From Hirudinaria manillensis (lineage: Eukaryota > Annelida > Clitellata > Hirudinida > Hirudinidae), in NCBI GenBank assembly GCA_034509925.1, contig CM067531.1, positions 8,645,819 to 8,709,818 on the forward strand: a stretch of 64,000 nt of DNA, read 5' to 3'. The position numbers and the translations under genes were made by a program. Shown in pieces: positions 1 through 64,000 of this stretch (position 1 is the first letter of the stretch; every line of letters begins with the position of its first letter). A model generated the notes under the pieces. The model made no database searches, was not told where the DNA came from, and saw nothing but the letters and a program-made list of their open reading frames with translations.

Positions 1-577
1 AAGTCTCTGCGACTTCTGGAGCCATGTATTGGGGAGTCCCAGCCTCGGATATGAAAATATCATTCTTGTGATCCTCGCAACAAGGCTTTCTGGAAACTCC
101 CGATGCTAATCCAAAGTCTATGAGCTTGACGGGAAATACATCTTTAGTGGAACACATGATATTCTCTAATTTCACGTCTCTGTGTGCGATACCAAATTGG
201 TGAAGGTATTTCAAGGCCAGCGCGACGTCTCTTATAACTATGGCTATGTCCATCTCTTCCAATAATCCGTTGACCACCATGCGGTCGAACAACGAACCGT
301 GGTTCAATTTCTCCATGACTATGAACAGATGGGAATCTTCCAAATAATAATCTTCCATCTGCACAAAGTTTGGATGACACACAGCCAGCGACAAAACGTC
401 CAATTCAACATTGGCGTTTTCTATTGCGCTGGGAGATTTCAACTCGATGGTCTTAAGGGCATATTGGCAATTCGTATGTCTGCTGACCACAGTCCTAATG
501 CTGCCGTTCATACCTTTACCGAGGACTTGTTCGGTAAATTGGTAATTTGAACTGAGCGTGTCATTGAAGCCGTCCAT
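1..577 (-). CDS. K1a: MNK-like Ser/Thr kinase, 3' part outside window
   Basis: The gene starts at the ATG complementary to 575-577 and runs off the left edge, so only about residues 1-192 of the 312-aa K1 protein are visible. The visible part contains the glycine loop, the ATP-binding lysine (residue 42), the HRD loop (132-134), DFG (154-156) and the APE motif. The sequence closely matches the complete copy at 5438-6376. It carries R at residue 33, unlike that copy. A TATAAA box lies at 634-639 on the minus strand, 57 bp before the ATG. It is followed on the right by a broken RING ORF and a P331 gene. Kinase identity is very secure; the MNK assignment rests on the complete copies. Confidence 0.9.
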   Translation of the reverse strand, partial: MDGFNDTLSSNYQFTEQVLGKGMNGSIRTVVSRHTNCQYALKTIELKSPSAIENANVELDVLSLAVCHPNFVQMEDYYLEDSHLFIVMEKLNHGSLFDRMVVNGLLEEMDIAIVIRDVALALKYLHQFGIAHRDVKLENIMCSTKDVFPVKLIDFGLASGVSRKPCCEDHKNDIFISEAGTPQYMAPEVAET

Positions 578-633
578 ATTTTCAATGTCAACGAATTCTA
601 TTTTGTTAATTTTAAGTTGAACAATGTCTCAGA

Positions 634-639
634 TTTATA
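634..639 (-). promoter_or_regulatory. TATA-like box upstream of K1 genes
   Basis: TATAAA on the minus strand, 57 bp before the K1a start codon. An Inr-like TTCAACTT lies roughly 20 bp further downstream. The same box is present upstream of every other K1: 6433-6438, 14982-14987, 19924-19929, 28947-28952, 31226-31231, 40826-40831 and 49297-49302. If used, it would give a leader of only about 30 nt. This is inferred from sequence alone. Confidence 0.5.
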
Positions 640-729
640 TCAGGGACTTCAACTCAAACCAACGCAGAACTCGCGACCAGGATTGATATTTTTTTTGATT
701 TTTTTCATCGAGGTACTAATCCGATAGGA

Positions 730-800
730 AAAAGATTCTGAATATAATAATCGAAATTAATTAGCCGTTAATCAATAATCGGAACGCTATGATAATTTTT
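730..800 (-). promoter_or_regulatory. Conserved block shared by K1 and K2 upstream regions
   Basis: A nearly invariant block of about 70 bp, containing GATTCTGAATATAAT, ATTAATTAGCCGTTA and GGAACGCTATGATAATTT, lies upstream of K1 and K2 genes. The K2a counterpart is at 9370-9440. K1 and K2 leader sequences differ more than this block does. It may be a regulatory element or simply part of the ancestral duplication. Confidence 0.4.
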
Positions 801-1177
801 GATAATAATGGCGTTATTCAATTTAAAAAAAAAACCTGTTTGATAATTTAATGTGACAAATTAAATAAATAAATTTATTTAAGATTTTTAAAAATTTTTG
901 GCGCGCTTATTCGCAAATACGCGATTCGAAGCATAGGTTGAAAACTGTTTCGAATTTGTTGTATTTGTATTCTGCATCAGAATTTGGCGTCTTTTATTTT
1001 AATATTAAAAAGGATAATAATTCAAAAATTAAGGCGAAAAAATTCGTTTGAAATATATATTGACTTACGATAACATTATATTTATGTGATTTGTTTATGC
1101 ATTATATGTGATTTGCAATCGAGATTCTGTTATAAATATTTAAATCATTTCATTAATTAATAATATTGAATCACATT

Positions 1178-1366
1178 TTAACATCTGGGTTTGAAGAAGT
1201 TGAAGTTCTTAATATCGTGGCAGTTCTTTTGCCATATACGCTCTTCTACTTTCGCCTTCTCCATTTTGGACGCCTCCTTGCATAAAGGACAGCTTTCTGA
1301 ATCAGTATATTTAAGGATACATAATTTTTGGATTTCATGATGTTTATTAAATATCATATTGTTCAA
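1178..1366 (-). pseudogene. RINGdelta-a: chimeric, truncated RING-finger ORF
   Basis: The C-terminal half (CPLC through the final KPRC) matches the intact RING gene at 49837-50157. The N-terminal residues, however, come from what is P331 3' flank in the intact unit (about 50485-50600). A deletion of about 530 bp removed the start codon, the N-terminus and most of the RING cysteines, leaving only the last CPLC pair. The open frame begins at a TTG; the first ATG is at 1355-1357. It overlaps the probable P331a 3' UTR, including an AATAAA at 1343-1348 on the minus strand. Very unlikely to make a working RING domain. Confidence 0.75.
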
Positions 1367-1406
1367 AGTAACAAAAAGTCTCTGGAAGGGAGGGGATGTT
1401 CAGAGA

Positions 1407-2402
1407 TTATATCTCCCTTTTCACCGGATAACTCATTTCCCCCTGGGTTAGCTGTTCTTGAATCCAGGAGTCCATGCTGCTGATATCGGACTTTGGAGAC
1501 GGCGGCATATGAGATAGATAATTACTCAGAGTTGATGGAGATCCTTCCATCTTCACTGATGTGTCCTGGCTGAAACGATTGATCGTTTCAATTGGTTGCA
1601 AAGGTGTCGATGCCAAGCGTATTCTCGATCGTTTTGCCGGTCTTTCGGCCTCTCCTGCATTACTGAGTAGATTACTAAGGGATTGAGGGACAGCGTAAAA
1701 TGTCGTCAGACTGCAAGGAGTATCTTCCATTACATAATTAACTATGTTGTTAATAAACATGTTAAATTTACTATCATCCCACGAATTATGCTTTTTGGAT
1801 TTCGTCTTGAACTCAAGTGCCTTGTTAAGAATCTCCTCTTCCACAGTCATCAATGGGCGGAGAGCCATGAGCTCCTCCAAGGTTTGGTTATGCTTATTAA
1901 TTGCAAAAACCAAATTGTTATTAATAACCAAATCAGCCATGTGTCGACTGGTCTCCATCACGCATTGCACGTAATCTTCGCCGTATCCAGGTGGTTTTGG
2001 TCCGAAGAGTGACTTAAATGAATCCGCAATAGAAGTACGGTCCATGGATTTACAATGATCCAAGTAAAATTCCAGCTGTACTAGCCGAAATATATGGTCG
2101 GCCAGTTTCCTGTGGGTCGCCCATTGCTCTTCGTCGAATTCCTGGATAGGACATATATTTAGTGGTTCGGAATTTTTATTCGAAGGCGCCGTTATCGGCC
2201 CTTTCGTAAAAAAAGACCTTTTCCCATTTTGGGGAGGGACTCCGTTCTGGTTGGTAACCTTGACCAAGACATAGCCGTTAGGCGGGTTATGTCGTTGGAG
2301 AGCATTTTCTATGGCCATTGATTTTTCAGCGGATGATTCACAGTGTTTCCTCTTTCTGTTAATAGCGCCGGTCAAAGGGGACTGATAATTTTTCGATTTC
2401 AT
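1407..2402 (-). CDS. P331a: 331-aa protein of unknown family, probably nuclear
   Basis: An intact intronless ORF starting at an ATG. I do not recognise the family. Two basic clusters, NRKRKHC near residues 16-22 and RPAKRSRIRL near 254-263, look like nuclear localisation signals. The middle (about 90-240) appears helical and globular. The C-terminus is Ser/Pro-rich and holds two psi-K-x-E sites (VKME and VKRE), which fit the SUMOylation consensus. No signal peptide or membrane segment is seen. A poly(A) signal lies at 1343-1348 on the minus strand. The ORF is open in all three copies, which argues that it is or was recently functional. Compared with the other copies, this one has FKTKS in place of VKTKF and L in the variable TPxQPIET site. 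Confidence 0.75.
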   Translation of the reverse strand: MKSKNYQSPLTGAINRKRKHCESSAEKSMAIENALQRHNPPNGYVLVKVTNQNGVPPQNGKRSFFTKGPITAPSNKNSEPLNICPIQEFDEEQWATHRKLADHIFRLVQLEFYLDHCKSMDRTSIADSFKSLFGPKPPGYGEDYVQCVMETSRHMADLVINNNLVFAINKHNQTLEELMALRPLMTVEEEILNKALEFKTKSKKHNSWDDSKFNMFINNIVNYVMEDTPCSLTTFYAVPQSLSNLLSNAGEAERPAKRSRIRLASTPLQPIETINRFSQDTSVKMEGSPSTLSNYLSHMPPSPKSDISSMDSWIQEQLTQGEMSYPVKREI

Positions 2403-2692
2403 AGTCGTAAAAACGTACGAATTGTTTGTAGATTTAGTGATTTGGACTAATTTGTAATCGGTGTTGATGCTTGTAAATAATCAGCGATTCCTCGTACTCA
2501 AATAAAGATTGTCTATATTTATCAGAGTTAATTAAAAAATAATTAGTTTTTAAATTTGTTTTTTTATTCTTTAATTACTTTTTAATGGCATATATTATAA
2601 TTTTTCGATTATTTATATTTTTAATTATTTAAAATTATTTAATTATAATTAAATATTATATAAAAACTTTTAAATCGACGCAGTACTAATAT

Positions 2693-2693
<1 letters not shown>

Positions 2694-2731
<38 letters not shown>

Positions 2732-2749
2732 GTAATAATAATAATAAAT
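2694..2749. repeat. (AAT)n microsatellite
   Basis: An imperfect trinucleotide tract of about 18 units. Its counterpart lies near 53546-53590. Confidence 0.9.
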
Positions 2750-3091
2750 TTATTACAATGTTTATTCTTTGGGTCTCCATTGATATTTACTACGGCGTTG
2801 ATTGTTTTAATTGTCGAGTTGTTCGTAGAAATATTTTCATGTTTTTGCAATTAAATTGATAATTGACTTCCAAATTGAAATAAACGCTCACTGGATCCCG
2901 CTTTCCGATTGGTCCATGAAAATAACTTATTATTACAGTATAATAATAATAATTATTATTTATTAACTAGATTTAATTCACTACGAAGCTTTGTCATGAT
3001 TTAATAATTCACAATAATTTAAAAATTATTTAAGTATTTAATTTCATAACCTTGTAAATGATTACCTAGAAAATTTTGCGAACCCATTTAT

Positions 3092-3147
3092 CGACGTCGT
3101 CATCATCATCATCATCATCATCATCGACGTCGTCGTCATCATCATCA
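3092..3147. repeat. TCA/TCG trinucleotide tract
   Basis: Compound ATC and CGT trinucleotides. The counterpart near 53933-53993 differs slightly in repeat number, as expected for slippage after duplication. Confidence 0.85.
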
Positions 3148-3465
3148 GGGCAGTTACCATTAGGCGGAGCGGAGGCCGATGATGAAGATGGGCACGCGAT
3201 CCGTCCAACATTATTTCAACCATCCCTAGTTAGATGATGATGATGATGGTGGTGGTGGTAGTGGTGTCGATACTAAGAATACTGAACAGCATGGGAGAGC
3301 ACTTCATTGAACTTTGATTAATGAATAATATAGTGAATTAATAATCAGATTTTGTTACAAAATGATATAAATTATTAACCAATAATTATTTTCAGATGAA
3401 TAATTATTTTCATTCTCTCCTAAAACCATCCAGAACCACCTTGTTTCGAAAGCCGTTCCTTCCCT

Positions 3466-4540
3466 TGCCCTTGCCCACGGTCGGTATACTTGGCGATAGG
3501 TCCTTCGAGAAGTGTATGAGGCCACCAAAGTAGCAGTAACCGGAGCAAACTCGCGCGCAATCTCCAAGCAGCGGAAGATTTACTTCCTGCGCGAGGGCTA
3601 TGCACACCTCTGTAGAAAGCGATGTAAAACGCCAAGAAAGGACATCCTTGCAGAGGCAAACGATTGGACAGTCGCAGCCGATTTAGAAGGAATGAGGCAC
3701 TATCCGCAGGTGCTGATTGAAAGTGGCAAGAGGCCGGATATGGTGTTGATGTCGCCGTCGTCAGATGCCATCATTTTGATGGAGTTGACGGTCCCATGGG
3801 AGGACAGAATGCAATATAGCAATGCGCTGAAAGCGGAAAAGTATGCAGATCTGGCGGTGGACCTGGAAGCGAAAGGGTTCAGAATTGACATCTTCCCAAT
3901 AAAAGAAGGCGCAAGGGGCGTAGTCAGCAAGTCGACGTACGCATTCCTCACGAAAATAGGCCTATCTAGCCGAGAAAGAACGAAGACGATGACAAAGATG
4001 TCTGAAGCGGCGGAGGCAGCTTCGTTCTGGATCTGGCAAATGAGAGGCAAGGAAACATCTTCGGATGCCACAGCGAAAAGACCGGAGAAAGCCGCCGATC
4101 TCCGGTCAGAATAGAACCACCAAAGTAATTCATCGCTCGAGAGGCGCGGAGCCGGTGACGGAAATGTCTGTTACAGCTCGCAGCTTAAAAGAAAATTTGA
4201 AGCCCAAGTCGATACTGTTGGGCAGTAGGGATGACGGAAAGAAGGCCACTGGGAGTCGTAGGGGCTAGGTGGCGCCGCTTCAGCGGGTGAGTGCAGCGAC
4301 GGGAGCTTTTAATAGTCGCTCCAGTCTGGCACGTGACGGCATAAAGAGGCCAAAGAGAGCCTTTCAAAGCCTAGGCTTTTAAGTCCGCACATGGAAACCA
4401 ACAGGGAGATCCGGCTGATCACCGGATGCGGCCCACCCCCGGAGAACGTCAGGGGTTTCAAAGGGCCTAAACGTTCGAAGATGGGGGACCTTCTCTGAGG
4501 ATCCCTGTCGGAAAGCTCTGAGGAGGAGTTTCCAGCATCC
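3466..4540 (+). mobile_element. 5'-truncated R2/Hero-like non-LTR fragment with REL endonuclease
   Basis: Only the C-terminal end and 3' UTR of a non-LTR retrotransposon remain. The coding part (to 4114) encodes a restriction-like endonuclease domain: HYPQV, then RPDMV, then ELTVPWEDRM, followed by a conserved lysine-containing stretch, in the order seen in R2-type elements. The reverse transcriptase and CCHC region are absent. It begins at ALAHGRYTW, a segment also present in the fuller elements at 23189 and 35083. It keeps the RPD motif that those fuller copies have lost, and differs enough to be another subfamily. The 3' UTR has a conserved CGGAGAACGTCAG segment. The frame to 4114 is open because it is short, not necessarily because it is functional. 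Confidence 0.8.
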
Positions 4541-4925
4541 AACTTGCCCTCATTAAGGGCCTATTCCTTTCTCAGGACTTGGATAAATTTCCATAGGGAT
4601 GGATTGCTTGCTCCAACAGACTCGTTAAAAGCCTTGTACCAACCCTCACAGGAATTGTTAGTTTTAGGCGAAGCGGTCAAACCATCCTCGAAATTCCAGA
4701 GATGATGTGGGAATCCGTGTGGTTTGCGACAAGGCCGGTGAGGTCATCCAATCTCGCGGCAAACCACAAGCGGGGGCTGGATAATATTTGGAGATGTTGC
4801 TCTGTGGCGAAAATCAGCAGCATTCTCTCGGAACTTCTCTTTCTGTGGGATATGAAAAACTGAGTTTCTTTGTGTGTCTTAAAAACTCCTTTGGAATAAC
4901 CAATTCAGTTAACGACAGTGAATTC
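4541..4925 (-). pseudogene. MULE-type transposase remnant, internally deleted
   Basis: Read on the minus strand, 4541-4700 encodes a stretch with TNNSCEGWYKAFNESVG and SLWKFIQVLRKE, the hallmark C-terminal part of MULE-like transposase proteins. An in-frame stop follows KE. To the right, in another frame, comes LIFATEQHLQ and LSSPRLWFA, which is the start of the MULE catalytic region. The domain between them is missing, so this is an internally deleted copy. The same remnant occurs at 17992-18365, and in shorter form at 13213-13420 and 47527-47725. Confidence 0.65.
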
Positions 4926-5084
4926 GACTTAAAGTAAAATGGGATAATATGGGGCATCTATAAAATATTTTATTAGTGATTTAAGCTATAATTAATTATA
5001 TTTCTCTTTTGAAATTCTCTATGAAATTTCCGGCGATGAATTTTCTGATCGGTGAATTTACCCGCGATGAATTTTCCATAAACC

Positions 5085-5276
5085 TCACTGCAGTGTCTTC
5101 AATATGATGTCGTGGCGCTTCTTGAAATTGTCCAGCCCATCTTTCGCGTGAGTTCCGAGCTGAAATTTATTAATCTTCAATTCGCAATTCTTACATAAAA
5201 TCTCGACATTTACTCTCATTCCTATTTCATTATAATGAGTTTTAAACATATTAAATTCAAATCCATAACAATTCAA
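5085..5276 (-). pseudogene. CENP-B/Tigger-type HTH transposase remnant
   Basis: The minus-strand frame contains EILCKNCELKINKF and then DNFKKRHDIILKTLQ, resembling the second helix-turn-helix of Tigger/pogo and CENP-B proteins (pattern WLxxFKxRHGI followed by GE). No DDE catalytic domain remains. The same remnant precedes the K1 genes at 13987, 18929 and 48302, and a fuller version precedes those at 27952, 30231 and 39831. Confidence 0.5.
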
Positions 5277-5437
5277 GTGAACAATTTAACAATGTTTTTA
5301 CAGGTATTTAAATTCATACTATTATTATTCCGGTTAAATCAAATAAATTCAAGAACGCATTATTTTTTTTCGTGTTATTTGTATTTGAGCATATTTTTCA
5401 AAATAGTAAAAAGGTAAACAATGAAACAATTTTCAGA

Positions 5438-6376
5438 TTATTGAATATCAATATCATAATCAGATATTCTGAACTTGGCATTCTCAACGTGTTCCAGGAT
5501 CCATGGATGGTTCAATACTTGATCGGCCGTGTACCTTTTTGACGGGTCCTTCACCAAGAGCTTTGAAATCAAATCTTTCGCACCTGCTGACACGTAATAA
5601 TCGGATTCACAGTACGTTTTATATTTATCGCACACAATGGACTGGAAAAGTGAATCGATGCAGAATTTGCAATTTTGATGGCGACAGAAGCATTCCCTTT
5701 GTGGGGTGAATGGCAAATCACCATATATCATTTCGAATAAGACGACTCCAAGACTCCACATGTCACACATTTTGGTGGAATGGATGTCATATCCTAAGCA
5801 AGTCTCTGCGACTTCTGGAGCCATGTATTGAGGAGTCCCAGCCTCCGATATGAAAATATCATTCTTGTGATCCTCGCAACAAGGCTTTCTGGAAACTCCC
5901 GATGCTAATCCAAAGTCTATGAGCTTGACGGGAAATACATCTTTAGTGGAGCACATGATATTCTCTAATTTCACGTCTCTGTGTGCGATACCAAATTGGT
6001 GAAGGTATTTCAAGGCCAGCGCGACGTCTCTTATAACTATGGCTATGTCCATCTCTTCCAATAATCCGTTGACCACCATGCGGTCGAACAACGAACCGTG
6101 GTTCAATTTCTCCATGACTATGAACAGATGAGAATCTTCCAAATAATAATCTTCCATCTGCACAAAGTTTGGATGACAAACTGCCAGCGACAAAACGTCC
6201 AATTCGACATTGGCGTTTTCTATTGCGCTGGGAGATTTCAACTCGATGGTCTTAAGGGCATATTGGCAATTCGTATGTTTGCTGACCACAGTCCTAATGC
6301 TGCCGTTCATACCTTTACCGAGGACTTGTTCGGTAAATTGGTAATTTGAACTGAGCGTGTCATTGAAGCCGTCCAT
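5438..6376 (-). CDS. K1b: MNK-like Ser/Thr protein kinase
   Basis: A 312-aa single-domain kinase without introns. The catalytic set is complete: glycine loop GKGMNG (20-25), K42, E58, HRD (132-134), DFG (154-156), APE (186-188), DMW (205-207) and a CAMK-like end RYTADQVLNHPW. Between the activation segment and helix G sits a four-cysteine insert (C229, C231, C236, C239) followed by DSLFQSI. This corresponds to the zinc-binding insert known from MNK kinases, as do the YQFTEQVLG start and AKDLISKLLVKDP. MNKs phosphorylate eIF4E, but the N-terminal eIF4G-binding basic region and the C-terminal MAPK-docking region of MNKs are absent, and the motif is DFG rather than DFD. The substrate is therefore unknown. 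Copy-specific residues: K33, S50, V147, K202, I240. Confidence 0.92.
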   Translation of the reverse strand: MDGFNDTLSSNYQFTEQVLGKGMNGSIRTVVSKHTNCQYALKTIELKSPSAIENANVELDVLSLAVCHPNFVQMEDYYLEDSHLFIVMEKLNHGSLFDRMVVNGLLEEMDIAIVIRDVALALKYLHQFGIAHRDVKLENIMCSTKDVFPVKLIDFGLASGVSRKPCCEDHKNDIFISEAGTPQYMAPEVAETCLGYDIHSTKMCDMWSLGVVLFEMIYGDLPFTPQRECFCRHQNCKFCIDSLFQSIVCDKYKTYCESDYYVSAGAKDLISKLLVKDPSKRYTADQVLNHPWILEHVENAKFRISDYDIDIQ

Positions 6377-7010
6377 ATTTTTAATGTCAACGAATTCTAT
6401 TTTGTTAATTTTAAGTTGAACAATGTCTCAGATTTATATCAGGGACTTCAACTCAAACCAACGCAGAACTCGCGATCAGGATTGATATTTTTTTTGATTT
6501 TTTTCATCGAGGTACTAATCCGATTGCGAAAAAGATTCTGAATATAATAATCGAAATTAATTAGCCGTTAATCAATAATCGGAACGCTATGATAATTTAT
6601 AATATTAATGGCGTTACTTAATATAAAAAACATTTTTAATAATTTAATGTTAAATAAAAATAAAATATATAAATAAATAAATAAAAAATAAATAAATAAA
6701 TTTATTTTAGATTTTAAAAAATTTTTGGCGTGTTTATTCGTAATTACGCGATTCGAAGCATTGGTTGAAAGCTGTTTCATATTCGTTATTTTTTTACTTT
6801 GCATCAGAATTTGGCATCTTTCACTCTAACATTAATAAAGATAATAATTCAAAAAATAAGGCAAAAAATTCGTTTGAAACATATATATTTGCACACGATA
6901 GCATTATATTTATATGTATGTTTATCCATTATATATGATTTGCAAGCGATATTCTGTTATAAATATATAATTCATTTTATTATTTAATAATTTTGAAGCA
7001 TATTTTAAAC
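6377..7010. other. Spacer between K1b and RING scrap
   Basis: K1 5' flank with the TATA-like box at 6433-6438, the shared upstream block near 6530-6600, and an AATA/AAATA simple tract near 6655-6705. No gene seen. Confidence 0.6.
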
Positions 7011-7121
7011 TTAAAATCTGGGCTTGAAAAAGACCAGGTGGTCAAAATCGTGGCAGTTCTTTTGCCATGTACACTCTTCTTTTGTCTTCTCCATTTTGGA
7101 CACTTTCTTGCATAAATGACA
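7011..7121 (-). pseudogene. RING C-terminal scrap upstream of K1b
   Basis: The minus-strand frame reads CHLCKK, then KMEKTKEE, WQKNCHDF and FFKPRF followed by a stop. This matches the C-terminus of the intact RING protein at 49837-50157. Everything N-terminal of the last Cys pair is missing and the spacer continues directly, so no RING domain can form. Confidence 0.75.
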
Positions 7122-7244
7122 TAAATAAAAAGCAATTAAGCAAGTGGGTATCGCCATACCTTAGGAATATTGTAATTATCCTAAAATGTTGTTATAATCT
7201 CTAGCGTCAAATGAATTTCTAAATCAAATATATTTATGAACACC

Positions 7245-7270
7245 TTTATTTCTATTTCATGTTGTTTATT
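7245..7270 (-). terminator. Poly(A) signals of K2a
   Basis: Two AATAAA hexamers on the minus strand at 7265-7270 and 7245-7250, about 75-100 bp after the K2a stop codon. The same pair is present after K2b and K2d. In K2c a run of T replaces the distal one. Confidence 0.45.
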
Positions 7271-7344
7271 ATAGAGCTAATTATTAAATAATAGAAAATG
7301 GATAAACCGTTCTTCTCCATAACCTATGTGAGATTCTTTGACTT

Positions 7345-9258
7345 TTAGAGAGATTCTTCGATCTTGACATTCTCAACGTGTTCCAGGATCCATGGATGGT
7401 TCAATACTTGATCGGCCGTGTACCTTTTGAATGGATTCTTCACCAAAAGTTTTGAAATCAAATCTTTCGCTCCGTCTGATACGTGACTAAGCGATTGCCA
7501 GCACACTGCATATCGTTGCTTCGAAATGGAGGTGAAGAGTGAGTTAAGGCACTGAGCGCAAGTTTTATATGGGCAGTCGCAATCCCTTTGTGGAGCGAAG
7601 GGATGTTGCCTAAAGACTATTTCGAATAAAACAACTCCTAAACTCCACATGTCACACATCTTGGTGGAATGGATGCTATTTCCCATGCGAGTCTCAACGA
7701 CCTCTGGAGCCATGTAAGGAGGAGTTCCAACCACGGATAAGAAAACATGATCGTTGTGATTCTTGCAACATCGTTTCCTCAATGGTCCCGATGCTAATCC
7801 GAAGTCTATGAGTTTGACAGGAAATATGTCTTTGGTAGAGCACATGATGTTCTCTAATTTGATGTCTCTATGTGCTATACCTAATTGATGAAGATATTTC
7901 AAGGCCGATGCGACATCTCTTATAACTCTGGCCGTGTACTTTTCTTTCAGACATTTGTTGGCTGCAAGGAGATGAAACAACGATCCGTAATTTAATTTCT
8001 CCATGACTATGAACAGTTGGGTATCTTCCAAATAATATTCTTCCATCTGCACAAAGTTTGGATGTCCCTTTACCAATGACAATGTGTCGAATTCGACATT
8101 GGCATTGTCTACCGCTTCTTCATCATTCAGCTCGATGGTTTTAAGAGCATATTGGCGATTCGTACGTTTGTTGATGACAGTCTTAATATTGCCGCTCATA
8201 CCACAGCCAAGAACTTTCTTAGTAAGTTCGTAATTTGAATCTAGCGTTTTAAGCTTTTTTTCCTCCTTTTGAATAACAGGTGTGGCTTCTAAAGTTGGTA
8301 CGATATTCGTTTCCGTGGTCAGGGATTTATTGCATTTCATCTCGGCTTTGAACTGCAAATCGTTGCAGACGTTGTCCTTTTTTCCATATTTCTTGATCCA
8401 TGGATGCTGCAGAACATGTTCGGGAGTGTAACGTTTAGCTGGATCTTTTTCCAGCAGCTTTGATATGAGGTCCCTGGCCTCCGGAGAAATGTTATTCCAA
8501 GTAACCGGCATATCGAGACGTCCCTCTATGATTTTGAGAAACACGGCACTTAGGCAGAGGTGGCAAGAATCGTCTGTGCAGTTGTAGCATTTGCCCGAAT
8601 TTGTGAACGGTTTTGATCCAGCAAGAATTTCGAACATGAGCGCTCCAAAATTCCACATATCGCTTTGCTTGCCATAGTAATCCCTAATTTCGAAGAACCC
8701 TTTGGCAATCTCTGGAGCTAGGTATGATGGAACGTTTGAGAGCATTTCGTCATTGTTTTCGAGACGACAGTCTCCATTCTTCACGGCCATTTCAAATCCG
8801 CCCAATTTCACAGGAAGATGATCGCAATCAGATACAAATATGTTTTCAAATTTCAAGTTTCTATGGACAATATTACATTTGTGGACATGACGCAAGGCCT
8901 CTGCCACTCCTTTAAGTGTGCTTGCAGCAAATTGCTCAGTAACCGGTCCATGAAGCTGTAAATAATCTGTCAGCGATGCGTAGTTTAACTTTTCTGTGAT
9001 GATATATAGGTTTTTCTCCTCACGATAAAAGTCCTCCAAATGAACGATGTTTGCATGAGAAGAACATTGTGTCAGGACGCCTAACTCTTGCATTGCCGTT
9101 TCGAATCTATATTCGGGATGTAATGGAAGAGTTGTGAGCGTGTATTGGACTTTTGTCTTCTTGTCGACGACGGTATTCGTCGTCCTCCACCCGACCTCGT
9201 TTGTGTCATCCAGGATTTGGTATGTCCCGTAGAACTTCTCAATGTCGTCGAAACCCAT
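7345..9258 (-). CDS. K2a: tandem pseudokinase-kinase, MNK-like
   Basis: A 637-aa intronless protein with two kinase-like domains. Domain 1 (about 8-290) has lost catalysis: no glycine loop, the ATP lysine is T42, HRD has become HRN (132-134), and the DFG aspartate is G154. Domain 2 (about 340-630) is complete: K373, HRD (463-465), DFG (485-487), APE (517-519). Both domains keep the MNK-type cysteine insert (C224, C227, C232, C235 and C560, C562, C567, C570). Domain 2 is the closer relative of K1. The layout recalls JAK-type regulation of an active kinase by a pseudokinase; that role is inferred. It is followed by two poly(A) signals at 7245-7270 on the minus strand. Confidence 0.92.
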   Translation of the reverse strand: MGFDDIEKFYGTYQILDDTNEVGWRTTNTVVDKKTKVQYTLTTLPLHPEYRFETAMQELGVLTQCSSHANIVHLEDFYREEKNLYIITEKLNYASLTDYLQLHGPVTEQFAASTLKGVAEALRHVHKCNIVHRNLKFENIFVSDCDHLPVKLGGFEMAVKNGDCRLENNDEMLSNVPSYLAPEIAKGFFEIRDYYGKQSDMWNFGALMFEILAGSKPFTNSGKCYNCTDDSCHLCLSAVFLKIIEGRLDMPVTWNNISPEARDLISKLLEKDPAKRYTPEHVLQHPWIKKYGKKDNVCNDLQFKAEMKCNKSLTTETNIVPTLEATPVIQKEEKKLKTLDSNYELTKKVLGCGMSGNIKTVINKRTNRQYALKTIELNDEEAVDNANVEFDTLSLVKGHPNFVQMEEYYLEDTQLFIVMEKLNYGSLFHLLAANKCLKEKYTARVIRDVASALKYLHQLGIAHRDIKLENIMCSTKDIFPVKLIDFGLASGPLRKRCCKNHNDHVFLSVVGTPPYMAPEVVETRMGNSIHSTKMCDMWSLGVVLFEIVFRQHPFAPQRDCDCPYKTCAQCLNSLFTSISKQRYAVCWQSLSHVSDGAKDLISKLLVKNPFKRYTADQVLNHPWILEHVENVKIEESL

Positions 9259-9773
9259 ATTCGGTAATTTTAACTTGAAGTATATCAGGTTGAAATAAGA
9301 GGCTCAAAGAAATCAGAACACGAGACTAGGAATTGTTCGTTTTTTTACATTTTTTTCTACCCCGTTATGGAAAAAGATTCTGAATATAATATTCGAAATT
9401 AATTAGCCGTTACTCAATAATCGGAACGCTATGATAATTTGTGATAATAATGGCGTTATTTAATATAAAAAACTTGTTTGATTATTTAATGTGAAATAAA
9501 AATAAAATATATAAATAAATAAATAAAAAATAAATAAATAAATTTATTTATTTTAGACGATAAAAAATTTTTGGCGCGCTTATTCGCAAATACGCGATTC
9601 GAAGCATAGATTGAAAACTGTTTCGAATTCGATATTTTTATACTCTGCATGAGAATTTGGCGTCTTTTAGTTTAATATTAAAAAGGATAATAATTCAAAA
9701 ATTAATGCGAAAAAATTCGTTTGGAATATATATTTACTTACGATGACAATTGCATATGTACGTTTATGAATTT
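9259..9773. other. K2a upstream spacer
   Basis: Contains the block shared with K1 genes (about 9370-9440) and an AATA-rich simple tract near 9490-9550. It ends at the non-LTR insertion point after TTTATGAATTTATA. No gene seen. Confidence 0.6.
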
Positions 9774-10759
9774 ATATGCCGCTGCCACGCTGGTGGGTTA
9801 ATCGTCGAACGTCACCGGGCCGGATGCATACCACAGTATGTGTTTCGAGTTCACCTCCGGACTACAACCTGCCAAGACCAAGGATCAAGTTCCCCACAAC
9901 CAAAGAGAAAGTGGTATGGCATGAACTAGAGAAGGTCCTGCTACGAAAGCTGAAGAAGCTCCTGAAGACAGAGAGCTCAATGAAAGCCTTTACGGGCATC
10001 GTATTCGAGACTTGTATGGAAAAGTTTGGGCCCAAGGCCATCTGTTGCCGTGGCCAGGTCGCGAACGTCCAGAACAGACGTCAGAGAGAACTTCAGCAGC
10101 TGAGGAAGGAGAAGAAGGCGCTGCAACGCCGGTGGAAGCGGGAAAACGATGCAGAAAAAGAAGGCCTCTCCGTTATGTGGGGTGAGGTAAAGAAACGGGC
10201 GGCTGCTGTTCGGCAGGAGCCTAAGGTCAGGCAGAAGAAGTACGAAAAACGCAGAGCAAGAGCGAGTTTCTTCAAGGACCCTTACAAATACGGGAAATCA
10301 TTGCTCGACCCACCCAAGTCAGGGACTCTCAGCGTGGAGCAGACCGTGCTGGAAGACCACCTCATCCGAACGTACAGCGACGCCCACCGCAGCAGCCCAT
10401 TGGAAGGGAGATCAGACATCCCTTCAGTCCCTCAGCCTGTTAGCGCGTTCGACCTAACAACGCCGTCCCTCGAAGACATCAGGGCCATCGTGCGAAAGGC
10501 AAGGAATCGCTCAGCACCAGGAGCCAACGGATTCCCCTACCTGGTATACAAAAGGTGCCCCAACGTCATTAGGCTTCTCCACGGGTTCATCGAGGAGGCA
10601 TGAAGATCGGGTACCGTGAGTGACGAATGGAAGAGGGCCGAGGGCATTTTCATCAAAGGAGAAGAATTCCAGCAGCCTCAACCAATTCAGGCCGATTTCG
10701 CTGCTGAACGTGGAAGGAATGATATTCTTCGCCATCATGTCCCAGAGGCTCATGCACTT
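9774..10759 (+). mobile_element. Non-LTR retrotransposon 5' half, interrupted by Gypsy
   Basis: Encodes the N-terminal and early RT region. The frame from 9776 (starting MPLPRWW) contains a basic coiled region and then RNRSAPGANGFPYLVY, which is RT motif 1. It stops at 10601-10603, where the sister copies have TGG. The remaining part to 10759 is shifted and is cut by the Gypsy LTR just after the MHFV codons. The 3' half of the element is absent from this locus. Confidence 0.8.
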
Positions 10760-10923
10760 TGTTGTAGAATTATATGTATTTTTGGTTTGTGCACCTCGTG
10801 CGATGAGGCACGCTCGTTTTCCGTTTTAATTCCGCTCGTGTTCGTATCGTACTGTGTCGTGTTGTGTCGTGTTTTAGTGATTCGAATAAACCGTTTTGAT
10901 CTTGATATTCTGGAGTTATAACA
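10760..10923 (+). repeat. 5' LTR of Gypsy copy 1
   Basis: A 164-bp terminal repeat that starts TGTTGTAG and ends TTATAACA, with an internal AATAAA. A primer-binding-like TTGGTGACGAGGATGG follows. No matching 3' LTR is present in this locus. Boundaries are supported by comparison with the uninterrupted non-LTR copy at 24170 and with the second Gypsy at 45099. Confidence 0.75.
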
Positions 10924-10938
10924 TATTTGGTGACGAGG

Positions 10939-12018
10939 ATGGCTACTGAGGATAAATTTTTGACCATGATGACGATGTTCATGGAAGAAAATCGACGATG
11001 CGACGATAAACGTCGCGAAGAAGAGACTCGCCGAGACGAGGAGAACCGTCGAAGGGAAGAGGCATTGTTGCAATCGCTCCAGTCCCTGAAACCTCAGTGT
11101 AAAGAAGCCACAGAGACAGAAAGAAAATCAGATCTACTCCCGGAGCTCATGAGACAGATAACGCAGTTTAGTTATGATCCTGAGTCTGGGACGCCCTTTT
11201 CCAAGTGGATGGGACGGTTTGAAGCAGTCCTAGGAAATCACGCTATGCAGCTATCGGATGCAGACAAGACAGGCGCACTCGTGTCGAAGCTGAATGAAGA
11301 GGCATAACACAGTTTTACAGATCACATCATGCCACTGCCTCCAAGTGATTTGTCCTACGAGCAAACGAAGGAAACATTGGAAGACATTTTCGGAGACAAA
11401 GTTTCGATATTCAAGAGGAGATTCGACGCCATGCGATTGAGCATCGGTACCATGACGTTCCGCAAACTTGGTACTATGATAAATATAATGGTGACGCTGG
11501 CTCGGATCGACACTCTAACAGTGGAAAATTTCAAATGCCTGATCTACATAACTGCGTTAACTGGATCCAAGTATGCCGACATCAGAACTAGAATGCTGTC
11601 CAAGCTGGAGAAGCAGGAAGGATGCACTCTACAAGACATGGTAAATGAGTGTGATAACATTGTCAGTCTGAGGAAAGACGCTGACATGATAGACGGTACA
11701 CAGGCTGTGAATGCAGTACAAAGAGGCCACCAGAGGAAGAAGACTCGACATATTTTCCCTAGCAAAGAAAATCCTCGAGAATCGTCCAAGGGTGCCTGCT
11801 TCATCTGTGGATCCTTGTCGCATTTCAAGAAGGATTGCCCACAGAAGGACTGCCACAGAAAGGAATCGAAATTCAAAAGTCGAGTTAGAAAAATCAACAC
11901 AGATCTCAGAACCAATCGCAGGTACGCTGAAGTTAGCTTCGGAGAAACCAAGGTTAGAATGCAGTTGGACTCTGGTGCAGACATCACGATCATAAGCAGA
12001 GACGCATGGGGCAGATAG
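10939..12018 (+). pseudogene. Gypsy copy 1 gag-protease, one internal stop
   Basis: From the ATG at 10939 the frame reads a charged N-terminus and a capsid-like region. It is broken by an in-frame TAA at 11305-11307 and then continues in the same frame. A CCHC zinc knuckle (C-x2-C-x4-H-x4-C) lies at 11797-11838. A retroviral-type aspartic protease motif, LDSGAD, lies near 11965-11982. A frameshift beside the stop at 12016-12018 separates this from pol. Confidence 0.8.
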
Positions 12019-13212
12019 GTTCGCCATCTCTGGAAGAAACGACGACTTCACTAGGAGCTGCAAATAGAACGCCGATAGAGGTCCTGGGCCACAGTTGATG
12101 TTGAATTCACCTGCGGAGGATTTTCAGGCCACGGTCGCTGCTATGTGGCTGAAAACGTCGATCAACTGTTGGGCATCGAATGGATGAACCAGCTGCCACC
12201 TCTACAGAAAGCCTTCAATGCCATCTGCTGCAAGATTGAGCAGAAGTCAGAAGAAGAAGGGAGACAACTTGCCAAGGGTTTGGCTGAACGATTCCCGGAT
12301 GTTTTCGAAGAGGAGTTGGGCAAATGCAAGACTCGAGCACAGTTGATTGTTAGACAGGGAGTTCGTCCGACCTTTTGCCGACAGAGGAAGATTCCGTTCG
12401 CTCGGGAGGAAGCAGTCAACGCAGAGCTGGAGCGTCTAGTGCAACAAGGAGTCCTGAAGAAAGTGGACTATAGCAATTGGGCTGCCCCAATTGTCGTAGT
12501 GGCCAAGAAGAACGGATCCGTCCGTATCTGTGCTGATTTCAAGACAGGATTAAACGAAGCACTCGAGATGCACCGTCACCCTCTGCCAACACCCGACGAA
12601 ATCTTCGCTCGTCTAAACCAAGGCGCATGGTTTACCCAGATCGACTTCGCAGATCCATACTTGCAGATGGAAGTCGAAGATGACTCGAAGGAACTGGTGA
12701 CGATAAATACACCCAAAGCCTTTTCCAGTACCAGAGTTTACCCTTTGGAGTCAAATGCGCACCTGGCATTTTCCAAGAAGCCATGGATCGAATGATCACA
12801 GGACTTAATGGCTGTGCGGCATGCCTAGATGATGTCATCGTGACAGAATCAACAATTCTAGAGCACAACAATAACGTCCAGGCTTTGTTTGATAGAATTG
12901 CAGATTATGGTTTCCGCGTCAGAACGGAGAAGTGCTCTTTCGCAAAACCTGAAATCAACTTCTTGGGACACGTGGTTTCAAAAGATGGCCGTCGACCAGA
13001 TCCCCAGAAAATACAAGCAATTGTCGGAATGCCAGCGCCTAAGGATCAAAAGCAGCTGAAATCGTTTTTAGGTATGATAAGCTACTACTCGTCTTTTGTG
13101 CCAGACATGCGTTCAATGAGAGGCCTCCTGGACGATCTGGAAAGAGAAGACAAATTCATGTGGACTGCTGAACACCAAAGAGTTCTGGACAAGCTCAAGA
13201 TATTCCAGAGAT
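12019..13212 (+). pseudogene. Gypsy copy 1 pol (RT region), frameshifted
   Basis: Reverse transcriptase of Ty3/Gypsy type. RT motifs present include GVLKKVDYSNWAAPIVVV, RICADFK, FTQIDFADPYLQM, the catalytic box as CLDD (12822-12833) and FLGHVVSKDG. A frameshift near 12720 separates the N-terminal and C-terminal parts. The first catalytic-box residue is Cys, whereas copy 2 has Tyr. Reading ends at about 13212 with no RNase H or integrase. Confidence 0.8.
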
Positions 13213-13420
13213 GATGTAGGAATCCGTGTGGTTTGCGGCCACGCCATCGAGGTCATCCAATTTCGCGGCAAACCACAAGCGGGGGCTGGATAATACTTGG
13301 AGATGTTGCTCTGGGGCGAAAATCAGCATTCTCTCTAGTTCTGTGGGAAATCCAAAAACTGAGTTTCTTTGTGTGTCTTTAAAACTCCTTTGGAGTAACG
13401 ACTTCAGTTAACGACAGTGA
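13213..13420 (-). pseudogene. MULE remnant fused to Gypsy copy 1
   Basis: The same LIFATEQ and LSSPRLWFA region as at 4700-4925, but the C-terminal EGWYKAF part has been replaced by the Gypsy RT end. The junction is at ATTCCAGAGATGATGT, a string also present inside the less disturbed remnants. Confidence 0.55.
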
Positions 13421-13611
13421 ATTCGACTTAAAGGAAAATAGGATAATATGGGACACCTATAAAACACTTTATTAGTGATTTAAGCTATAATTAATTATGT
13501 TTCTCTTTGACATTTCGAACGCATAACGTGATAAGTTCAATGCTAGCGCTATGAAATTTCGGGCGATGAATTTTCTGATCGGTGAATTTTCCAGCGATGA
13601 ATTTTCCATAA

Positions 13612-13790
13612 ACCTCACCCTGCAGTGTCTTTAATATGATGTCGTGGCGCTTCTTGAAATTGTCCAGCCAGCCTTTCGCGTGCGTTTCTGAGTTGACATT
13701 TGTAAATCTTCACTCCAAGTCGCTATTCTCACATAAAATCTCGACATTCACTCTCAATCCTATTTCATTATAATGAGTTTTAAACAAATT
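13612..13790 (-). pseudogene. CENP-B/Tigger-type HTH remnant
   Basis: The minus-strand frame contains FKTHYNEIGLRVNVEIL and WLDNFKKRHDIILKTLQGE, interrupted by a stop between them. It is a closer match to the Tigger HTH than the 5085 copy because the W is retained. Confidence 0.5.
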
Positions 13791-13986
13791 AAATTTAAAT
13801 CTACATCAATTCAGATGAACAAATTTTCAACATTTTTTTAAAATTAATTAAATTGATAGCATTATTATTACAGTTATAAATTTTAATCAAATAAATTCAA
13901 GAACGCGTTATTTTTTTTTCATGTTATTTGTATTTGAGCATATTTTTCAAAATAGTAAAAAGGTAAACAATGAAACAATTTTCAGA

Positions 13987-14925
13987 TTATTGAATATCGA
14001 TATCATAATCAGATATTCTGAACTTGGCATTCTCAACGTGTTCCAGGATCCATGGATGGTTCAATACTTGATCGGCCGTGTACCTTTTTGACGGGTCCTT
14101 CACCAAGAGCTTTGAAATCAAATCTTTCGCACCTGCTGACACGTAATAATCGGATTCACAGTACGTTTTATATTTATCGCACACAATGGACTGGAAAAGT
14201 GAATCGAGGCAGAATTTGCAATTTTGATGGCGACAGAAGCATTCCCTTTGTGGGGTGAATGGCAAATCACCATATATCATTTCGAATAAGACGACTCCAA
14301 GACTCCACATGTCACACATTATGGTGGAATGGATGTCATATCCTAAGCAAGTCTCTGCGACTTCTGGAGCCATGTATTGGGGAGTCCCAGCCTCAGATAT
14401 GAAAATATCATTCTTGTGATCCTCGCAACAAGGCTTTCTGGAAACTCCCGATGCTAATCCAAAGTCTATGAGCTTGATGGGAAATACATCTTTAGTGGAG
14501 CACATGATATTCTCTAATTTCACGTCTCTGTGTGCGATACCAAATTGGTGAAGGTATTTCAAGGCCAGCGCGACGTCTCTTATAACTATGGCTATGTCCA
14601 TCTCTTCCAATAATCCGTTGACCACCATGCGGTCGAACAACGAACCGTGGTTCAATTTCTCCATGACTATGAACAGATGGGAATCTTCCAAATAATAATC
14701 TTCCATCTGCACAAAGTTTGGATGACAAACTGCCAGCGACAAAACGTCCAATTCGACATTGGCGTTTTCTATTGCGCTGGGAGATTTCAACTCGATGGTC
14801 TTAAGGGCATATTGGCAATTTGTATGTCTGCTGACCACAGTCCTAATGCTGCCGTTCATACCTTTACCGAGGACTTGTTCGGTAAATTGGTAATTTGAAC
14901 TGAGCGTGTCATTGAAGCCGTCCAT
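13987..14925 (-). CDS. K1c: MNK-like Ser/Thr protein kinase
   Basis: A complete 312-aa copy with all catalytic residues and the four-cysteine insert intact. Copy-specific residues are R33, S50, V147, I150 (a unique substitution just before the KLIDFG strand), I202 and L240. It heads a unit that continues with RINGdelta and P331b and resembles the leftmost unit. TATA-like box at 14982-14987. Confidence 0.92.
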   Translation of the reverse strand: MDGFNDTLSSNYQFTEQVLGKGMNGSIRTVVSRHTNCQYALKTIELKSPSAIENANVELDVLSLAVCHPNFVQMEDYYLEDSHLFIVMEKLNHGSLFDRMVVNGLLEEMDIAIVIRDVALALKYLHQFGIAHRDVKLENIMCSTKDVFPIKLIDFGLASGVSRKPCCEDHKNDIFISEAGTPQYMAPEVAETCLGYDIHSTIMCDMWSLGVVLFEMIYGDLPFTPQRECFCRHQNCKFCLDSLFQSIVCDKYKTYCESDYYVSAGAKDLISKLLVKDPSKRYTADQVLNHPWILEHVENAKFRISDYDIDIQ

Positions 14926-15522
14926 ATTTTTAATGTCAACGAATTCTATTTTGTTAATTTTAAGTTGAACAATGTCTCAGATTTATATCAGGGACTTCAA
15001 CTCAAACCAACGCAGAACTCGCGACCAGGATTGATATTTTTTTTGATTTTTTTCATCGAGGTACTAATCCGATAGGAAAAAGATTCTGAATATAATAATC
15101 GAAATTAATTAGCCGTTAATCAATAATCGGAACGCTATGATAATTTTTGATAATAATGGCGTTATTCAATTTAAAAAAATCTGTTTAATAATTTAATGTG
15201 ACAAATTAAATAAATAAATTTATCTAAGATTTTTAAAAATTTTTGGCGCGCTTATTCGCAAATACGCGATTCGAAGCATAGGTTGAAAACTGTTTCGAAT
15301 TTGTTGTATTTGTATTCTGCATCAGAATTTGGCGTCTTTTATTTTAATATTAAAAAGGATAATAATTCAAAAATTAAGGCGAAAAAATTCGTTTGAAATA
15401 TATATTGACTTACGATAACATTATATTTATGTGATTTGTTTATGCATTATATGTGATTTGCAATCGAGATTCTGTTATAAATATTTAAATCATTTCATTA
15501 ATTAATAATATTGAATCACATT
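14926..15522. other. Spacer between K1c and RINGdelta-b
   Basis: K1 5' flank, nearly identical to 578-1177. No gene seen. Confidence 0.6.
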
Positions 15523-15711
15523 TTAACATCTGGGTTTGAAGAAGTTGAAGTTCTTAATATCGTGGCAGTTCTTTTGCCATATACGCTCTTCTACTTTCGC
15601 CTTCTCCATTTTGGACGCCTCCTTGCATAAAGGACAGCTTTCTGAATCAGTATATTTAAGGATACATAATTTTTGGATTTCATGATGTTTATTAAATATC
15701 ATATTGTTCAA
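15523..15711 (-). pseudogene. RINGdelta-b: chimeric truncated RING ORF
   Basis: The predicted 62-aa reading is identical to the one at 1178-1366 and has the same deletion junction (GGACAGCT joined to TTCTGAATC). The deletion therefore predates the duplication of this unit. No functional RING domain remains. Confidence 0.75.
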
Positions 15712-15751
15712 AGTAACAAAAAGTATCTGGAAGGGAGGGGATGTTCAGAGA

Positions 15752-16747
15752 TTATATCTCCCTTTTCACCGGATAACTCATTTCCCCCTGGGTTAGCTGT
15801 TCTTGAATCCAGGAGTCCATGCTGCTGATATCGGACTTTGGAGACGGCGGCATATGAGATAGATAATTACTCAGAGTTGATGGGGATCCTTCCATCTTCA
15901 CTGATGTGTCCTGGCTGAAACGATTGATCGTTTCAATTGGTTGCACAGGTGTCGATGCCAAGCGTATTCTCGATCGTTTTGCCGGTCTTTCGGCCTCTCC
16001 TGCATTACTGAGTAGATTACTAAGGGATTGAGGGACAGCGTAAAATGTCGTCAGACTGCAAGGAGTATCTTCCATTACATAATTAACTATGTTGTTAATA
16101 AACATGTTAAATTTACTATCATCCCAAGAATTATGCTTTTTGAATTTCGTCTTGACCTCAAGTGCCTTGTTAAGAATCTCCTCTTCCACAGTCATCAATG
16201 GGCGGAGAGCCATGAGCTCCTCCAAGGTTTGGTTATGCTTATTAATTGCAAAAACCAAATTGTTATTAATAACCAAATCAGCCATGTGTCGACTGGTCTC
16301 CATCACGCATTGCACGTAATCTTCGCCGTATCCAGGTGGTTTTGGTCCGAAGAGTGACTTAAATGAATCCGCAATAGAAGTACGGTCCATGGATTTACAA
16401 TGATCCAAGTAAAATTCCAGCTGTACTAGCCGAAATATATGGTCGGCCAGTTTCCTGTGGGTCGCCCATTGCTCTTCGTCGAATTCCTGGATAGGACATA
16501 TATTTAGTGGTTCGGAATTTTTATTCGAAGGCGCCGTTATCGGCCCCTTCGTAAAAAAAGACCTTTTCCCATTTTGGGGAGGGACTCCGTTCTGGTTGGT
16601 AACCTTGACCAAGACATAGCCGTTAGGCGGGTTATGTCGTTGGAGAGCATTTTCTATGGCCATTGATTTTTCAGCGGATGATTCACAGTGTTTCCTCTTT
16701 CTGTTAACAGAGCCGGCCAAAGGGGACTGATAATTTTTCGATTTCAT
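15752..16747 (-). CDS. P331b: 331-aa unknown, probably nuclear protein
   Basis: An intact ORF with the same features as P331a: two basic clusters, and VKME and VKRE sites. It differs from the other copies at SPLAGSVN near the N-terminus and has V in the variable TPxQPIET site. Like P331a, it is followed on the right by the flank that belongs to RING2 in the rightmost unit. Confidence 0.75.
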   Translation of the reverse strand: MKSKNYQSPLAGSVNRKRKHCESSAEKSMAIENALQRHNPPNGYVLVKVTNQNGVPPQNGKRSFFTKGPITAPSNKNSEPLNICPIQEFDEEQWATHRKLADHIFRLVQLEFYLDHCKSMDRTSIADSFKSLFGPKPPGYGEDYVQCVMETSRHMADLVINNNLVFAINKHNQTLEELMALRPLMTVEEEILNKALEVKTKFKKHNSWDDSKFNMFINNIVNYVMEDTPCSLTTFYAVPQSLSNLLSNAGEAERPAKRSRIRLASTPVQPIETINRFSQDTSVKMEGSPSTLSNYLSHMPPSPKSDISSMDSWIQEQLTQGEMSYPVKREI

Positions 16748-17030
16748 AGTCGTAAAAACGTACGAATTGATTGTAGATTTAGTGATTTGGACTAATTTGT
16801 AATCGGTGTTGATGCTTGTAAATAATCAGCGATTCCTCGTACTCAAATAAAGATTGTGAATATTTATCAGAGTTAATTAAAAAATAATTAGTTTTTAAAT
16901 TTGTTTTTTTAAATCTTTAATTAATTTTTAATGGCATATATTATAATTTTTCGATTATTTATATTTTTAATTATTTAAAATTATTTAATTATAATTAAAT
17001 ATTATATAAAAACTTTTAAATCGACGCAGA
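16748..17030. other. P331b upstream flank, truncated
   Basis: Matches 2403-2690 and then jumps at AAATCGACGCAG directly into the non-LTR endonuclease fragment. About 900 bp present in the first unit, including the microsatellites, are deleted here. No gene seen. Confidence 0.65.
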
Positions 17031-17991
17031 CTACTTCCTGCGCGAGGGCTACGCACACCTCTGTAGAAAGCTATGTAAAACGCCAAGAAAGGACATCCTT
17101 GCAGAGGCAAACGATTGGACAGTCGCAGCCGATTTAGAAGGAATGAGGCACTATCCGCAGGTGCTGATTGAAAGTGGCAAGAGGCCGGATATGGTGTTGA
17201 TGTCGCCGTCGTCAGATGCCATCATTTTGATGGAGTTGACGGTCCCATGGGAGGACAGAATGCAATATAGCAATGCGCTGAAAGCGGAAAAGTATGCAGA
17301 TCTGGCGGTGGACCTGGAAGCGAAAGGGTTCAGAATTGACATCTTCCCAATAAAAGAAGGCGCAAGGGGCGTAGTCAGCAAGTCGACGTACGCATTCCTC
17401 ACGAAAATAGGCCTATCTAGCCGAGAAAGAACGAAGACGATGACAAAGATGTCTGAAGCGGCGGAGGCAGCTTCGTTCTGGATCTGGCAAATGAGAGGCA
17501 AGGAAACATCTTCGGATGCCACAGCGAAAGGACCGGAGAAAGCCGCCGATCTCCGGTCAGAATAGAACCACCAAAGTAATTCATCGCCCGAGAGGCGCGG
17601 AGCCGGTGACGGAAATGTCTGTTACAGCTCGCAGCTTAAAAGAAAATTTGAAGCCCAAGTCGATACTGTTGGGCAGTAGGGATGACGGAAAGAAGGCCAC
17701 TGGGAGTCGTAGGGGCTAGGTGGCGCCGCTTCAGCGGTTGAGTGCAGCGACGGGAGCTTTTAATAGTCGCTCCAGTCTGGCACGTGACGGCATAAAGAGG
17801 CCAAAGAGAGCCTTTCAAAGCCTAGGCTTTTAAGTCCGCACATGGAAACCAACAGGGAGATTCGGCTGATCACCGGATGCGGCCCACCCCCGGAGAACGT
17901 CAGGGGTTTCAAAGGGCCTAAACGTTCGAAGATGGGGGACCTTCTCTGAGGATCCCTGTCGGAAAGCTCTGAGGAGGAGTTTCCAGCATCC
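17031..17991 (+). mobile_element. Non-LTR REL-endonuclease fragment, second copy
   Basis: Nearly identical to 3586-4540, with the RPDMV and ELTVPWEDRM motifs retained (frame from 17143 to 17565). Its 5' end is the deletion joint with the P331b flank, so it starts later than the first copy. The same 3' UTR is present. Confidence 0.8.
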
Positions 17992-18365
17992 AACTTGCCC
18001 TCATTAAGGGCCTATTCCTTTCTCAGGACTTGGATAAATTTCCATAGGGATGGATTGCTTGCTCCAACAGACTCGTTAAAAGCCTTATACCAACCCTCAC
18101 AGGAATTGTTAGTTTTAGGCGAAGCGGTCAAACCATCCTCGAAATTCCAGAGATGATGTGGCAATCCGTGTGGTTTGCGACAAGGCCGGTGAGGTCATCC
18201 AATCTCGCGGCAAACCACAAGCGGGGGCTGGATAATATTTGGAGATGTTGCTCTGTGGCGAAAATCAGCATTCTCTCTAGTTCTGTGGGAAATCCAAAAA
18301 CTGAGTTTCTTTGTGTGTCTTTAAAACTCCTTTGGAGTAACGACTTCAGTTAACGACAGTGAATT
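17992..18365 (-). pseudogene. MULE transposase remnant
   Basis: A second copy of the internally deleted MULE remnant, with the EGWYKAF-type segment, its in-frame stop and the LIFATEQ segment. It differs from 4541-4925 by small indels near the right part. Confidence 0.6.
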
Positions 18366-18559
18366 CGACTTAAAGGAAAATAGGATAATATGGGACACCT
18401 ATAAAACATTTTATTAGTGATTTAAGCTATAATTAATTATGTTTCTCTTTTACATTTCGAACGCATAACGTGATAAGTTCAATGCTAGCGCTATGAAATT
18501 TCGGGCGATGAATTTTCTGATCGGTGAATTTTCCCGCGATGAATTTTCCATAAACCTCA

Positions 18560-18725
18560 CCCTGCAGTGTCTTTAATATGATGTCGTGGCGCTTCTTGAA
18601 ATTGTCCAGCCAGCCTTTCGCGTGCGTTTCTGAGTTGACATTTGTAAATCTTCACTCCAAGTCGCTATTCTCACACAAAATCTCGACATTCACTCTCAAT
18701 CCTAATTCATTATAATGAGTTTTAA
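18560..18725 (-). pseudogene. CENP-B/Tigger-type HTH remnant
   Basis: A close copy of 13612-13790, with WLDNFKKRHDI retained on the minus strand and an internal stop. Confidence 0.5.
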
Positions 18726-18928
18726 ACAAATTAAATTTAAATCTACATCAATTCAGATGAACAAATTGTCAACATTTTTTTTAAATTAATTAAATTGATA
18801 GCATTATTATTACAGTTATAAATTTTAATCAAATAAATTCAAGAACGCGTTATTTTTTTTTCGTGTTATTTGTATTTGAGCATATTTTTCAAAATAGTAA
18901 AAAGGTAAATAATGAAACAATTTTAAGA

Positions 18929-19867
18929 TTATTGAATATCGATGTCATAATCAGATATTCTGAACTTGGCATTCTCAACGTGTTCCAGGATCCATGGATG
19001 GTTCAATACTTGATCGGCCGTGTACCTTTTTGACGGGTCCTTCACCAAGAGCTTTGAAATCAAATCTTTCGCACCTGCTGACACGTAATAATCGGATTCA
19101 CAGTACGTTTTATATTTATCGCACACAATGGACTGGAAAAGTGAATCGAGGCAGAATTTGCAATTTTGATGGCGACAGAAGCATTCCCTTTGTGGGGTGA
19201 ATGGCAAATCACCATATATCATTTCGAATAAGACGACTCCAAGACTCCACATGTCACACATTATGGTGGAATGGATGTCATATCCTAAGCAAGTCTCTGC
19301 GACTTCTGGAGCCATGTATTGAGGAGTCCCAGCCTCCGATATGAAAATATCATTCTTGTGATCCTCGCAACAGGGTTTTCTCGAAACTCCCGATGCTAAT
19401 CCAAAGTCTATGAGCTTGACGGGAAATATATCTTTAGTGGAGCACATGATATTCTCTAATTTCACGTCTCTGTGTGCGATACCAAATTGGTGAAGGTATT
19501 TCAAGGCCAATGCGACATCCCTTATAACTATGGCTATGTCCATCTCTTCCAATAATCCGTTGACCACCATGCGGTCGAACAACGAACCGTGGTTTAATTT
19601 CTCCATGACTATGAACAGATGGGAATCTTCCAAATAATAATCTTCCATCTGCACAAAGTTTGGATGACACACAGCCAGCGACAAAACGTCCAATTCAACA
19701 TTGGCGTTTTCTATTGCTTTAGGAGATTTCAATTCGATGGTCTTAAGGGCATATTGGCAATTCGTATGTCTGCTGACCACAGTCCTAATGCTGCCGTTCA
19801 TACCTTTACCGATGACTTGTTCGGTAAATTGGTAATTTGAACTGAGCGTGTCATTGAAGCCGTCCAT
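18929..19867 (-). CDS. K1d: MNK-like Ser/Thr protein kinase
   Basis: A complete 312-aa copy. Specific residues are I19 (unique, just before the glycine loop), R33, K50 (shared only with K1h), I147, I202 and L240. Catalytic motifs and the cysteine insert are intact. TATA-like box at 19924-19929. Confidence 0.92.
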   Translation of the reverse strand: MDGFNDTLSSNYQFTEQVIGKGMNGSIRTVVSRHTNCQYALKTIELKSPKAIENANVELDVLSLAVCHPNFVQMEDYYLEDSHLFIVMEKLNHGSLFDRMVVNGLLEEMDIAIVIRDVALALKYLHQFGIAHRDVKLENIMCSTKDIFPVKLIDFGLASGVSRKPCCEDHKNDIFISEAGTPQYMAPEVAETCLGYDIHSTIMCDMWSLGVVLFEMIYGDLPFTPQRECFCRHQNCKFCLDSLFQSIVCDKYKTYCESDYYVSAGAKDLISKLLVKDPSKRYTADQVLNHPWILEHVENAKFRISDYDIDIQ

Positions 19868-20477
19868 ATTTTTAATGTCAACGAATTCTATTTTGTTAAT
19901 TTTAAGTTGAACAATGTCTCAGATTTATATCAAGGACTTCAACTCAAACCAACGCAGAACTCGCGATCAGGATTGATATTTTTTTGGATTTTTTTCATCG
20001 AGGTACTAATCCGATAGCGAAAAAGAGTCTGAATATAATAATCGAAATTAATTAGCCGTTAATCAATAATCGGAACGCTATGATAATTTTTGATAATAAT
20101 GGCGTTATTCAATTTAAAAAACATTTTTAATAATTTAATGTTAAATAAAAATAAATAAATAAATAAATTTATCTAAGATTTTTAAAAATTTTTGGCGCGC
20201 TTATTCGCAAATACGCGATTCGAAGCATAGGTTGAAAACTGTTTCGAATTTGTTGTATTTGTATTCTGCATCAGAATTTGGCGTCTTTCACTTTAACATT
20301 AATAAAGATAATAATTCAAAAAATAAGGCAAAAAAATTTGTTTGAAATATATATATTTGCACAAGATAGCATTATATTTATATGTATGTTTATCCATTAT
20401 ATATGATTTGCAACCTATATCTGTTATAAATATATAATTCATTTTATTATTTAATAATTTTGAAGCATATTTTAAAC
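19868..20477. other. Spacer between K1d and RING scrap
   Basis: K1 5' flank with a short AAATA-type tract near 20145-20170. No gene seen. Confidence 0.6.
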
Positions 20478-20591
20478 TTAAAATCTGGGCTTGAAAAAGA
20501 CCAGGTGGTTAAAATCGTGGCAGTTCTTTTGCCATGTACGCTCTTCTTCTTTTGTCTTCTCCATTTTGGACACTTTCTTGCATAAATGACA
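20478..20591 (-). pseudogene. RING C-terminal scrap upstream of K1d
   Basis: The same remnant type as 7011-7121, with one extra codon in the EE-rich stretch. It is truncated at the final Cys pair. Confidence 0.7.
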
Positions 20592-20799
20592 TAAATAAAA
20601 AGCAATTAAGCGACCTTAGGAATATTATAATTATCCTAAAATGTTGTTATAATCTCTAGCGTCAAATGAATTTCTAAATCAAATATATTTATGAACACCT
20701 TTATTTCTATTTCATGTTGTTTATTATAGAGCTAATTATTAAATAATAGAAAATTGATAAACCGTTCTTCTCCATAACCTATGTGAGATTCTTTGACTT

Positions 20800-22710
20800 T
20801 TAGAGAGATTCTTCGATCTTGACATTCTCAACGTGTTCCAGGATCCATGGATGGTTCAATACTTGATCGGCCGTGTACCTTTTGAATGGATTCTTCACCA
20901 AAAGTTTTGAAATCAAATCTTTCGCTCCGTCTAATACGTGACTAAGCGATTGCCAGCACACTGCATATCGTTGCTTCGAAATGGAGGTGAAGAGTGAGTT
21001 AAGGCACTGAGCGCAAGTTTTATATGGGCAGTCGCAATCCCTTTGTGGAGCGAAGGGATGTTGCCTAAAGACCATTTCGAATAAAACAACTCCTAAACTC
21101 CACATGTCACACATCTTGGTGGAATGGATGTTATTTCCCATGCGAGTCTCAACGACCTCTGGAGCCATGTAAGGAGGAGTTCCAACCACGGATAAGAAAA
21201 CATGATCGTTGTGATTCTTGCAACATCGTTTCCTCAATGGTCCCGATGCTAATCCGAAGTCTATGAGTTTGACAGGAAATATGTCTTTGGTAGAGCACAT
21301 GATGTTGTCTAATTTGATGTCTCTGTGTGCTATACCTAATTGATGAAGATATTTCAAGGCCGATGCGACATCTCTTATAACTCTGGCCGTGTACTTTTCT
21401 TTCAGACATTTGTTGGCTGCAAGGAGATGAAACAACGATCCGTAATTTAATTTCTCCATGACTATGAACAGTTGGGTATCTTCCAAATAATATTCTTCCA
21501 TCTGCACAAAGTTTGGATGTCCCTTTACCAATGACAATGTGTCGAATTCGACATTGGCATTGTCTACCGCTTCTTCATCATTCAGCTCGATGGTTTTAAG
21601 AGCATATTGGCGATTCGTACGTTTGTTGATGACAGTCTTAATATTGCCGCTCATACCACAGCCAAGAACTTTCTTAGTAAGTTCGTAATTTGAATCTAGC
21701 GTTTTAAGCACGTCCTCCTTTTGAATAACAGGTGTGGCTTCTAAAGTTGGTACGATATTCGTTTCCGTGGTCAGGGATTTATTGCATTTCATCTCGGCTT
21801 TGGACTGCAAATCGTTGCAGACGTTGTCCTTTGTTTCGTACTTCACGATCCAAGGATGCTGCAGAACTTGTTCGGGAGTGTAACGTTTAGCTGGATCTTT
21901 TTCCAGCAGCTTTGAAATGAGGTCCCTGGCCTCCGGAGAAATGTTATTCCAAGTAACCGGCATATCGAGACGTCCCTCTATGATTTTGAGAAACACGGCA
22001 CTTAGGCAGAGGTGGCAAGAATCGTCTGTGCAGTTGTAGCATTTGCCCGAATTTGTGAACGGTTTTGATCCAGCAAGAATTTCGAACATGAGCGCTCCAA
22101 AATTCCACATATCGCTTTGCTTGCCATAGTAATCCCTAATTTCGAAGAACCCTTTGGCAATCTCTGGAGCTAGGTATGATGGAACGTTTGAGAGCATTTC
22201 GTCATTGTTTTCGAGACGACAGTCTCCATTCTTCACGGCCATTTCAAATCCGCCCAATTTCACAGGAAGATGTTTGCTATCAGATACAAATATGTTTTCA
22301 AATTTCAAGTTTCTATGGACAATATTACATTTGTGGACATGACGCAAGGCCTCTGCCACTCCTTTAAGTGTGCTTGCAGCAAATTGCTCAGTAACCGGTC
22401 CATGAAGCTGTAAATAATCTGTCAGCGATGCGTAGTTTAACTTTTCTGTGATGATATATAGGTTTTTCTCCTCACGATAAAAGTCCTCCAAATGAACGAT
22501 GTTTGCATGAGAAGAACATTGTGTCAGGACGCCTAACTCTTGCATTGCCGTTTCGAATCTATATTCGGGATGTAATGGAAGAGTTGTGAGCGTGTATTGG
22601 ACTTTTGTCTTCTTGTCGACGACGGTATTCGTCGTCCTCCACCCGACCTCGTTTGTGTCATCCAGGATTTGGTATGTCCCGTAGAACTTCTCAATGTCGT
22701 CGAAACCCAT
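20800..22710 (-). CDS. K2b: tandem pseudokinase-kinase, MNK-like
   Basis: 636 aa, one residue shorter in the linker (QKEDVLKT instead of QKEEKKLKT). Domain 1 shows the same losses as K2a (T42, HRN, GFE). Domain 2 keeps K, HRD and DFG, but the catalytic loop reads HRDIKLDN where the other copies have LEN, a conservative change. Domain 1 ends WIVKYETKDN rather than WIKKYGKKDN. All eight cysteines of the two inserts are retained. Confidence 0.92.
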   Translation of the reverse strand: MGFDDIEKFYGTYQILDDTNEVGWRTTNTVVDKKTKVQYTLTTLPLHPEYRFETAMQELGVLTQCSSHANIVHLEDFYREEKNLYIITEKLNYASLTDYLQLHGPVTEQFAASTLKGVAEALRHVHKCNIVHRNLKFENIFVSDSKHLPVKLGGFEMAVKNGDCRLENNDEMLSNVPSYLAPEIAKGFFEIRDYYGKQSDMWNFGALMFEILAGSKPFTNSGKCYNCTDDSCHLCLSAVFLKIIEGRLDMPVTWNNISPEARDLISKLLEKDPAKRYTPEQVLQHPWIVKYETKDNVCNDLQSKAEMKCNKSLTTETNIVPTLEATPVIQKEDVLKTLDSNYELTKKVLGCGMSGNIKTVINKRTNRQYALKTIELNDEEAVDNANVEFDTLSLVKGHPNFVQMEEYYLEDTQLFIVMEKLNYGSLFHLLAANKCLKEKYTARVIRDVASALKYLHQLGIAHRDIKLDNIMCSTKDIFPVKLIDFGLASGPLRKRCCKNHNDHVFLSVVGTPPYMAPEVVETRMGNNIHSTKMCDMWSLGVVLFEMVFRQHPFAPQRDCDCPYKTCAQCLNSLFTSISKQRYAVCWQSLSHVLDGAKDLISKLLVKNPFKRYTADQVLNHPWILEHVENVKIEESL

Positions 22711-23188
22711 ATTCGTTAATTTTAACTTGAAGTATATCAGGTTGAAATAAGAGGCTCAAAGAAATCAGAACACGAGACTAGAAATTGTTCGTTTTTTTAC
22801 ATTTTTTTCTACCCCGTTATGGAAAAAGATTCTGAATATAATATTCGAAATTAATTAGCCGTTAATTAATAATCAGAACATGATAATTTATGTTAATAAT
22901 GGCGTTAGTTAATATAAAAAACATGTTTAATAATTTTAATGTGACAAATTAAATGAATAAATTTATTTTAGACGTTAAAAAATTTTTGTCGCGCTTATTC
23001 GCAAATACGCGATTCGAAGCATAGATTGAAAACTGTTTCGAATTCGATATTTTTGTACTCTGCATGAGAATTTGGCATCTTTCAGTGTAATATTATAAAG
23101 GATAATAATTCAAAAATTAATGCGAAAAAATTCGTTTGGAATATATATTTACTTACGATGACAATTGCATATGTACGTTTATGAATTT
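22711..23188. other. K2b upstream spacer
   Basis: K2 5' flank with the shared block. It lacks the long AATA tract of K2a. It ends at the non-LTR insertion point. No gene seen. Confidence 0.6.
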
Positions 23189-26100
23189 ATATGCCGCTGC
23201 CACGCTGGTGGGTTAATCGTCGAACGTCACCGGGCCGGATGCATACCACAGTATGTGTTTCGAGTTCACCTCCGGACTACAACCTGCCAAGACCAAGGAT
23301 CAAGTTCCCCACAACCAAAGAGAAAGTGGTATGGCAAGAACTAGAGAAGGTCCTGCTACGAAAGCTGAAGAAGCTCCTGAAGACAGAGAGCTCAATGAAA
23401 GCCTTTACGGGCATCGTATTCGAGACTTGTATGGAAAAGTTTGGGCCCAAGGCCATCTGTTGCCGTGGCCAGGTCGCGAACGTCCAGAACAAACGTCAGA
23501 GAGAACTTCAGCAGCTGAGGAAGGAGAAGAAGGCGCTGCAACGCCGGTGGAAGCGGGCAAACGATGCAGAAAAAGAAGGCCTCTCCGTTCTGTGGGGTGA
23601 GGTAAAGAAACGGGCGGCTGCTGTTCGGCAGGAGCCTAAGGTCAGGCAGAAGAAGTACGAAAAACGCAGAGCAAGAGCGAGTTTCTTCAAGGACCCTTAC
23701 AAATACGGGAAATCAATGCTCGACCCACCCAAGTCAGGGACTCTCAGCGTGGAGCAGACCGTGCTGGAAGACCACCTCATCCGAACGTACAGCGACGCCC
23801 ACCGCAGCAGCCCATTGGAAGAGAGATCAGACATCCCATCGGTCCCTGAGCCTGTCAGCGCGTTCGACCCAACAACGCCGACCCTCGACGACATCAGGGC
23901 CATCGTGCGAAAGGCAAGGAATCGCTCAGCACCAGGAGCCAACGGAATCCCCTACCTGGTATACAAAAGGTGCCCCAACGTCATTAGGCTTCTCCACGGG
24001 TTCATCGAGGAGGCATGGAGATCGGGTACCGTGAGTGACGAATGGAAGAGGGCCGAGGGCTTTTTCATCCCCAAGGAGAAGAACTCCAGCAGCCTCAACC
24101 AATTCAGGCCGATTTCGTTGCTGAACGTGGAAGGAATGATATTCTTCGCCATCATGGCCCAGAGGCTCATGCACTTCGTGATGGCAAATCAGTACGTCAA
24201 TGCCTCAGTGCAGATAGGAGGGGTCCCTGACGTCCCAGGGTGTATAGAACACACCACCATGTTGTGGGAGGCAATTCAGCAAGCCAAAAGCAACCGCCTC
24301 AGTCTGTACGTCGTCTGGCTGGACCTGGCCTACGTCTATGGATCCGTACCCCATCGGCTCATCTGGGACGCGTTGGAGAGTCACCACGTGCCGGACCACG
24401 TGATCAGAATCCTCCAAGATTATTTCAACGGGTTCGAGATGTAGTTTACGACAGGACAGTTCACTACAGACTGGGTTCGGTTGCAAGTGGGTATCGCCAT
24501 GGGTTGTGCCATTTCACCCGCCCTTTTCGTGCTGGCTATGCAGGTCATCCTCAGTACAGCTGGCCCGATCATTCCGGAGGCTAGTATCGGCAATAGACTG
24601 ACCATGCTACAAATCAAGGCCTTTATGGATGATATCACTCTCGTCAAGAATAGGAAACAAGTCATGCAAGGGGCCCTGGACAGGCTAAATGACATGCTTG
24701 GGCGGTGCAGAATGGCATTCAAGCCCGCGAAATCTAGAAGCCCATCCTCACCAGAGGCGAAATTCGCGAGGATGTGGTCTTCTCGGTGGCAGGGCAGATA
24801 GTACCAACGGTGGCGGAAGAACCCGTGAAAAGCCTAGGAAGGGTATTTGACGAAATCCTGACCGACAAATGCCAGGAAAAAGCCATCAAAAGGCTCGCCC
24901 AGGAAGGGATGGAGGCAATCGACAAAGTCCCTCTGCCAGGAAAATTCAAGGTGTGGCTGTCTCAGTTTGTTCTGCTTCCAAGACTCCTATGGCCTCTCAC
25001 CATCTATGAGATCGGCCTGTCTTCCGTCGAGTCGTTGGAAAGGAGCTACAGCCGGAGAGTAAGATTATGCCTGGGTTTTCCGCCGGGACTGTCGTCGGTT
25101 GCTCTCTACAGCAAGAGCGCAAAACTGCGCCTTCCGTTACGATCCATCGTCGAACAATACAAGATTGGAAAGATCCGAACGCAGCGGATGATGAACAACT
25201 CCGCGGATACATTAATCCGGGAAGTTGCGCCGCCGCTGAGATCAGGAAGAAAGTTCAAGGCCCAGGAGGAGATCACCAAGTCGGAAGAAGCCCTGAAATT
25301 CGAAGAGATAAGAGGTCCGGTGCAAAGCGACCGTCACGGCGTGGGCTGGAACCATTTCACAAGATGGTCAAAGGCGAGCTCTCCACTTAGAGCTACGATG
25401 GTGATCCAGGAAAGGAGGAGGGAAATTGAGAGCGCGCGAATAGCCAAGGCAGTTCAGGAGTCCCAACAAGGGCAATGGACCATGTGGGAAGAAGTCCTCC
25501 AGAGATCGATAACGTGGCAGGAAATATGGAACATGTCCCCATTCAGGCTGGCTTTCGTTGTTCGCGAGGTCTATGACGTGCTGCCCTCGCGCGACAACCT
25601 GCAACGATGGAGGATGGCACAGAACATTGAGTGCACGCTCTGTGGAGAAAGACAAACACTCCGTCACGTACTGTCTGGCTGCAGTTACGCCCTGGCGCAT
25701 GGTCGCTTTACATGGCGTCACAACCAAGTTCTGCTGGCCGTAACCGAAGCCATCAAGAAAACCTGCTCCAGCGCCAACGCAAGAGAATCGGTTCCACAGA
25801 GGGGGACATACTTCTTACGAGAGGGCGCCTCCCAATGCGCAAAGAACAGATGTGCGTCAAAAAGGAGCCAACTCCTCGAGATTGCCAACGATTGGGAGAT
25901 AGCGGCAGATATCGCAGGGTTGAGGCACTATCCCCAGGTGCTAGCAGAAAGTGCACTCGTCCTGGCAGAGTTGACAGTGCCCTGGGAAGATAGAATGGAT
26001 CTTAGCAACAGTCTGAAAGAGAAAAATACCTGGACCTAACGATGGACCTCAGACAGAAGGGGTGCAGGGTTTGTTTCCTTGCCATAGAGGTGGGAGCAAG

Positions 26101-26772
26101 GGGACTCATCGGAAAGTCTACCTACGCGTTCCTGCGAGAGGTCGGCCTAACCAGTAGCGCCAGGTCAAAATCCATGGCAAAGATGTCCAGGGCTGCTGAG
26201 GCGGCGTCGCAGTGGATATGGTCAAAGAGGGACGCCAAGTAGTCTCCCATGAAGAACCGTGGACAATCCATCGACCAGTGCTCAAAACCACCTCTCGGCT
26301 CGATCCACAACTCGAGGCGAGTACAAAGGCAGCTGAAGGCTTTTATAGGCAACGACCGAGTCGAAAGGTCACGCGGCTGTACCAGTGGCCAAATCTATCC
26401 AATCGAAAGCTTACCAAGCTCAACCAATTGGAAGACTCCAGGCATAGTCCCCTGAAAGGACGGCGCTAATGACAGCTATTTAAGCTGCGTACCTGAGCTC
26501 CGCTGGCAGTTCGATGTCGGTTTTGGGCGCGAGAGTTGTAGTGAGCGAGGGTTGCGTGCTATGGCGATTGTCTTGATTGCGCGTTGTATTATGGGACGAA
26601 GAGAGAGAGAGAGAGGGGGGGAGGCAGGTGTGCGAAAGGTTCGACCGTCAAGAACATCCGCCTGATCAGCGGGTGTGGCCCGGCCCCGGAGAACGTCAGA
26701 GGTATAATGGGCCGAAACGTTTGCAGATGGGACAACCTCTCTGAGGATTCTTGTCGGCGCTCGCATAGAGTA
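23189..26772 (+). mobile_element. Near-full R2/Hero-like non-LTR retrotransposon, inactive
   Basis: The 5' junction follows TTTATGAATTTATA and the 3' junction precedes TTATGTGATTTGCAAG, consistent with insertion into K2 flank. The single ORF is broken by an in-frame TAG at 24442-24444, a frameshift near 24735 and another near 26025. The 3' UTR (26243-26772) holds a GA-rich tract at about 26597-26620 and the CCGGAGAACGTCAG segment shared with the other subfamily. Four loci share this insertion site, so it was a single insertion before array growth. Confidence 0.85.
23191..26242 (+). pseudogene. Non-LTR RT-endonuclease ORF, three lesions
   Basis: Domains in order: a basic N-terminal coiled region, then RT motifs including RNRSAPGANGIPYLVY, NQFRPISLLN, VWLDLAYVYGSVPH, GIAMGCAISPALF and the catalytic FMDD. 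These are followed by a thumb region, a CCHC finger (C-x2-C-x7-H-x4-C at ECTLCGERQTLRHVLSGC), and a restriction-like endonuclease with HYPQV and ELTVPWEDRM. The RPD part of the nuclease is deleted (ESALVLAELT), which should abolish cleavage even apart from the frameshifts. The finger and nuclease order is typical of R2-type elements. Confidence 0.8.
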
Positions 26773-27219
26773 TCAATTTCTTTCTTATGTGATTTGCAAG
26801 CGAGATTCTGTTTTAGATATGTAAATTATGCTATTATTTAATAATATTAAATCAGTTTTAACCTTAAAATCTGGGTTTGAAAAACTTCAAGCAGTTAAAA
26901 TCGATTTTGTTCTCTGAGAGGGGCATCTCGATAACATTTCTTCGGAAAGGTTTCGTTGATGCCTGCTACATGTAGGTTGAAAACTATTTCGAATTCGTTG
27001 TATTTGTATTCTGCATCAGAAATTGGCGTCCTTTATTTTAATATTAAAAAGGATAATAATTCAAAAAATAAGGCGAAAAGATTCATTTGGAATATATATT
27101 TACTTGCAATAACATTTGTATATATACGTGTATGAATTTATAAGTGATTTGCAAGAGAGATTCCGTTATAATTATGTAAATTATTATATTAAGTCATAAT
27201 ATTAAAGCATATTTTAACC
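26773..27219. other. Duplicated RING/K1 flank after the non-LTR
   Basis: K2/K1 5' flank resumes after the transposon. It contains a first short RING scrap (26864-26906) and then a repeat of the flank. No gene seen. Confidence 0.55.
26864..26906 (-). pseudogene. Short RING C-terminal scrap
   Basis: Only DFNCLKFFKPRF and a stop remain on the minus strand, so just the last dozen codons of RING. A second, longer scrap follows at 27220-27333. Confidence 0.55.
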
Positions 27220-27333
27220 TTAAAATCTGGGTTTGAAAAAGACCAGGTGGTTAAAATCGTGGCCGTTCTTTTGCCATGTACGCTCTTCTTCTTTCGTCTT
27301 CTCCATTATGGACACCTTCTTGCATAAATGCCA
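27220..27333 (-). pseudogene. RING C-terminal scrap
   Basis: The same remnant as 7011-7121, but the first cysteine of the final pair has become Trp (WHLC). Confidence 0.65.
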
Positions 27334-27532
27334 TAAAGGAATTGTAATTAAGCGACTTTAGGAATATTGTGATTATCCTAAAATTCTTTTGTTACGGCCA
27401 AGTTTCGCTACTACCCCATCCGTCGGGACCTAGCAAAAGTATCACAGTAGCGAGAGTGGCATAGTAACGATGGTTTGTAAAAATGGCCTTTTTTTATCGA
27501 ATAAAAACGGCTTTATTTTCTCAAGTTACCCA

Positions 27533-27795
27533 TCAGCTCAGTCTAAAGCTGTCATAATCGTTGGCTGCCGCCTTTAGGCAGATATCGTTTTCTAGCCGAT
27601 CGCACTCTTGCACAGGACTTGCGACTATCGCTTCAGCTTCACCCGGAACAATCTTGAACGTGACGCCGTGGCGCATCCTGGAATTGTCCAGCCAACCTTT
27701 CCATGCTTTTCTGACCTGAAATTTGTTAATCCTTCAACTCGCAATTCTCACATAAAATATCGACATTCATTCCTGTTTCATTAATAAGTGTTTAA
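27533..27795 (-). pseudogene. CENP-B/Tigger-type remnant, fuller form
   Basis: The minus-strand frame reads MNVDILCENCELKD with a stop, then KGWLDNSRMRHGVTFKIV, PGEAEAIVASPVQE, an acidic tail and a TGA at 27533-27535. An AATAAA follows at 27512-27517. The WLDN..RHGV and GE order fits the second HTH of CENP-B/Tigger proteins. The DDE domain is absent. Repeated at 29808, 31608 and 39412. Confidence 0.55.
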
Positions 27796-27951
27796 ACAAA
27801 TTAAATACATTAAATAACAATTCAAGTGAACAATTTAACAATGTTTTTAAATAAAATAAATTGAAGAACGCGTTATTTTTTTTTCGTGTTATTTGTATTT
27901 GAGCATATTTTTCAAAATAGTAAAAAGGTAAACAATGAAACAATTTTAAGA

Positions 27952-28890
27952 TTATTGAATATCAATATCATAATCAGATATTCTGAATTTGGCATCCTCA
28001 ACGTGTTCCAGGATCCATGGATGGTTCAATACTTGATCGGCCGTGTACCTTTTTGACGGGTCCTTCACCAAGAGCTTTGAAATCAAATCTTTCGCACCTG
28101 CTGACACGTAATAATCGGATTCACAGTACGTTTTATATTTATCGCACACAATGGACTGGAAAAGTGAATCGAGGCAGAATTTGCAATTTTGATGGCGACA
28201 GAAGCATTCCCTTTGTGGGGTGAATGGCAAATCACCATATATCATTTCGAATAAGACGACTCCAAGACTCCACATGTCACACATTATGGTGGAATGGATG
28301 TCATATCCTAAGCAAGTCTCTGCGACTTCTGGAGCCATGTATTGAGGAGTCCCAGCCTCCGATATGAAAATATCATTCTTGTGATCCTCGCAACAAGGCT
28401 TTCTGGAAACTCCCGATGCTAATCCAAAGTCTATGAGCTTGACGGGAAATATATCTTTAGTGGAGCACATGATATTCTCTAATTTCACGTCTCTGTGTGC
28501 GATACCAAATTGGTGAAGGTATTTCAAGGCCAATGCGACATCCCTTATAACTATGGCTATGTCCATCTCTTCCAATAATCCGTTGACCACCATGCGGTCG
28601 AACAACGAACCGTGGTTCAATTTCTCCATGACTATGAACAGATGAGAATCTTCCAAATAATAATCTTCCATCTGCACAAAGTTTGGATGACAAACTGCCA
28701 GCGACAAAACGTCCAATTCGACATTGGCGTTTTCTATTGCGCTGGGAGATTTCAACTCGATGGTCTTAAGGGCATATTGGCAATTCGTATGTTTGCTGAC
28801 CACAGTCCTAATGCTGCCGTTCATACCTTTACCGAGGACTTGTTCGGTAAATTGGTAATTTGAACTGAGCGTGTCATTGAAGCCGTCCAT
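27952..28890 (-). CDS. K1e: MNK-like Ser/Thr protein kinase
   Basis: A complete 312-aa copy, identical in protein sequence to K1f. Specific residues are K33, S50, I147, I202, L240 and D299 (shared only with K1f). Catalytic motifs and the cysteine insert are intact. Confidence 0.92.
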   Translation of the reverse strand: MDGFNDTLSSNYQFTEQVLGKGMNGSIRTVVSKHTNCQYALKTIELKSPSAIENANVELDVLSLAVCHPNFVQMEDYYLEDSHLFIVMEKLNHGSLFDRMVVNGLLEEMDIAIVIRDVALALKYLHQFGIAHRDVKLENIMCSTKDIFPVKLIDFGLASGVSRKPCCEDHKNDIFISEAGTPQYMAPEVAETCLGYDIHSTIMCDMWSLGVVLFEMIYGDLPFTPQRECFCRHQNCKFCLDSLFQSIVCDKYKTYCESDYYVSAGAKDLISKLLVKDPSKRYTADQVLNHPWILEHVEDAKFRISDYDIDIQ

Positions 28891-29494
28891 ATTTTTAATG
28901 TCAACGAATTCTATTTTGTTAATTTTAAGTTGAACAATGTCTCAGATTTATATCAGGGACTTCAACTCAACCAACTCAGAACACGCGACCGGAATGATAT
29001 TTTTTTTTGATTTTTTTCATCGAGGTACTAATCCGATAGCGAAAAAGATTCTGAATATAATAATCGAAATTAATTAGCCGTTAATCAATTAATGGAACGC
29101 TATGATAATTTAGGAAAATAATGGCGTTACTTAATATAATAAAACCTGTTTGATAATTTAATGTGACAAATTAAATAAATAAATTTATTTAAGATTTTTA
29201 AAAATTTTTGGCTCGCTTATTCGCAAATACGCGATTCGAAGCATAGGTTGAAAACTGTTTCGAATTTGTTGTATTTGTATTCTGCATCAGAATTTGGCGT
29301 CTTTCACTTTAACATTAATAAAGATTATAATTCAAAAAATAAGGCAAAAAAATTCGTTTGAAATATATATATTTGCACACGATAGCATTATATTTATATG
29401 TATGTTTATCCATTATATATGATTTGCAAGCGATATTCTGTTATAAATATATAATTCATTTTATTATTTAATAATTTTGAAGCATATTTTAAAC
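28891..29494. other. Spacer between K1e and RING scrap
   Basis: K1 5' flank with the TATA-like box at 28947-28952. No gene seen. The stretch at about 29177-29660 is the part missing after K1f. Confidence 0.6.
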
Positions 29495-29608
29495 TTAAAA
29501 TCTGGGTTTGAAAAAGACCAGGTGGTTAAAATCGTGGCCGTTCTTTTGCCATGTACGCTCTTCTTCTTTCGTCTTCTCCATTATGGACACCTTCTTGCAT
29601 AAATGCCA
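29495..29608 (-). pseudogene. RING C-terminal scrap
   Basis: Identical in type to 27220-27333, including the Trp replacing the first Cys of the final pair. Part of the duplicated unit. Confidence 0.65.
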
Positions 29609-29807
29609 TAAAGGAATTGTAATTAAGCGACTTTAGGAATATTGTGATTATCCTAAAATTCTTTTGTTACGGCCAAGTTTCGCTACTACCCCATCCGTCG
29701 GGACCTAGCAAAAGTATCACAGTAGCGAGAGTGGCATAGTAACGATGGTTTGTAAAAATGGCCTTTTTTTATCGAATAAAAACGGCTTTATTTTCTCAAG
29801 TTACCCA

Positions 29808-30070
29808 TCAGCTCAGTCTAAAGCTGTCATAATCGTTGGCTGCCGCCTTTAGGCAGATATCGTTTTCTAGCCGATCGCACTCTTGCACAGGACTTGCGAC
29901 TATCGCTTCAGCTTCACCCGGAACAATCTTGAACGTGACGCCGTGGCGCATCCTGGAATTGTCCAGCCAACCTTTCCATGCTTTTCTGACCTGAAATTTG
30001 TTAATCCTTCAACTCGCAATTCTCACATAAAATATCGACATTCATTCCTGTTTCATTAATAAGTGTTTAA
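29808..30070 (-). pseudogene. CENP-B/Tigger-type remnant
   Basis: Second copy in the tandem duplication, essentially identical to 27533-27795. Confidence 0.55.
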
Positions 30071-30230
30071 ACAAATTAAATACATTAAATAACAATTCAA
30101 GTGAACAATTTAACAATGTTTTTAAATAAAATAAATTGAAGAACGCGTTATTTTTTTTTTTTTCGTGTTATTTGTATTTGAGCATATTTTTCAAAATAGT
30201 AAAAAGGTAAACAATGAAACAATTTTCAGA

Positions 30231-31169
30231 TTATTGAATATCAATATCATAATCAGATATTCTGAATTTGGCATCCTCAACGTGTTCCAGGATCCATGGA
30301 TGGTTCAATACTTGATCGGCCGTGTACCTTTTTGACGGGTCCTTCACCAAGAGCTTTGAAATCAAATCTTTCGCACCTGCTGACACGTAATAATCGGATT
30401 CACAGTACGTTTTATATTTATCGCACACAATGGACTGGAAAAGTGAATCGAGGCAGAATTTGCAATTTTGATGGCGACAGAAGCATTCCCTTTGTGGGGT
30501 GAATGGCAAATCACCATATATCATTTCGAATAAGACGACTCCAAGACTCCACATGTCACACATTATGGTGGAATGGATGTCATATCCTAAGCAAGTCTCT
30601 GCGACTTCTGGAGCCATGTATTGAGGAGTCCCAGCCTCCGATATGAAAATATCATTCTTGTGATCCTCGCAACAAGGCTTTCTGGAAACTCCCGATGCTA
30701 ATCCAAAGTCTATGAGCTTGACGGGAAATATATCTTTAGTGGAGCACATGATATTCTCTAATTTCACGTCTCTGTGTGCGATACCAAATTGGTGAAGGTA
30801 TTTCAAGGCCAATGCGACATCCCTTATAACTATGGCTATGTCCATCTCTTCCAATAATCCGTTGACCACCATGCGGTCGAACAACGAACCGTGGTTCAAT
30901 TTCTCCATGACTATGAACAGATGAGAATCTTCCAAATAATAATCTTCCATCTGCACAAAGTTTGGATGACAAACTGCCAGCGACAAAACGTCCAATTCGA
31001 CATTGGCGTTTTCTATTGCGCTGGGAGATTTCAACTCGATGGTCTTAAGGGCATATTGGCAATTCGTATGTTTGCTGACCACAGTCCTAATGCTGCCGTT
31101 CATACCTTTACCGAGGACTTGTTCGGTAAATTGGTAATTTGAACTGAGCGTGTCATTGAAGCCGTCCAT
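30231..31169 (-). CDS. K1f: MNK-like Ser/Thr protein kinase
   Basis: A complete 312-aa copy with the same protein as K1e. The flanking DNA is also nearly identical, so this is the most recent duplication seen in the array (or an assembly duplicate). TATA-like box at 31226-31231. Confidence 0.92.
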   Translation of the reverse strand: MDGFNDTLSSNYQFTEQVLGKGMNGSIRTVVSKHTNCQYALKTIELKSPSAIENANVELDVLSLAVCHPNFVQMEDYYLEDSHLFIVMEKLNHGSLFDRMVVNGLLEEMDIAIVIRDVALALKYLHQFGIAHRDVKLENIMCSTKDIFPVKLIDFGLASGVSRKPCCEDHKNDIFISEAGTPQYMAPEVAETCLGYDIHSTIMCDMWSLGVVLFEMIYGDLPFTPQRECFCRHQNCKFCLDSLFQSIVCDKYKTYCESDYYVSAGAKDLISKLLVKDPSKRYTADQVLNHPWILEHVEDAKFRISDYDIDIQ

Positions 31170-31607
31170 ATTTTTAATGTCAACGAATTCTATTTTGTTA
31201 ATTTTAAGTTGAACAATGTCTCAGATTTATATCAGGGACTTCAACTCAACCAACTCAGAACACGCGACCGGAATGATATTTTTTTTTGATTTTTTTCATC
31301 GAGGTACTAATCCGATAGCGAAAAAGATTCTGAATATAATAATCGAAATTAATTAGCCGTTAATCAATTAATGGAACGCTATGATAATTTAGGAAAATAA
31401 TGGCGTTACTTAATATAATAAAACCTGTTTGATAATTTAATGTGACAAATTAAATAAATTCTTTTGTTACGGCCAAGTTTCGCTACTACCCCATCCGTCG
31501 GGACCTAGCAAAAGTATCACAGTAGCGAGAGTGGCATAGTAACGATGGTTTGTAAAAATGGCCTTTTTTTATCGAATAAAAACGGCTTTATTTTCTCAAG
31601 TTACCCA
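31170..31607. other. Shortened K1f flank and X segment
   Basis: The K1 5' flank ends at AAATTAAATAAATT and jumps straight to CTTTTGTTACGGCC. About 475 bp, including the RING scrap, are missing relative to the previous unit. AAATT is shared at the joint. No gene seen. Confidence 0.6.
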
Positions 31608-31870
31608 TCAGCTCAGTCTAAAGCTGTCATAATCGTTGGCTGCCGCCTTTAGGCAGATATCGTTTTCTAGCCGATCGCACTCTTGCACAGGACTTGCGAC
31701 TATCGCTTCAGCTTCACCCGGAACAATCTTGAACGTGACGCCGTGGCGCATCCTGGAATTGTCCAGCCAACCTTTCCATGCTTTTCTGACCTGAAATTTG
31801 TTAATCCTTCAACTCGCAATTCTCACATAAAATATCGACATTCATTCCTGTTTCATTAATAAGTGTTTAA
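31608..31870 (-). pseudogene. CENP-B/Tigger-type remnant
   Basis: Third copy in the tandem duplication. It is not followed by a K1 gene. Confidence 0.55.
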
Positions 31871-31994
31871 ACAAATTAAATACATTAAATAACAATTCAA
31901 GTGAACAATTTAACAATGTTTTTAAATAAAATAAATTGAAGAACGCGTTATTTTTTTTTTTTTCGTGTTATTTGTATTTGAGCATATTTTTCAA

Positions 31995-32060
31995 AATAGT
32001 AAAAAATATATAAATAAATAAATAAATAAATAAAAAATAAATAAATAAATAAATTTATTT
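31995..32060. other. Ghost locus: K1 deleted between AT-rich tracts
   Basis: The K1 3' flank (TTTTTCAAAATAGTAAAAA) is followed directly by the AATA simple tract that normally lies several hundred bp upstream of K1. The whole kinase gene and its promoter are missing here. The tract occupies about 32007-32055. Confidence 0.7.
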
Positions 32061-32364
32061 AAGATTTTTAAAAATTTTTGGCTCGCTTATTCACAAATAC
32101 GCGATTCGAAGCATAGGTTGAAAACTGTTTCGAATTTGTTGTATTTGTATTCTGCATCAGAATTTGGCGTCTTTCACTTTAACATTAATAAAGATAATAA
32201 TTCAAAAAATAAGGCAAAAAAATTCGTTTGAAATATATATATTTGCACACGATAGCATTATATTTATATGTATGTTTATCCATTATATATGATTTGCAAG
32301 CGATATTCTGTTATAAATATATAATTCATTTTATTATTTAATAATTTTGAAGCATATTTTAAAC

Positions 32365-32478
32365 TTAAAATCTGGGTTTGAAAAAGACCAGGTGGTTAAA
32401 ATCGTGGCCGTTCTTTTGCCATGTACGCTCTTCTTCTTTCGTCTTCTCCATTATGGACACCTTCTTGCATAAATGCCA
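32365..32478 (-). pseudogene. RING C-terminal scrap upstream of the ghost locus
   Basis: The same scrap as 29495-29608, including WHLC. It now lies directly left of K2c. Confidence 0.65.
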
Positions 32479-32688
32479 TAAAGGAATTGTAATTAAGCGA
32501 CTTTAGGAATATTGTAATTATCCTAAAATGTTGTTATAATCTCTAGCGTCAAATGAATTTCTAAATCAAATATATTTATGAACACCTTTTTTTCTATTTC
32601 ATGTTGTTTATTATAGAACTAACTATTAGAACTAATAGAAAATTGATAAACCGTTCTTCTCCATAACCTATGTGAGATTCTTTGACTT

Positions 32689-34602
32689 TTAGAGAGATTC
32701 TTCGATCTTGGCATTCTCAACGTGTTCCAGGATCCATGGATGGTTCAACACTTGATCGGCCGTGTACCTTTTGAATGGATTCTTCACCAAAAGTTTTGAA
32801 ATCAAATCTTTCGCTCCGTCTGATACGTGACTAAGCAATTGCCAGCACACCGCATATCGTTGCTTCGAAATGGAGGTGAAGAGTGAGTTAAGGCACTGAG
32901 CGCAAGTTTTATATGGGCAGTCGCAATCCCTTTGTGGAGCGAAGGGATGTTGCCTAAAGACCATTTCGAATAAAACAACTCCTAAACTCCACATGTCACA
33001 CATCTTGGTGGAATGGATGTTATTTCCCATGCGAGTCTCAACGACCTCTGGAGCCATGTAAGGAGGAGTTCCAACCACGGATAAGAAAACATGATCGTTG
33101 TGATTCTTGCAACATCGTTTCCTCAATGGTCCCGATGCTAATCCGAAGTCTATGAGTTTGACAGGAAATATGTCTTTGGTAGAGCACATGATGTTCTCTA
33201 ATTTGATGTCTCTGTGTGCTATACCTAATTGATGAAGATATTTCAAGGCCGATGCGACATCTCTTATAACTCTGGCCGTGTACTTTTCTTTCAGACATTT
33301 GTTGGCTGCAAGGAGATGAAACAACGATCCGTAATTTAATTTCTCCATGACTATGAACAGTTGGGTATCTTCCAAATAATATTCTTCCATCTGCACAAAG
33401 TTTGGATGTCCCTTTACCAATGACAATGTGTCGAATTCGACATTGGCATTGTCTACCGCTTCTTCATCATTCAGCTCGATGGTTTTAAGAGCATATTGGC
33501 GATTCGTACGTTTGCTGATGACAGTCTTAATATTGCCGCTCATACCACAGCCAAGAACTTTCTTAGTAAGTTCGTAATTTGAATCTAGCGTTTTAAGCTT
33601 TTTTTCCTCCTTTTGAATAACAGTTGTGGCTTCCAAAGTTGGTACGATATTCGTTTCCGTGGTCAGGGATTTATTGCATTTCATCTCGGCTTTGAACTGC
33701 AAATCGTTGCAGACGTTGTCCTTTATTCCATATTTCTTGATCCAAGGATGCTGCAGAACTTGTTCGGGAGTGTAACGTTTTGCTGGATCTTTTTCCAGCA
33801 GCTTTGAAATGAGGTCCCTGGCCTCCGGAGAAATGTTATTCCAAGTAACCGGCATATCGAGACGTCCCTCTATGATTTTGAGAAACACGGCACTTAGGCA
33901 GAGGTGGCAAGAATCGTCTGTGCAATTGTAGCATTTGCCCGAATTTGTGAACGGTTTTGATCCAGCAAGAATTTCGAACATGAGCGCTCCAAAATTCCAC
34001 ATATCGCTTTGCTTGCCATAGTAATCCCTAATTTCGAAGAACCCTTTGGCAATCTCTGGAGCTAGGTATGATGGAACGTTTGAGAGCATTTCGTCATTGT
34101 TTTCGAGACGACAGTCTCCATTCTTCACGGCCATTTCAAATCCGCCCAATTTCACAGGAAGATGTTCGCTATCAGATACAAATATGTTTTCAAATTTCAA
34201 GTTTCTATGGACAATGTTACATTTGTGGACATGACGCAAGGCCTCTGCCACTCCTTTAAGTGTGCTTGCAGCAAATTGCTCAGTAACCGGTCCATGAAGC
34301 TGTAAATAATCTGTCAGCGATGCGTAGTTTAACTTTTCTGTGATGATATATAGGTTTTTCTCCTCACGATAAAAGTCCTCCAAATGAACGATGTTTGCAT
34401 GAGAAGAACATTGTGTCAGGACGCCTAACTCTTGCATTGCCGTTTCGAATCTATATTCGGGATGTAATGGAAGAGTTGTGAGCGTGTATTGGACTTTTGT
34501 CTTCTTGTCGACGACGGTATTCGTCGTCCTCCACCCGACCTCGTTTGTGTCATCCAGGATTTGGTATGTCCCGTAGAACTTCTCAATGTCGTCGAAACCC
34601 AT
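32689..34602 (-). CDS. K2c: tandem pseudokinase-kinase, MNK-like
   Basis: 637 aa from the conserved ATG at 34600-34602. The open frame extends 17 codons further (to 34653), but only to a TTG, and only because an extra TA upstream shifts the frame; the conserved start is preferred. Domain 1 is degenerate as in K2a and domain 2 is complete. Specific changes are ISKRT in domain 2 and CWQLLSHV after the cysteine insert. It lies next to the ghost locus, so this unit has K2 without an adjacent K1. Confidence 0.92.
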   Translation of the reverse strand: MGFDDIEKFYGTYQILDDTNEVGWRTTNTVVDKKTKVQYTLTTLPLHPEYRFETAMQELGVLTQCSSHANIVHLEDFYREEKNLYIITEKLNYASLTDYLQLHGPVTEQFAASTLKGVAEALRHVHKCNIVHRNLKFENIFVSDSEHLPVKLGGFEMAVKNGDCRLENNDEMLSNVPSYLAPEIAKGFFEIRDYYGKQSDMWNFGALMFEILAGSKPFTNSGKCYNCTDDSCHLCLSAVFLKIIEGRLDMPVTWNNISPEARDLISKLLEKDPAKRYTPEQVLQHPWIKKYGIKDNVCNDLQFKAEMKCNKSLTTETNIVPTLEATTVIQKEEKKLKTLDSNYELTKKVLGCGMSGNIKTVISKRTNRQYALKTIELNDEEAVDNANVEFDTLSLVKGHPNFVQMEEYYLEDTQLFIVMEKLNYGSLFHLLAANKCLKEKYTARVIRDVASALKYLHQLGIAHRDIKLENIMCSTKDIFPVKLIDFGLASGPLRKRCCKNHNDHVFLSVVGTPPYMAPEVVETRMGNNIHSTKMCDMWSLGVVLFEMVFRQHPFAPQRDCDCPYKTCAQCLNSLFTSISKQRYAVCWQLLSHVSDGAKDLISKLLVKNPFKRYTADQVLNHPWILEHVENAKIEESL

Positions 34603-35082
34603 ATTCGTTAATTTTAACTTGAAGTATATATCAGGTTGAAATAAGAGGCTCAAAGAAATCAGAACACGAGACTAGAAATTGTTCGTTTTTTTATATTTTT
34701 TTCTACCCCGTTATGGAAAAAGATTCTGAATATAATATTCGAAATTAATTAGCCGTTAATTAATAATCAGAACATGATAATTTATGTTAATAATGGCGTT
34801 AGTTAATATAAAAAACATGTTTAATAATTTTAATGTGACAAATTAAATGAATAAATTTATTTTAGACGTTAAAAAATTTTTGGCGCACTTATTCGCAAAT
34901 ACGCGATTCGAAGCATAGATTGAAAACTGTTTCGAATTCGATATTTTTGCACTCTGCATGAGAATTTGGCATCTTTCAGTGTAATATTATAAAGGATAAT
35001 AATTCAAAAATTAATGCGAAAAAATTCGTTTGGAATATATATTTACTTACGATGACAACTGCATATGTACGTTTATGAATTT
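34603..35082. other. K2c upstream spacer
   Basis: K2 5' flank with the shared block, ending at the non-LTR insertion point. No gene seen. Confidence 0.6.
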
Positions 35083-38000
35083 ATATGCCGCTGCCACGCT
35101 GGTGGGTTAATCGTCGAACGTCACCGGGCCGGATGCATACCACAGTATGTGTTTCGAGTTCACCTCCGGACTCCAACCTGCCAAGACCAAGGATCAAGTT
35201 CCCCACAACCAAAGAGAAAGTGGCATGTCAAGAACTAGAGAAGGTCCTGCTACGAAAGCTGAAGAAGCTCCTGAAGACAGAGAGCTCAATGAAAGCCTTT
35301 ACGGGCATCGTATTCGAGACTTGCATGGAAAAGTTTGGGCCCATGGCCATCTGTTGCCGTGGCCTGGTCGGGAACGTCCAGAACAGACGTCAGAGAGAAC
35401 TTCAGCAGCTGAGGAAGGAGAAGAGGGCGCTGCAACGCCGGTGTAAGCGGGCCAACGATGCAGAAAAAGAAGACCTCTCCGTCCTGTGGGGTGATGTGAA
35501 GAAACGGGCGGCTGCCGTTCGGCGGGCGGAAAAGGTCAGGCAGAAGAAGTACGAAAAACGCAGAGCAAGAGCGAGTTTCTTCAAGGACCCTTACAAATAC
35601 GGGAAATCATTGCTCGACCCACCCAAGTCAGCGTGGAGCAGACCGTGCTGGAAGACCACCTCATCCGAACGTACAGCGACGCCCACCGCAGCAGCCCATT
35701 GGAAGGGAGATCAGACATCCCTTCGGTCCCTCAGCCTGTCAGCGCGTTCGACCTAACAACGCCGTCCCTCGAAGACATCAGGGCCATCGTGCGAAAGGCA
35801 AGGAATCGCTCAGCACCAGGAGCCAACGGATTCCCCTACCTGGTATACAAAAAGTGCCCCAACTTCATTAGGCTTCTCCACGGGTTCGTCGAGGAGGCAT
35901 GGAGATCGGGTACCGTGAGTGACGAATGGAAGAGGGCCGATGGCATTTTCATCCCCAAGGAGAAGAACTCCAGCAGCCTCAACCAATTCAGGCCGATTTC
36001 GTTGCTGAACGTGGAAGGAATGATATTCTTCGCCATCATGGCCCAGAGGCTCATGCACTTCGTGATGGCAAATCAGTACGTCAATGCCTCAGTGCAGATA
36101 GGAGGGGTCCCTGACGTCCCAGGGTGTATAGAACACACCACCATGTTGTGGGAGGCAATTCAGCAAGCCAAAAGCAACCGCCTCAGTCTGTACGTCGTCT
36201 GGCTGAACCTGGCCAACGTCTATGGATCCGTACCCCATCGGCTCATCTGGGACGCGTTGGAGAGTCACCACGTGCCGGACCACGTGATCAGAATCCTCCA
36301 AGATTATTTCGATGGGTTCGAGATGTAGTTTACGACAGGACAGTTCACTACAGTCTGGGTTCGGTTGCAATTGGGTATCGACATGGGTTGTGCCATTTCA
36401 CCCGCCCTTTTCGTGCTGGCTATGCAGGTCATCCTCAGTACAGCTGGCACGATCATTCCGGAGGCTAGTATCGGCAAGAGACTGACCATGCTACAAATCA
36501 AGGCCTTTATGGATGATATCACTCTCGTCAAGAATAGGAAACAGGTCATGCAAGGGGCCCTGGACAGGCTAAATGACATGCTTGGGCGGTGCAGAATGGC
36601 ATTCAAGCCCGCGAAATCTAGAAGCCTATCCTCACCAGAGGCAAAATTCGCGAGGATGTGGTCTTCTCGGTGGCAGGGCAGATAGTACCAACGGTGGCGG
36701 AAGAACCCGTGAAAAGCCTAGGAAGGGTATTTGACGAAAGCCTGACCGACAAATGCCAGGAAAAAGCCATCAAAAGGCTCGCCCAGGAAGGGATGGAGGC
36801 AATCGACAAAGTCCCTCTGCCAGGAAAATTCAAGGTGTGGCTGTCTCAGTTTGTTCTGCTTCCAAGACTCCTATGGCCTCTCACCATCTATGAGATCGGC
36901 CTGTCTTCCGTCGAGTCGTTGGAAAGGAGCTACAGCCGGAGAGTAAGATTATGCCTGGGTTTTCCGCCGGGACTGTCGTCGGTTGCTCTCTACAGCAAGA
37001 GCGCAAAACTGCGCCTTCCGTTACGTTCCATCGTCGAACAATACAAGATTGGAAAGATCCGAACGCAGCGGATGATGAACAACTCCGCGGATACATTAAT
37101 CCGGGAAGTTGCGCCGCCGCTGAGATCAGGAAGAAAGTTCAAGGCCCAGGAGGAGATCACCAAGTCGGAAGAAGCCCTGAAATTCGAAGAGATAAGAGGT
37201 CCGGTGCAAAGCGACCGTCACGGCGTGGGCTGGAACCATTTCACAAGATGGTCAAAGGCGAGCTCTCCACTTAGAGCTACGATGGTGATCCAGGAAAGGA
37301 GGAGGGAAATTGAGAGCGCGCGAATAGCCAAGGCAGTCCCAACAAGGGCAATGGACCATGTGGGAAGAAGTCCTCCAGAGATCGATAACGTGGCAGGAAA
37401 TGTGGAACATGTCCCCATTCAGGCTGGCTTTCGTTGTTCGCGAGGTCTATGACGTGCTGCCCTCGCGCGACAACCTGCAACGATGGAGGATGGCACAGAA
37501 CATTGAGTGCACGCTCTGTGGAGAAAGACAAACACTCCGTCACTACTGTCTGGCTGCAGTTACGCCCTGGCGCATGGTCGCTTTACATGGCGTCACAACC
37601 AAGTTCTGCTGGCCGTAACCGAAGCCATCAAGAAAACCTGCTCCAGCGCCAACGCAAGAGAATCGGTTCCACAGAGGGGGGACATACTTCTTACGAGAGG
37701 GCGCCTCCCAATGCGCAAAGATCAGATGTGCGTCAAAAAGGAGCCACCTCCTCGAGATTGCCAACGACTGGGAGATAGCGGCAGATATCGCAGGGTTGAG
37801 GCACTATCCCCAGGTGCTAGCAGAAAGTGCACTCGTCCTGGCAGAGTTGACAGTGCCCTGGGAAGATAGAATGGATCTTAGCAACAGTCTGAAAGAGAAA
37901 AAATACCTGGACCTAACGATGGACCTCAGACAGAAGGGGTACAGGGTTTGTTTCTTCGCCATAGAGGTGGGAGCAAGGGGACTCATCGGAAAGTCTACCT

Positions 38001-38650
38001 ACGCGTTCCTGCGAGAGGTCGGCCTAACCAGTAGCGCCAGGTCAAAATCCATGGCAAAGATGTCCAGGGCTGCTGAGGCGGCGTCGCAGTGGATATGGTC
38101 AAAGAGGGACGCCAAGTAGTCTCCCATGGAGAACCGTGGACAATCCATCGACCAGTGCTCAAAACCTCCTCTCGGCTCGATCCACAACTCGAGGCGAGTA
38201 CAAAGGCAGCTGAAGGCTTTTATAGGCAACGACCGAGTCGAAAGGTCACGCGGCTGTACCAGTGGCCAAATCTATCCAATCGAAAGCTTACCAAGCTCAA
38301 CCAATTGGAAGACTCCGGGCATAGCCCCCTGAAAGGACGGCGCTAATGACAGCTATTTAAGCTGCGTACCTGAGCTCCGCTGGCAGTTCGATGTCGGTTT
38401 TGGGCGCGAGAGTTGTAGTGAGCGAGGGCTGCGTGGTATGGCGATTGTCTTGATTGCGCGTTGTATTATGGGACGAAGAGAGAGAGAGAGAGAGGGGGGG
38501 GGGAGGCAGGTGTGCGAAAGGTTCGACCGTCAAGAACATCCGCCTGATCAGCGGGTGTGGCCCGGCCCCGGAGAACGTCAGAGGTATAATGGGCCGAAAC
38601 GTTTGCAGATGGGACAACCTCTCTGAGGATTCTTGTCGGCGCTCGCATAG
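35083..38650 (+). mobile_element. Near-full non-LTR retrotransposon, second copy
   Basis: The same element and insertion site as 23189-26772, with the same 3' UTR and GA-rich tract. It shares the in-frame TAG (36326-36328), the frameshift after KPAKSRS and the loss of RPD with that copy, so it is a duplicate rather than a new insertion. It has further private lesions. Confidence 0.85.
35085..38119 (+). pseudogene. Non-LTR RT-endonuclease ORF, multiply broken
   Basis: The N-terminal frame (35085-35756) is shifted by a short deletion near 35629 (the GGGACTCTC part is lost). The RT region continues in 35633-36328 and, after the TAG, to 36685. Thumb and finger regions follow with two more shifts near 37340 and 37545. 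The nuclease end (37796-38119) is open and contains ELTVPWEDRM but lacks RPD. RT box A reads NLANVYGSVPH here, with the catalytic Asp replaced by Asn. Confidence 0.75.
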
Positions 38651-38745
38651 AGTATCAATTTCTTTCTTATGTGATTTGCAAGCGAGATTCTGTTTTAGAT
38701 ATGTAAATTATTTTATTATTTAATAATATTAAATCAGTTTTAACC

Positions 38746-38788
38746 TTAAAATCTGGGTTTGAAAAACTTCAAGCAGTTAAAATCGATT
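38746..38788 (-). pseudogene. Short RING C-terminal scrap
   Basis: Counterpart of 26864-26906 after the second near-full non-LTR element. Only the last codons remain. Confidence 0.5.
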
Positions 38789-39101
38789 TTGTTCTCTGAG
38801 AGGGTCATCTCGATAACATTTCTTCGGAAAGGTTTCGTTGATGCCTGCTACATGTAGGTTGAAAACTATTTCGAATTCGTTGTATTTGTATTCTGCATCA
38901 GAATTTGGCGTCCTTTATTTTAATATTAAAAAGGATAATAATTCAAAAAATAAGGCGAAAAGATTCATTTGGAATATATATTTACTTGCAATAACATTTG
39001 TATATATACGTTTATGAATTTATAAGTGATTTGCAAGAGAGATTCCGTTATAATTATGTAAATTATTATATTAAGTCATAATATTAAAGCATATTTTAAC
39101 C

Positions 39102-39212
39102 TTAAAATCTGGGTTTGAAAAAGACCAGGTGGTTAAAATCGTGGCCGTTCTTTTGCCATGTACTCTCTTCTTTCGTCTTCTCCATTTTGGACACCTTCTT
39201 GCATAAATGCCA
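39102..39212 (-). pseudogene. RING C-terminal scrap
   Basis: Counterpart of 27220-27333, one codon shorter. The final Cys pair reads WHLC. Confidence 0.6.
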
Positions 39213-39411
39213 TAAAGGAATTGTAATTAAGCGACTTTAGGAATATTGTGATTATCCTAAAATTCTTTTGTTACGGCCAAGTTTCGCTACTACCCCATCC
39301 GTCGGGACCTAGCAAAAGTATCACAGTAGCGAGAGTGGCATAGTAACGATGGTTTGTAAAAATGGCCTTATTTTATCGAATAAAAACGGCTTTATTTTCT
39401 CAAGTTACCCA

Positions 39412-39675
39412 TCAGCTCAGTCTAAAGCTGTCATAATCGTTGGCTGCCGCCTTTAGGCAGATATCGTTTTCTAGCCGATCGCACTCTTGCACAGGACTTG
39501 CGACTATCGCTTCAGCTTCACCCGGAACAATCTTGAACGTGACGCCGTGGCGCATCCTGGAATTGTCCAGCCAACCTTTCCATGCTTTTCTGACCTGAAA
39601 TTTGTTAATCCTTCAACTCGCAATTCTCACATAAAATATCGACATTCATTCCTGTTTCATTAATAAGTGTTTAAA
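39412..39675 (-). pseudogene. CENP-B/Tigger-type remnant
   Basis: Fourth copy of the fuller remnant, with WLDN..RHGV and GEAEA retained and the same terminal stop and AATAAA. Confidence 0.55.
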
Positions 39676-39830
39676 CAAATTAAATACATTAAATAACAAT
39701 TCAAGTGAACAATTTAACAATGTTTTTAAATAAAATAAATTGAAGAACGCGTTATTCTTTTTTCGTGTTATTTGTATTTGAGCATATTTATCAAAATAGT
39801 AAAAAGGTAAATAATGAAACAATTTTAAGA

Positions 39831-40769
39831 TTATTGAATATCAATGTCATAATCAGATATTCTGAACTTGGCATTCTCAACGTGTTCCAGGATCCATGGA
39901 TGGTTCAATACTTGATCGGCCGTGTACCTTTTTGACGGGTCCTTCACCAAGAGCTTTGAAATCAAATCTTTCGCACCTGCTGACACGTAATAATCGGATT
40001 CACAGTACGTTTTATATTTATCGCACACAATGGACTGGAAAAGTGAATCGAGGCAGAATTTGCAATTTTGATGGCGACAGAAGCATTCCCTTTGTGGGGT
40101 GAATGGCAAATCACCATATATCATTTCGAATAAGACGACTCCAAGACTCCACATGTCACACATTTTGGTGGAATGGATGTCATATCCTAAGCAAGTCTCT
40201 GCGACTTCTGGAGCCATGTATTGAGGAGTCCCAGCCTCCGATATGAAAATATCATTCTTGTGATCCTCGCAACAAGGCTTTCTGGAAACTCCCGATGCTA
40301 ATCCAAAGTCTATGAGCTTGACGGGAAATATATCTTTAGTGGAGCACATGATATTCTCTAATTTCACGTCTCTGTGTGCGATACCAAATTGGTGAAGGTA
40401 TTTCAAGGCCAATGCGACATCCCTTATAACTATGGCTATGTCCATCTCTTCCAATAATCCGTTGACCACCATGCGGTCGAACAACGAACCGTGGTTCAAT
40501 TTCTCCATGACTATGAACAGATGGGAATCTTCCAAATAATAATCTTCCATCTGCACAAAGTTCGGATGACACACTGCCAGCGACAAAACGTCCAATTCGA
40601 CATTGGCGTTTTCTATTGCGCTGGGAGATTTCAACTCGATGGTCTTAAGGGCATATTGGCAATTCGTATGTCTGCTGACCACAGTCCTAATGCTGCCGTT
40701 CATACCTTTACCGAGGACTTGTTCGGTAAATTGGTAATTTGAACTGAGCGTGTCATTGAAGCCGTCCAT
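39831..40769 (-). CDS. K1g: MNK-like Ser/Thr protein kinase
   Basis: A complete 312-aa copy. Specific residues are R33, S50, I147, K202 (otherwise seen only in K1b among the full copies) and L240. Its residue combination is a mix of the K1b and K1e patterns. Catalytic motifs and the cysteine insert are intact. Confidence 0.92.
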   Translation of the reverse strand: MDGFNDTLSSNYQFTEQVLGKGMNGSIRTVVSRHTNCQYALKTIELKSPSAIENANVELDVLSLAVCHPNFVQMEDYYLEDSHLFIVMEKLNHGSLFDRMVVNGLLEEMDIAIVIRDVALALKYLHQFGIAHRDVKLENIMCSTKDIFPVKLIDFGLASGVSRKPCCEDHKNDIFISEAGTPQYMAPEVAETCLGYDIHSTKMCDMWSLGVVLFEMIYGDLPFTPQRECFCRHQNCKFCLDSLFQSIVCDKYKTYCESDYYVSAGAKDLISKLLVKDPSKRYTADQVLNHPWILEHVENAKFRISDYDIDIQ

Positions 40770-41407
40770 ATTTTTAATGTCAACGAATTCTATTTTGTTG
40801 ATTTTAAGTTGAACAATGTCTCAGATTTATATCAGGGACTTCAACTCAACCAACTCAGAACACGCGACCGGAATGATATTTTTTTTTGATTTTTTTCATC
40901 GAGGTACTAATCCGATAGCGAAAAAGATTCTGAATATAATAATCGAAATTAATTAGCCGTTAATCAATAATCGGAACGCTATGATAATTTATAATAGTAA
41001 TGGCGTTACTTAATATAAAAACATTTTTAATAATTTAATGTTAAATAAAAATAAAATATATAAATAAATAAATAAATAAATAAAAAATAAATAAATAAAT
41101 AAATTTATTTTAGATTTTAAAAAATTTTTGGCGTGTTTATTACGCGATTCGAAGCATAGGTTGAAAGCTGTTTCATATTCGTTATTTTTGTACTTTGCAT
41201 CAGAATTTGGCGTCTTTCACTCTAACATTAATAAAGATAATAATTCAAAAAATAAGGCAAAAAAATTTGTTTGAAATATATATATTTGCACACGATAGCA
41301 TTATATTTATATGTATGTTTATCCATTATATATGATTTGCAAGCGATATTCTGTTATAAATATATAATTCATTTTATTATTTAATAATTTTGAAGCATAT
41401 TTTAAAC
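40770..41407. other. Spacer between K1g and RING scrap
   Basis: K1 5' flank with a long AATA tract near 41041-41105, like the tract at the ghost locus. No gene seen. Confidence 0.6.
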
Positions 41408-41518
41408 TTAAAATCTGGGCTTGAAAAAGACCAGGTGGTTAAAATCGTGGCAGTTCTTTTGCCATGTACACTCTTCTTTTGTCTTCTCCATTTTGGACAC
41501 TTTCTTGCATAAATTACA
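41408..41518 (-). pseudogene. RING C-terminal scrap upstream of K1g
   Basis: Like 7011-7121, but the final Cys pair reads CNLC. Truncated at the same place. Confidence 0.7.
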
Positions 41519-41726
41519 TAAATAAAAAGCAATTAAGCGACCTTAGGAATATTGTAATTATCCTAAAATGTTGTTATAATCTCTAGCGTCAAATGAATTT
41601 CTAAATCAAATATATTTATGAACACCTTTATTTCTATTTCATGTTGTTTATTATAGAGCTAATTATTAAATAATAGAAAATTGATAAACCGTTCTTCTCC
41701 ATAACCTATGTGAGATTCTTTGACTT

Positions 41727-43640
41727 TTAGAGAGATTCTTCGATCTTGGCATTCTCAACGTGTTCCAGGATCCATGGATGGTTCAACACTTGATCGGCCG
41801 TGTACCTTTTGAATGGATTCTTCACCAAAAGTTTTGAAATCAAATCTTTCGCTCCTTCTGATACGTGACTAAGCGATTGCCAGCACACTGCATATCGTTG
41901 CTTCAAAATGGAGATGAAGAGTGAGTTAAGGCACTGAGCGCAAGTTTTATATGGGCAGTCGCAATCCCTTTGTGAAGCGAAGGGCTGTTGCCTAAAGACC
42001 ATTTCGAATAAAACAACTCCTAAACTCCACATGTCACACATCTTGGTGGAATGGATGCTATTTCCCATGCGAGTCTCAACGACCTCTGGAGCCATGTAAG
42101 GAGGAGTTCCAACCACGGATAAGAAAACATGATCGTTGTGATTCTTGCAACATCGTTTTCTCAATGGTCCCGATGCTAATCCGAAGTCTATGAGCTTCAC
42201 AGGAAATATGTCTTTGGTAGAGCACATGATGTTCTCTAATTTGATGTCTCTGTGTGCTATACCTAATTGATGAAGATATTTCAAGGCCGATGCGACATCT
42301 CTTATAACTCTGGCCGTGTACTTTTCTTTCAGACATTTGTTGGCTGCAAGGAGATGAAACAACGATCCGTAATTTAATTTCTCCATGACTATGAACAGTT
42401 GGGTATCTTCCAAATAATATTCTTCCATTTGCACAAAGTTTGGATGTCCCTTTACCAATGACAATGTGTCGAATTCGACATTGGCATTGTCTACCGCTTC
42501 TTCATCATTCAGCTCGATGGTTTTAAGAGCATATTGGCGATTCGTACGTTTGTTGATGACAGTCTTAATATTGCCGCTCATACCACAGCCAAGAACTTTC
42601 TTAGTAAGTTCGTAATTTGAATCTAGCGTTTTAAGCTTTTTTTCCTCCTTTTGAATAACAGTTGTGGCTTCTAAAGTTGGTACGATATTCGTTTCCGTGG
42701 TCAGGGATTTATTGCATTTCATCTCGGCTTTGAACTGCAAATCATTGCAGACGTTGTCCTTTTTTCCATATTTCTTGATCCAAGGATGCTGCAGAACTTG
42801 TTCGGGAGTGTAACGTTTAGCTGGATCTTTTTCCAGCAGCTTTGAAATGAGGTCCCTGGCCTCCGGAGAAATGTTATTCCAAGTAACCGGCATATCGAGA
42901 CGTCCCTCTATGATTTTGAGAAACACGGCACTTAGGCAGAGGTGGCAAGAATCGTCTGTGCAGTTGTAGCATTTGCCCGAATTTGTGAACGGTTTTGATC
43001 CGGCAAGAATTTCGAACATGAGCGCTCCAAAATTCCACATATCGCTTTGCTTGCCATAGTAATCCCTAATTTCGAAGAACCCTTTGGCAATCTCTGGAGC
43101 TAGGTATGATGGAACGTTTGAGAGCATTTCGTCATTGTTTTCGAGACGACAGTCTTTATTCTTCACGGCCATTTCAAATCCGCCCAATTTCACAGGAAGA
43201 TGTTTGCTATCAGATACAAATATGTTTTCAAATTTCAAGTTTCTATGGACAATATTACATTTGTGGACATGACGCAAGGCCTCTGCCACTCCTTTAAGTG
43301 TGCTTGCAGCAAATTGCTCAGTAACCGGTTCATGAAGCTGTAAATAATCTGTCAGCGATGCGTAGTTTAACTTTTCTGTGATGATATATAGGTTTTTCTC
43401 CTCACGATAAAAGTCCTCCAAATGAACGATGTTTGCATGAGAAGAACATTGTGTCAGGACGCCTAACTCTTGCATTGCCGTTTCGAATCTATATTCGGGA
43501 TGTAATGGAAGAGTTGTGAGCGTGTATTGGACTTTTGTCTTCTTGTCGACGACGGTATTCGTCGTCCTCCACCCGACCTCGTTTGTGTCATCCAGGATTT
43601 GGTATGTCCCGTAGAACTTCTCAATGTCGTCGAAACCCAT
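41727..43640 (-). CDS. K2d: tandem pseudokinase-kinase, MNK-like
   Basis: 637 aa from the conserved ATG at 43638-43640; the longer open frame to 43691 starts at a TTG and is not preferred. Domain 1 is degenerate and domain 2 complete. This is the most divergent K2: it has HEPVTEQ, VKNKDC, QQPFASQ, FISILKQ and HVSEGAK in place of the common residues. The cysteine inserts are intact. Confidence 0.92.
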   Translation of the reverse strand: MGFDDIEKFYGTYQILDDTNEVGWRTTNTVVDKKTKVQYTLTTLPLHPEYRFETAMQELGVLTQCSSHANIVHLEDFYREEKNLYIITEKLNYASLTDYLQLHEPVTEQFAASTLKGVAEALRHVHKCNIVHRNLKFENIFVSDSKHLPVKLGGFEMAVKNKDCRLENNDEMLSNVPSYLAPEIAKGFFEIRDYYGKQSDMWNFGALMFEILAGSKPFTNSGKCYNCTDDSCHLCLSAVFLKIIEGRLDMPVTWNNISPEARDLISKLLEKDPAKRYTPEQVLQHPWIKKYGKKDNVCNDLQFKAEMKCNKSLTTETNIVPTLEATTVIQKEEKKLKTLDSNYELTKKVLGCGMSGNIKTVINKRTNRQYALKTIELNDEEAVDNANVEFDTLSLVKGHPNFVQMEEYYLEDTQLFIVMEKLNYGSLFHLLAANKCLKEKYTARVIRDVASALKYLHQLGIAHRDIKLENIMCSTKDIFPVKLIDFGLASGPLRKRCCKNHNDHVFLSVVGTPPYMAPEVVETRMGNSIHSTKMCDMWSLGVVLFEMVFRQQPFASQRDCDCPYKTCAQCLNSLFISILKQRYAVCWQSLSHVSEGAKDLISKLLVKNPFKRYTADQVLNHPWILEHVENAKIEESL

Positions 43641-44119
43641 ATTCGTTAATTTTAACTTGAAGTATATATCAGGTTGAAATAAGAGGCTCAAAGAAATCAG
43701 AACACGAGACTAGAAATTGTTCGTTTTTTTACATTTTTTTCTACCCCGTTATGGAAAAAGATTCTGAATATAATATTCGAAATTAATTAGCCGTTAATTA
43801 ATAATCAGAACATGATAATTAATGTTAATAATGGCGTTAGTTAATATAAAAAACATGTTTAATAATTTTAATGTGACAAATTAAATGAATAAATTTATTT
43901 TAGACGTTAAAAAATTTTGGCGCGCTTATTCGCAAATACGCGATTCGAAGCATAGATTGAAAACTGTTTCGAATTCGATATTTTTGCACTCTGCATGAGA
44001 ATTTGGCATCTTTCAGTGTAATATTATAAAGGATAATAATTCAAAAATTAATGCGAAAAAATTCGTTTGGAATATATATTTACTTACGATGACAACTGCA
44101 TATGTACGTTTATGAATTT
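43641..44119. other. K2d upstream spacer
   Basis: K2 5' flank, as for K2c. It ends at the shared non-LTR insertion point. No gene seen. Confidence 0.6.
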
Positions 44120-45098
44120 ATATGCCGCTGCCACGCTGGTGGGTTAATCGTCGAACGTCACCGGGCCGGATGCATACCACAGTATGTGTTTCGAGTTCAC
44201 CTCCGGACTCCAACCTGCCAAGACCAAGGATCAAGTTCCCCACAACCAAAGAGAAAGTGGCATGTCAAGAACTAGAGAAGGTCCTGCTACGAAAGCTGAA
44301 GAAGCTCCTGAAGACAGAGAGCTCAATGAAAGCCTTTACGGGCATCGTATTCGAGACTTGCATGGAAACGTTTGGGTCCATGGTCATCTGTTGCCGTGGC
44401 CTGGACGGGAACGTCCAGAACAGACGTCAGAGAGAACTTCAGCAGCTGAGGAAGGAGAAGAGGGCGCTGCAACGCCGGTGTAAGCGGGCCAACGATGCAG
44501 AAAAAGAAGACCTCTCCGTCCTGTGGGGTGATGTGAAGAAACGGGCGGCTGCCGTTCGGCGGGCGGAAAAGGTCAGGCAGAAGAAGTACGAAAAACGCAG
44601 AGCAAGAGCGAGTTTCTTCAAGGACCCTTACAAATACGGGAAATCATTGCTCGACCCACCCAAGTCAGGGACTCTCAGCGTGGAGCAGACCGTGCTGGAA
44701 GACCACCTCATCCGAACGTACAGCGACGCCCACCGCAGCAGCCCATTGGAAGGGAGATCAGACATCCCTTCGGTCCCTCAGCCTGTCAGCGCGTTCGACC
44801 TAACAACGCCGTTCCTCGAAGACATCAGGGCCATCGTGCGAAAGGCAAGGAATCGCTCAGCACCAGGAGCCAACGGATTCCCCTACCTGGTATACAAAAA
44901 GTGCCCCAACGTCATTAGGCTTCTCCACGGGTTCATCGAGGAGGCATGGGTACCGTGAGTGACGAATGGAAGAGGGCCGAGGGCATTTTCATCAAAGGAG
45001 AAGAATTCCAGCAGCCTCAACCAATTCAGGCCGGTTTCGCTGCTGAACGTGGAAGGAAAGATATTCTTCGCCATCATGGCCCAGAGGCTCGTGCACTT
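44120..45098 (+). mobile_element. Non-LTR 5' half interrupted by Gypsy copy 2
   Basis: Corresponds to 9774-10759. The frame from 44122 encodes the N-terminal region and RT motif 1 and ends at 44958. A short deletion (AGATCGG lost after GAGGCATGG) replaces the nonsense codon seen in the first copy. It is cut by the Gypsy LTR at the same MHFV position. Confidence 0.8.
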
Positions 45099-45252
45099 TG
45101 TTGTAGAATTATATGTATTTTTGGTTTGTGCACCTCGTGCGATGAGGCACGCTCGTTTTCCGTTTTAATTCCGCTCGTGTTCGTATCGTACTGTGTCGTG
45201 TTGTAGTGATTCGAATAAACCGTTTTGATCTTGATATTCTGGAGTTATAACA
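45099..45252 (+). repeat. 5' LTR of Gypsy copy 2
   Basis: 154 bp. It differs from the copy-1 LTR by about 10 missing bp in a GTGTCGTGTT repeat. It has the same TG and CA ends and internal AATAAA. The primer-binding-like sequence reads TTGGCGACGAGGATGG. Confidence 0.75.
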
Positions 45253-47528
45253 TATTTGGCGACGAGGATGGCTACTGAGGATAAACTTTTGACCATGATG
45301 ACGATGTTAATGGAAGAAAATCGACGATGCGACGATGAACGTCGCGAAGAAGAGACTCGCCGAGACGAGGAGAACCGTCGAATGGAAGAGGCATTGTTGC
45401 AATCGCTCCAGTCCCTGAAACCTCACTGTAAAGAAGCCACAGAGACAGAAAGAAAATCAGATCTACTCCCGGAGCTCATGAGACAGATAACGCAGTTTAG
45501 TTATGATCCTGAGTCTGGGACGCCCTTTTCCAAGTGGATGGGACGGTTTGAAGCAGTCCTAGGAAATCACGCTATGCAGCTATCGGATGCAGACAAGACA
45601 GGCGCACTCGTGTCGAAGCTGAATGAAGAGGCATAACAGTTTTACAGATCACATCATGCCACTGCCTCCAAGTGATTTGTCCTACGAGCAAACGAAGGAA
45701 ACATTGGAAGACATTTTCGGAGACAAAGTTTCGATATTCAAGAGGAGATTCGACGCCATGCGATTGAGCATCGGTACCATGACGTTCCGCAAACTTGGTA
45801 CTATAATAAATATAATGGTGACGCTGGCTCGGATCGACACTCTAACAGTGGAAAATTTCAAATGCCTGATCTACATAACTGCGTTAACTGGATCCAAGTA
45901 TGCCGACATCAGAACTAGAATGCTGTCCAAGCTGGAGAAGCAGGAAGGATGCACTCTACAAGACATGGTAAATGAGTGTGATAACATTGTCAGTCTGAGG
46001 AAAGACGCTGACATGATAGACGGTACACAGGCTGTGAATGCAGTACAAAGAGGCCACCAGAAGAAGAAGACTCGACATATTTTCCCTAGCAAAGAAAATC
46101 CTCGAGAATCGTCCAAGGGTGCCTGCTTCATCTGTGGATCCTTGTCGCATTTCAAGAAGGATTGCCCACAGAAGGACTGCCACAGAAAGGAATCGAAATT
46201 CAAAGGTCGAGTTAGAAAAATCAACACAGATCTCAGAACCAATCGCAGGTACGCTGAAGTTAGCTTCGGAGAAACCAAGGTTAGAATGCAGTTGGACTCT
46301 GGTGCAGACGTCACGATCATAAGCAGAGACGCATGGGGCAGATAGGTTCGCCATCTCTGGAAGAAACGACGACTTCACTAGGAGCTGCAAATGGAACGCC
46401 GATAGAGGTCCTGGGCCACAGTTGATGTTGAATTCACCTGCGGAGGATTTTCAGTCCACGGTCGCTGCTATGTGGCTGAAAACGTCGATCAATTGTTGGG
46501 CATCGAATGGATGAACCAGCTGCCACCTCTACAGAAAGCCTTCAATGCCATCTGCTGCAAGATTTAGCAGAAGTCAGAAGAAGAAGGGAGACAACTTGGC
46601 AAGGGTTTGGCTGAACGATTCCCGGATGTTTTCGAAGAGGAGTTGGGCAAATGCAAGACTCGAGCACAGTTGATTGTTCGTCCGACCTTTTGCCGACAGA
46701 GGAAGATTCCGTTCGCTCGGGAGGAAGCAGTCAACGCAGAGCTGGAGCGTCTAATGCAACAAGGAGTCCTGAAGAAAGTGGACTATAGCAATTGGGCTGC
46801 CCCAATTGTCGTAGTGGCCAAGAAGAACGGATCAGTCCGTATCTGTGCTGATTTCAAGACAGGATTAAACGAAGCACTCGAGATGCACCGTCACCCTCTG
46901 CCAACACCCGACGAAATCTTCGCTCGTCTAAACCAAGTCGCATGGTTTACCCAGATCGACTTCGCAAATGCATACTTGCAGATGGAAGTCGAAGATGACT
47001 CGAAGGAACTGGTGACGATAAATACACCCAAAGCCTTTTCCAGTACCAGCGTTTACCCTTCGGAGTCAAATGCGCACCTGGCATTTTCCAAGAAGCCATG
47101 GATCGAATGATCACAGGACTTAATGGCTGTGCGGCATACCTAGATGATGTCATCGTGACAGAATCAACAATTCTAGAGCACAACAATAACGTCCAGGCTT
47201 TGTTTGATAGAATTGCAGATTATGGTTTCCGCGTCAGAACGGAGAAGTGCTCTTTCGCAAAACCTGAAATCAACTTCTTGGGACACGTGGTTTCAAAAGA
47301 TGGCCGTCGACCAGATCCCTAGAAAATACAAGCAATTGTCGGAATGTCAGCGCCTAAGGATCAAAAGCAGCTGAAATCGTTTTTAGGTATGATAAGCTAC
47401 TACTCGTCTTTTGTGCCAGATATGCGTTCAATGAGAGGCCTCCTGGACGATCTGGAAAGAGAAGACAAATTCGTGTGGACTGCTGAACCCCAGAGAGTTC
47501 TGGACAAGCTCAAGATATTCAAGAGATG
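45099..47528 (+). mobile_element. Ty3/Gypsy retrotransposon copy 2, 3'-truncated
   Basis: The same structure, host site and 3' break as copy 1. Gag from the ATG at 45268 is broken by a 2-bp deletion near 45637 and continues to 46345 with the zinc knuckle and the protease motif LDSGAD. Pol has a TAG at 46564-46566, a 12-bp deletion near 46678 and a TAG near 47320. The RT box reads YLDD, so this copy keeps the normal catalytic Tyr. RNase H, integrase and 3' LTR are absent. Confidence 0.85.
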
Positions 47529-47725
47529 ATGTAGGAATCCGTGTGGTTTGCGGCCACGCCATCGAGGTCATCCAATTTCGCGTAAACCACAAGCGGGGGC
47601 TGGATAATACTTGGAGATGTTGCTCTGTGGCGAAAATCAGCATTCTCTCTAGTTCTGTGGGAAATCCAAAAACTGAGTTTCTTTGTGTGTCTTTAAAACT
47701 CCTTTGGAGTAACGACTTCAGTTAA
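47527..47725 (-). pseudogene. MULE remnant fused to Gypsy copy 2
   Basis: Counterpart of 13213-13420. The frame with LIFATEQHLQVLSSPRLWF is readable on the minus strand. Confidence 0.55.
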
Positions 47726-47937
47726 CGACAGTGAATTCGACTTAAAGGAAAATAGGATAATATGGGACAGCTATAAAACATTTTATTAGTGATTTAAGCT
47801 ATAATTAATTATGTTTCTCTTTTACATTTCGAACGCATAACGTGATAAGTTCAATGCTAGCGCTATGAAATTTCGGGCGATGAATTTTCTGATCGGTGAA
47901 TTTTCCCGCGATGAATTTTCCATAAAACCTCACCCTG

Positions 47938-48100
47938 CAGTGTCTTTAATATGATGTCGTGGCTCTTCTTGAAATTGTCCAGCCAGCCTTTCGCGTGCGT
48001 TTCTGAGTTGACATTTGTAAATATTCACTCCAAGTCGCTATTCTCACATAAAATCTCGACATTCACTCTCAATCCTATTTCATTATAATGAGTTTTAAAC
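47938..48100 (-). pseudogene. CENP-B/Tigger-type HTH remnant
   Basis: Counterpart of 13612-13790, with a change in the KKRH part (KKSH). No intact protein. Confidence 0.45.
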
Positions 48101-48301
48101 AAATTAAATTTAAATCTACATCAATTCAGATGAACAAATTGTCAACATTTTTTTAAAATTAATTAAATTGATAGCATTATTATTACAGTTATAAATTTTA
48201 ATCAAATAAATTCAAGAACGCGTTATTTTTTTTTCGTGTTATTTGTATTTGAGCATATTTATCAAAATAGTAAAAAGGTAAATAATGAAAAAATTTTAAG
48301 A

Positions 48302-49240
48302 TTATTGAATATCAATGTCATAATCAGATATTCTGAACTTGGCATTCTCAACGTGTTCCAGGATCCATGGATGGTTCAATACTTGATCGGCCGTGTACCT
48401 TTTTGACGGGTCCTTCACCAAGAGCTTTGAAATCAAATCTTTCGCACCTGCTGACACGTAATAATCGGATTCACAGTACGTTTTATATTTATCGCACACA
48501 ATGGACTGGAAAAGTGAATCGAGGCAGAATTTGCAATTTTGATGGCGACAGAAGCATTCCCTTTGTGGGGTGAATGGCAAATCACCATATATCATTTCGA
48601 ATAAGACGACTCCAAGACTCCACATGTCACACATTATGGTGGAATGGATGTCATATCCTAAGCAAGTCTCTGCGACTTCTGGAGCCATGTATTGAGGAGT
48701 CCCAGCCTCCGATATGAAAATATCATTCTTGTGATCCTCGCAGCAGGGTTTTCTGGAAACTCCCGATGCTAATCCAAAGTCAATGAGCTTGACAGGAAAT
48801 ATATCTTTAGTGGAGCACATGATATTCTCTAATTTCACGTCTCTGTGTGCGATACCAAATTGGTGAAGGTATTTCAAGGCCAATGCGACGTCTCTTATAA
48901 CTATGGCTATGTCCATCTCTTCCAATAATCCGTTGACCACCATGCGGTCGAACAACGAACCGTGGTTTAATTTCTCCATGACTATGAACAGATGAGAATC
49001 TTCCAAATAATAATCTTCCATCTGCACAAAGTTTGGATGACACACAGCCAGCGACAAAACGTCCAATTCGACATTGGCGTTTTCTATTGCTTTAGGAGAT
49101 TTCAACTCGATGGTCTTAAGGGCATATTGGCAATTCGTATGTCTGCTGACCACAGTCCTAATGCTGCCGTTCATACCTTTACCGAGGACTTGTTCGGTAA
49201 ATTGGTAATTTGAACTGAGCGTGTCATTGAAGCCGTCCAT
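48302..49240 (-). CDS. K1h: MNK-like Ser/Thr protein kinase
   Basis: A complete 312-aa copy. Specific residues are R33, K50 (shared with K1d), I147, I202 and L240. It belongs to the unit that keeps intact RING1, P331 and RING2, so it is probably in the ancestral gene order. TATA-like box at 49297-49302. Confidence 0.92.
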   Translation of the reverse strand: MDGFNDTLSSNYQFTEQVLGKGMNGSIRTVVSRHTNCQYALKTIELKSPKAIENANVELDVLSLAVCHPNFVQMEDYYLEDSHLFIVMEKLNHGSLFDRMVVNGLLEEMDIAIVIRDVALALKYLHQFGIAHRDVKLENIMCSTKDIFPVKLIDFGLASGVSRKPCCEDHKNDIFISEAGTPQYMAPEVAETCLGYDIHSTIMCDMWSLGVVLFEMIYGDLPFTPQRECFCRHQNCKFCLDSLFQSIVCDKYKTYCESDYYVSAGAKDLISKLLVKDPSKRYTADQVLNHPWILEHVENAKFRISDYDIDIQ

Positions 49241-49836
49241 ATTTTTAATGTCAACGAATTCTATTTTGTTAATTTTAAGTTGAACAATGTCTCAGATTTA
49301 TATCAGGGACTTCAGCTCAAACCAACGCAGAACTCGCGATCAGGATTGATATTTTTTTTGATTTTTTTCATCGAGGTACTAATCCGATAGCGAAAAAGAT
49401 TCTGAATATAATAATCGAAATTAATTAGCCGTTAATCAATAATCGGAACGCTATGATAATTTTTGATAATAATGGCGTTATTTAATTTAAAAAAACCTGT
49501 TTGATAATTTAATGTGACAAATTAAATAAATAAATTTATTTAAGATTTTTAAAAATTTTTGGCGCGCTTATTCGCAAATACGCGATTCGAAGCATAGGTT
49601 GAAAACTGTTTCGAATTTGTTGTATTTGTATTCTGCATCAGAATTTGGCGTCTTTTATTTTAATATTAAAAAGTATAATAATTCAAAAATTAAGGCGAAA
49701 AAATTCGTTTGAAATATATATTTACTTACGATAACATATTTATGTGATTTGTTTATGTGATTATATGTGATTTGCAATCGAGATTCTGTTATAAATATTT
49801 AAATCATTTCATTAATTAATAATATTGAATCATATT
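49241..49836. other. Spacer between K1h and RING1
   Basis: K1 5' flank, homologous to 578-1177. No gene seen. Confidence 0.6.
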
Positions 49837-50157
49837 TTAACATCTTGGTTTGAAGAAGTTGAAGTTCTTAAAATCGTGGCAGTTCTTTTGCCATATACGC
49901 TCTTCTACTTTCGCCTTCTCCATTTTGGACGCCTCCTTGCATAAAGGACAGCTGATATCAGTCATCAAATACCTGACACAAGTTTCACAAAATGCATGAT
50001 TACATTCCTTCACATGAACCACGGTCGTACATTTGCCTCGTTTCGAACAAGCGACTGAACAATATCCTGACTTCATTTTCAGATTTTTCAACTCAGTTTT
50101 TGGTTCTTCAGAAACAGATTTCAATATTTTGTAGTTCTTTCTAAATGGAAATGGCAT
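49837..50157 (-). CDS. RING1: small RING-finger protein
   Basis: 106 aa from an ATG, without introns. The RING-like cysteines are C33, C37, C43, C52-x-H54-x2-C57-x2-C60 and C70-x2-C73 (CPLC). The second half follows the C3HC4 pattern closely; the first pair has non-standard spacing (x3). Such proteins usually act as E3 ubiquitin ligases; the substrate is unknown. The basic C-terminal tail with WQKNCHD and FFKPRC is the part found as scraps elsewhere in the array. It is the only complete copy of this longer form. Confidence 0.8.
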   Translation of the reverse strand: MPFPFRKNYKILKSVSEEPKTELKNLKMKSGYCSVACSKRGKCTTVVHVKECNHAFCETCVRYLMTDISCPLCKEASKMEKAKVEERIWQKNCHDFKNFNFFKPRC

Positions 50158-50597
50158 TTTCGTGATTTCGGATTTGAATTTTGATTATTGCTGTAGTACT
50201 AAATTTGGTTTAAATTAATTTGTAATCGATATTGTCGTTGGAGATCCATTCGTAACGCTTCGTTGCAGATAAAGATCCTGTATATTTAGTTATGTTAATT
50301 AAAAAATAAAAGCTTTTAAATTTGGCTTTTCATAGGTTTTTATTTATTAATTTAGTAACAAATATGTTCAGTTTTTGAATTGCGACATTTATTAAAATCG
50401 CTGAGGATCATTGTCATTAAATAATTAATATGTAATTAAGCGACCTTAGGAACGTAATAACTAAACTAAAATTCTTTCATATTCTTTTCTGAATCAGTAT
50501 ATTTAAGGATACATAATTTTTGGATTTCATGATGTTTATTAAATATCATATTGTTCAAAGTAACAAAAAGTCTCTGGAAGGGAGGGGTGTTCAGAGA
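50158..50597. other. Intergenic region RING1 to P331c
   Basis: Contains RING1 upstream sequence and the P331c 3' flank. Most of this, together with the RING N-terminus, is deleted in the units at 1178 and 15523. The motif TAATTAAGCGACCTTAGG is also seen right of the RING scraps. No gene seen. Confidence 0.6.
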
Positions 50598-51593
50598 TTA
50601 TATCTCCCTTTTCACCGGATAACTCATTCCCCCCTGGGTTAGCTGTTCTTGAATCCAGGAGTCCATGCTGCTGATATCGGACTTTGGAGACGGCGGCATA
50701 TGAGATAGATAATTACTCAGAGTTGATGGAGATCCTTCCATCTTCACTGATGTGTCCTGGCTGAAACGATTGATCGTTTCAATTGGTTGCATAGGTGTCG
50801 ATGCCAAGCGTATTCTCGATCGTTTTGCCGGTCTTTCGGCCTCTCCTGCATTACTGAGTAGATTACTAAGGGATTGAGGGACAGCGTAAAATGTCGTCAG
50901 ACTGCAAGGAGTATCTTCCATTACATAATTAACTATGTTGTTAATAAACATGTTAAATTTACTATCATCCCACGAATTATGCTTTTTGAATTTCGTCTTG
51001 ACCTCAAGTGCCTTGTTAAGAATCTCCTCTTCCACAGTCATCAATGGGCGGAGAGCCATGAGCTCCTCCAAGGTTTGGTTATGCTTATTAATTGCAAAAA
51101 CCAAATTGTTATTAATAACCAAATCAGCCATGTGTCGACTGGTCTCCATCACGCATTGCACGTAATCTTCGCCGTATCCAGGTGGTTTTGGTCCGAAGAG
51201 TGACTTAAATGAATCCGCAATAGAAGTACGGTCCATGGATTTACAATGATCCAAGTAAAATTCCAGCTGTACTAGCCGAAATATATGGTCGGCCAGTTTC
51301 CTGTGGGTCGCCCATTGCTCTTCGTCGAATTCCTGGATAGGACATATATTTAGTGGTTCGGAATTTTTATTCGAAGGCGCCGTTATCGGCCCCTTCGTAA
51401 AAAAAGACCTTTTCCCATTTTGGGGAGGGACTCCGTTCTGGTTGGTAACCTTGACCAAGACATAGCCGTTAGGCGGGTTATGTCGTTGGAGAGCATTTTC
51501 TATGGCCATTGATTTTTCAGCGGATGATTCACAGTGTTTCCTCTTTCTGTTAATAGCGCCGGCCAAAGGGGACTGATAATTTTTCGATTTCAT
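50598..51593 (-). CDS. P331c: 331-aa unknown, probably nuclear protein
   Basis: An intact third copy. It has M in the variable TPxQPIET site and GGMS instead of GEMS near the C-terminus. The basic clusters and both psi-K-x-E sites are retained. Upstream sequence differs from the other two copies after AAAACGT, because here the unique region and RING2 are still present. Confidence 0.75.
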   Translation of the reverse strand: MKSKNYQSPLAGAINRKRKHCESSAEKSMAIENALQRHNPPNGYVLVKVTNQNGVPPQNGKRSFFTKGPITAPSNKNSEPLNICPIQEFDEEQWATHRKLADHIFRLVQLEFYLDHCKSMDRTSIADSFKSLFGPKPPGYGEDYVQCVMETSRHMADLVINNNLVFAINKHNQTLEELMALRPLMTVEEEILNKALEVKTKFKKHNSWDDSKFNMFINNIVNYVMEDTPCSLTTFYAVPQSLSNLLSNAGEAERPAKRSRIRLASTPMQPIETINRFSQDTSVKMEGSPSTLSNYLSHMPPSPKSDISSMDSWIQEQLTQGGMSYPVKREI

Positions 51594-52952
51594 TGTCGTA
51601 AAAACGTTCTAAAATGATAAAATTGATTGGGTTAGGGTTACAAGTATTGATAACATAAGTTATTCCTCTTTTGAATAATTAGTGCAAAGCTAATATCAGT
51701 GATTCAGATATTAGCAATATAATGTAAAGCATATATTTGATACCCATCTCAGCAAGATAGTTATTAGTTTTGGAACGAGAAACTAGAGTGTGTAAACTTG
51801 AGCTGTTTTCATGAGCTAACTATTAGTACCTTACCAGGTTGCAGGATCATGCTCGATGTGATAACTTGACAAAATATTAATAAAAGACAACGAGGAATAC
51901 TGCAGCTAAGCAACACGACCGTGTGTGAGAACGTACAGTGATACAAAAAAAAGTGTTTTAAAATTTCAAACTCACTTCGTCCTATTTAAGCAAACCCGTA
52001 ATGAAGAAAATCATGAAGTGTAAAACGGAAAATATTATCCTTAAATACTATTTCGAAGAAGCCGCTAGCCAATCATTATTGAGATGTTATCCAACGATTG
52101 GTCCTTAGTTGAGGTAGAGGCTTGGCGGGATACTTGTGGTGGTTACTTGTCCTTTGAAATGTTCGCCTTTGAAGTAACGTGGTGGATTGTTAACTACTTT
52201 ATGGATGCTATGTAATAAAAAGTACCCGATTAAGAATTAGTTCATCCCATTAGATATGTAATTTTTGGTTAAGCGAAGGGGTGTGAGAAATGTTCAAGAA
52301 ATGCTGATTGAAGTTTCTCTTCTCGCTGGTTTTTCTGATTACCTCCCAATCATTTTTGTCAATTCTGGGAACAAAGAATTGAAGAGAGCATTTTCAAATG
52401 ATGGCTTTTGAAATGTCTTTTCATATTCTTTTATAACTGCTTTTTATGGGTAATTCAGAGTGATTCAACTGGTTTGCAACCGACCTGTGCCGTTATGCAA
52501 TATTATGGATGGGAGGGGCAGAAGCGTAAGTCGAGAAAAATAGAGCAGTAGTTTAGAGGGGCTGGCTAAACGTTACGCGATCAGTTACGATGACAACAAC
52601 AGGTTCAAAGGAAATCGATGAATCATCAACGATCCGGTTGGAAGGAAATGGTCCTGTACTGAAAGTTCATTCGAAAAGAATTTAGAAAAGACTTTCCTTC
52701 CTCTCGAAAAATCCGTGGCCGCTTTGAAGTCTTTACGTAGGCGATATAATAATAATTATATATTTATTACAGCTTATATTTATTTATTTTGATGTAAGTG
52801 TTAAATCATTTGTGAGTCCTTCATATAAAGTAAGAAATGCAGGTAGCTTTATTGAATCATTTAATTTCTTATTGATTTTCAAGCACATTTTAAATATAGA
52901 TAAAGATTAAATATTAAAAATATTTTAAAAAATGGTTCTAACGGTTAAATCG
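51594..52952. other. Single-copy region between P331c and RING2
   Basis: About 1.36 kb that occurs nowhere else in the window. I see no ORF of note, repeat or RNA gene. It probably holds the P331 promoter and RING2 3' UTR and was deleted from the other P331 units. Confidence 0.6.
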
Positions 52953-53234
52953 TTAGAATTGGTTAACCATCTTACGATCTTCTTCTTTGATCTTCTCCAT
53001 TTTGGATGCCTCCTTGCATAAAGGACAGTTGAGATCAGTCATCAAATACCTGACACAAGTTTCACAAAATGCATGATTACATTCCTTCACATGAACCACG
53101 GTCGTACATTTGCCTCGGTTCGAACAAGCGACTGAACAATATCCTGACTTTATCTTCAGATTTTTCAACTCAGTTTCTGATTCTTCAGAGTCAGATTTCA
53201 ATTTTTTGTAGCTTTTTGTGAATGGAAATGGCAT
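52953..53234 (-). CDS. RING2: small RING-finger protein, short tail
   Basis: 93 aa from an ATG, very similar to RING1 over residues 1-80, with the same cysteine and histidine positions (C33 to C73). The tail differs after KMEK and ends MVNQF, so it lacks the WQKNCHD part. It is probably a paralog by local duplication of RING1. Predicted RING-type E3; no substrate known. Confidence 0.8.
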   Translation of the reverse strand: MPFPFTKSYKKLKSDSEESETELKNLKIKSGYCSVACSNRGKCTTVVHVKECNHAFCETCVRYLMTDLNCPLCKEASKMEKIKEEDRKMVNQF

Positions 53235-53547
53235 TTTAACGAATTCTGATCAGAAATTTGACGTACGAATTGTTTGTAGATTTAGTGATTTGGACTAATT
53301 TGTAATCGGTGTTGATGCTTGCAAATAATCAGCGATTCCTCGTACTCAAATAAAGATTGTGAATATTTATCAGAGTTAATTAAAAAATAATTAGTTTTTA
53401 AATTTGTTTTTTTTATTCTTTAATTAATTTTTAATGGCACATATTATAATTTTTCGATTATTTATATTTTTAATTATTTTTAATTATTTAATTATAATTA
53501 AATATTATATAAAAACTTTTAAATCGACGCAGTACTAATATTTAATG

Positions 53548-53580
<33 letters not shown>

Positions 53581-54306
53581 GTAATAATAATAAATTTATT
53601 ACAATGTTTATTCTTTGGGTCTCCATTGATATTTACTACGGCGTTGATTGTTTTAATTGTCGAGTTGTTCGTAGAAATATTTTCATGTTTTTGCAATCAA
53701 ATTGATAATTGACTTCCAAATTGAAATAAACGCTCACTGGATCCCGCTTTCCGATTGGTCCATGAAAATAACTTATTATTACAGTATAATAATAATTATT
53801 ATTTATTAACTAGATTTAATTCACTACGAAGCTTTGTCATGATTTAATAATTCACAATAATTTAAAAATTATTTAAGTATTTAATTTCATAACCTTGTAA
53901 ATGATTACCTAGAAAATTTTGCGAACCCATTTATCGACGTCGTCGTCATCATCATCATCATCATCATCATCGACGTAGTCGTCATCATCATCAGGGCAGT
54001 TACCATTAGGCGGAGCGGAGGCCGATGATGAAGATGGGCACGCGATCCGTCCAACATTATTTCAACCATCCCTAGTTAGATGATGATGATGATGATGATG
54101 GTGGTAGTGGTGTCGATACTAAGAATACTGAACAGCATGGAGAGCACTTCATTGAACTTTGATTAATGAATAATATAGTGAATTAATAATCAGATTTTGT
54201 TGCAAATTGATATAAATTATTATCCAATAATTATTTTCAGATGAATAATTATTTTCACTCACTCCTAAAACCATCCAGAACCACCTTGGTCCGAAAACCG
54301 TTCCTA
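53235..54306. other. Right-end array flank
   Basis: RING2 upstream flank, homologous to 2415-3464 with small repeat-length differences. It holds (AAT)n at 53546-53590 and TCA/GAT tracts at 53933-53993 and 54080-54112. Homology ends at CCGTTCCT near 54306. No gene seen. Confidence 0.7.
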
Positions 54307-57300
54307 GCCGAGTGTTGAGGAAGATTGAGAGATGAGAGAGGTGGTGGACGCCCAAAAACCTGGAGCTCGTAATTAAAATACGTTACCATGACTACGAGAA
54401 TGACGTCATCTTCGGATCGAGAGATGGATTTATGAATGACTCTCTGGATGGACGGACGGACGGATTTATGAATTTATCGTATGTCACGTGACTGGTTGTG
54501 AAGTCAGTGGAGTTAATTGATTTACATTAACGATAGATAATGATGATGATGGTTGGTGTAGTTTAGTTGTATAAATTATTAACACCACACTCTATTACCA
54601 AATCTGTCATTGTTTTCGAGACAGGGGCAGAGTGATTGATACAAACAGAACCTGTATCACGATACAATCACCTTATACTACTAAGTTAGATCACACTAAA
54701 CTTAAATTACATTAAGTAAAATTAAAAATTATAATATTAAATTACAATAAGTACTCACTACATTGAATCCATTTGAAACGTTATACTTTTATGTCCTAAC
54801 AAGTTAACGACAGTTAACTTCCCTCGAGCCTTACACAATCTGCTGCTTAGAAAGCGTTCCAAAGTTTGATTAATAATCTTCTGAAATAACCAGTCCTAAC
54901 CAGTAAAATTAGAAAATAATAAATTATAATTTATAAATAATTAGCAAATAAATAACAATTCTAAATTCATATCCAATAAAGCGCGCGCTCAGTCGGACAT
55001 CCATTATTCACGGCGATCGCTTTTTCACAGCAAAGAACAATAATTTTTTGTTTTCTCCGCTCCCGAATTATCGCCACTCACGACCGCCATGTTGGTTGTT
55101 GAGCGAACATCAGAAAGCAAGTGCAGCAATTAATAACAAGTCGGCAGAAGACAAAAATACAATAATCTTATTTCGAGCTCTCAACACGGACGGACTTAAT
55201 TCGATTACGAGCCGGAAAAAGTGCATTGTCTATGCTCACTCTGTCATATCTTTGTTACGGCCGCCTGACATAAACAAGCGTCCATCAGAGCGTCCGGAGT
55301 CCCCCGAGCGATAATTCCGAAATGTTGTTCACGTGCAACTCGAAGTTCTACCCACCCATCCCTGCCCGCACACACATATTTTCACCCCGGCCAGATTATC
55401 GTCCGTTGTACTCGTTTATCGCCCACCACGCACCGGGGAACACGAAGGGATGGTCCGGTGCTCCCGCGGCCAGATAGCATTCCTCCGTGGCGTCTTTGAG
55501 AGGCCTCATTGCCGGTGCTTTCTGAGGTCGGTATCTACGATGGTGTCTGTTGTTGTTGTGTTGGTGATCATGATGATTGTATCTAAGATGATAATGATGA
55601 CGAATCATGTGAGATAGCTGGATAGCTCGTTAAGAGTAATTTCACATTCAACTTAGCCAGTTATTTATTTATTTATTACTATCATTATCATGCCGGTAAG
55701 AGGACCACCGTCTTGATAACTACCACCACCATCAATGCCGATGTCATCATCATCATCATCATCATCTTTTTATCTCATCAACCAGATTATCACCAGAGGC
55801 ATGTTGCGCTGTAAGGAGCGACTGTTTTCATAATTCATAGAGGTAATCGCCAGTACTTTCGTTGCCGTCATCATCCGCGTCGTCGTCGTCATCATTATAT
55901 CGTCATGGAAACCATTAGCGTCATCATCAGGGTCACCTTGGCGATAATTATCATCGCATCAGCTTCAGTCAAGTCGTCGTCGTCGTCATCACCATTATCT
56001 AATTAATAAAAAATCTCCATAGCGATAATTGTTGCCATCAATATTTCATGGCCTTCGTTATTCCGTCACCCTCGTCGTCGTCGTCATCATCATCATCACC
56101 GTGAAAGTCACGGGCAGTTCCATATTTTGAAGCCAGGGGGTGGCAGCATGTAAAAAATGAGAGGAAGGGACTAAGCGTAGAGCCTGCAAACGATGTATTG
56201 ATTGAACGATCAATTAGGGCCGGTTCCGAGGCGATCTGTAATCCCCCCAGGGACGATAATGGATTCGCCCGAGTCTTCTATTTTTATCTTTATCCCGGGA
56301 CTGACTTTTTTAGGTCATCTTAAGGAACTACAAGAGATTTTTCCAACAAATTCTTCCGTTCAGCTTTTGTGATGACCTTTCGGAATCTCCATCAATATGG
56401 ATTCTCTCCAAACAATGGTGGGTCGCGCCGTATAACCACAAGTCGCTATTATTATAACCGCGGAGCGATGATTATCATGACCACAAATGCTGGCTGCTAT
56501 CAGAATCACAGTGTTGTCTAATAGCTATCACTTCCACAAGATTATTAATTTTGAAACTAATACCAAAATCATTTCAAATATTACCTTGACTATTATCACA
56601 GACAAAACAGATAGGAAATGTTATCACAACTAGAGAAACTGTTATCATAACCACGGAAACTATCATCAAACCGCCACCATAGACGCAGACTTCCCTCAGA
56701 CACAAGTCCAGCGTTCACAACGTATGTTCCTAATATCGCTCAAATAATTCAATTGAGGAGTCCAATAAGAGGAATAAAGTGGAGGGGAAGATGACGTGAA
56801 AAAGATAAATAAAAAGATATATTGAAATTATAATAAAACATTACAAGATACCGGCACGAACAATGAGTGAGGATTCTATTAATAGTTCGTTCAGAGACGC
56901 GACCGTGTTGTCGAGGTTTGGACTTCAATGACGGTTATTAGGACTGGTGGGCGATAATACGGTGTCCACATGAATGCCTTCATAAAATCAATTACCGCCC
57001 GCCAGGTTTGCTCTTTTAACGGGCCAATTAGGAGGCCATTGAATGATTGAGCTAGTGAATGAACGAGTGAGTGAATGAATGAACGGATGGATGCATGGCC
57101 ACACGGGTGGACGGACGGACCTGGAGAACAATCAGAATGAACGAATGAATAAATACCAATAGGCTGCATCCTTGAAAGTTCGTGCAGCGAGTGAATTAGC
57201 AATGAACTCCCCTCATTACGGCGAACCCACGAACTACCCAAGTCCCCAGCGCGGGTGGCGCCCCATGCATAATGGAGACGGTGACTGGTCGTGTTGTGGG

Positions 57301-57619
57301 TGGCCCGACCACCTGTACGTTCCATTAGCGCGAATCCATTAAACGCAGGGTGGTCTCATTGAGGCGCGAAAATAAACCACGCCGAAAAGAGAGACGAAAT
57401 TCTTCAGAATTCTCCAAAGATCGAGCAGAGGCGAAGTGGAGTGAGGGATTTCGGAGTGAGTGAGTGAATGTAAAGGAGTGAGATCGACTGAATGAGAGAG
57501 GAGGAATGAAGAAAAGCGGTGATAGTGTTTTAATGAAATGAACTGCTGCTATTGTTATTATGCTCCACTTTTACACCATGAGGTCAAGATTGGATGCATA
57601 ATGTTAAACGTCAGTAATT

Positions 57620-57651
<32 letters not shown>

Positions 57652-58822
57652 TAATAATAATAATAATAAATAAAAATAATAACACAGTTATGATCTTAGT
57701 AATAGTATATTTATAATTAAAAGCACTTTAATGTTTAATTACATTAAAATAATTTATTTAAAAACATTTGTATAACAAATGGTAAACATAATTGACCATA
57801 ATAACAATAATAAAGTTACAATCAATTGATTAATACCATCATTAAATAACAAAATAATAAATATTATTAACAGACGATAGACGAGATAATTAATAACAGG
57901 TCTTATAAAATAAATGCCACAACTTTTTTTTATAAATTTCGACGATTAAAATTTTTTTTATTAAAATTAATTTATTTGCGTCAAATATTGAAATTAAATT
58001 AAAACTCTAAAATTTACAATTTATTCCGACAACAACCACAACATTCAACAAGCCACAACAACATAATAATTGTGAAATCAGACGTGGGCGAAAATAGGAA
58101 CGGCGAAGAGAGCAAAGAACCTGGAAGCATAGAAAAATGATTTTGAAAAATTCTACTTCGAGCGATATTGCATTAGCTATGAATGAGTTGTTCACAAATG
58201 TTTACATCTCCTCAGATGTTAATAATGGACTTTAATAATAATTGTTTTAACAAATATTTAATAATAATAATAAAGCAATTAATAATTAAATGATTGTTTT
58301 TATTATAGTTATCAATGTATATCTTGAGCTTCAAAAATGCTTTTTTATTGGTCGGGATCGATTATTCTTATTTGTTCCACAAAATGCAAATAAGGTATGA
58401 ACTCCATGTTAAATAATCAAATTAAATTGCTAATAATAAAAATAATTAAATCAAAAAATGTTTTTTTTTATGAAATCGTCATACGCCAATGGGAAAATAT
58501 CAAGTTTCGAAGCAGAGAAATGCTACGAATATTAACGTAACACTCGGCGCTAGATAAATCTGTTCTCCTGTTGCTATGGCAACGACACAAAATAGAAGAA
58601 GATGATGATGACGATGATGACGACGATGATGGTGATGATGATAACCATGATGATGATGACGACGACGATGAAGAGGATAAGGATTAAATATTATTTTTAA
58701 AATGGAGCGTAAAAACTGGTGATTAATATATTCTTCAGAACGTCAGTTTGCAGTCATTTTTCATTGAAACTTGCCTCCGTCCTGTTGTTTTATTTACAAA
58801 TTTCAACCCTCTCACGTGACCA

Positions 58823-58870
<48 letters not shown>

Positions 58871-58992
58871 ATCGTGATCGTTATTACATGATAGTTGACC
58901 TAATACAAATAACAAACTGTTTCAAGTGAAATCAGATGATATTTATTAGTAGTTCATTACAAATTTTAAAACACTATAAGCAACATTCGCAC

Positions 58993-59025
<33 letters not shown>

Positions 59026-59302
59026 ATCTTAAAAAATTCGTTAATTTATATTTATTAATTTAATTATTCTTAAATTTAAACCCGCTCGACAGCAAAACAA
59101 TAATCATCCAATAACAAGTGAGCGATAACAAGGGATTTGAAAATAATTCGAGCCTGAAAGAACGTGGATCGGAACAATCATCGGCAAAGAATGAGAAGCG
59201 AAAATGGACGACCAAAGAACTAAAAATCATTCAATGATGGAGCGATGATTTCGCAGGGAGGCGAAAATTCAATTAATCCAGTCACTGTTCTAATTTATAT
59301 TG

Positions 59303-59344
<42 letters not shown>

Positions 59345-60250
59345 ACGAAATAAATAAGTTAGCAAAATATTAATAAATAAAATTGTTTTTATCATAATAT
59401 TATTTATATTTTATATCACATATTTTATTATAAATAAATATATATACATATACATTACTATAACATATATATAATTAATTATTTATTAATTATTAAATAA
59501 TTATTAGTTACATTTAACATTCCGATTCTCCTGCATTCTTCTCAAGCTACATCACCACCATATCCTCTTTACTCACACACACCGCCACCAACACCACCAC
59601 CAGAGCCAGAACCCTTCCACGTGGTTATCTGCTTCCAATAGATCCGTGATGCTCTGATTTTTTTAAAACGAAGTCTATGATGGAGCCGTCGAGGCGTGAA
59701 CCCAGTCGTGCGTGAATGTCTTCGCTAGTCACCCAGCCGTGCCGTCGGTCGCTCGTTCTTTCCATCGGCACCATCATCATCGTATTCATCAGCACCAGCA
59801 GGTGCAGCTGCGTAATCATAGTCGTCTTCTTTCTTACCATCATCGTCCTCATCATCCTCATTATCGTCATGTGAGCAAATTCGACCGTCAAACCCTTTAA
59901 TAAACCCCAAGTCACCGAACCGTGGACCCACCTGGTCACCTCTCTGCAGGTGCACTTTCACTCAACTCGTCAGAGAACCGAGAATGAGTCTCCAAACGCC
60001 TCCTCTTCACTCCCGTTCACTCCTTTTCACTCCGTCCACTCCGCATCTACAAGTCCGAAGGGAGAAGTGAAACGTGTGGGAAATTTTTTTCGTGCCCCGC
60101 CGCCAGAGGGCGCGACCGCGAGCGAAGCGTAATTGCATTATTTAATTAGTTCCATATTTCTTTTAAATCCTGAGACACTAATGTTGTTTAGGACGACGCT
60201 CCTGGAAATTAGATCTCCAATTGACCACTGGTGCCTTTGGGGAGGAAAGA
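54307..60250. other. Non-array region, no supported gene
   Basis: Single-copy DNA with many microsatellites: TCA/CGT tracts at 55743-55767 and 56070-56098, (AAT)n at 57619-57672, GATGAC at 58601-58677, (GAT)n at 58824-58868, (AAT)n at 58997-59023 and (ATT)n at 59307-59343. Some GC-richer stretches (about 55000-55600 and 59600-60120) could hold exons or promoters, but the ORFs there look unrelated to known proteins. Confidence 0.6.
58824..58868. repeat. (GAT)n microsatellite
   Basis: A perfect trinucleotide run of about 15 units in AT-rich, non-coding surroundings. Confidence 0.9.
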
Positions 60251-60252
60251 CT

Positions 60253-60886
60253 AGGATGGATGGATGGAAAGACGGACGAATGGATGGATGTACGGACTGA
60301 TGGATGGATGGATGGATGGATGGATGGATGGATGGATGGATGGATGGATGGATGGATGGATGGATGGATGGATGGATGGATGGATGGATGGATGGATGGA
60401 TGGATGGATGGATGGATGGATGGATGGATGGATGGATGGATGGATGGATGGATGGATGGATGGATGGATGGATGGATGGATGGATGGATGGATGGATGGA
60501 TGGATGGATGGATGGATGGATGGATGGATGGATGGATGGATGGATGGATGGATGGATGGATGGATGGATGGATGGATGGATGGATGGATGGATGGATGGA
60601 TGGATGGATGGATGGATGGATGGATGGATGGATGGATGGATGGATGGATGGATGGATGGATGGATGGATGGATGGATGGAATGGATGAAAGATGGATAGA
60701 TGGATAGATGGATGGATGGATGGATGGATGGATGGATGGATGGATGGATGGATGGATGGATGGATGGATGGATGGATGGATGGATGGATGGATGGATGGA
60801 TGGATGGATGGATGGATGGATGGATGGATGGATGGATGGATGGATGGATGGATGGATAGATGGATGGATGAGTGGAAGAAAGGATG
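60253..60886. repeat. (GGAT)n microsatellite, about 630 bp
   Basis: About 155 tetranucleotide units, interrupted near 60680-60710 by GGAATGGATGAAAG and GATAGATG. The long ORFs on both strands across it (repeating WMDG on plus, HPSI on minus) are artefacts of a 4-bp repeat lacking stops. Confidence 0.95.
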
Positions 60887-63891
<3,005 letters not shown>

Positions 63892-64000
63892 AATAATCAT
63901 CATCATCATCATACAAATATTCATAATAATAATAACATAAGTATTCATAATAATAATTATGGACAAAAAAGTGCTGCCACTGAATATTAACTTAATAAAC

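Follow-up and report, generated by a model that had tools for sequence, protein, structure and literature searches.

Tandem MNK-type pseudokinase-kinase of Hirudinaria manillensis with a predicted dead domain under purifying selection

We describe K2, a two-domain kinase encoded in a tandem array in the genome of Hirudinaria manillensis. Its N-terminal domain (domain 1) is predicted to be catalytically dead, and its C-terminal domain (domain 2) is an intact kinase. Both halves belong to the MNK group. Purifying selection on domain 1 is about equal to that on domain 2. The layout itself is already known from JAKs, GCN2, and plant TKPs. K2 is a real, selected variant of this layout and is apparently restricted to one lineage.

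The window is the whole stretch of 64,000 nucleotides that was analysed (C6:8645819-8709818 of a 148-Mb genome). Its minus strand carries a tandem array of intronless kinase ORFs. The array contains seven complete single-domain ORFs (K1; 312 aa) and four two-domain ORFs (K2; 636-637 aa) (Table 1). K2 copy 1 is intronless and encodes 637 aa with a single stop, at its end, in the standard code. Pfam finds Pkinase twice along the chain. The preliminary description had reported the same pattern in all four K2 copies. The pattern is indeed present in each, but copies 2 to 4 are 98% identical to copy 1, so the window copies are not independent. The window gave no match against Rfam at gathering thresholds.

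Table 1. Coordinates of K2, K1, and related features in the window
Feature	Position	Strand	Basis
K2 copy 1, pseudokinase-kinase tandem ORF, 637 aa	7345..9258	-	translation, Pfam
K2 copy 2	20800..22710	-	ORF list
K2 copy 3	32689..34602	-	ORF list
K2 copy 4	41727..43640	-	ORF list
Domain 1, predicted pseudokinase, residues 1-291	8386..9258	-	alignment; MNK2 match; predicted fold
T42 at ATP lysine position	9133..9135	-	alignment
N134 at HRD aspartate position	8857..8859	-	alignment
G154 at DFG aspartate position (motif GFE)	8797..8799	-	alignment
Domain 1 cysteine knuckle C224-C227-C232-C235 (CxxCx4CxxC)	8554..8589	-	invariant, 8 distinct domain 1s
Linker, residues 292-337	8248..8385	-	length 2 to 56 aa across family
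Domain 2, intact MNK-type kinase with DFG, residues 338-637 + stop	7345..8247	-	alignment
Domain 2 cysteine knuckle C560, C562, C567, C570	7549..7581	-	absent in K2_C3, P0005
K1 copy 1, single active-type kinase akin to domain 2, 312 aa	5438..6376	-	tree
Other K1 copies	13987-14925, 18929-19867, 27952-28890, 30231-31169, 39831-40769, 48302-49240	-	ORF list
K2 copy 1 upstream region common to K1 copy 1	9370..9778	-	86% over 416 columns
K1 copy 1 counterpart of K2 copy 1 upstream region	6528..6937	-	same alignment

The window also contains other ORFs. A 331-aa ORF occurs on the minus strand at 1407-2402, 15752-16747, and 50598-51593. Its first copy has no Pfam match. The ORF has 31 matches in the same genome, several of which, at 36-40% identity, are no more than about 27 kb from contig ends, on C2, C3, C5, C9, C10, and C11; others are internal. 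The family may be partly subtelomeric, since several matches sit near contig ends. TTAGGG gave matches at various sites, including some close to each end of C1; TTAGG gave none. Reverse-transcriptase-like pieces lie on the plus strand, opposite to and upstream of K2 copies, at 9776-10603, 23191-24444, and 24909-26039. They recur along with the K1/K2 array. In Pfam, 23191-24444 matches RVT_1 below the cut-off, and 24909-26039 matches zf-RVT above it. The piece at 9776-10603 has no Pfam match, yet its start resembles that of 23191-24444. The ORF at 60178-61020 on the minus strand is largely an IHPS-type repeat and is probably a simple-sequence ORF.

The K2 family has 12 members, 8 of them clearly distinct. 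They are the four window copies, one ORF from C5, two near-identical ORFs from C4, one ORF from C3 (K2_C3), and P0002-P0005. The last four are ENA proteins from another species with 53-63% identity to K2 copy 1. A search of other genomes for the two-domain layout had been proposed, and these four proteins carry both the layout and the losses. They were the only proteins with a two-domain MNK layout among the best 120 of 719 and the best 120 of 883 matches. The other matches aligned over at least 80% of the query were P0008, P0009, and P0012 (both lists) and P0134 (883 list), with 24-25% identity. The protein search scored 7994 candidates sharing most words and may miss intron-split genes. The own-genome search (71 matches, best candidates scored) found no stand-alone domain 1 gene and no broken K2 copy. 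The eight own-genome K2 ORFs, which were chosen as open frames, have no internal stop. The titles of the literature matches listed included no MNK-type pseudokinase-kinase. The earlier statement that none was known is consistent with the literature and protein matches listed, among which an MNK-derived pseudokinase-kinase appears undescribed.

Other kinase loci were seen in the same genome. A separate CAMK-like two-domain ORF of 632 aa with reversed order lies at C8:7071017-7072867 (L010 4015-5913, minus strand). Its domain 1 retains K, HFD, and DLG. Its domain 2 looks dead because its motifs are HLN and GFG. A single-domain sister (L010 1299-2360) adjoins it. C8:3218655-3267020 contains 26 head-to-tail kinase matches with a spacing of about 1.9 kb and nearly equal scores. 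Two ORFs read from this array encode identical proteins, and we take its kinases, by eye, to be DYRK-like. A smaller array at C11:8124348-8140118 contains nine kinase matches, also DYRK-like by eye.

Domain 1 has T42 at the site of the ATP lysine, N134 at the site of the HRD aspartate, and GFE (154-156) at the DFG site. The glycine loop is absent, and V22 and R25 occupy positions at which Gly is found in 26 and 21, respectively, of the 26 active domains used for comparison. Alignment bears out each of the four losses given in the preliminary description (glycine loop, ATP lysine, HRD aspartate, and DFG aspartate), as well as the presence of all four insert cysteines (224/227/232/235). The VAIK lysine, HRD aspartate, and DFG aspartate are lost in 12/12 members. 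Nine domain 1 columns (T42, E58, N134, G154, E156, and the four cysteines) are identical in 12/12. Catalytic residues are partly retained. Domain 1 keeps the aC Glu58 and R133, with K136 in 10/12 members and N139 in 11/12. Judged from its residues, domain 1 would be catalytically dead. Its predicted model (pLDDT 85.7, pTM 0.86) has a full kinase fold. The Foldseek and VIA-align lists for this model contain CAMK-type and Aurora chains, with no MNK chain among the best 50 matches. The absence of MNK from the best structural matches is no evidence against an MNK origin.

Domain 1 is under purifying selection. Omega was computed on own-genome DNA, and P0002-P0005 were compared as proteins. The NG86 omega of domain 1 was 0.21-0.27, with dS of 0.61-0.99, when four distinct own-genome sequences (K2 copy 1, C5, C4a, and C3) were compared in all six pairings. 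For domain 2 it was 0.285-0.376 in the three pairs without C3; the C3 pairs were saturated at synonymous sites. Codon ML omega over eight own-genome rows was 0.31 (MG) and 0.34 (GY) for domain 1 and 0.32 (both) for domain 2. The MG lnL of domain 1 was -3179.4 with omega free and -3242.2 at omega = 1. Neutral evolution of domain 1 (dN/dS near 1), named beforehand as the result that would speak against the proposal, is rejected (omega 0.31; 2dlnL 125). Fixing omega at 1 costs 62.7 log units in domain 1 and 59.3 in domain 2. In the same six proteins (C3-type excluded), 133/287 columns are invariant in domain 1 and 132/289 in domain 2. As a crude control, 500 copies of domain 1 with random substitutions (0.3 per site) had a mean of 8 stops, and none was stop-free. 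Within the array, the four copies show 8 synonymous codon differences in domain 1 and 7 in domain 2, and 6 and 12 nonsynonymous ones, counts too small to draw on. Neutral decay of domain 1 is ruled out by NG86, ML omega, the invariant columns, and the stop-free frames. The proposal that the dead domain is retained for structural or regulatory reasons is supported by omega of 0.21-0.34 and the rejection of omega = 1.

Some constraint on domain 1 may have been gained. Across the eight distinct domain 1s, 9 columns are fixed for a residue that departs from the active consensus, and 20 columns are newly fixed. The newly fixed columns include P45/L46/P48/E49 after strand 3 and N169/D170/M172 in the T-loop. 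A laxer control of eight domain 2 rows has 0 and 3. The fairer six-protein count gives 8 changed-fixed and 37 newly fixed columns in domain 1 and 0 and 23 in domain 2. The newly fixed signal is partly shared descent, because domain 2 also has 23. Only part of the gained constraint sets domain 1 apart, and some of it is explained by common ancestry along a long stem.

Domain 2 is an intact kinase that lacks MNK controls. The 11-row alignment is invariant at G351, G353, G356, K373, E389, K467, and N470, at HRD (463-465), and at DFG (485-487). Domain 2 had been called fully conserved. This holds for its catalytic motifs but not for the DFD of MNKs, where it has DFG, or for the knuckle, which is lost in C3-type members. 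The MNK-type DFD is absent from K2, with DFG in domain 2 and GFE in domain 1. In MNKs, DFD excludes ATP, and a D-to-G change relaxes this (PMC3326643). MNKs are activated by MAPKs, and their flanks dock eIF4G and MAPKs (PMC3326643). In the 6 members aligned, neither K2 domain has Thr-Pro sites corresponding to the TTPELTTP stretch of MNK1. The K2 chain is nearly flankless. The first strand of domain 1 starts from residue 13 in the model, and the Pfam match of domain 2 ends at residue 624 of 637, which leaves 13 residues. K2 contains neither the N-terminal eIF4G-binding region nor the C-terminal MAPK-binding region of MNKs. An MNK-like gene in the same genome (C4:1997384-1998490) keeps DFD. It was matched in separate pieces and apparently bears introns. 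A Met that might provide an internal start for domain 2 occurs in the linkers of P0002-P0005 and all four window copies but not in those of the C5, C4, and C3 ORFs.

The cysteine knuckle is conserved in domain 1. Twelve domain 1 columns have Cys in at least 3/8 distinct members, and the invariant ones are exactly the four knuckle cysteines. All four are present in 12/12 members. The domain 2 knuckle is present in members other than K2_C3 and P0005. These two C3-type members have a linker of 2 aa. They have lost the domain 2 knuckle (P0005 keeps 1/4 Cys) and retained the domain 1 knuckle. Of all single observations, this one points most strongly to a role of the knuckle in domain 1 itself. By analogy with MNK, the knuckle would bind zinc; the zinc site of Mnk2 appears as a title cited in PMC3326643 and PMC7215568.

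Sequence matches and trees place both halves of K2 in the MNK group. The best solved-structure match by sequence for the whole chain was MNK1 (2.5e-58), with domain 2 as the best stretch. For domain 1 alone it was MNK2 (6.4e-43), followed by phosphorylase kinase (1.1e-30). A 30-domain tree of MNK-type kinases only recovered all nine domain 1 rows as one clade (100/100; stem 1.32). Since these rows are monophyletic, the simplest history has a single loss of catalysis that preceded the divergence of the two species and of the paralog types. When 11 MSK/CDPK/RAD53/other CAMK rows were included in a second tree, the 22 MNK-type rows, including domain 1, formed one clade (99/96). A tree with domain 1 outside this clade was rejected (AU p 0.003).

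Domain 1 has probably been shed twice, in K1 and in S_C4_11M, a single-domain gene on C4. Both nest inside the domain 2 clade of the 30-domain tree. The AU test rejected trees in which the seven non-C3 domain 2 rows exclude them (p 0.006) or all nine domain 2 rows group together without them (p 0.00006); both groupings were chosen with the tree already in view. The single-domain S_C4_11M starts with the K2 N-terminal MGFGD. It also contains a 27-aa piece (56%) that resembles the part of domain 1 immediately preceding the knuckle; its E-value was 0.002 when 15.8 kb were searched. It is therefore most simply K2 minus most of domain 1. No remnant of domain 1 was found before K1 (K1 copy 1 examined). 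Domain 1 is dispensable in some copies, because K1 and S_C4_11M encode a domain 2 kinase only. The upstream regions of K1 copy 1 and K2 copy 1 are 86% alike over 416 columns, which may reflect duplication instead of co-regulation. The domain 1 of P0005 is 89% identical to that of P0003 and 71% to that of K2_C3. Its domain 2 is 74% identical to that of K2_C3 and 46% to that of P0003. The pseudokinase half of P0005 may have been exchanged between paralogs, which stays a suspicion because the AU test did not reject a domain 1 clade of K2_C3 and P0005 (p 0.12).

MNK1 and MNK2 are closest to K2 by sequence, and both K2 domains share with them the cysteine knuckle and the length of the insert that follows APE. 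Unlike them, K2 has two kinase domains, DFG/GFE for DFD, no TTP sites, and no docking flanks. K2 has its pseudokinase domain immediately N-terminal to the intact kinase in one chain, as in JAKs (JH2-JH1). JAKs are tyrosine kinases with further domains, whereas both halves of K2 are MNK-type and the chain contains nothing else. Membership of the JAK family by descent was rejected. No FERM or SH2 was found among the six Pfam families matched, and MNK/CAMK chains lead the structure matches.

GCN2 (YKD-KD) also has a degenerate domain N-terminal to a Ser/Thr kinase. It is not known to be MNK-derived. Its activation requires contact of the degenerate domain with the kinase, and it has a tRNA-sensing domain, unlike K2 (PMC4014428). 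Plant TKPs such as WTK1/Yr15 (92 plant proteins) resemble K2 in having two tandem kinase domains and no other domain (PMC6170490). They are regarded as products of gene duplication or fusion that then took on a new function (PMC6170490). They differ in their plant kinase lineages, and the extracts of that source mention no cysteine knuckle (PMC6170490). K2 was rejected as a plant TKP, both of its domains lying in the MNK-type clade. RSK/MSK kinases also have two kinase domains in one chain, and the animal matches P0009 and P0012 cover 90-91% of the query, but at 24-25% identity. RSK/MSK combine one AGC and one CAMK domain, and neither K2 domain groups with either domain of P0009 or P0012, whose domains also fall outside the MNK-type clade. 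Membership of K2 in the RSK/MSK family was therefore rejected.

We think it probable that K2 acts as a Ser/Thr kinase whose own chain includes a pseudokinase regulator working in cis. Domain 1 would be a kinase-like, metal-braced scaffold unable to use ATP. It would contact domain 2 or its partners and set activity or placement. It may stand in for the lost MNK controls, namely, DFD, the MAPK-phosphorylated Thr-Pro sites, and the docking flanks. Domain 2 lacks all three, from which we infer that control passed to domain 1, as in JAK or GCN2. K1 would be the same kinase minus domain 1, and both a controlled kinase (K2) and an uncontrolled one (K1) would be expressed from the array behind partly common upstream sequence. 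A role of domain 1 as an inhibitor, as in JAKs, is slightly favoured over one as an activator, because domain 2 itself lacks the MNK autoinhibitory motif. The full-length K2 prediction has a pTM of 0.49. The step from a conserved domain to a regulatory one as in JAKs is made by analogy.

Constraint alone fits regulation, folding support, or scaffolding in trans alike. Domain 1 might be a scaffold or a dock for substrates or partners, including regulation of K1 in trans, with no direct action on domain 2. It would then replace the eIF4G and MAPK docking of MNKs. The missing docking flanks of domain 2 agree with such a role, as do the roughly 400 bp of upstream sequence common to K1 copy 1 and K2 copy 1 and a linker of 2 to 56 aa, which would suit a loose tether. 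We nevertheless consider it rather unlikely: domain 1 precedes domain 2 on the same chain in 12/12 members, and the 71 own-genome matches (best candidates scored) include no gene for domain 1 by itself. A purely structural role, in which domain 1 is kept only to prevent misfolding of the fusion and regulates nothing, is improbable. It accounts for constraint all over the fold and for the retained kinase core residues. However, several of the newly fixed columns are in loops, and domain 2-type kinases stand alone with open frames in the same genome (K1 and S_C4_11M), so the kinase can exist without domain 1.

The traceable loss of domain 1 in S_C4_11M, its probable loss in K1, and the 98% likeness of the window copies could suggest a decaying fusion with copies merely of recent common origin. 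The low omega, the rejection of omega = 1, and the eight open own-genome ORFs, set against a random control that was never stop-free, leave very little room for this explanation, which is refuted for the family as a whole. Some pseudokinases are enzymes, and domain 1 retains E58, R133, and mostly K136. Activity by an unconventional route is still the least credible explanation, as the glycine loop, ATP lysine, and metal-binding aspartate are all replaced and K136 and N139 vary.

Cis regulation by domain 1 can be extended to a tentative history, which we put forward as possible and somewhat doubtful. A JAK-like module may have arisen independently in Ser/Thr kinases. An intronless MNK lineage would have swapped its inherited controls for a dead, metal-braced sister domain. 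Single genes would have escaped repeatedly by losing domain 1, and the controlled and escaped kinases would now lie in one tandem array.

Few pseudokinase-kinase chains are known. JAK and GCN2 of animals are old families, in which the birth of the arrangement is not observable. Among the matches listed, the K2 fusion was found only in two related genomes. In one genome, a parent-type MNK exists alongside both the fused and the single-domain forms, and the contribution of the pseudokinase is therefore directly testable. The K2 family also permits asking whether the knuckle metal matters for a dead domain.
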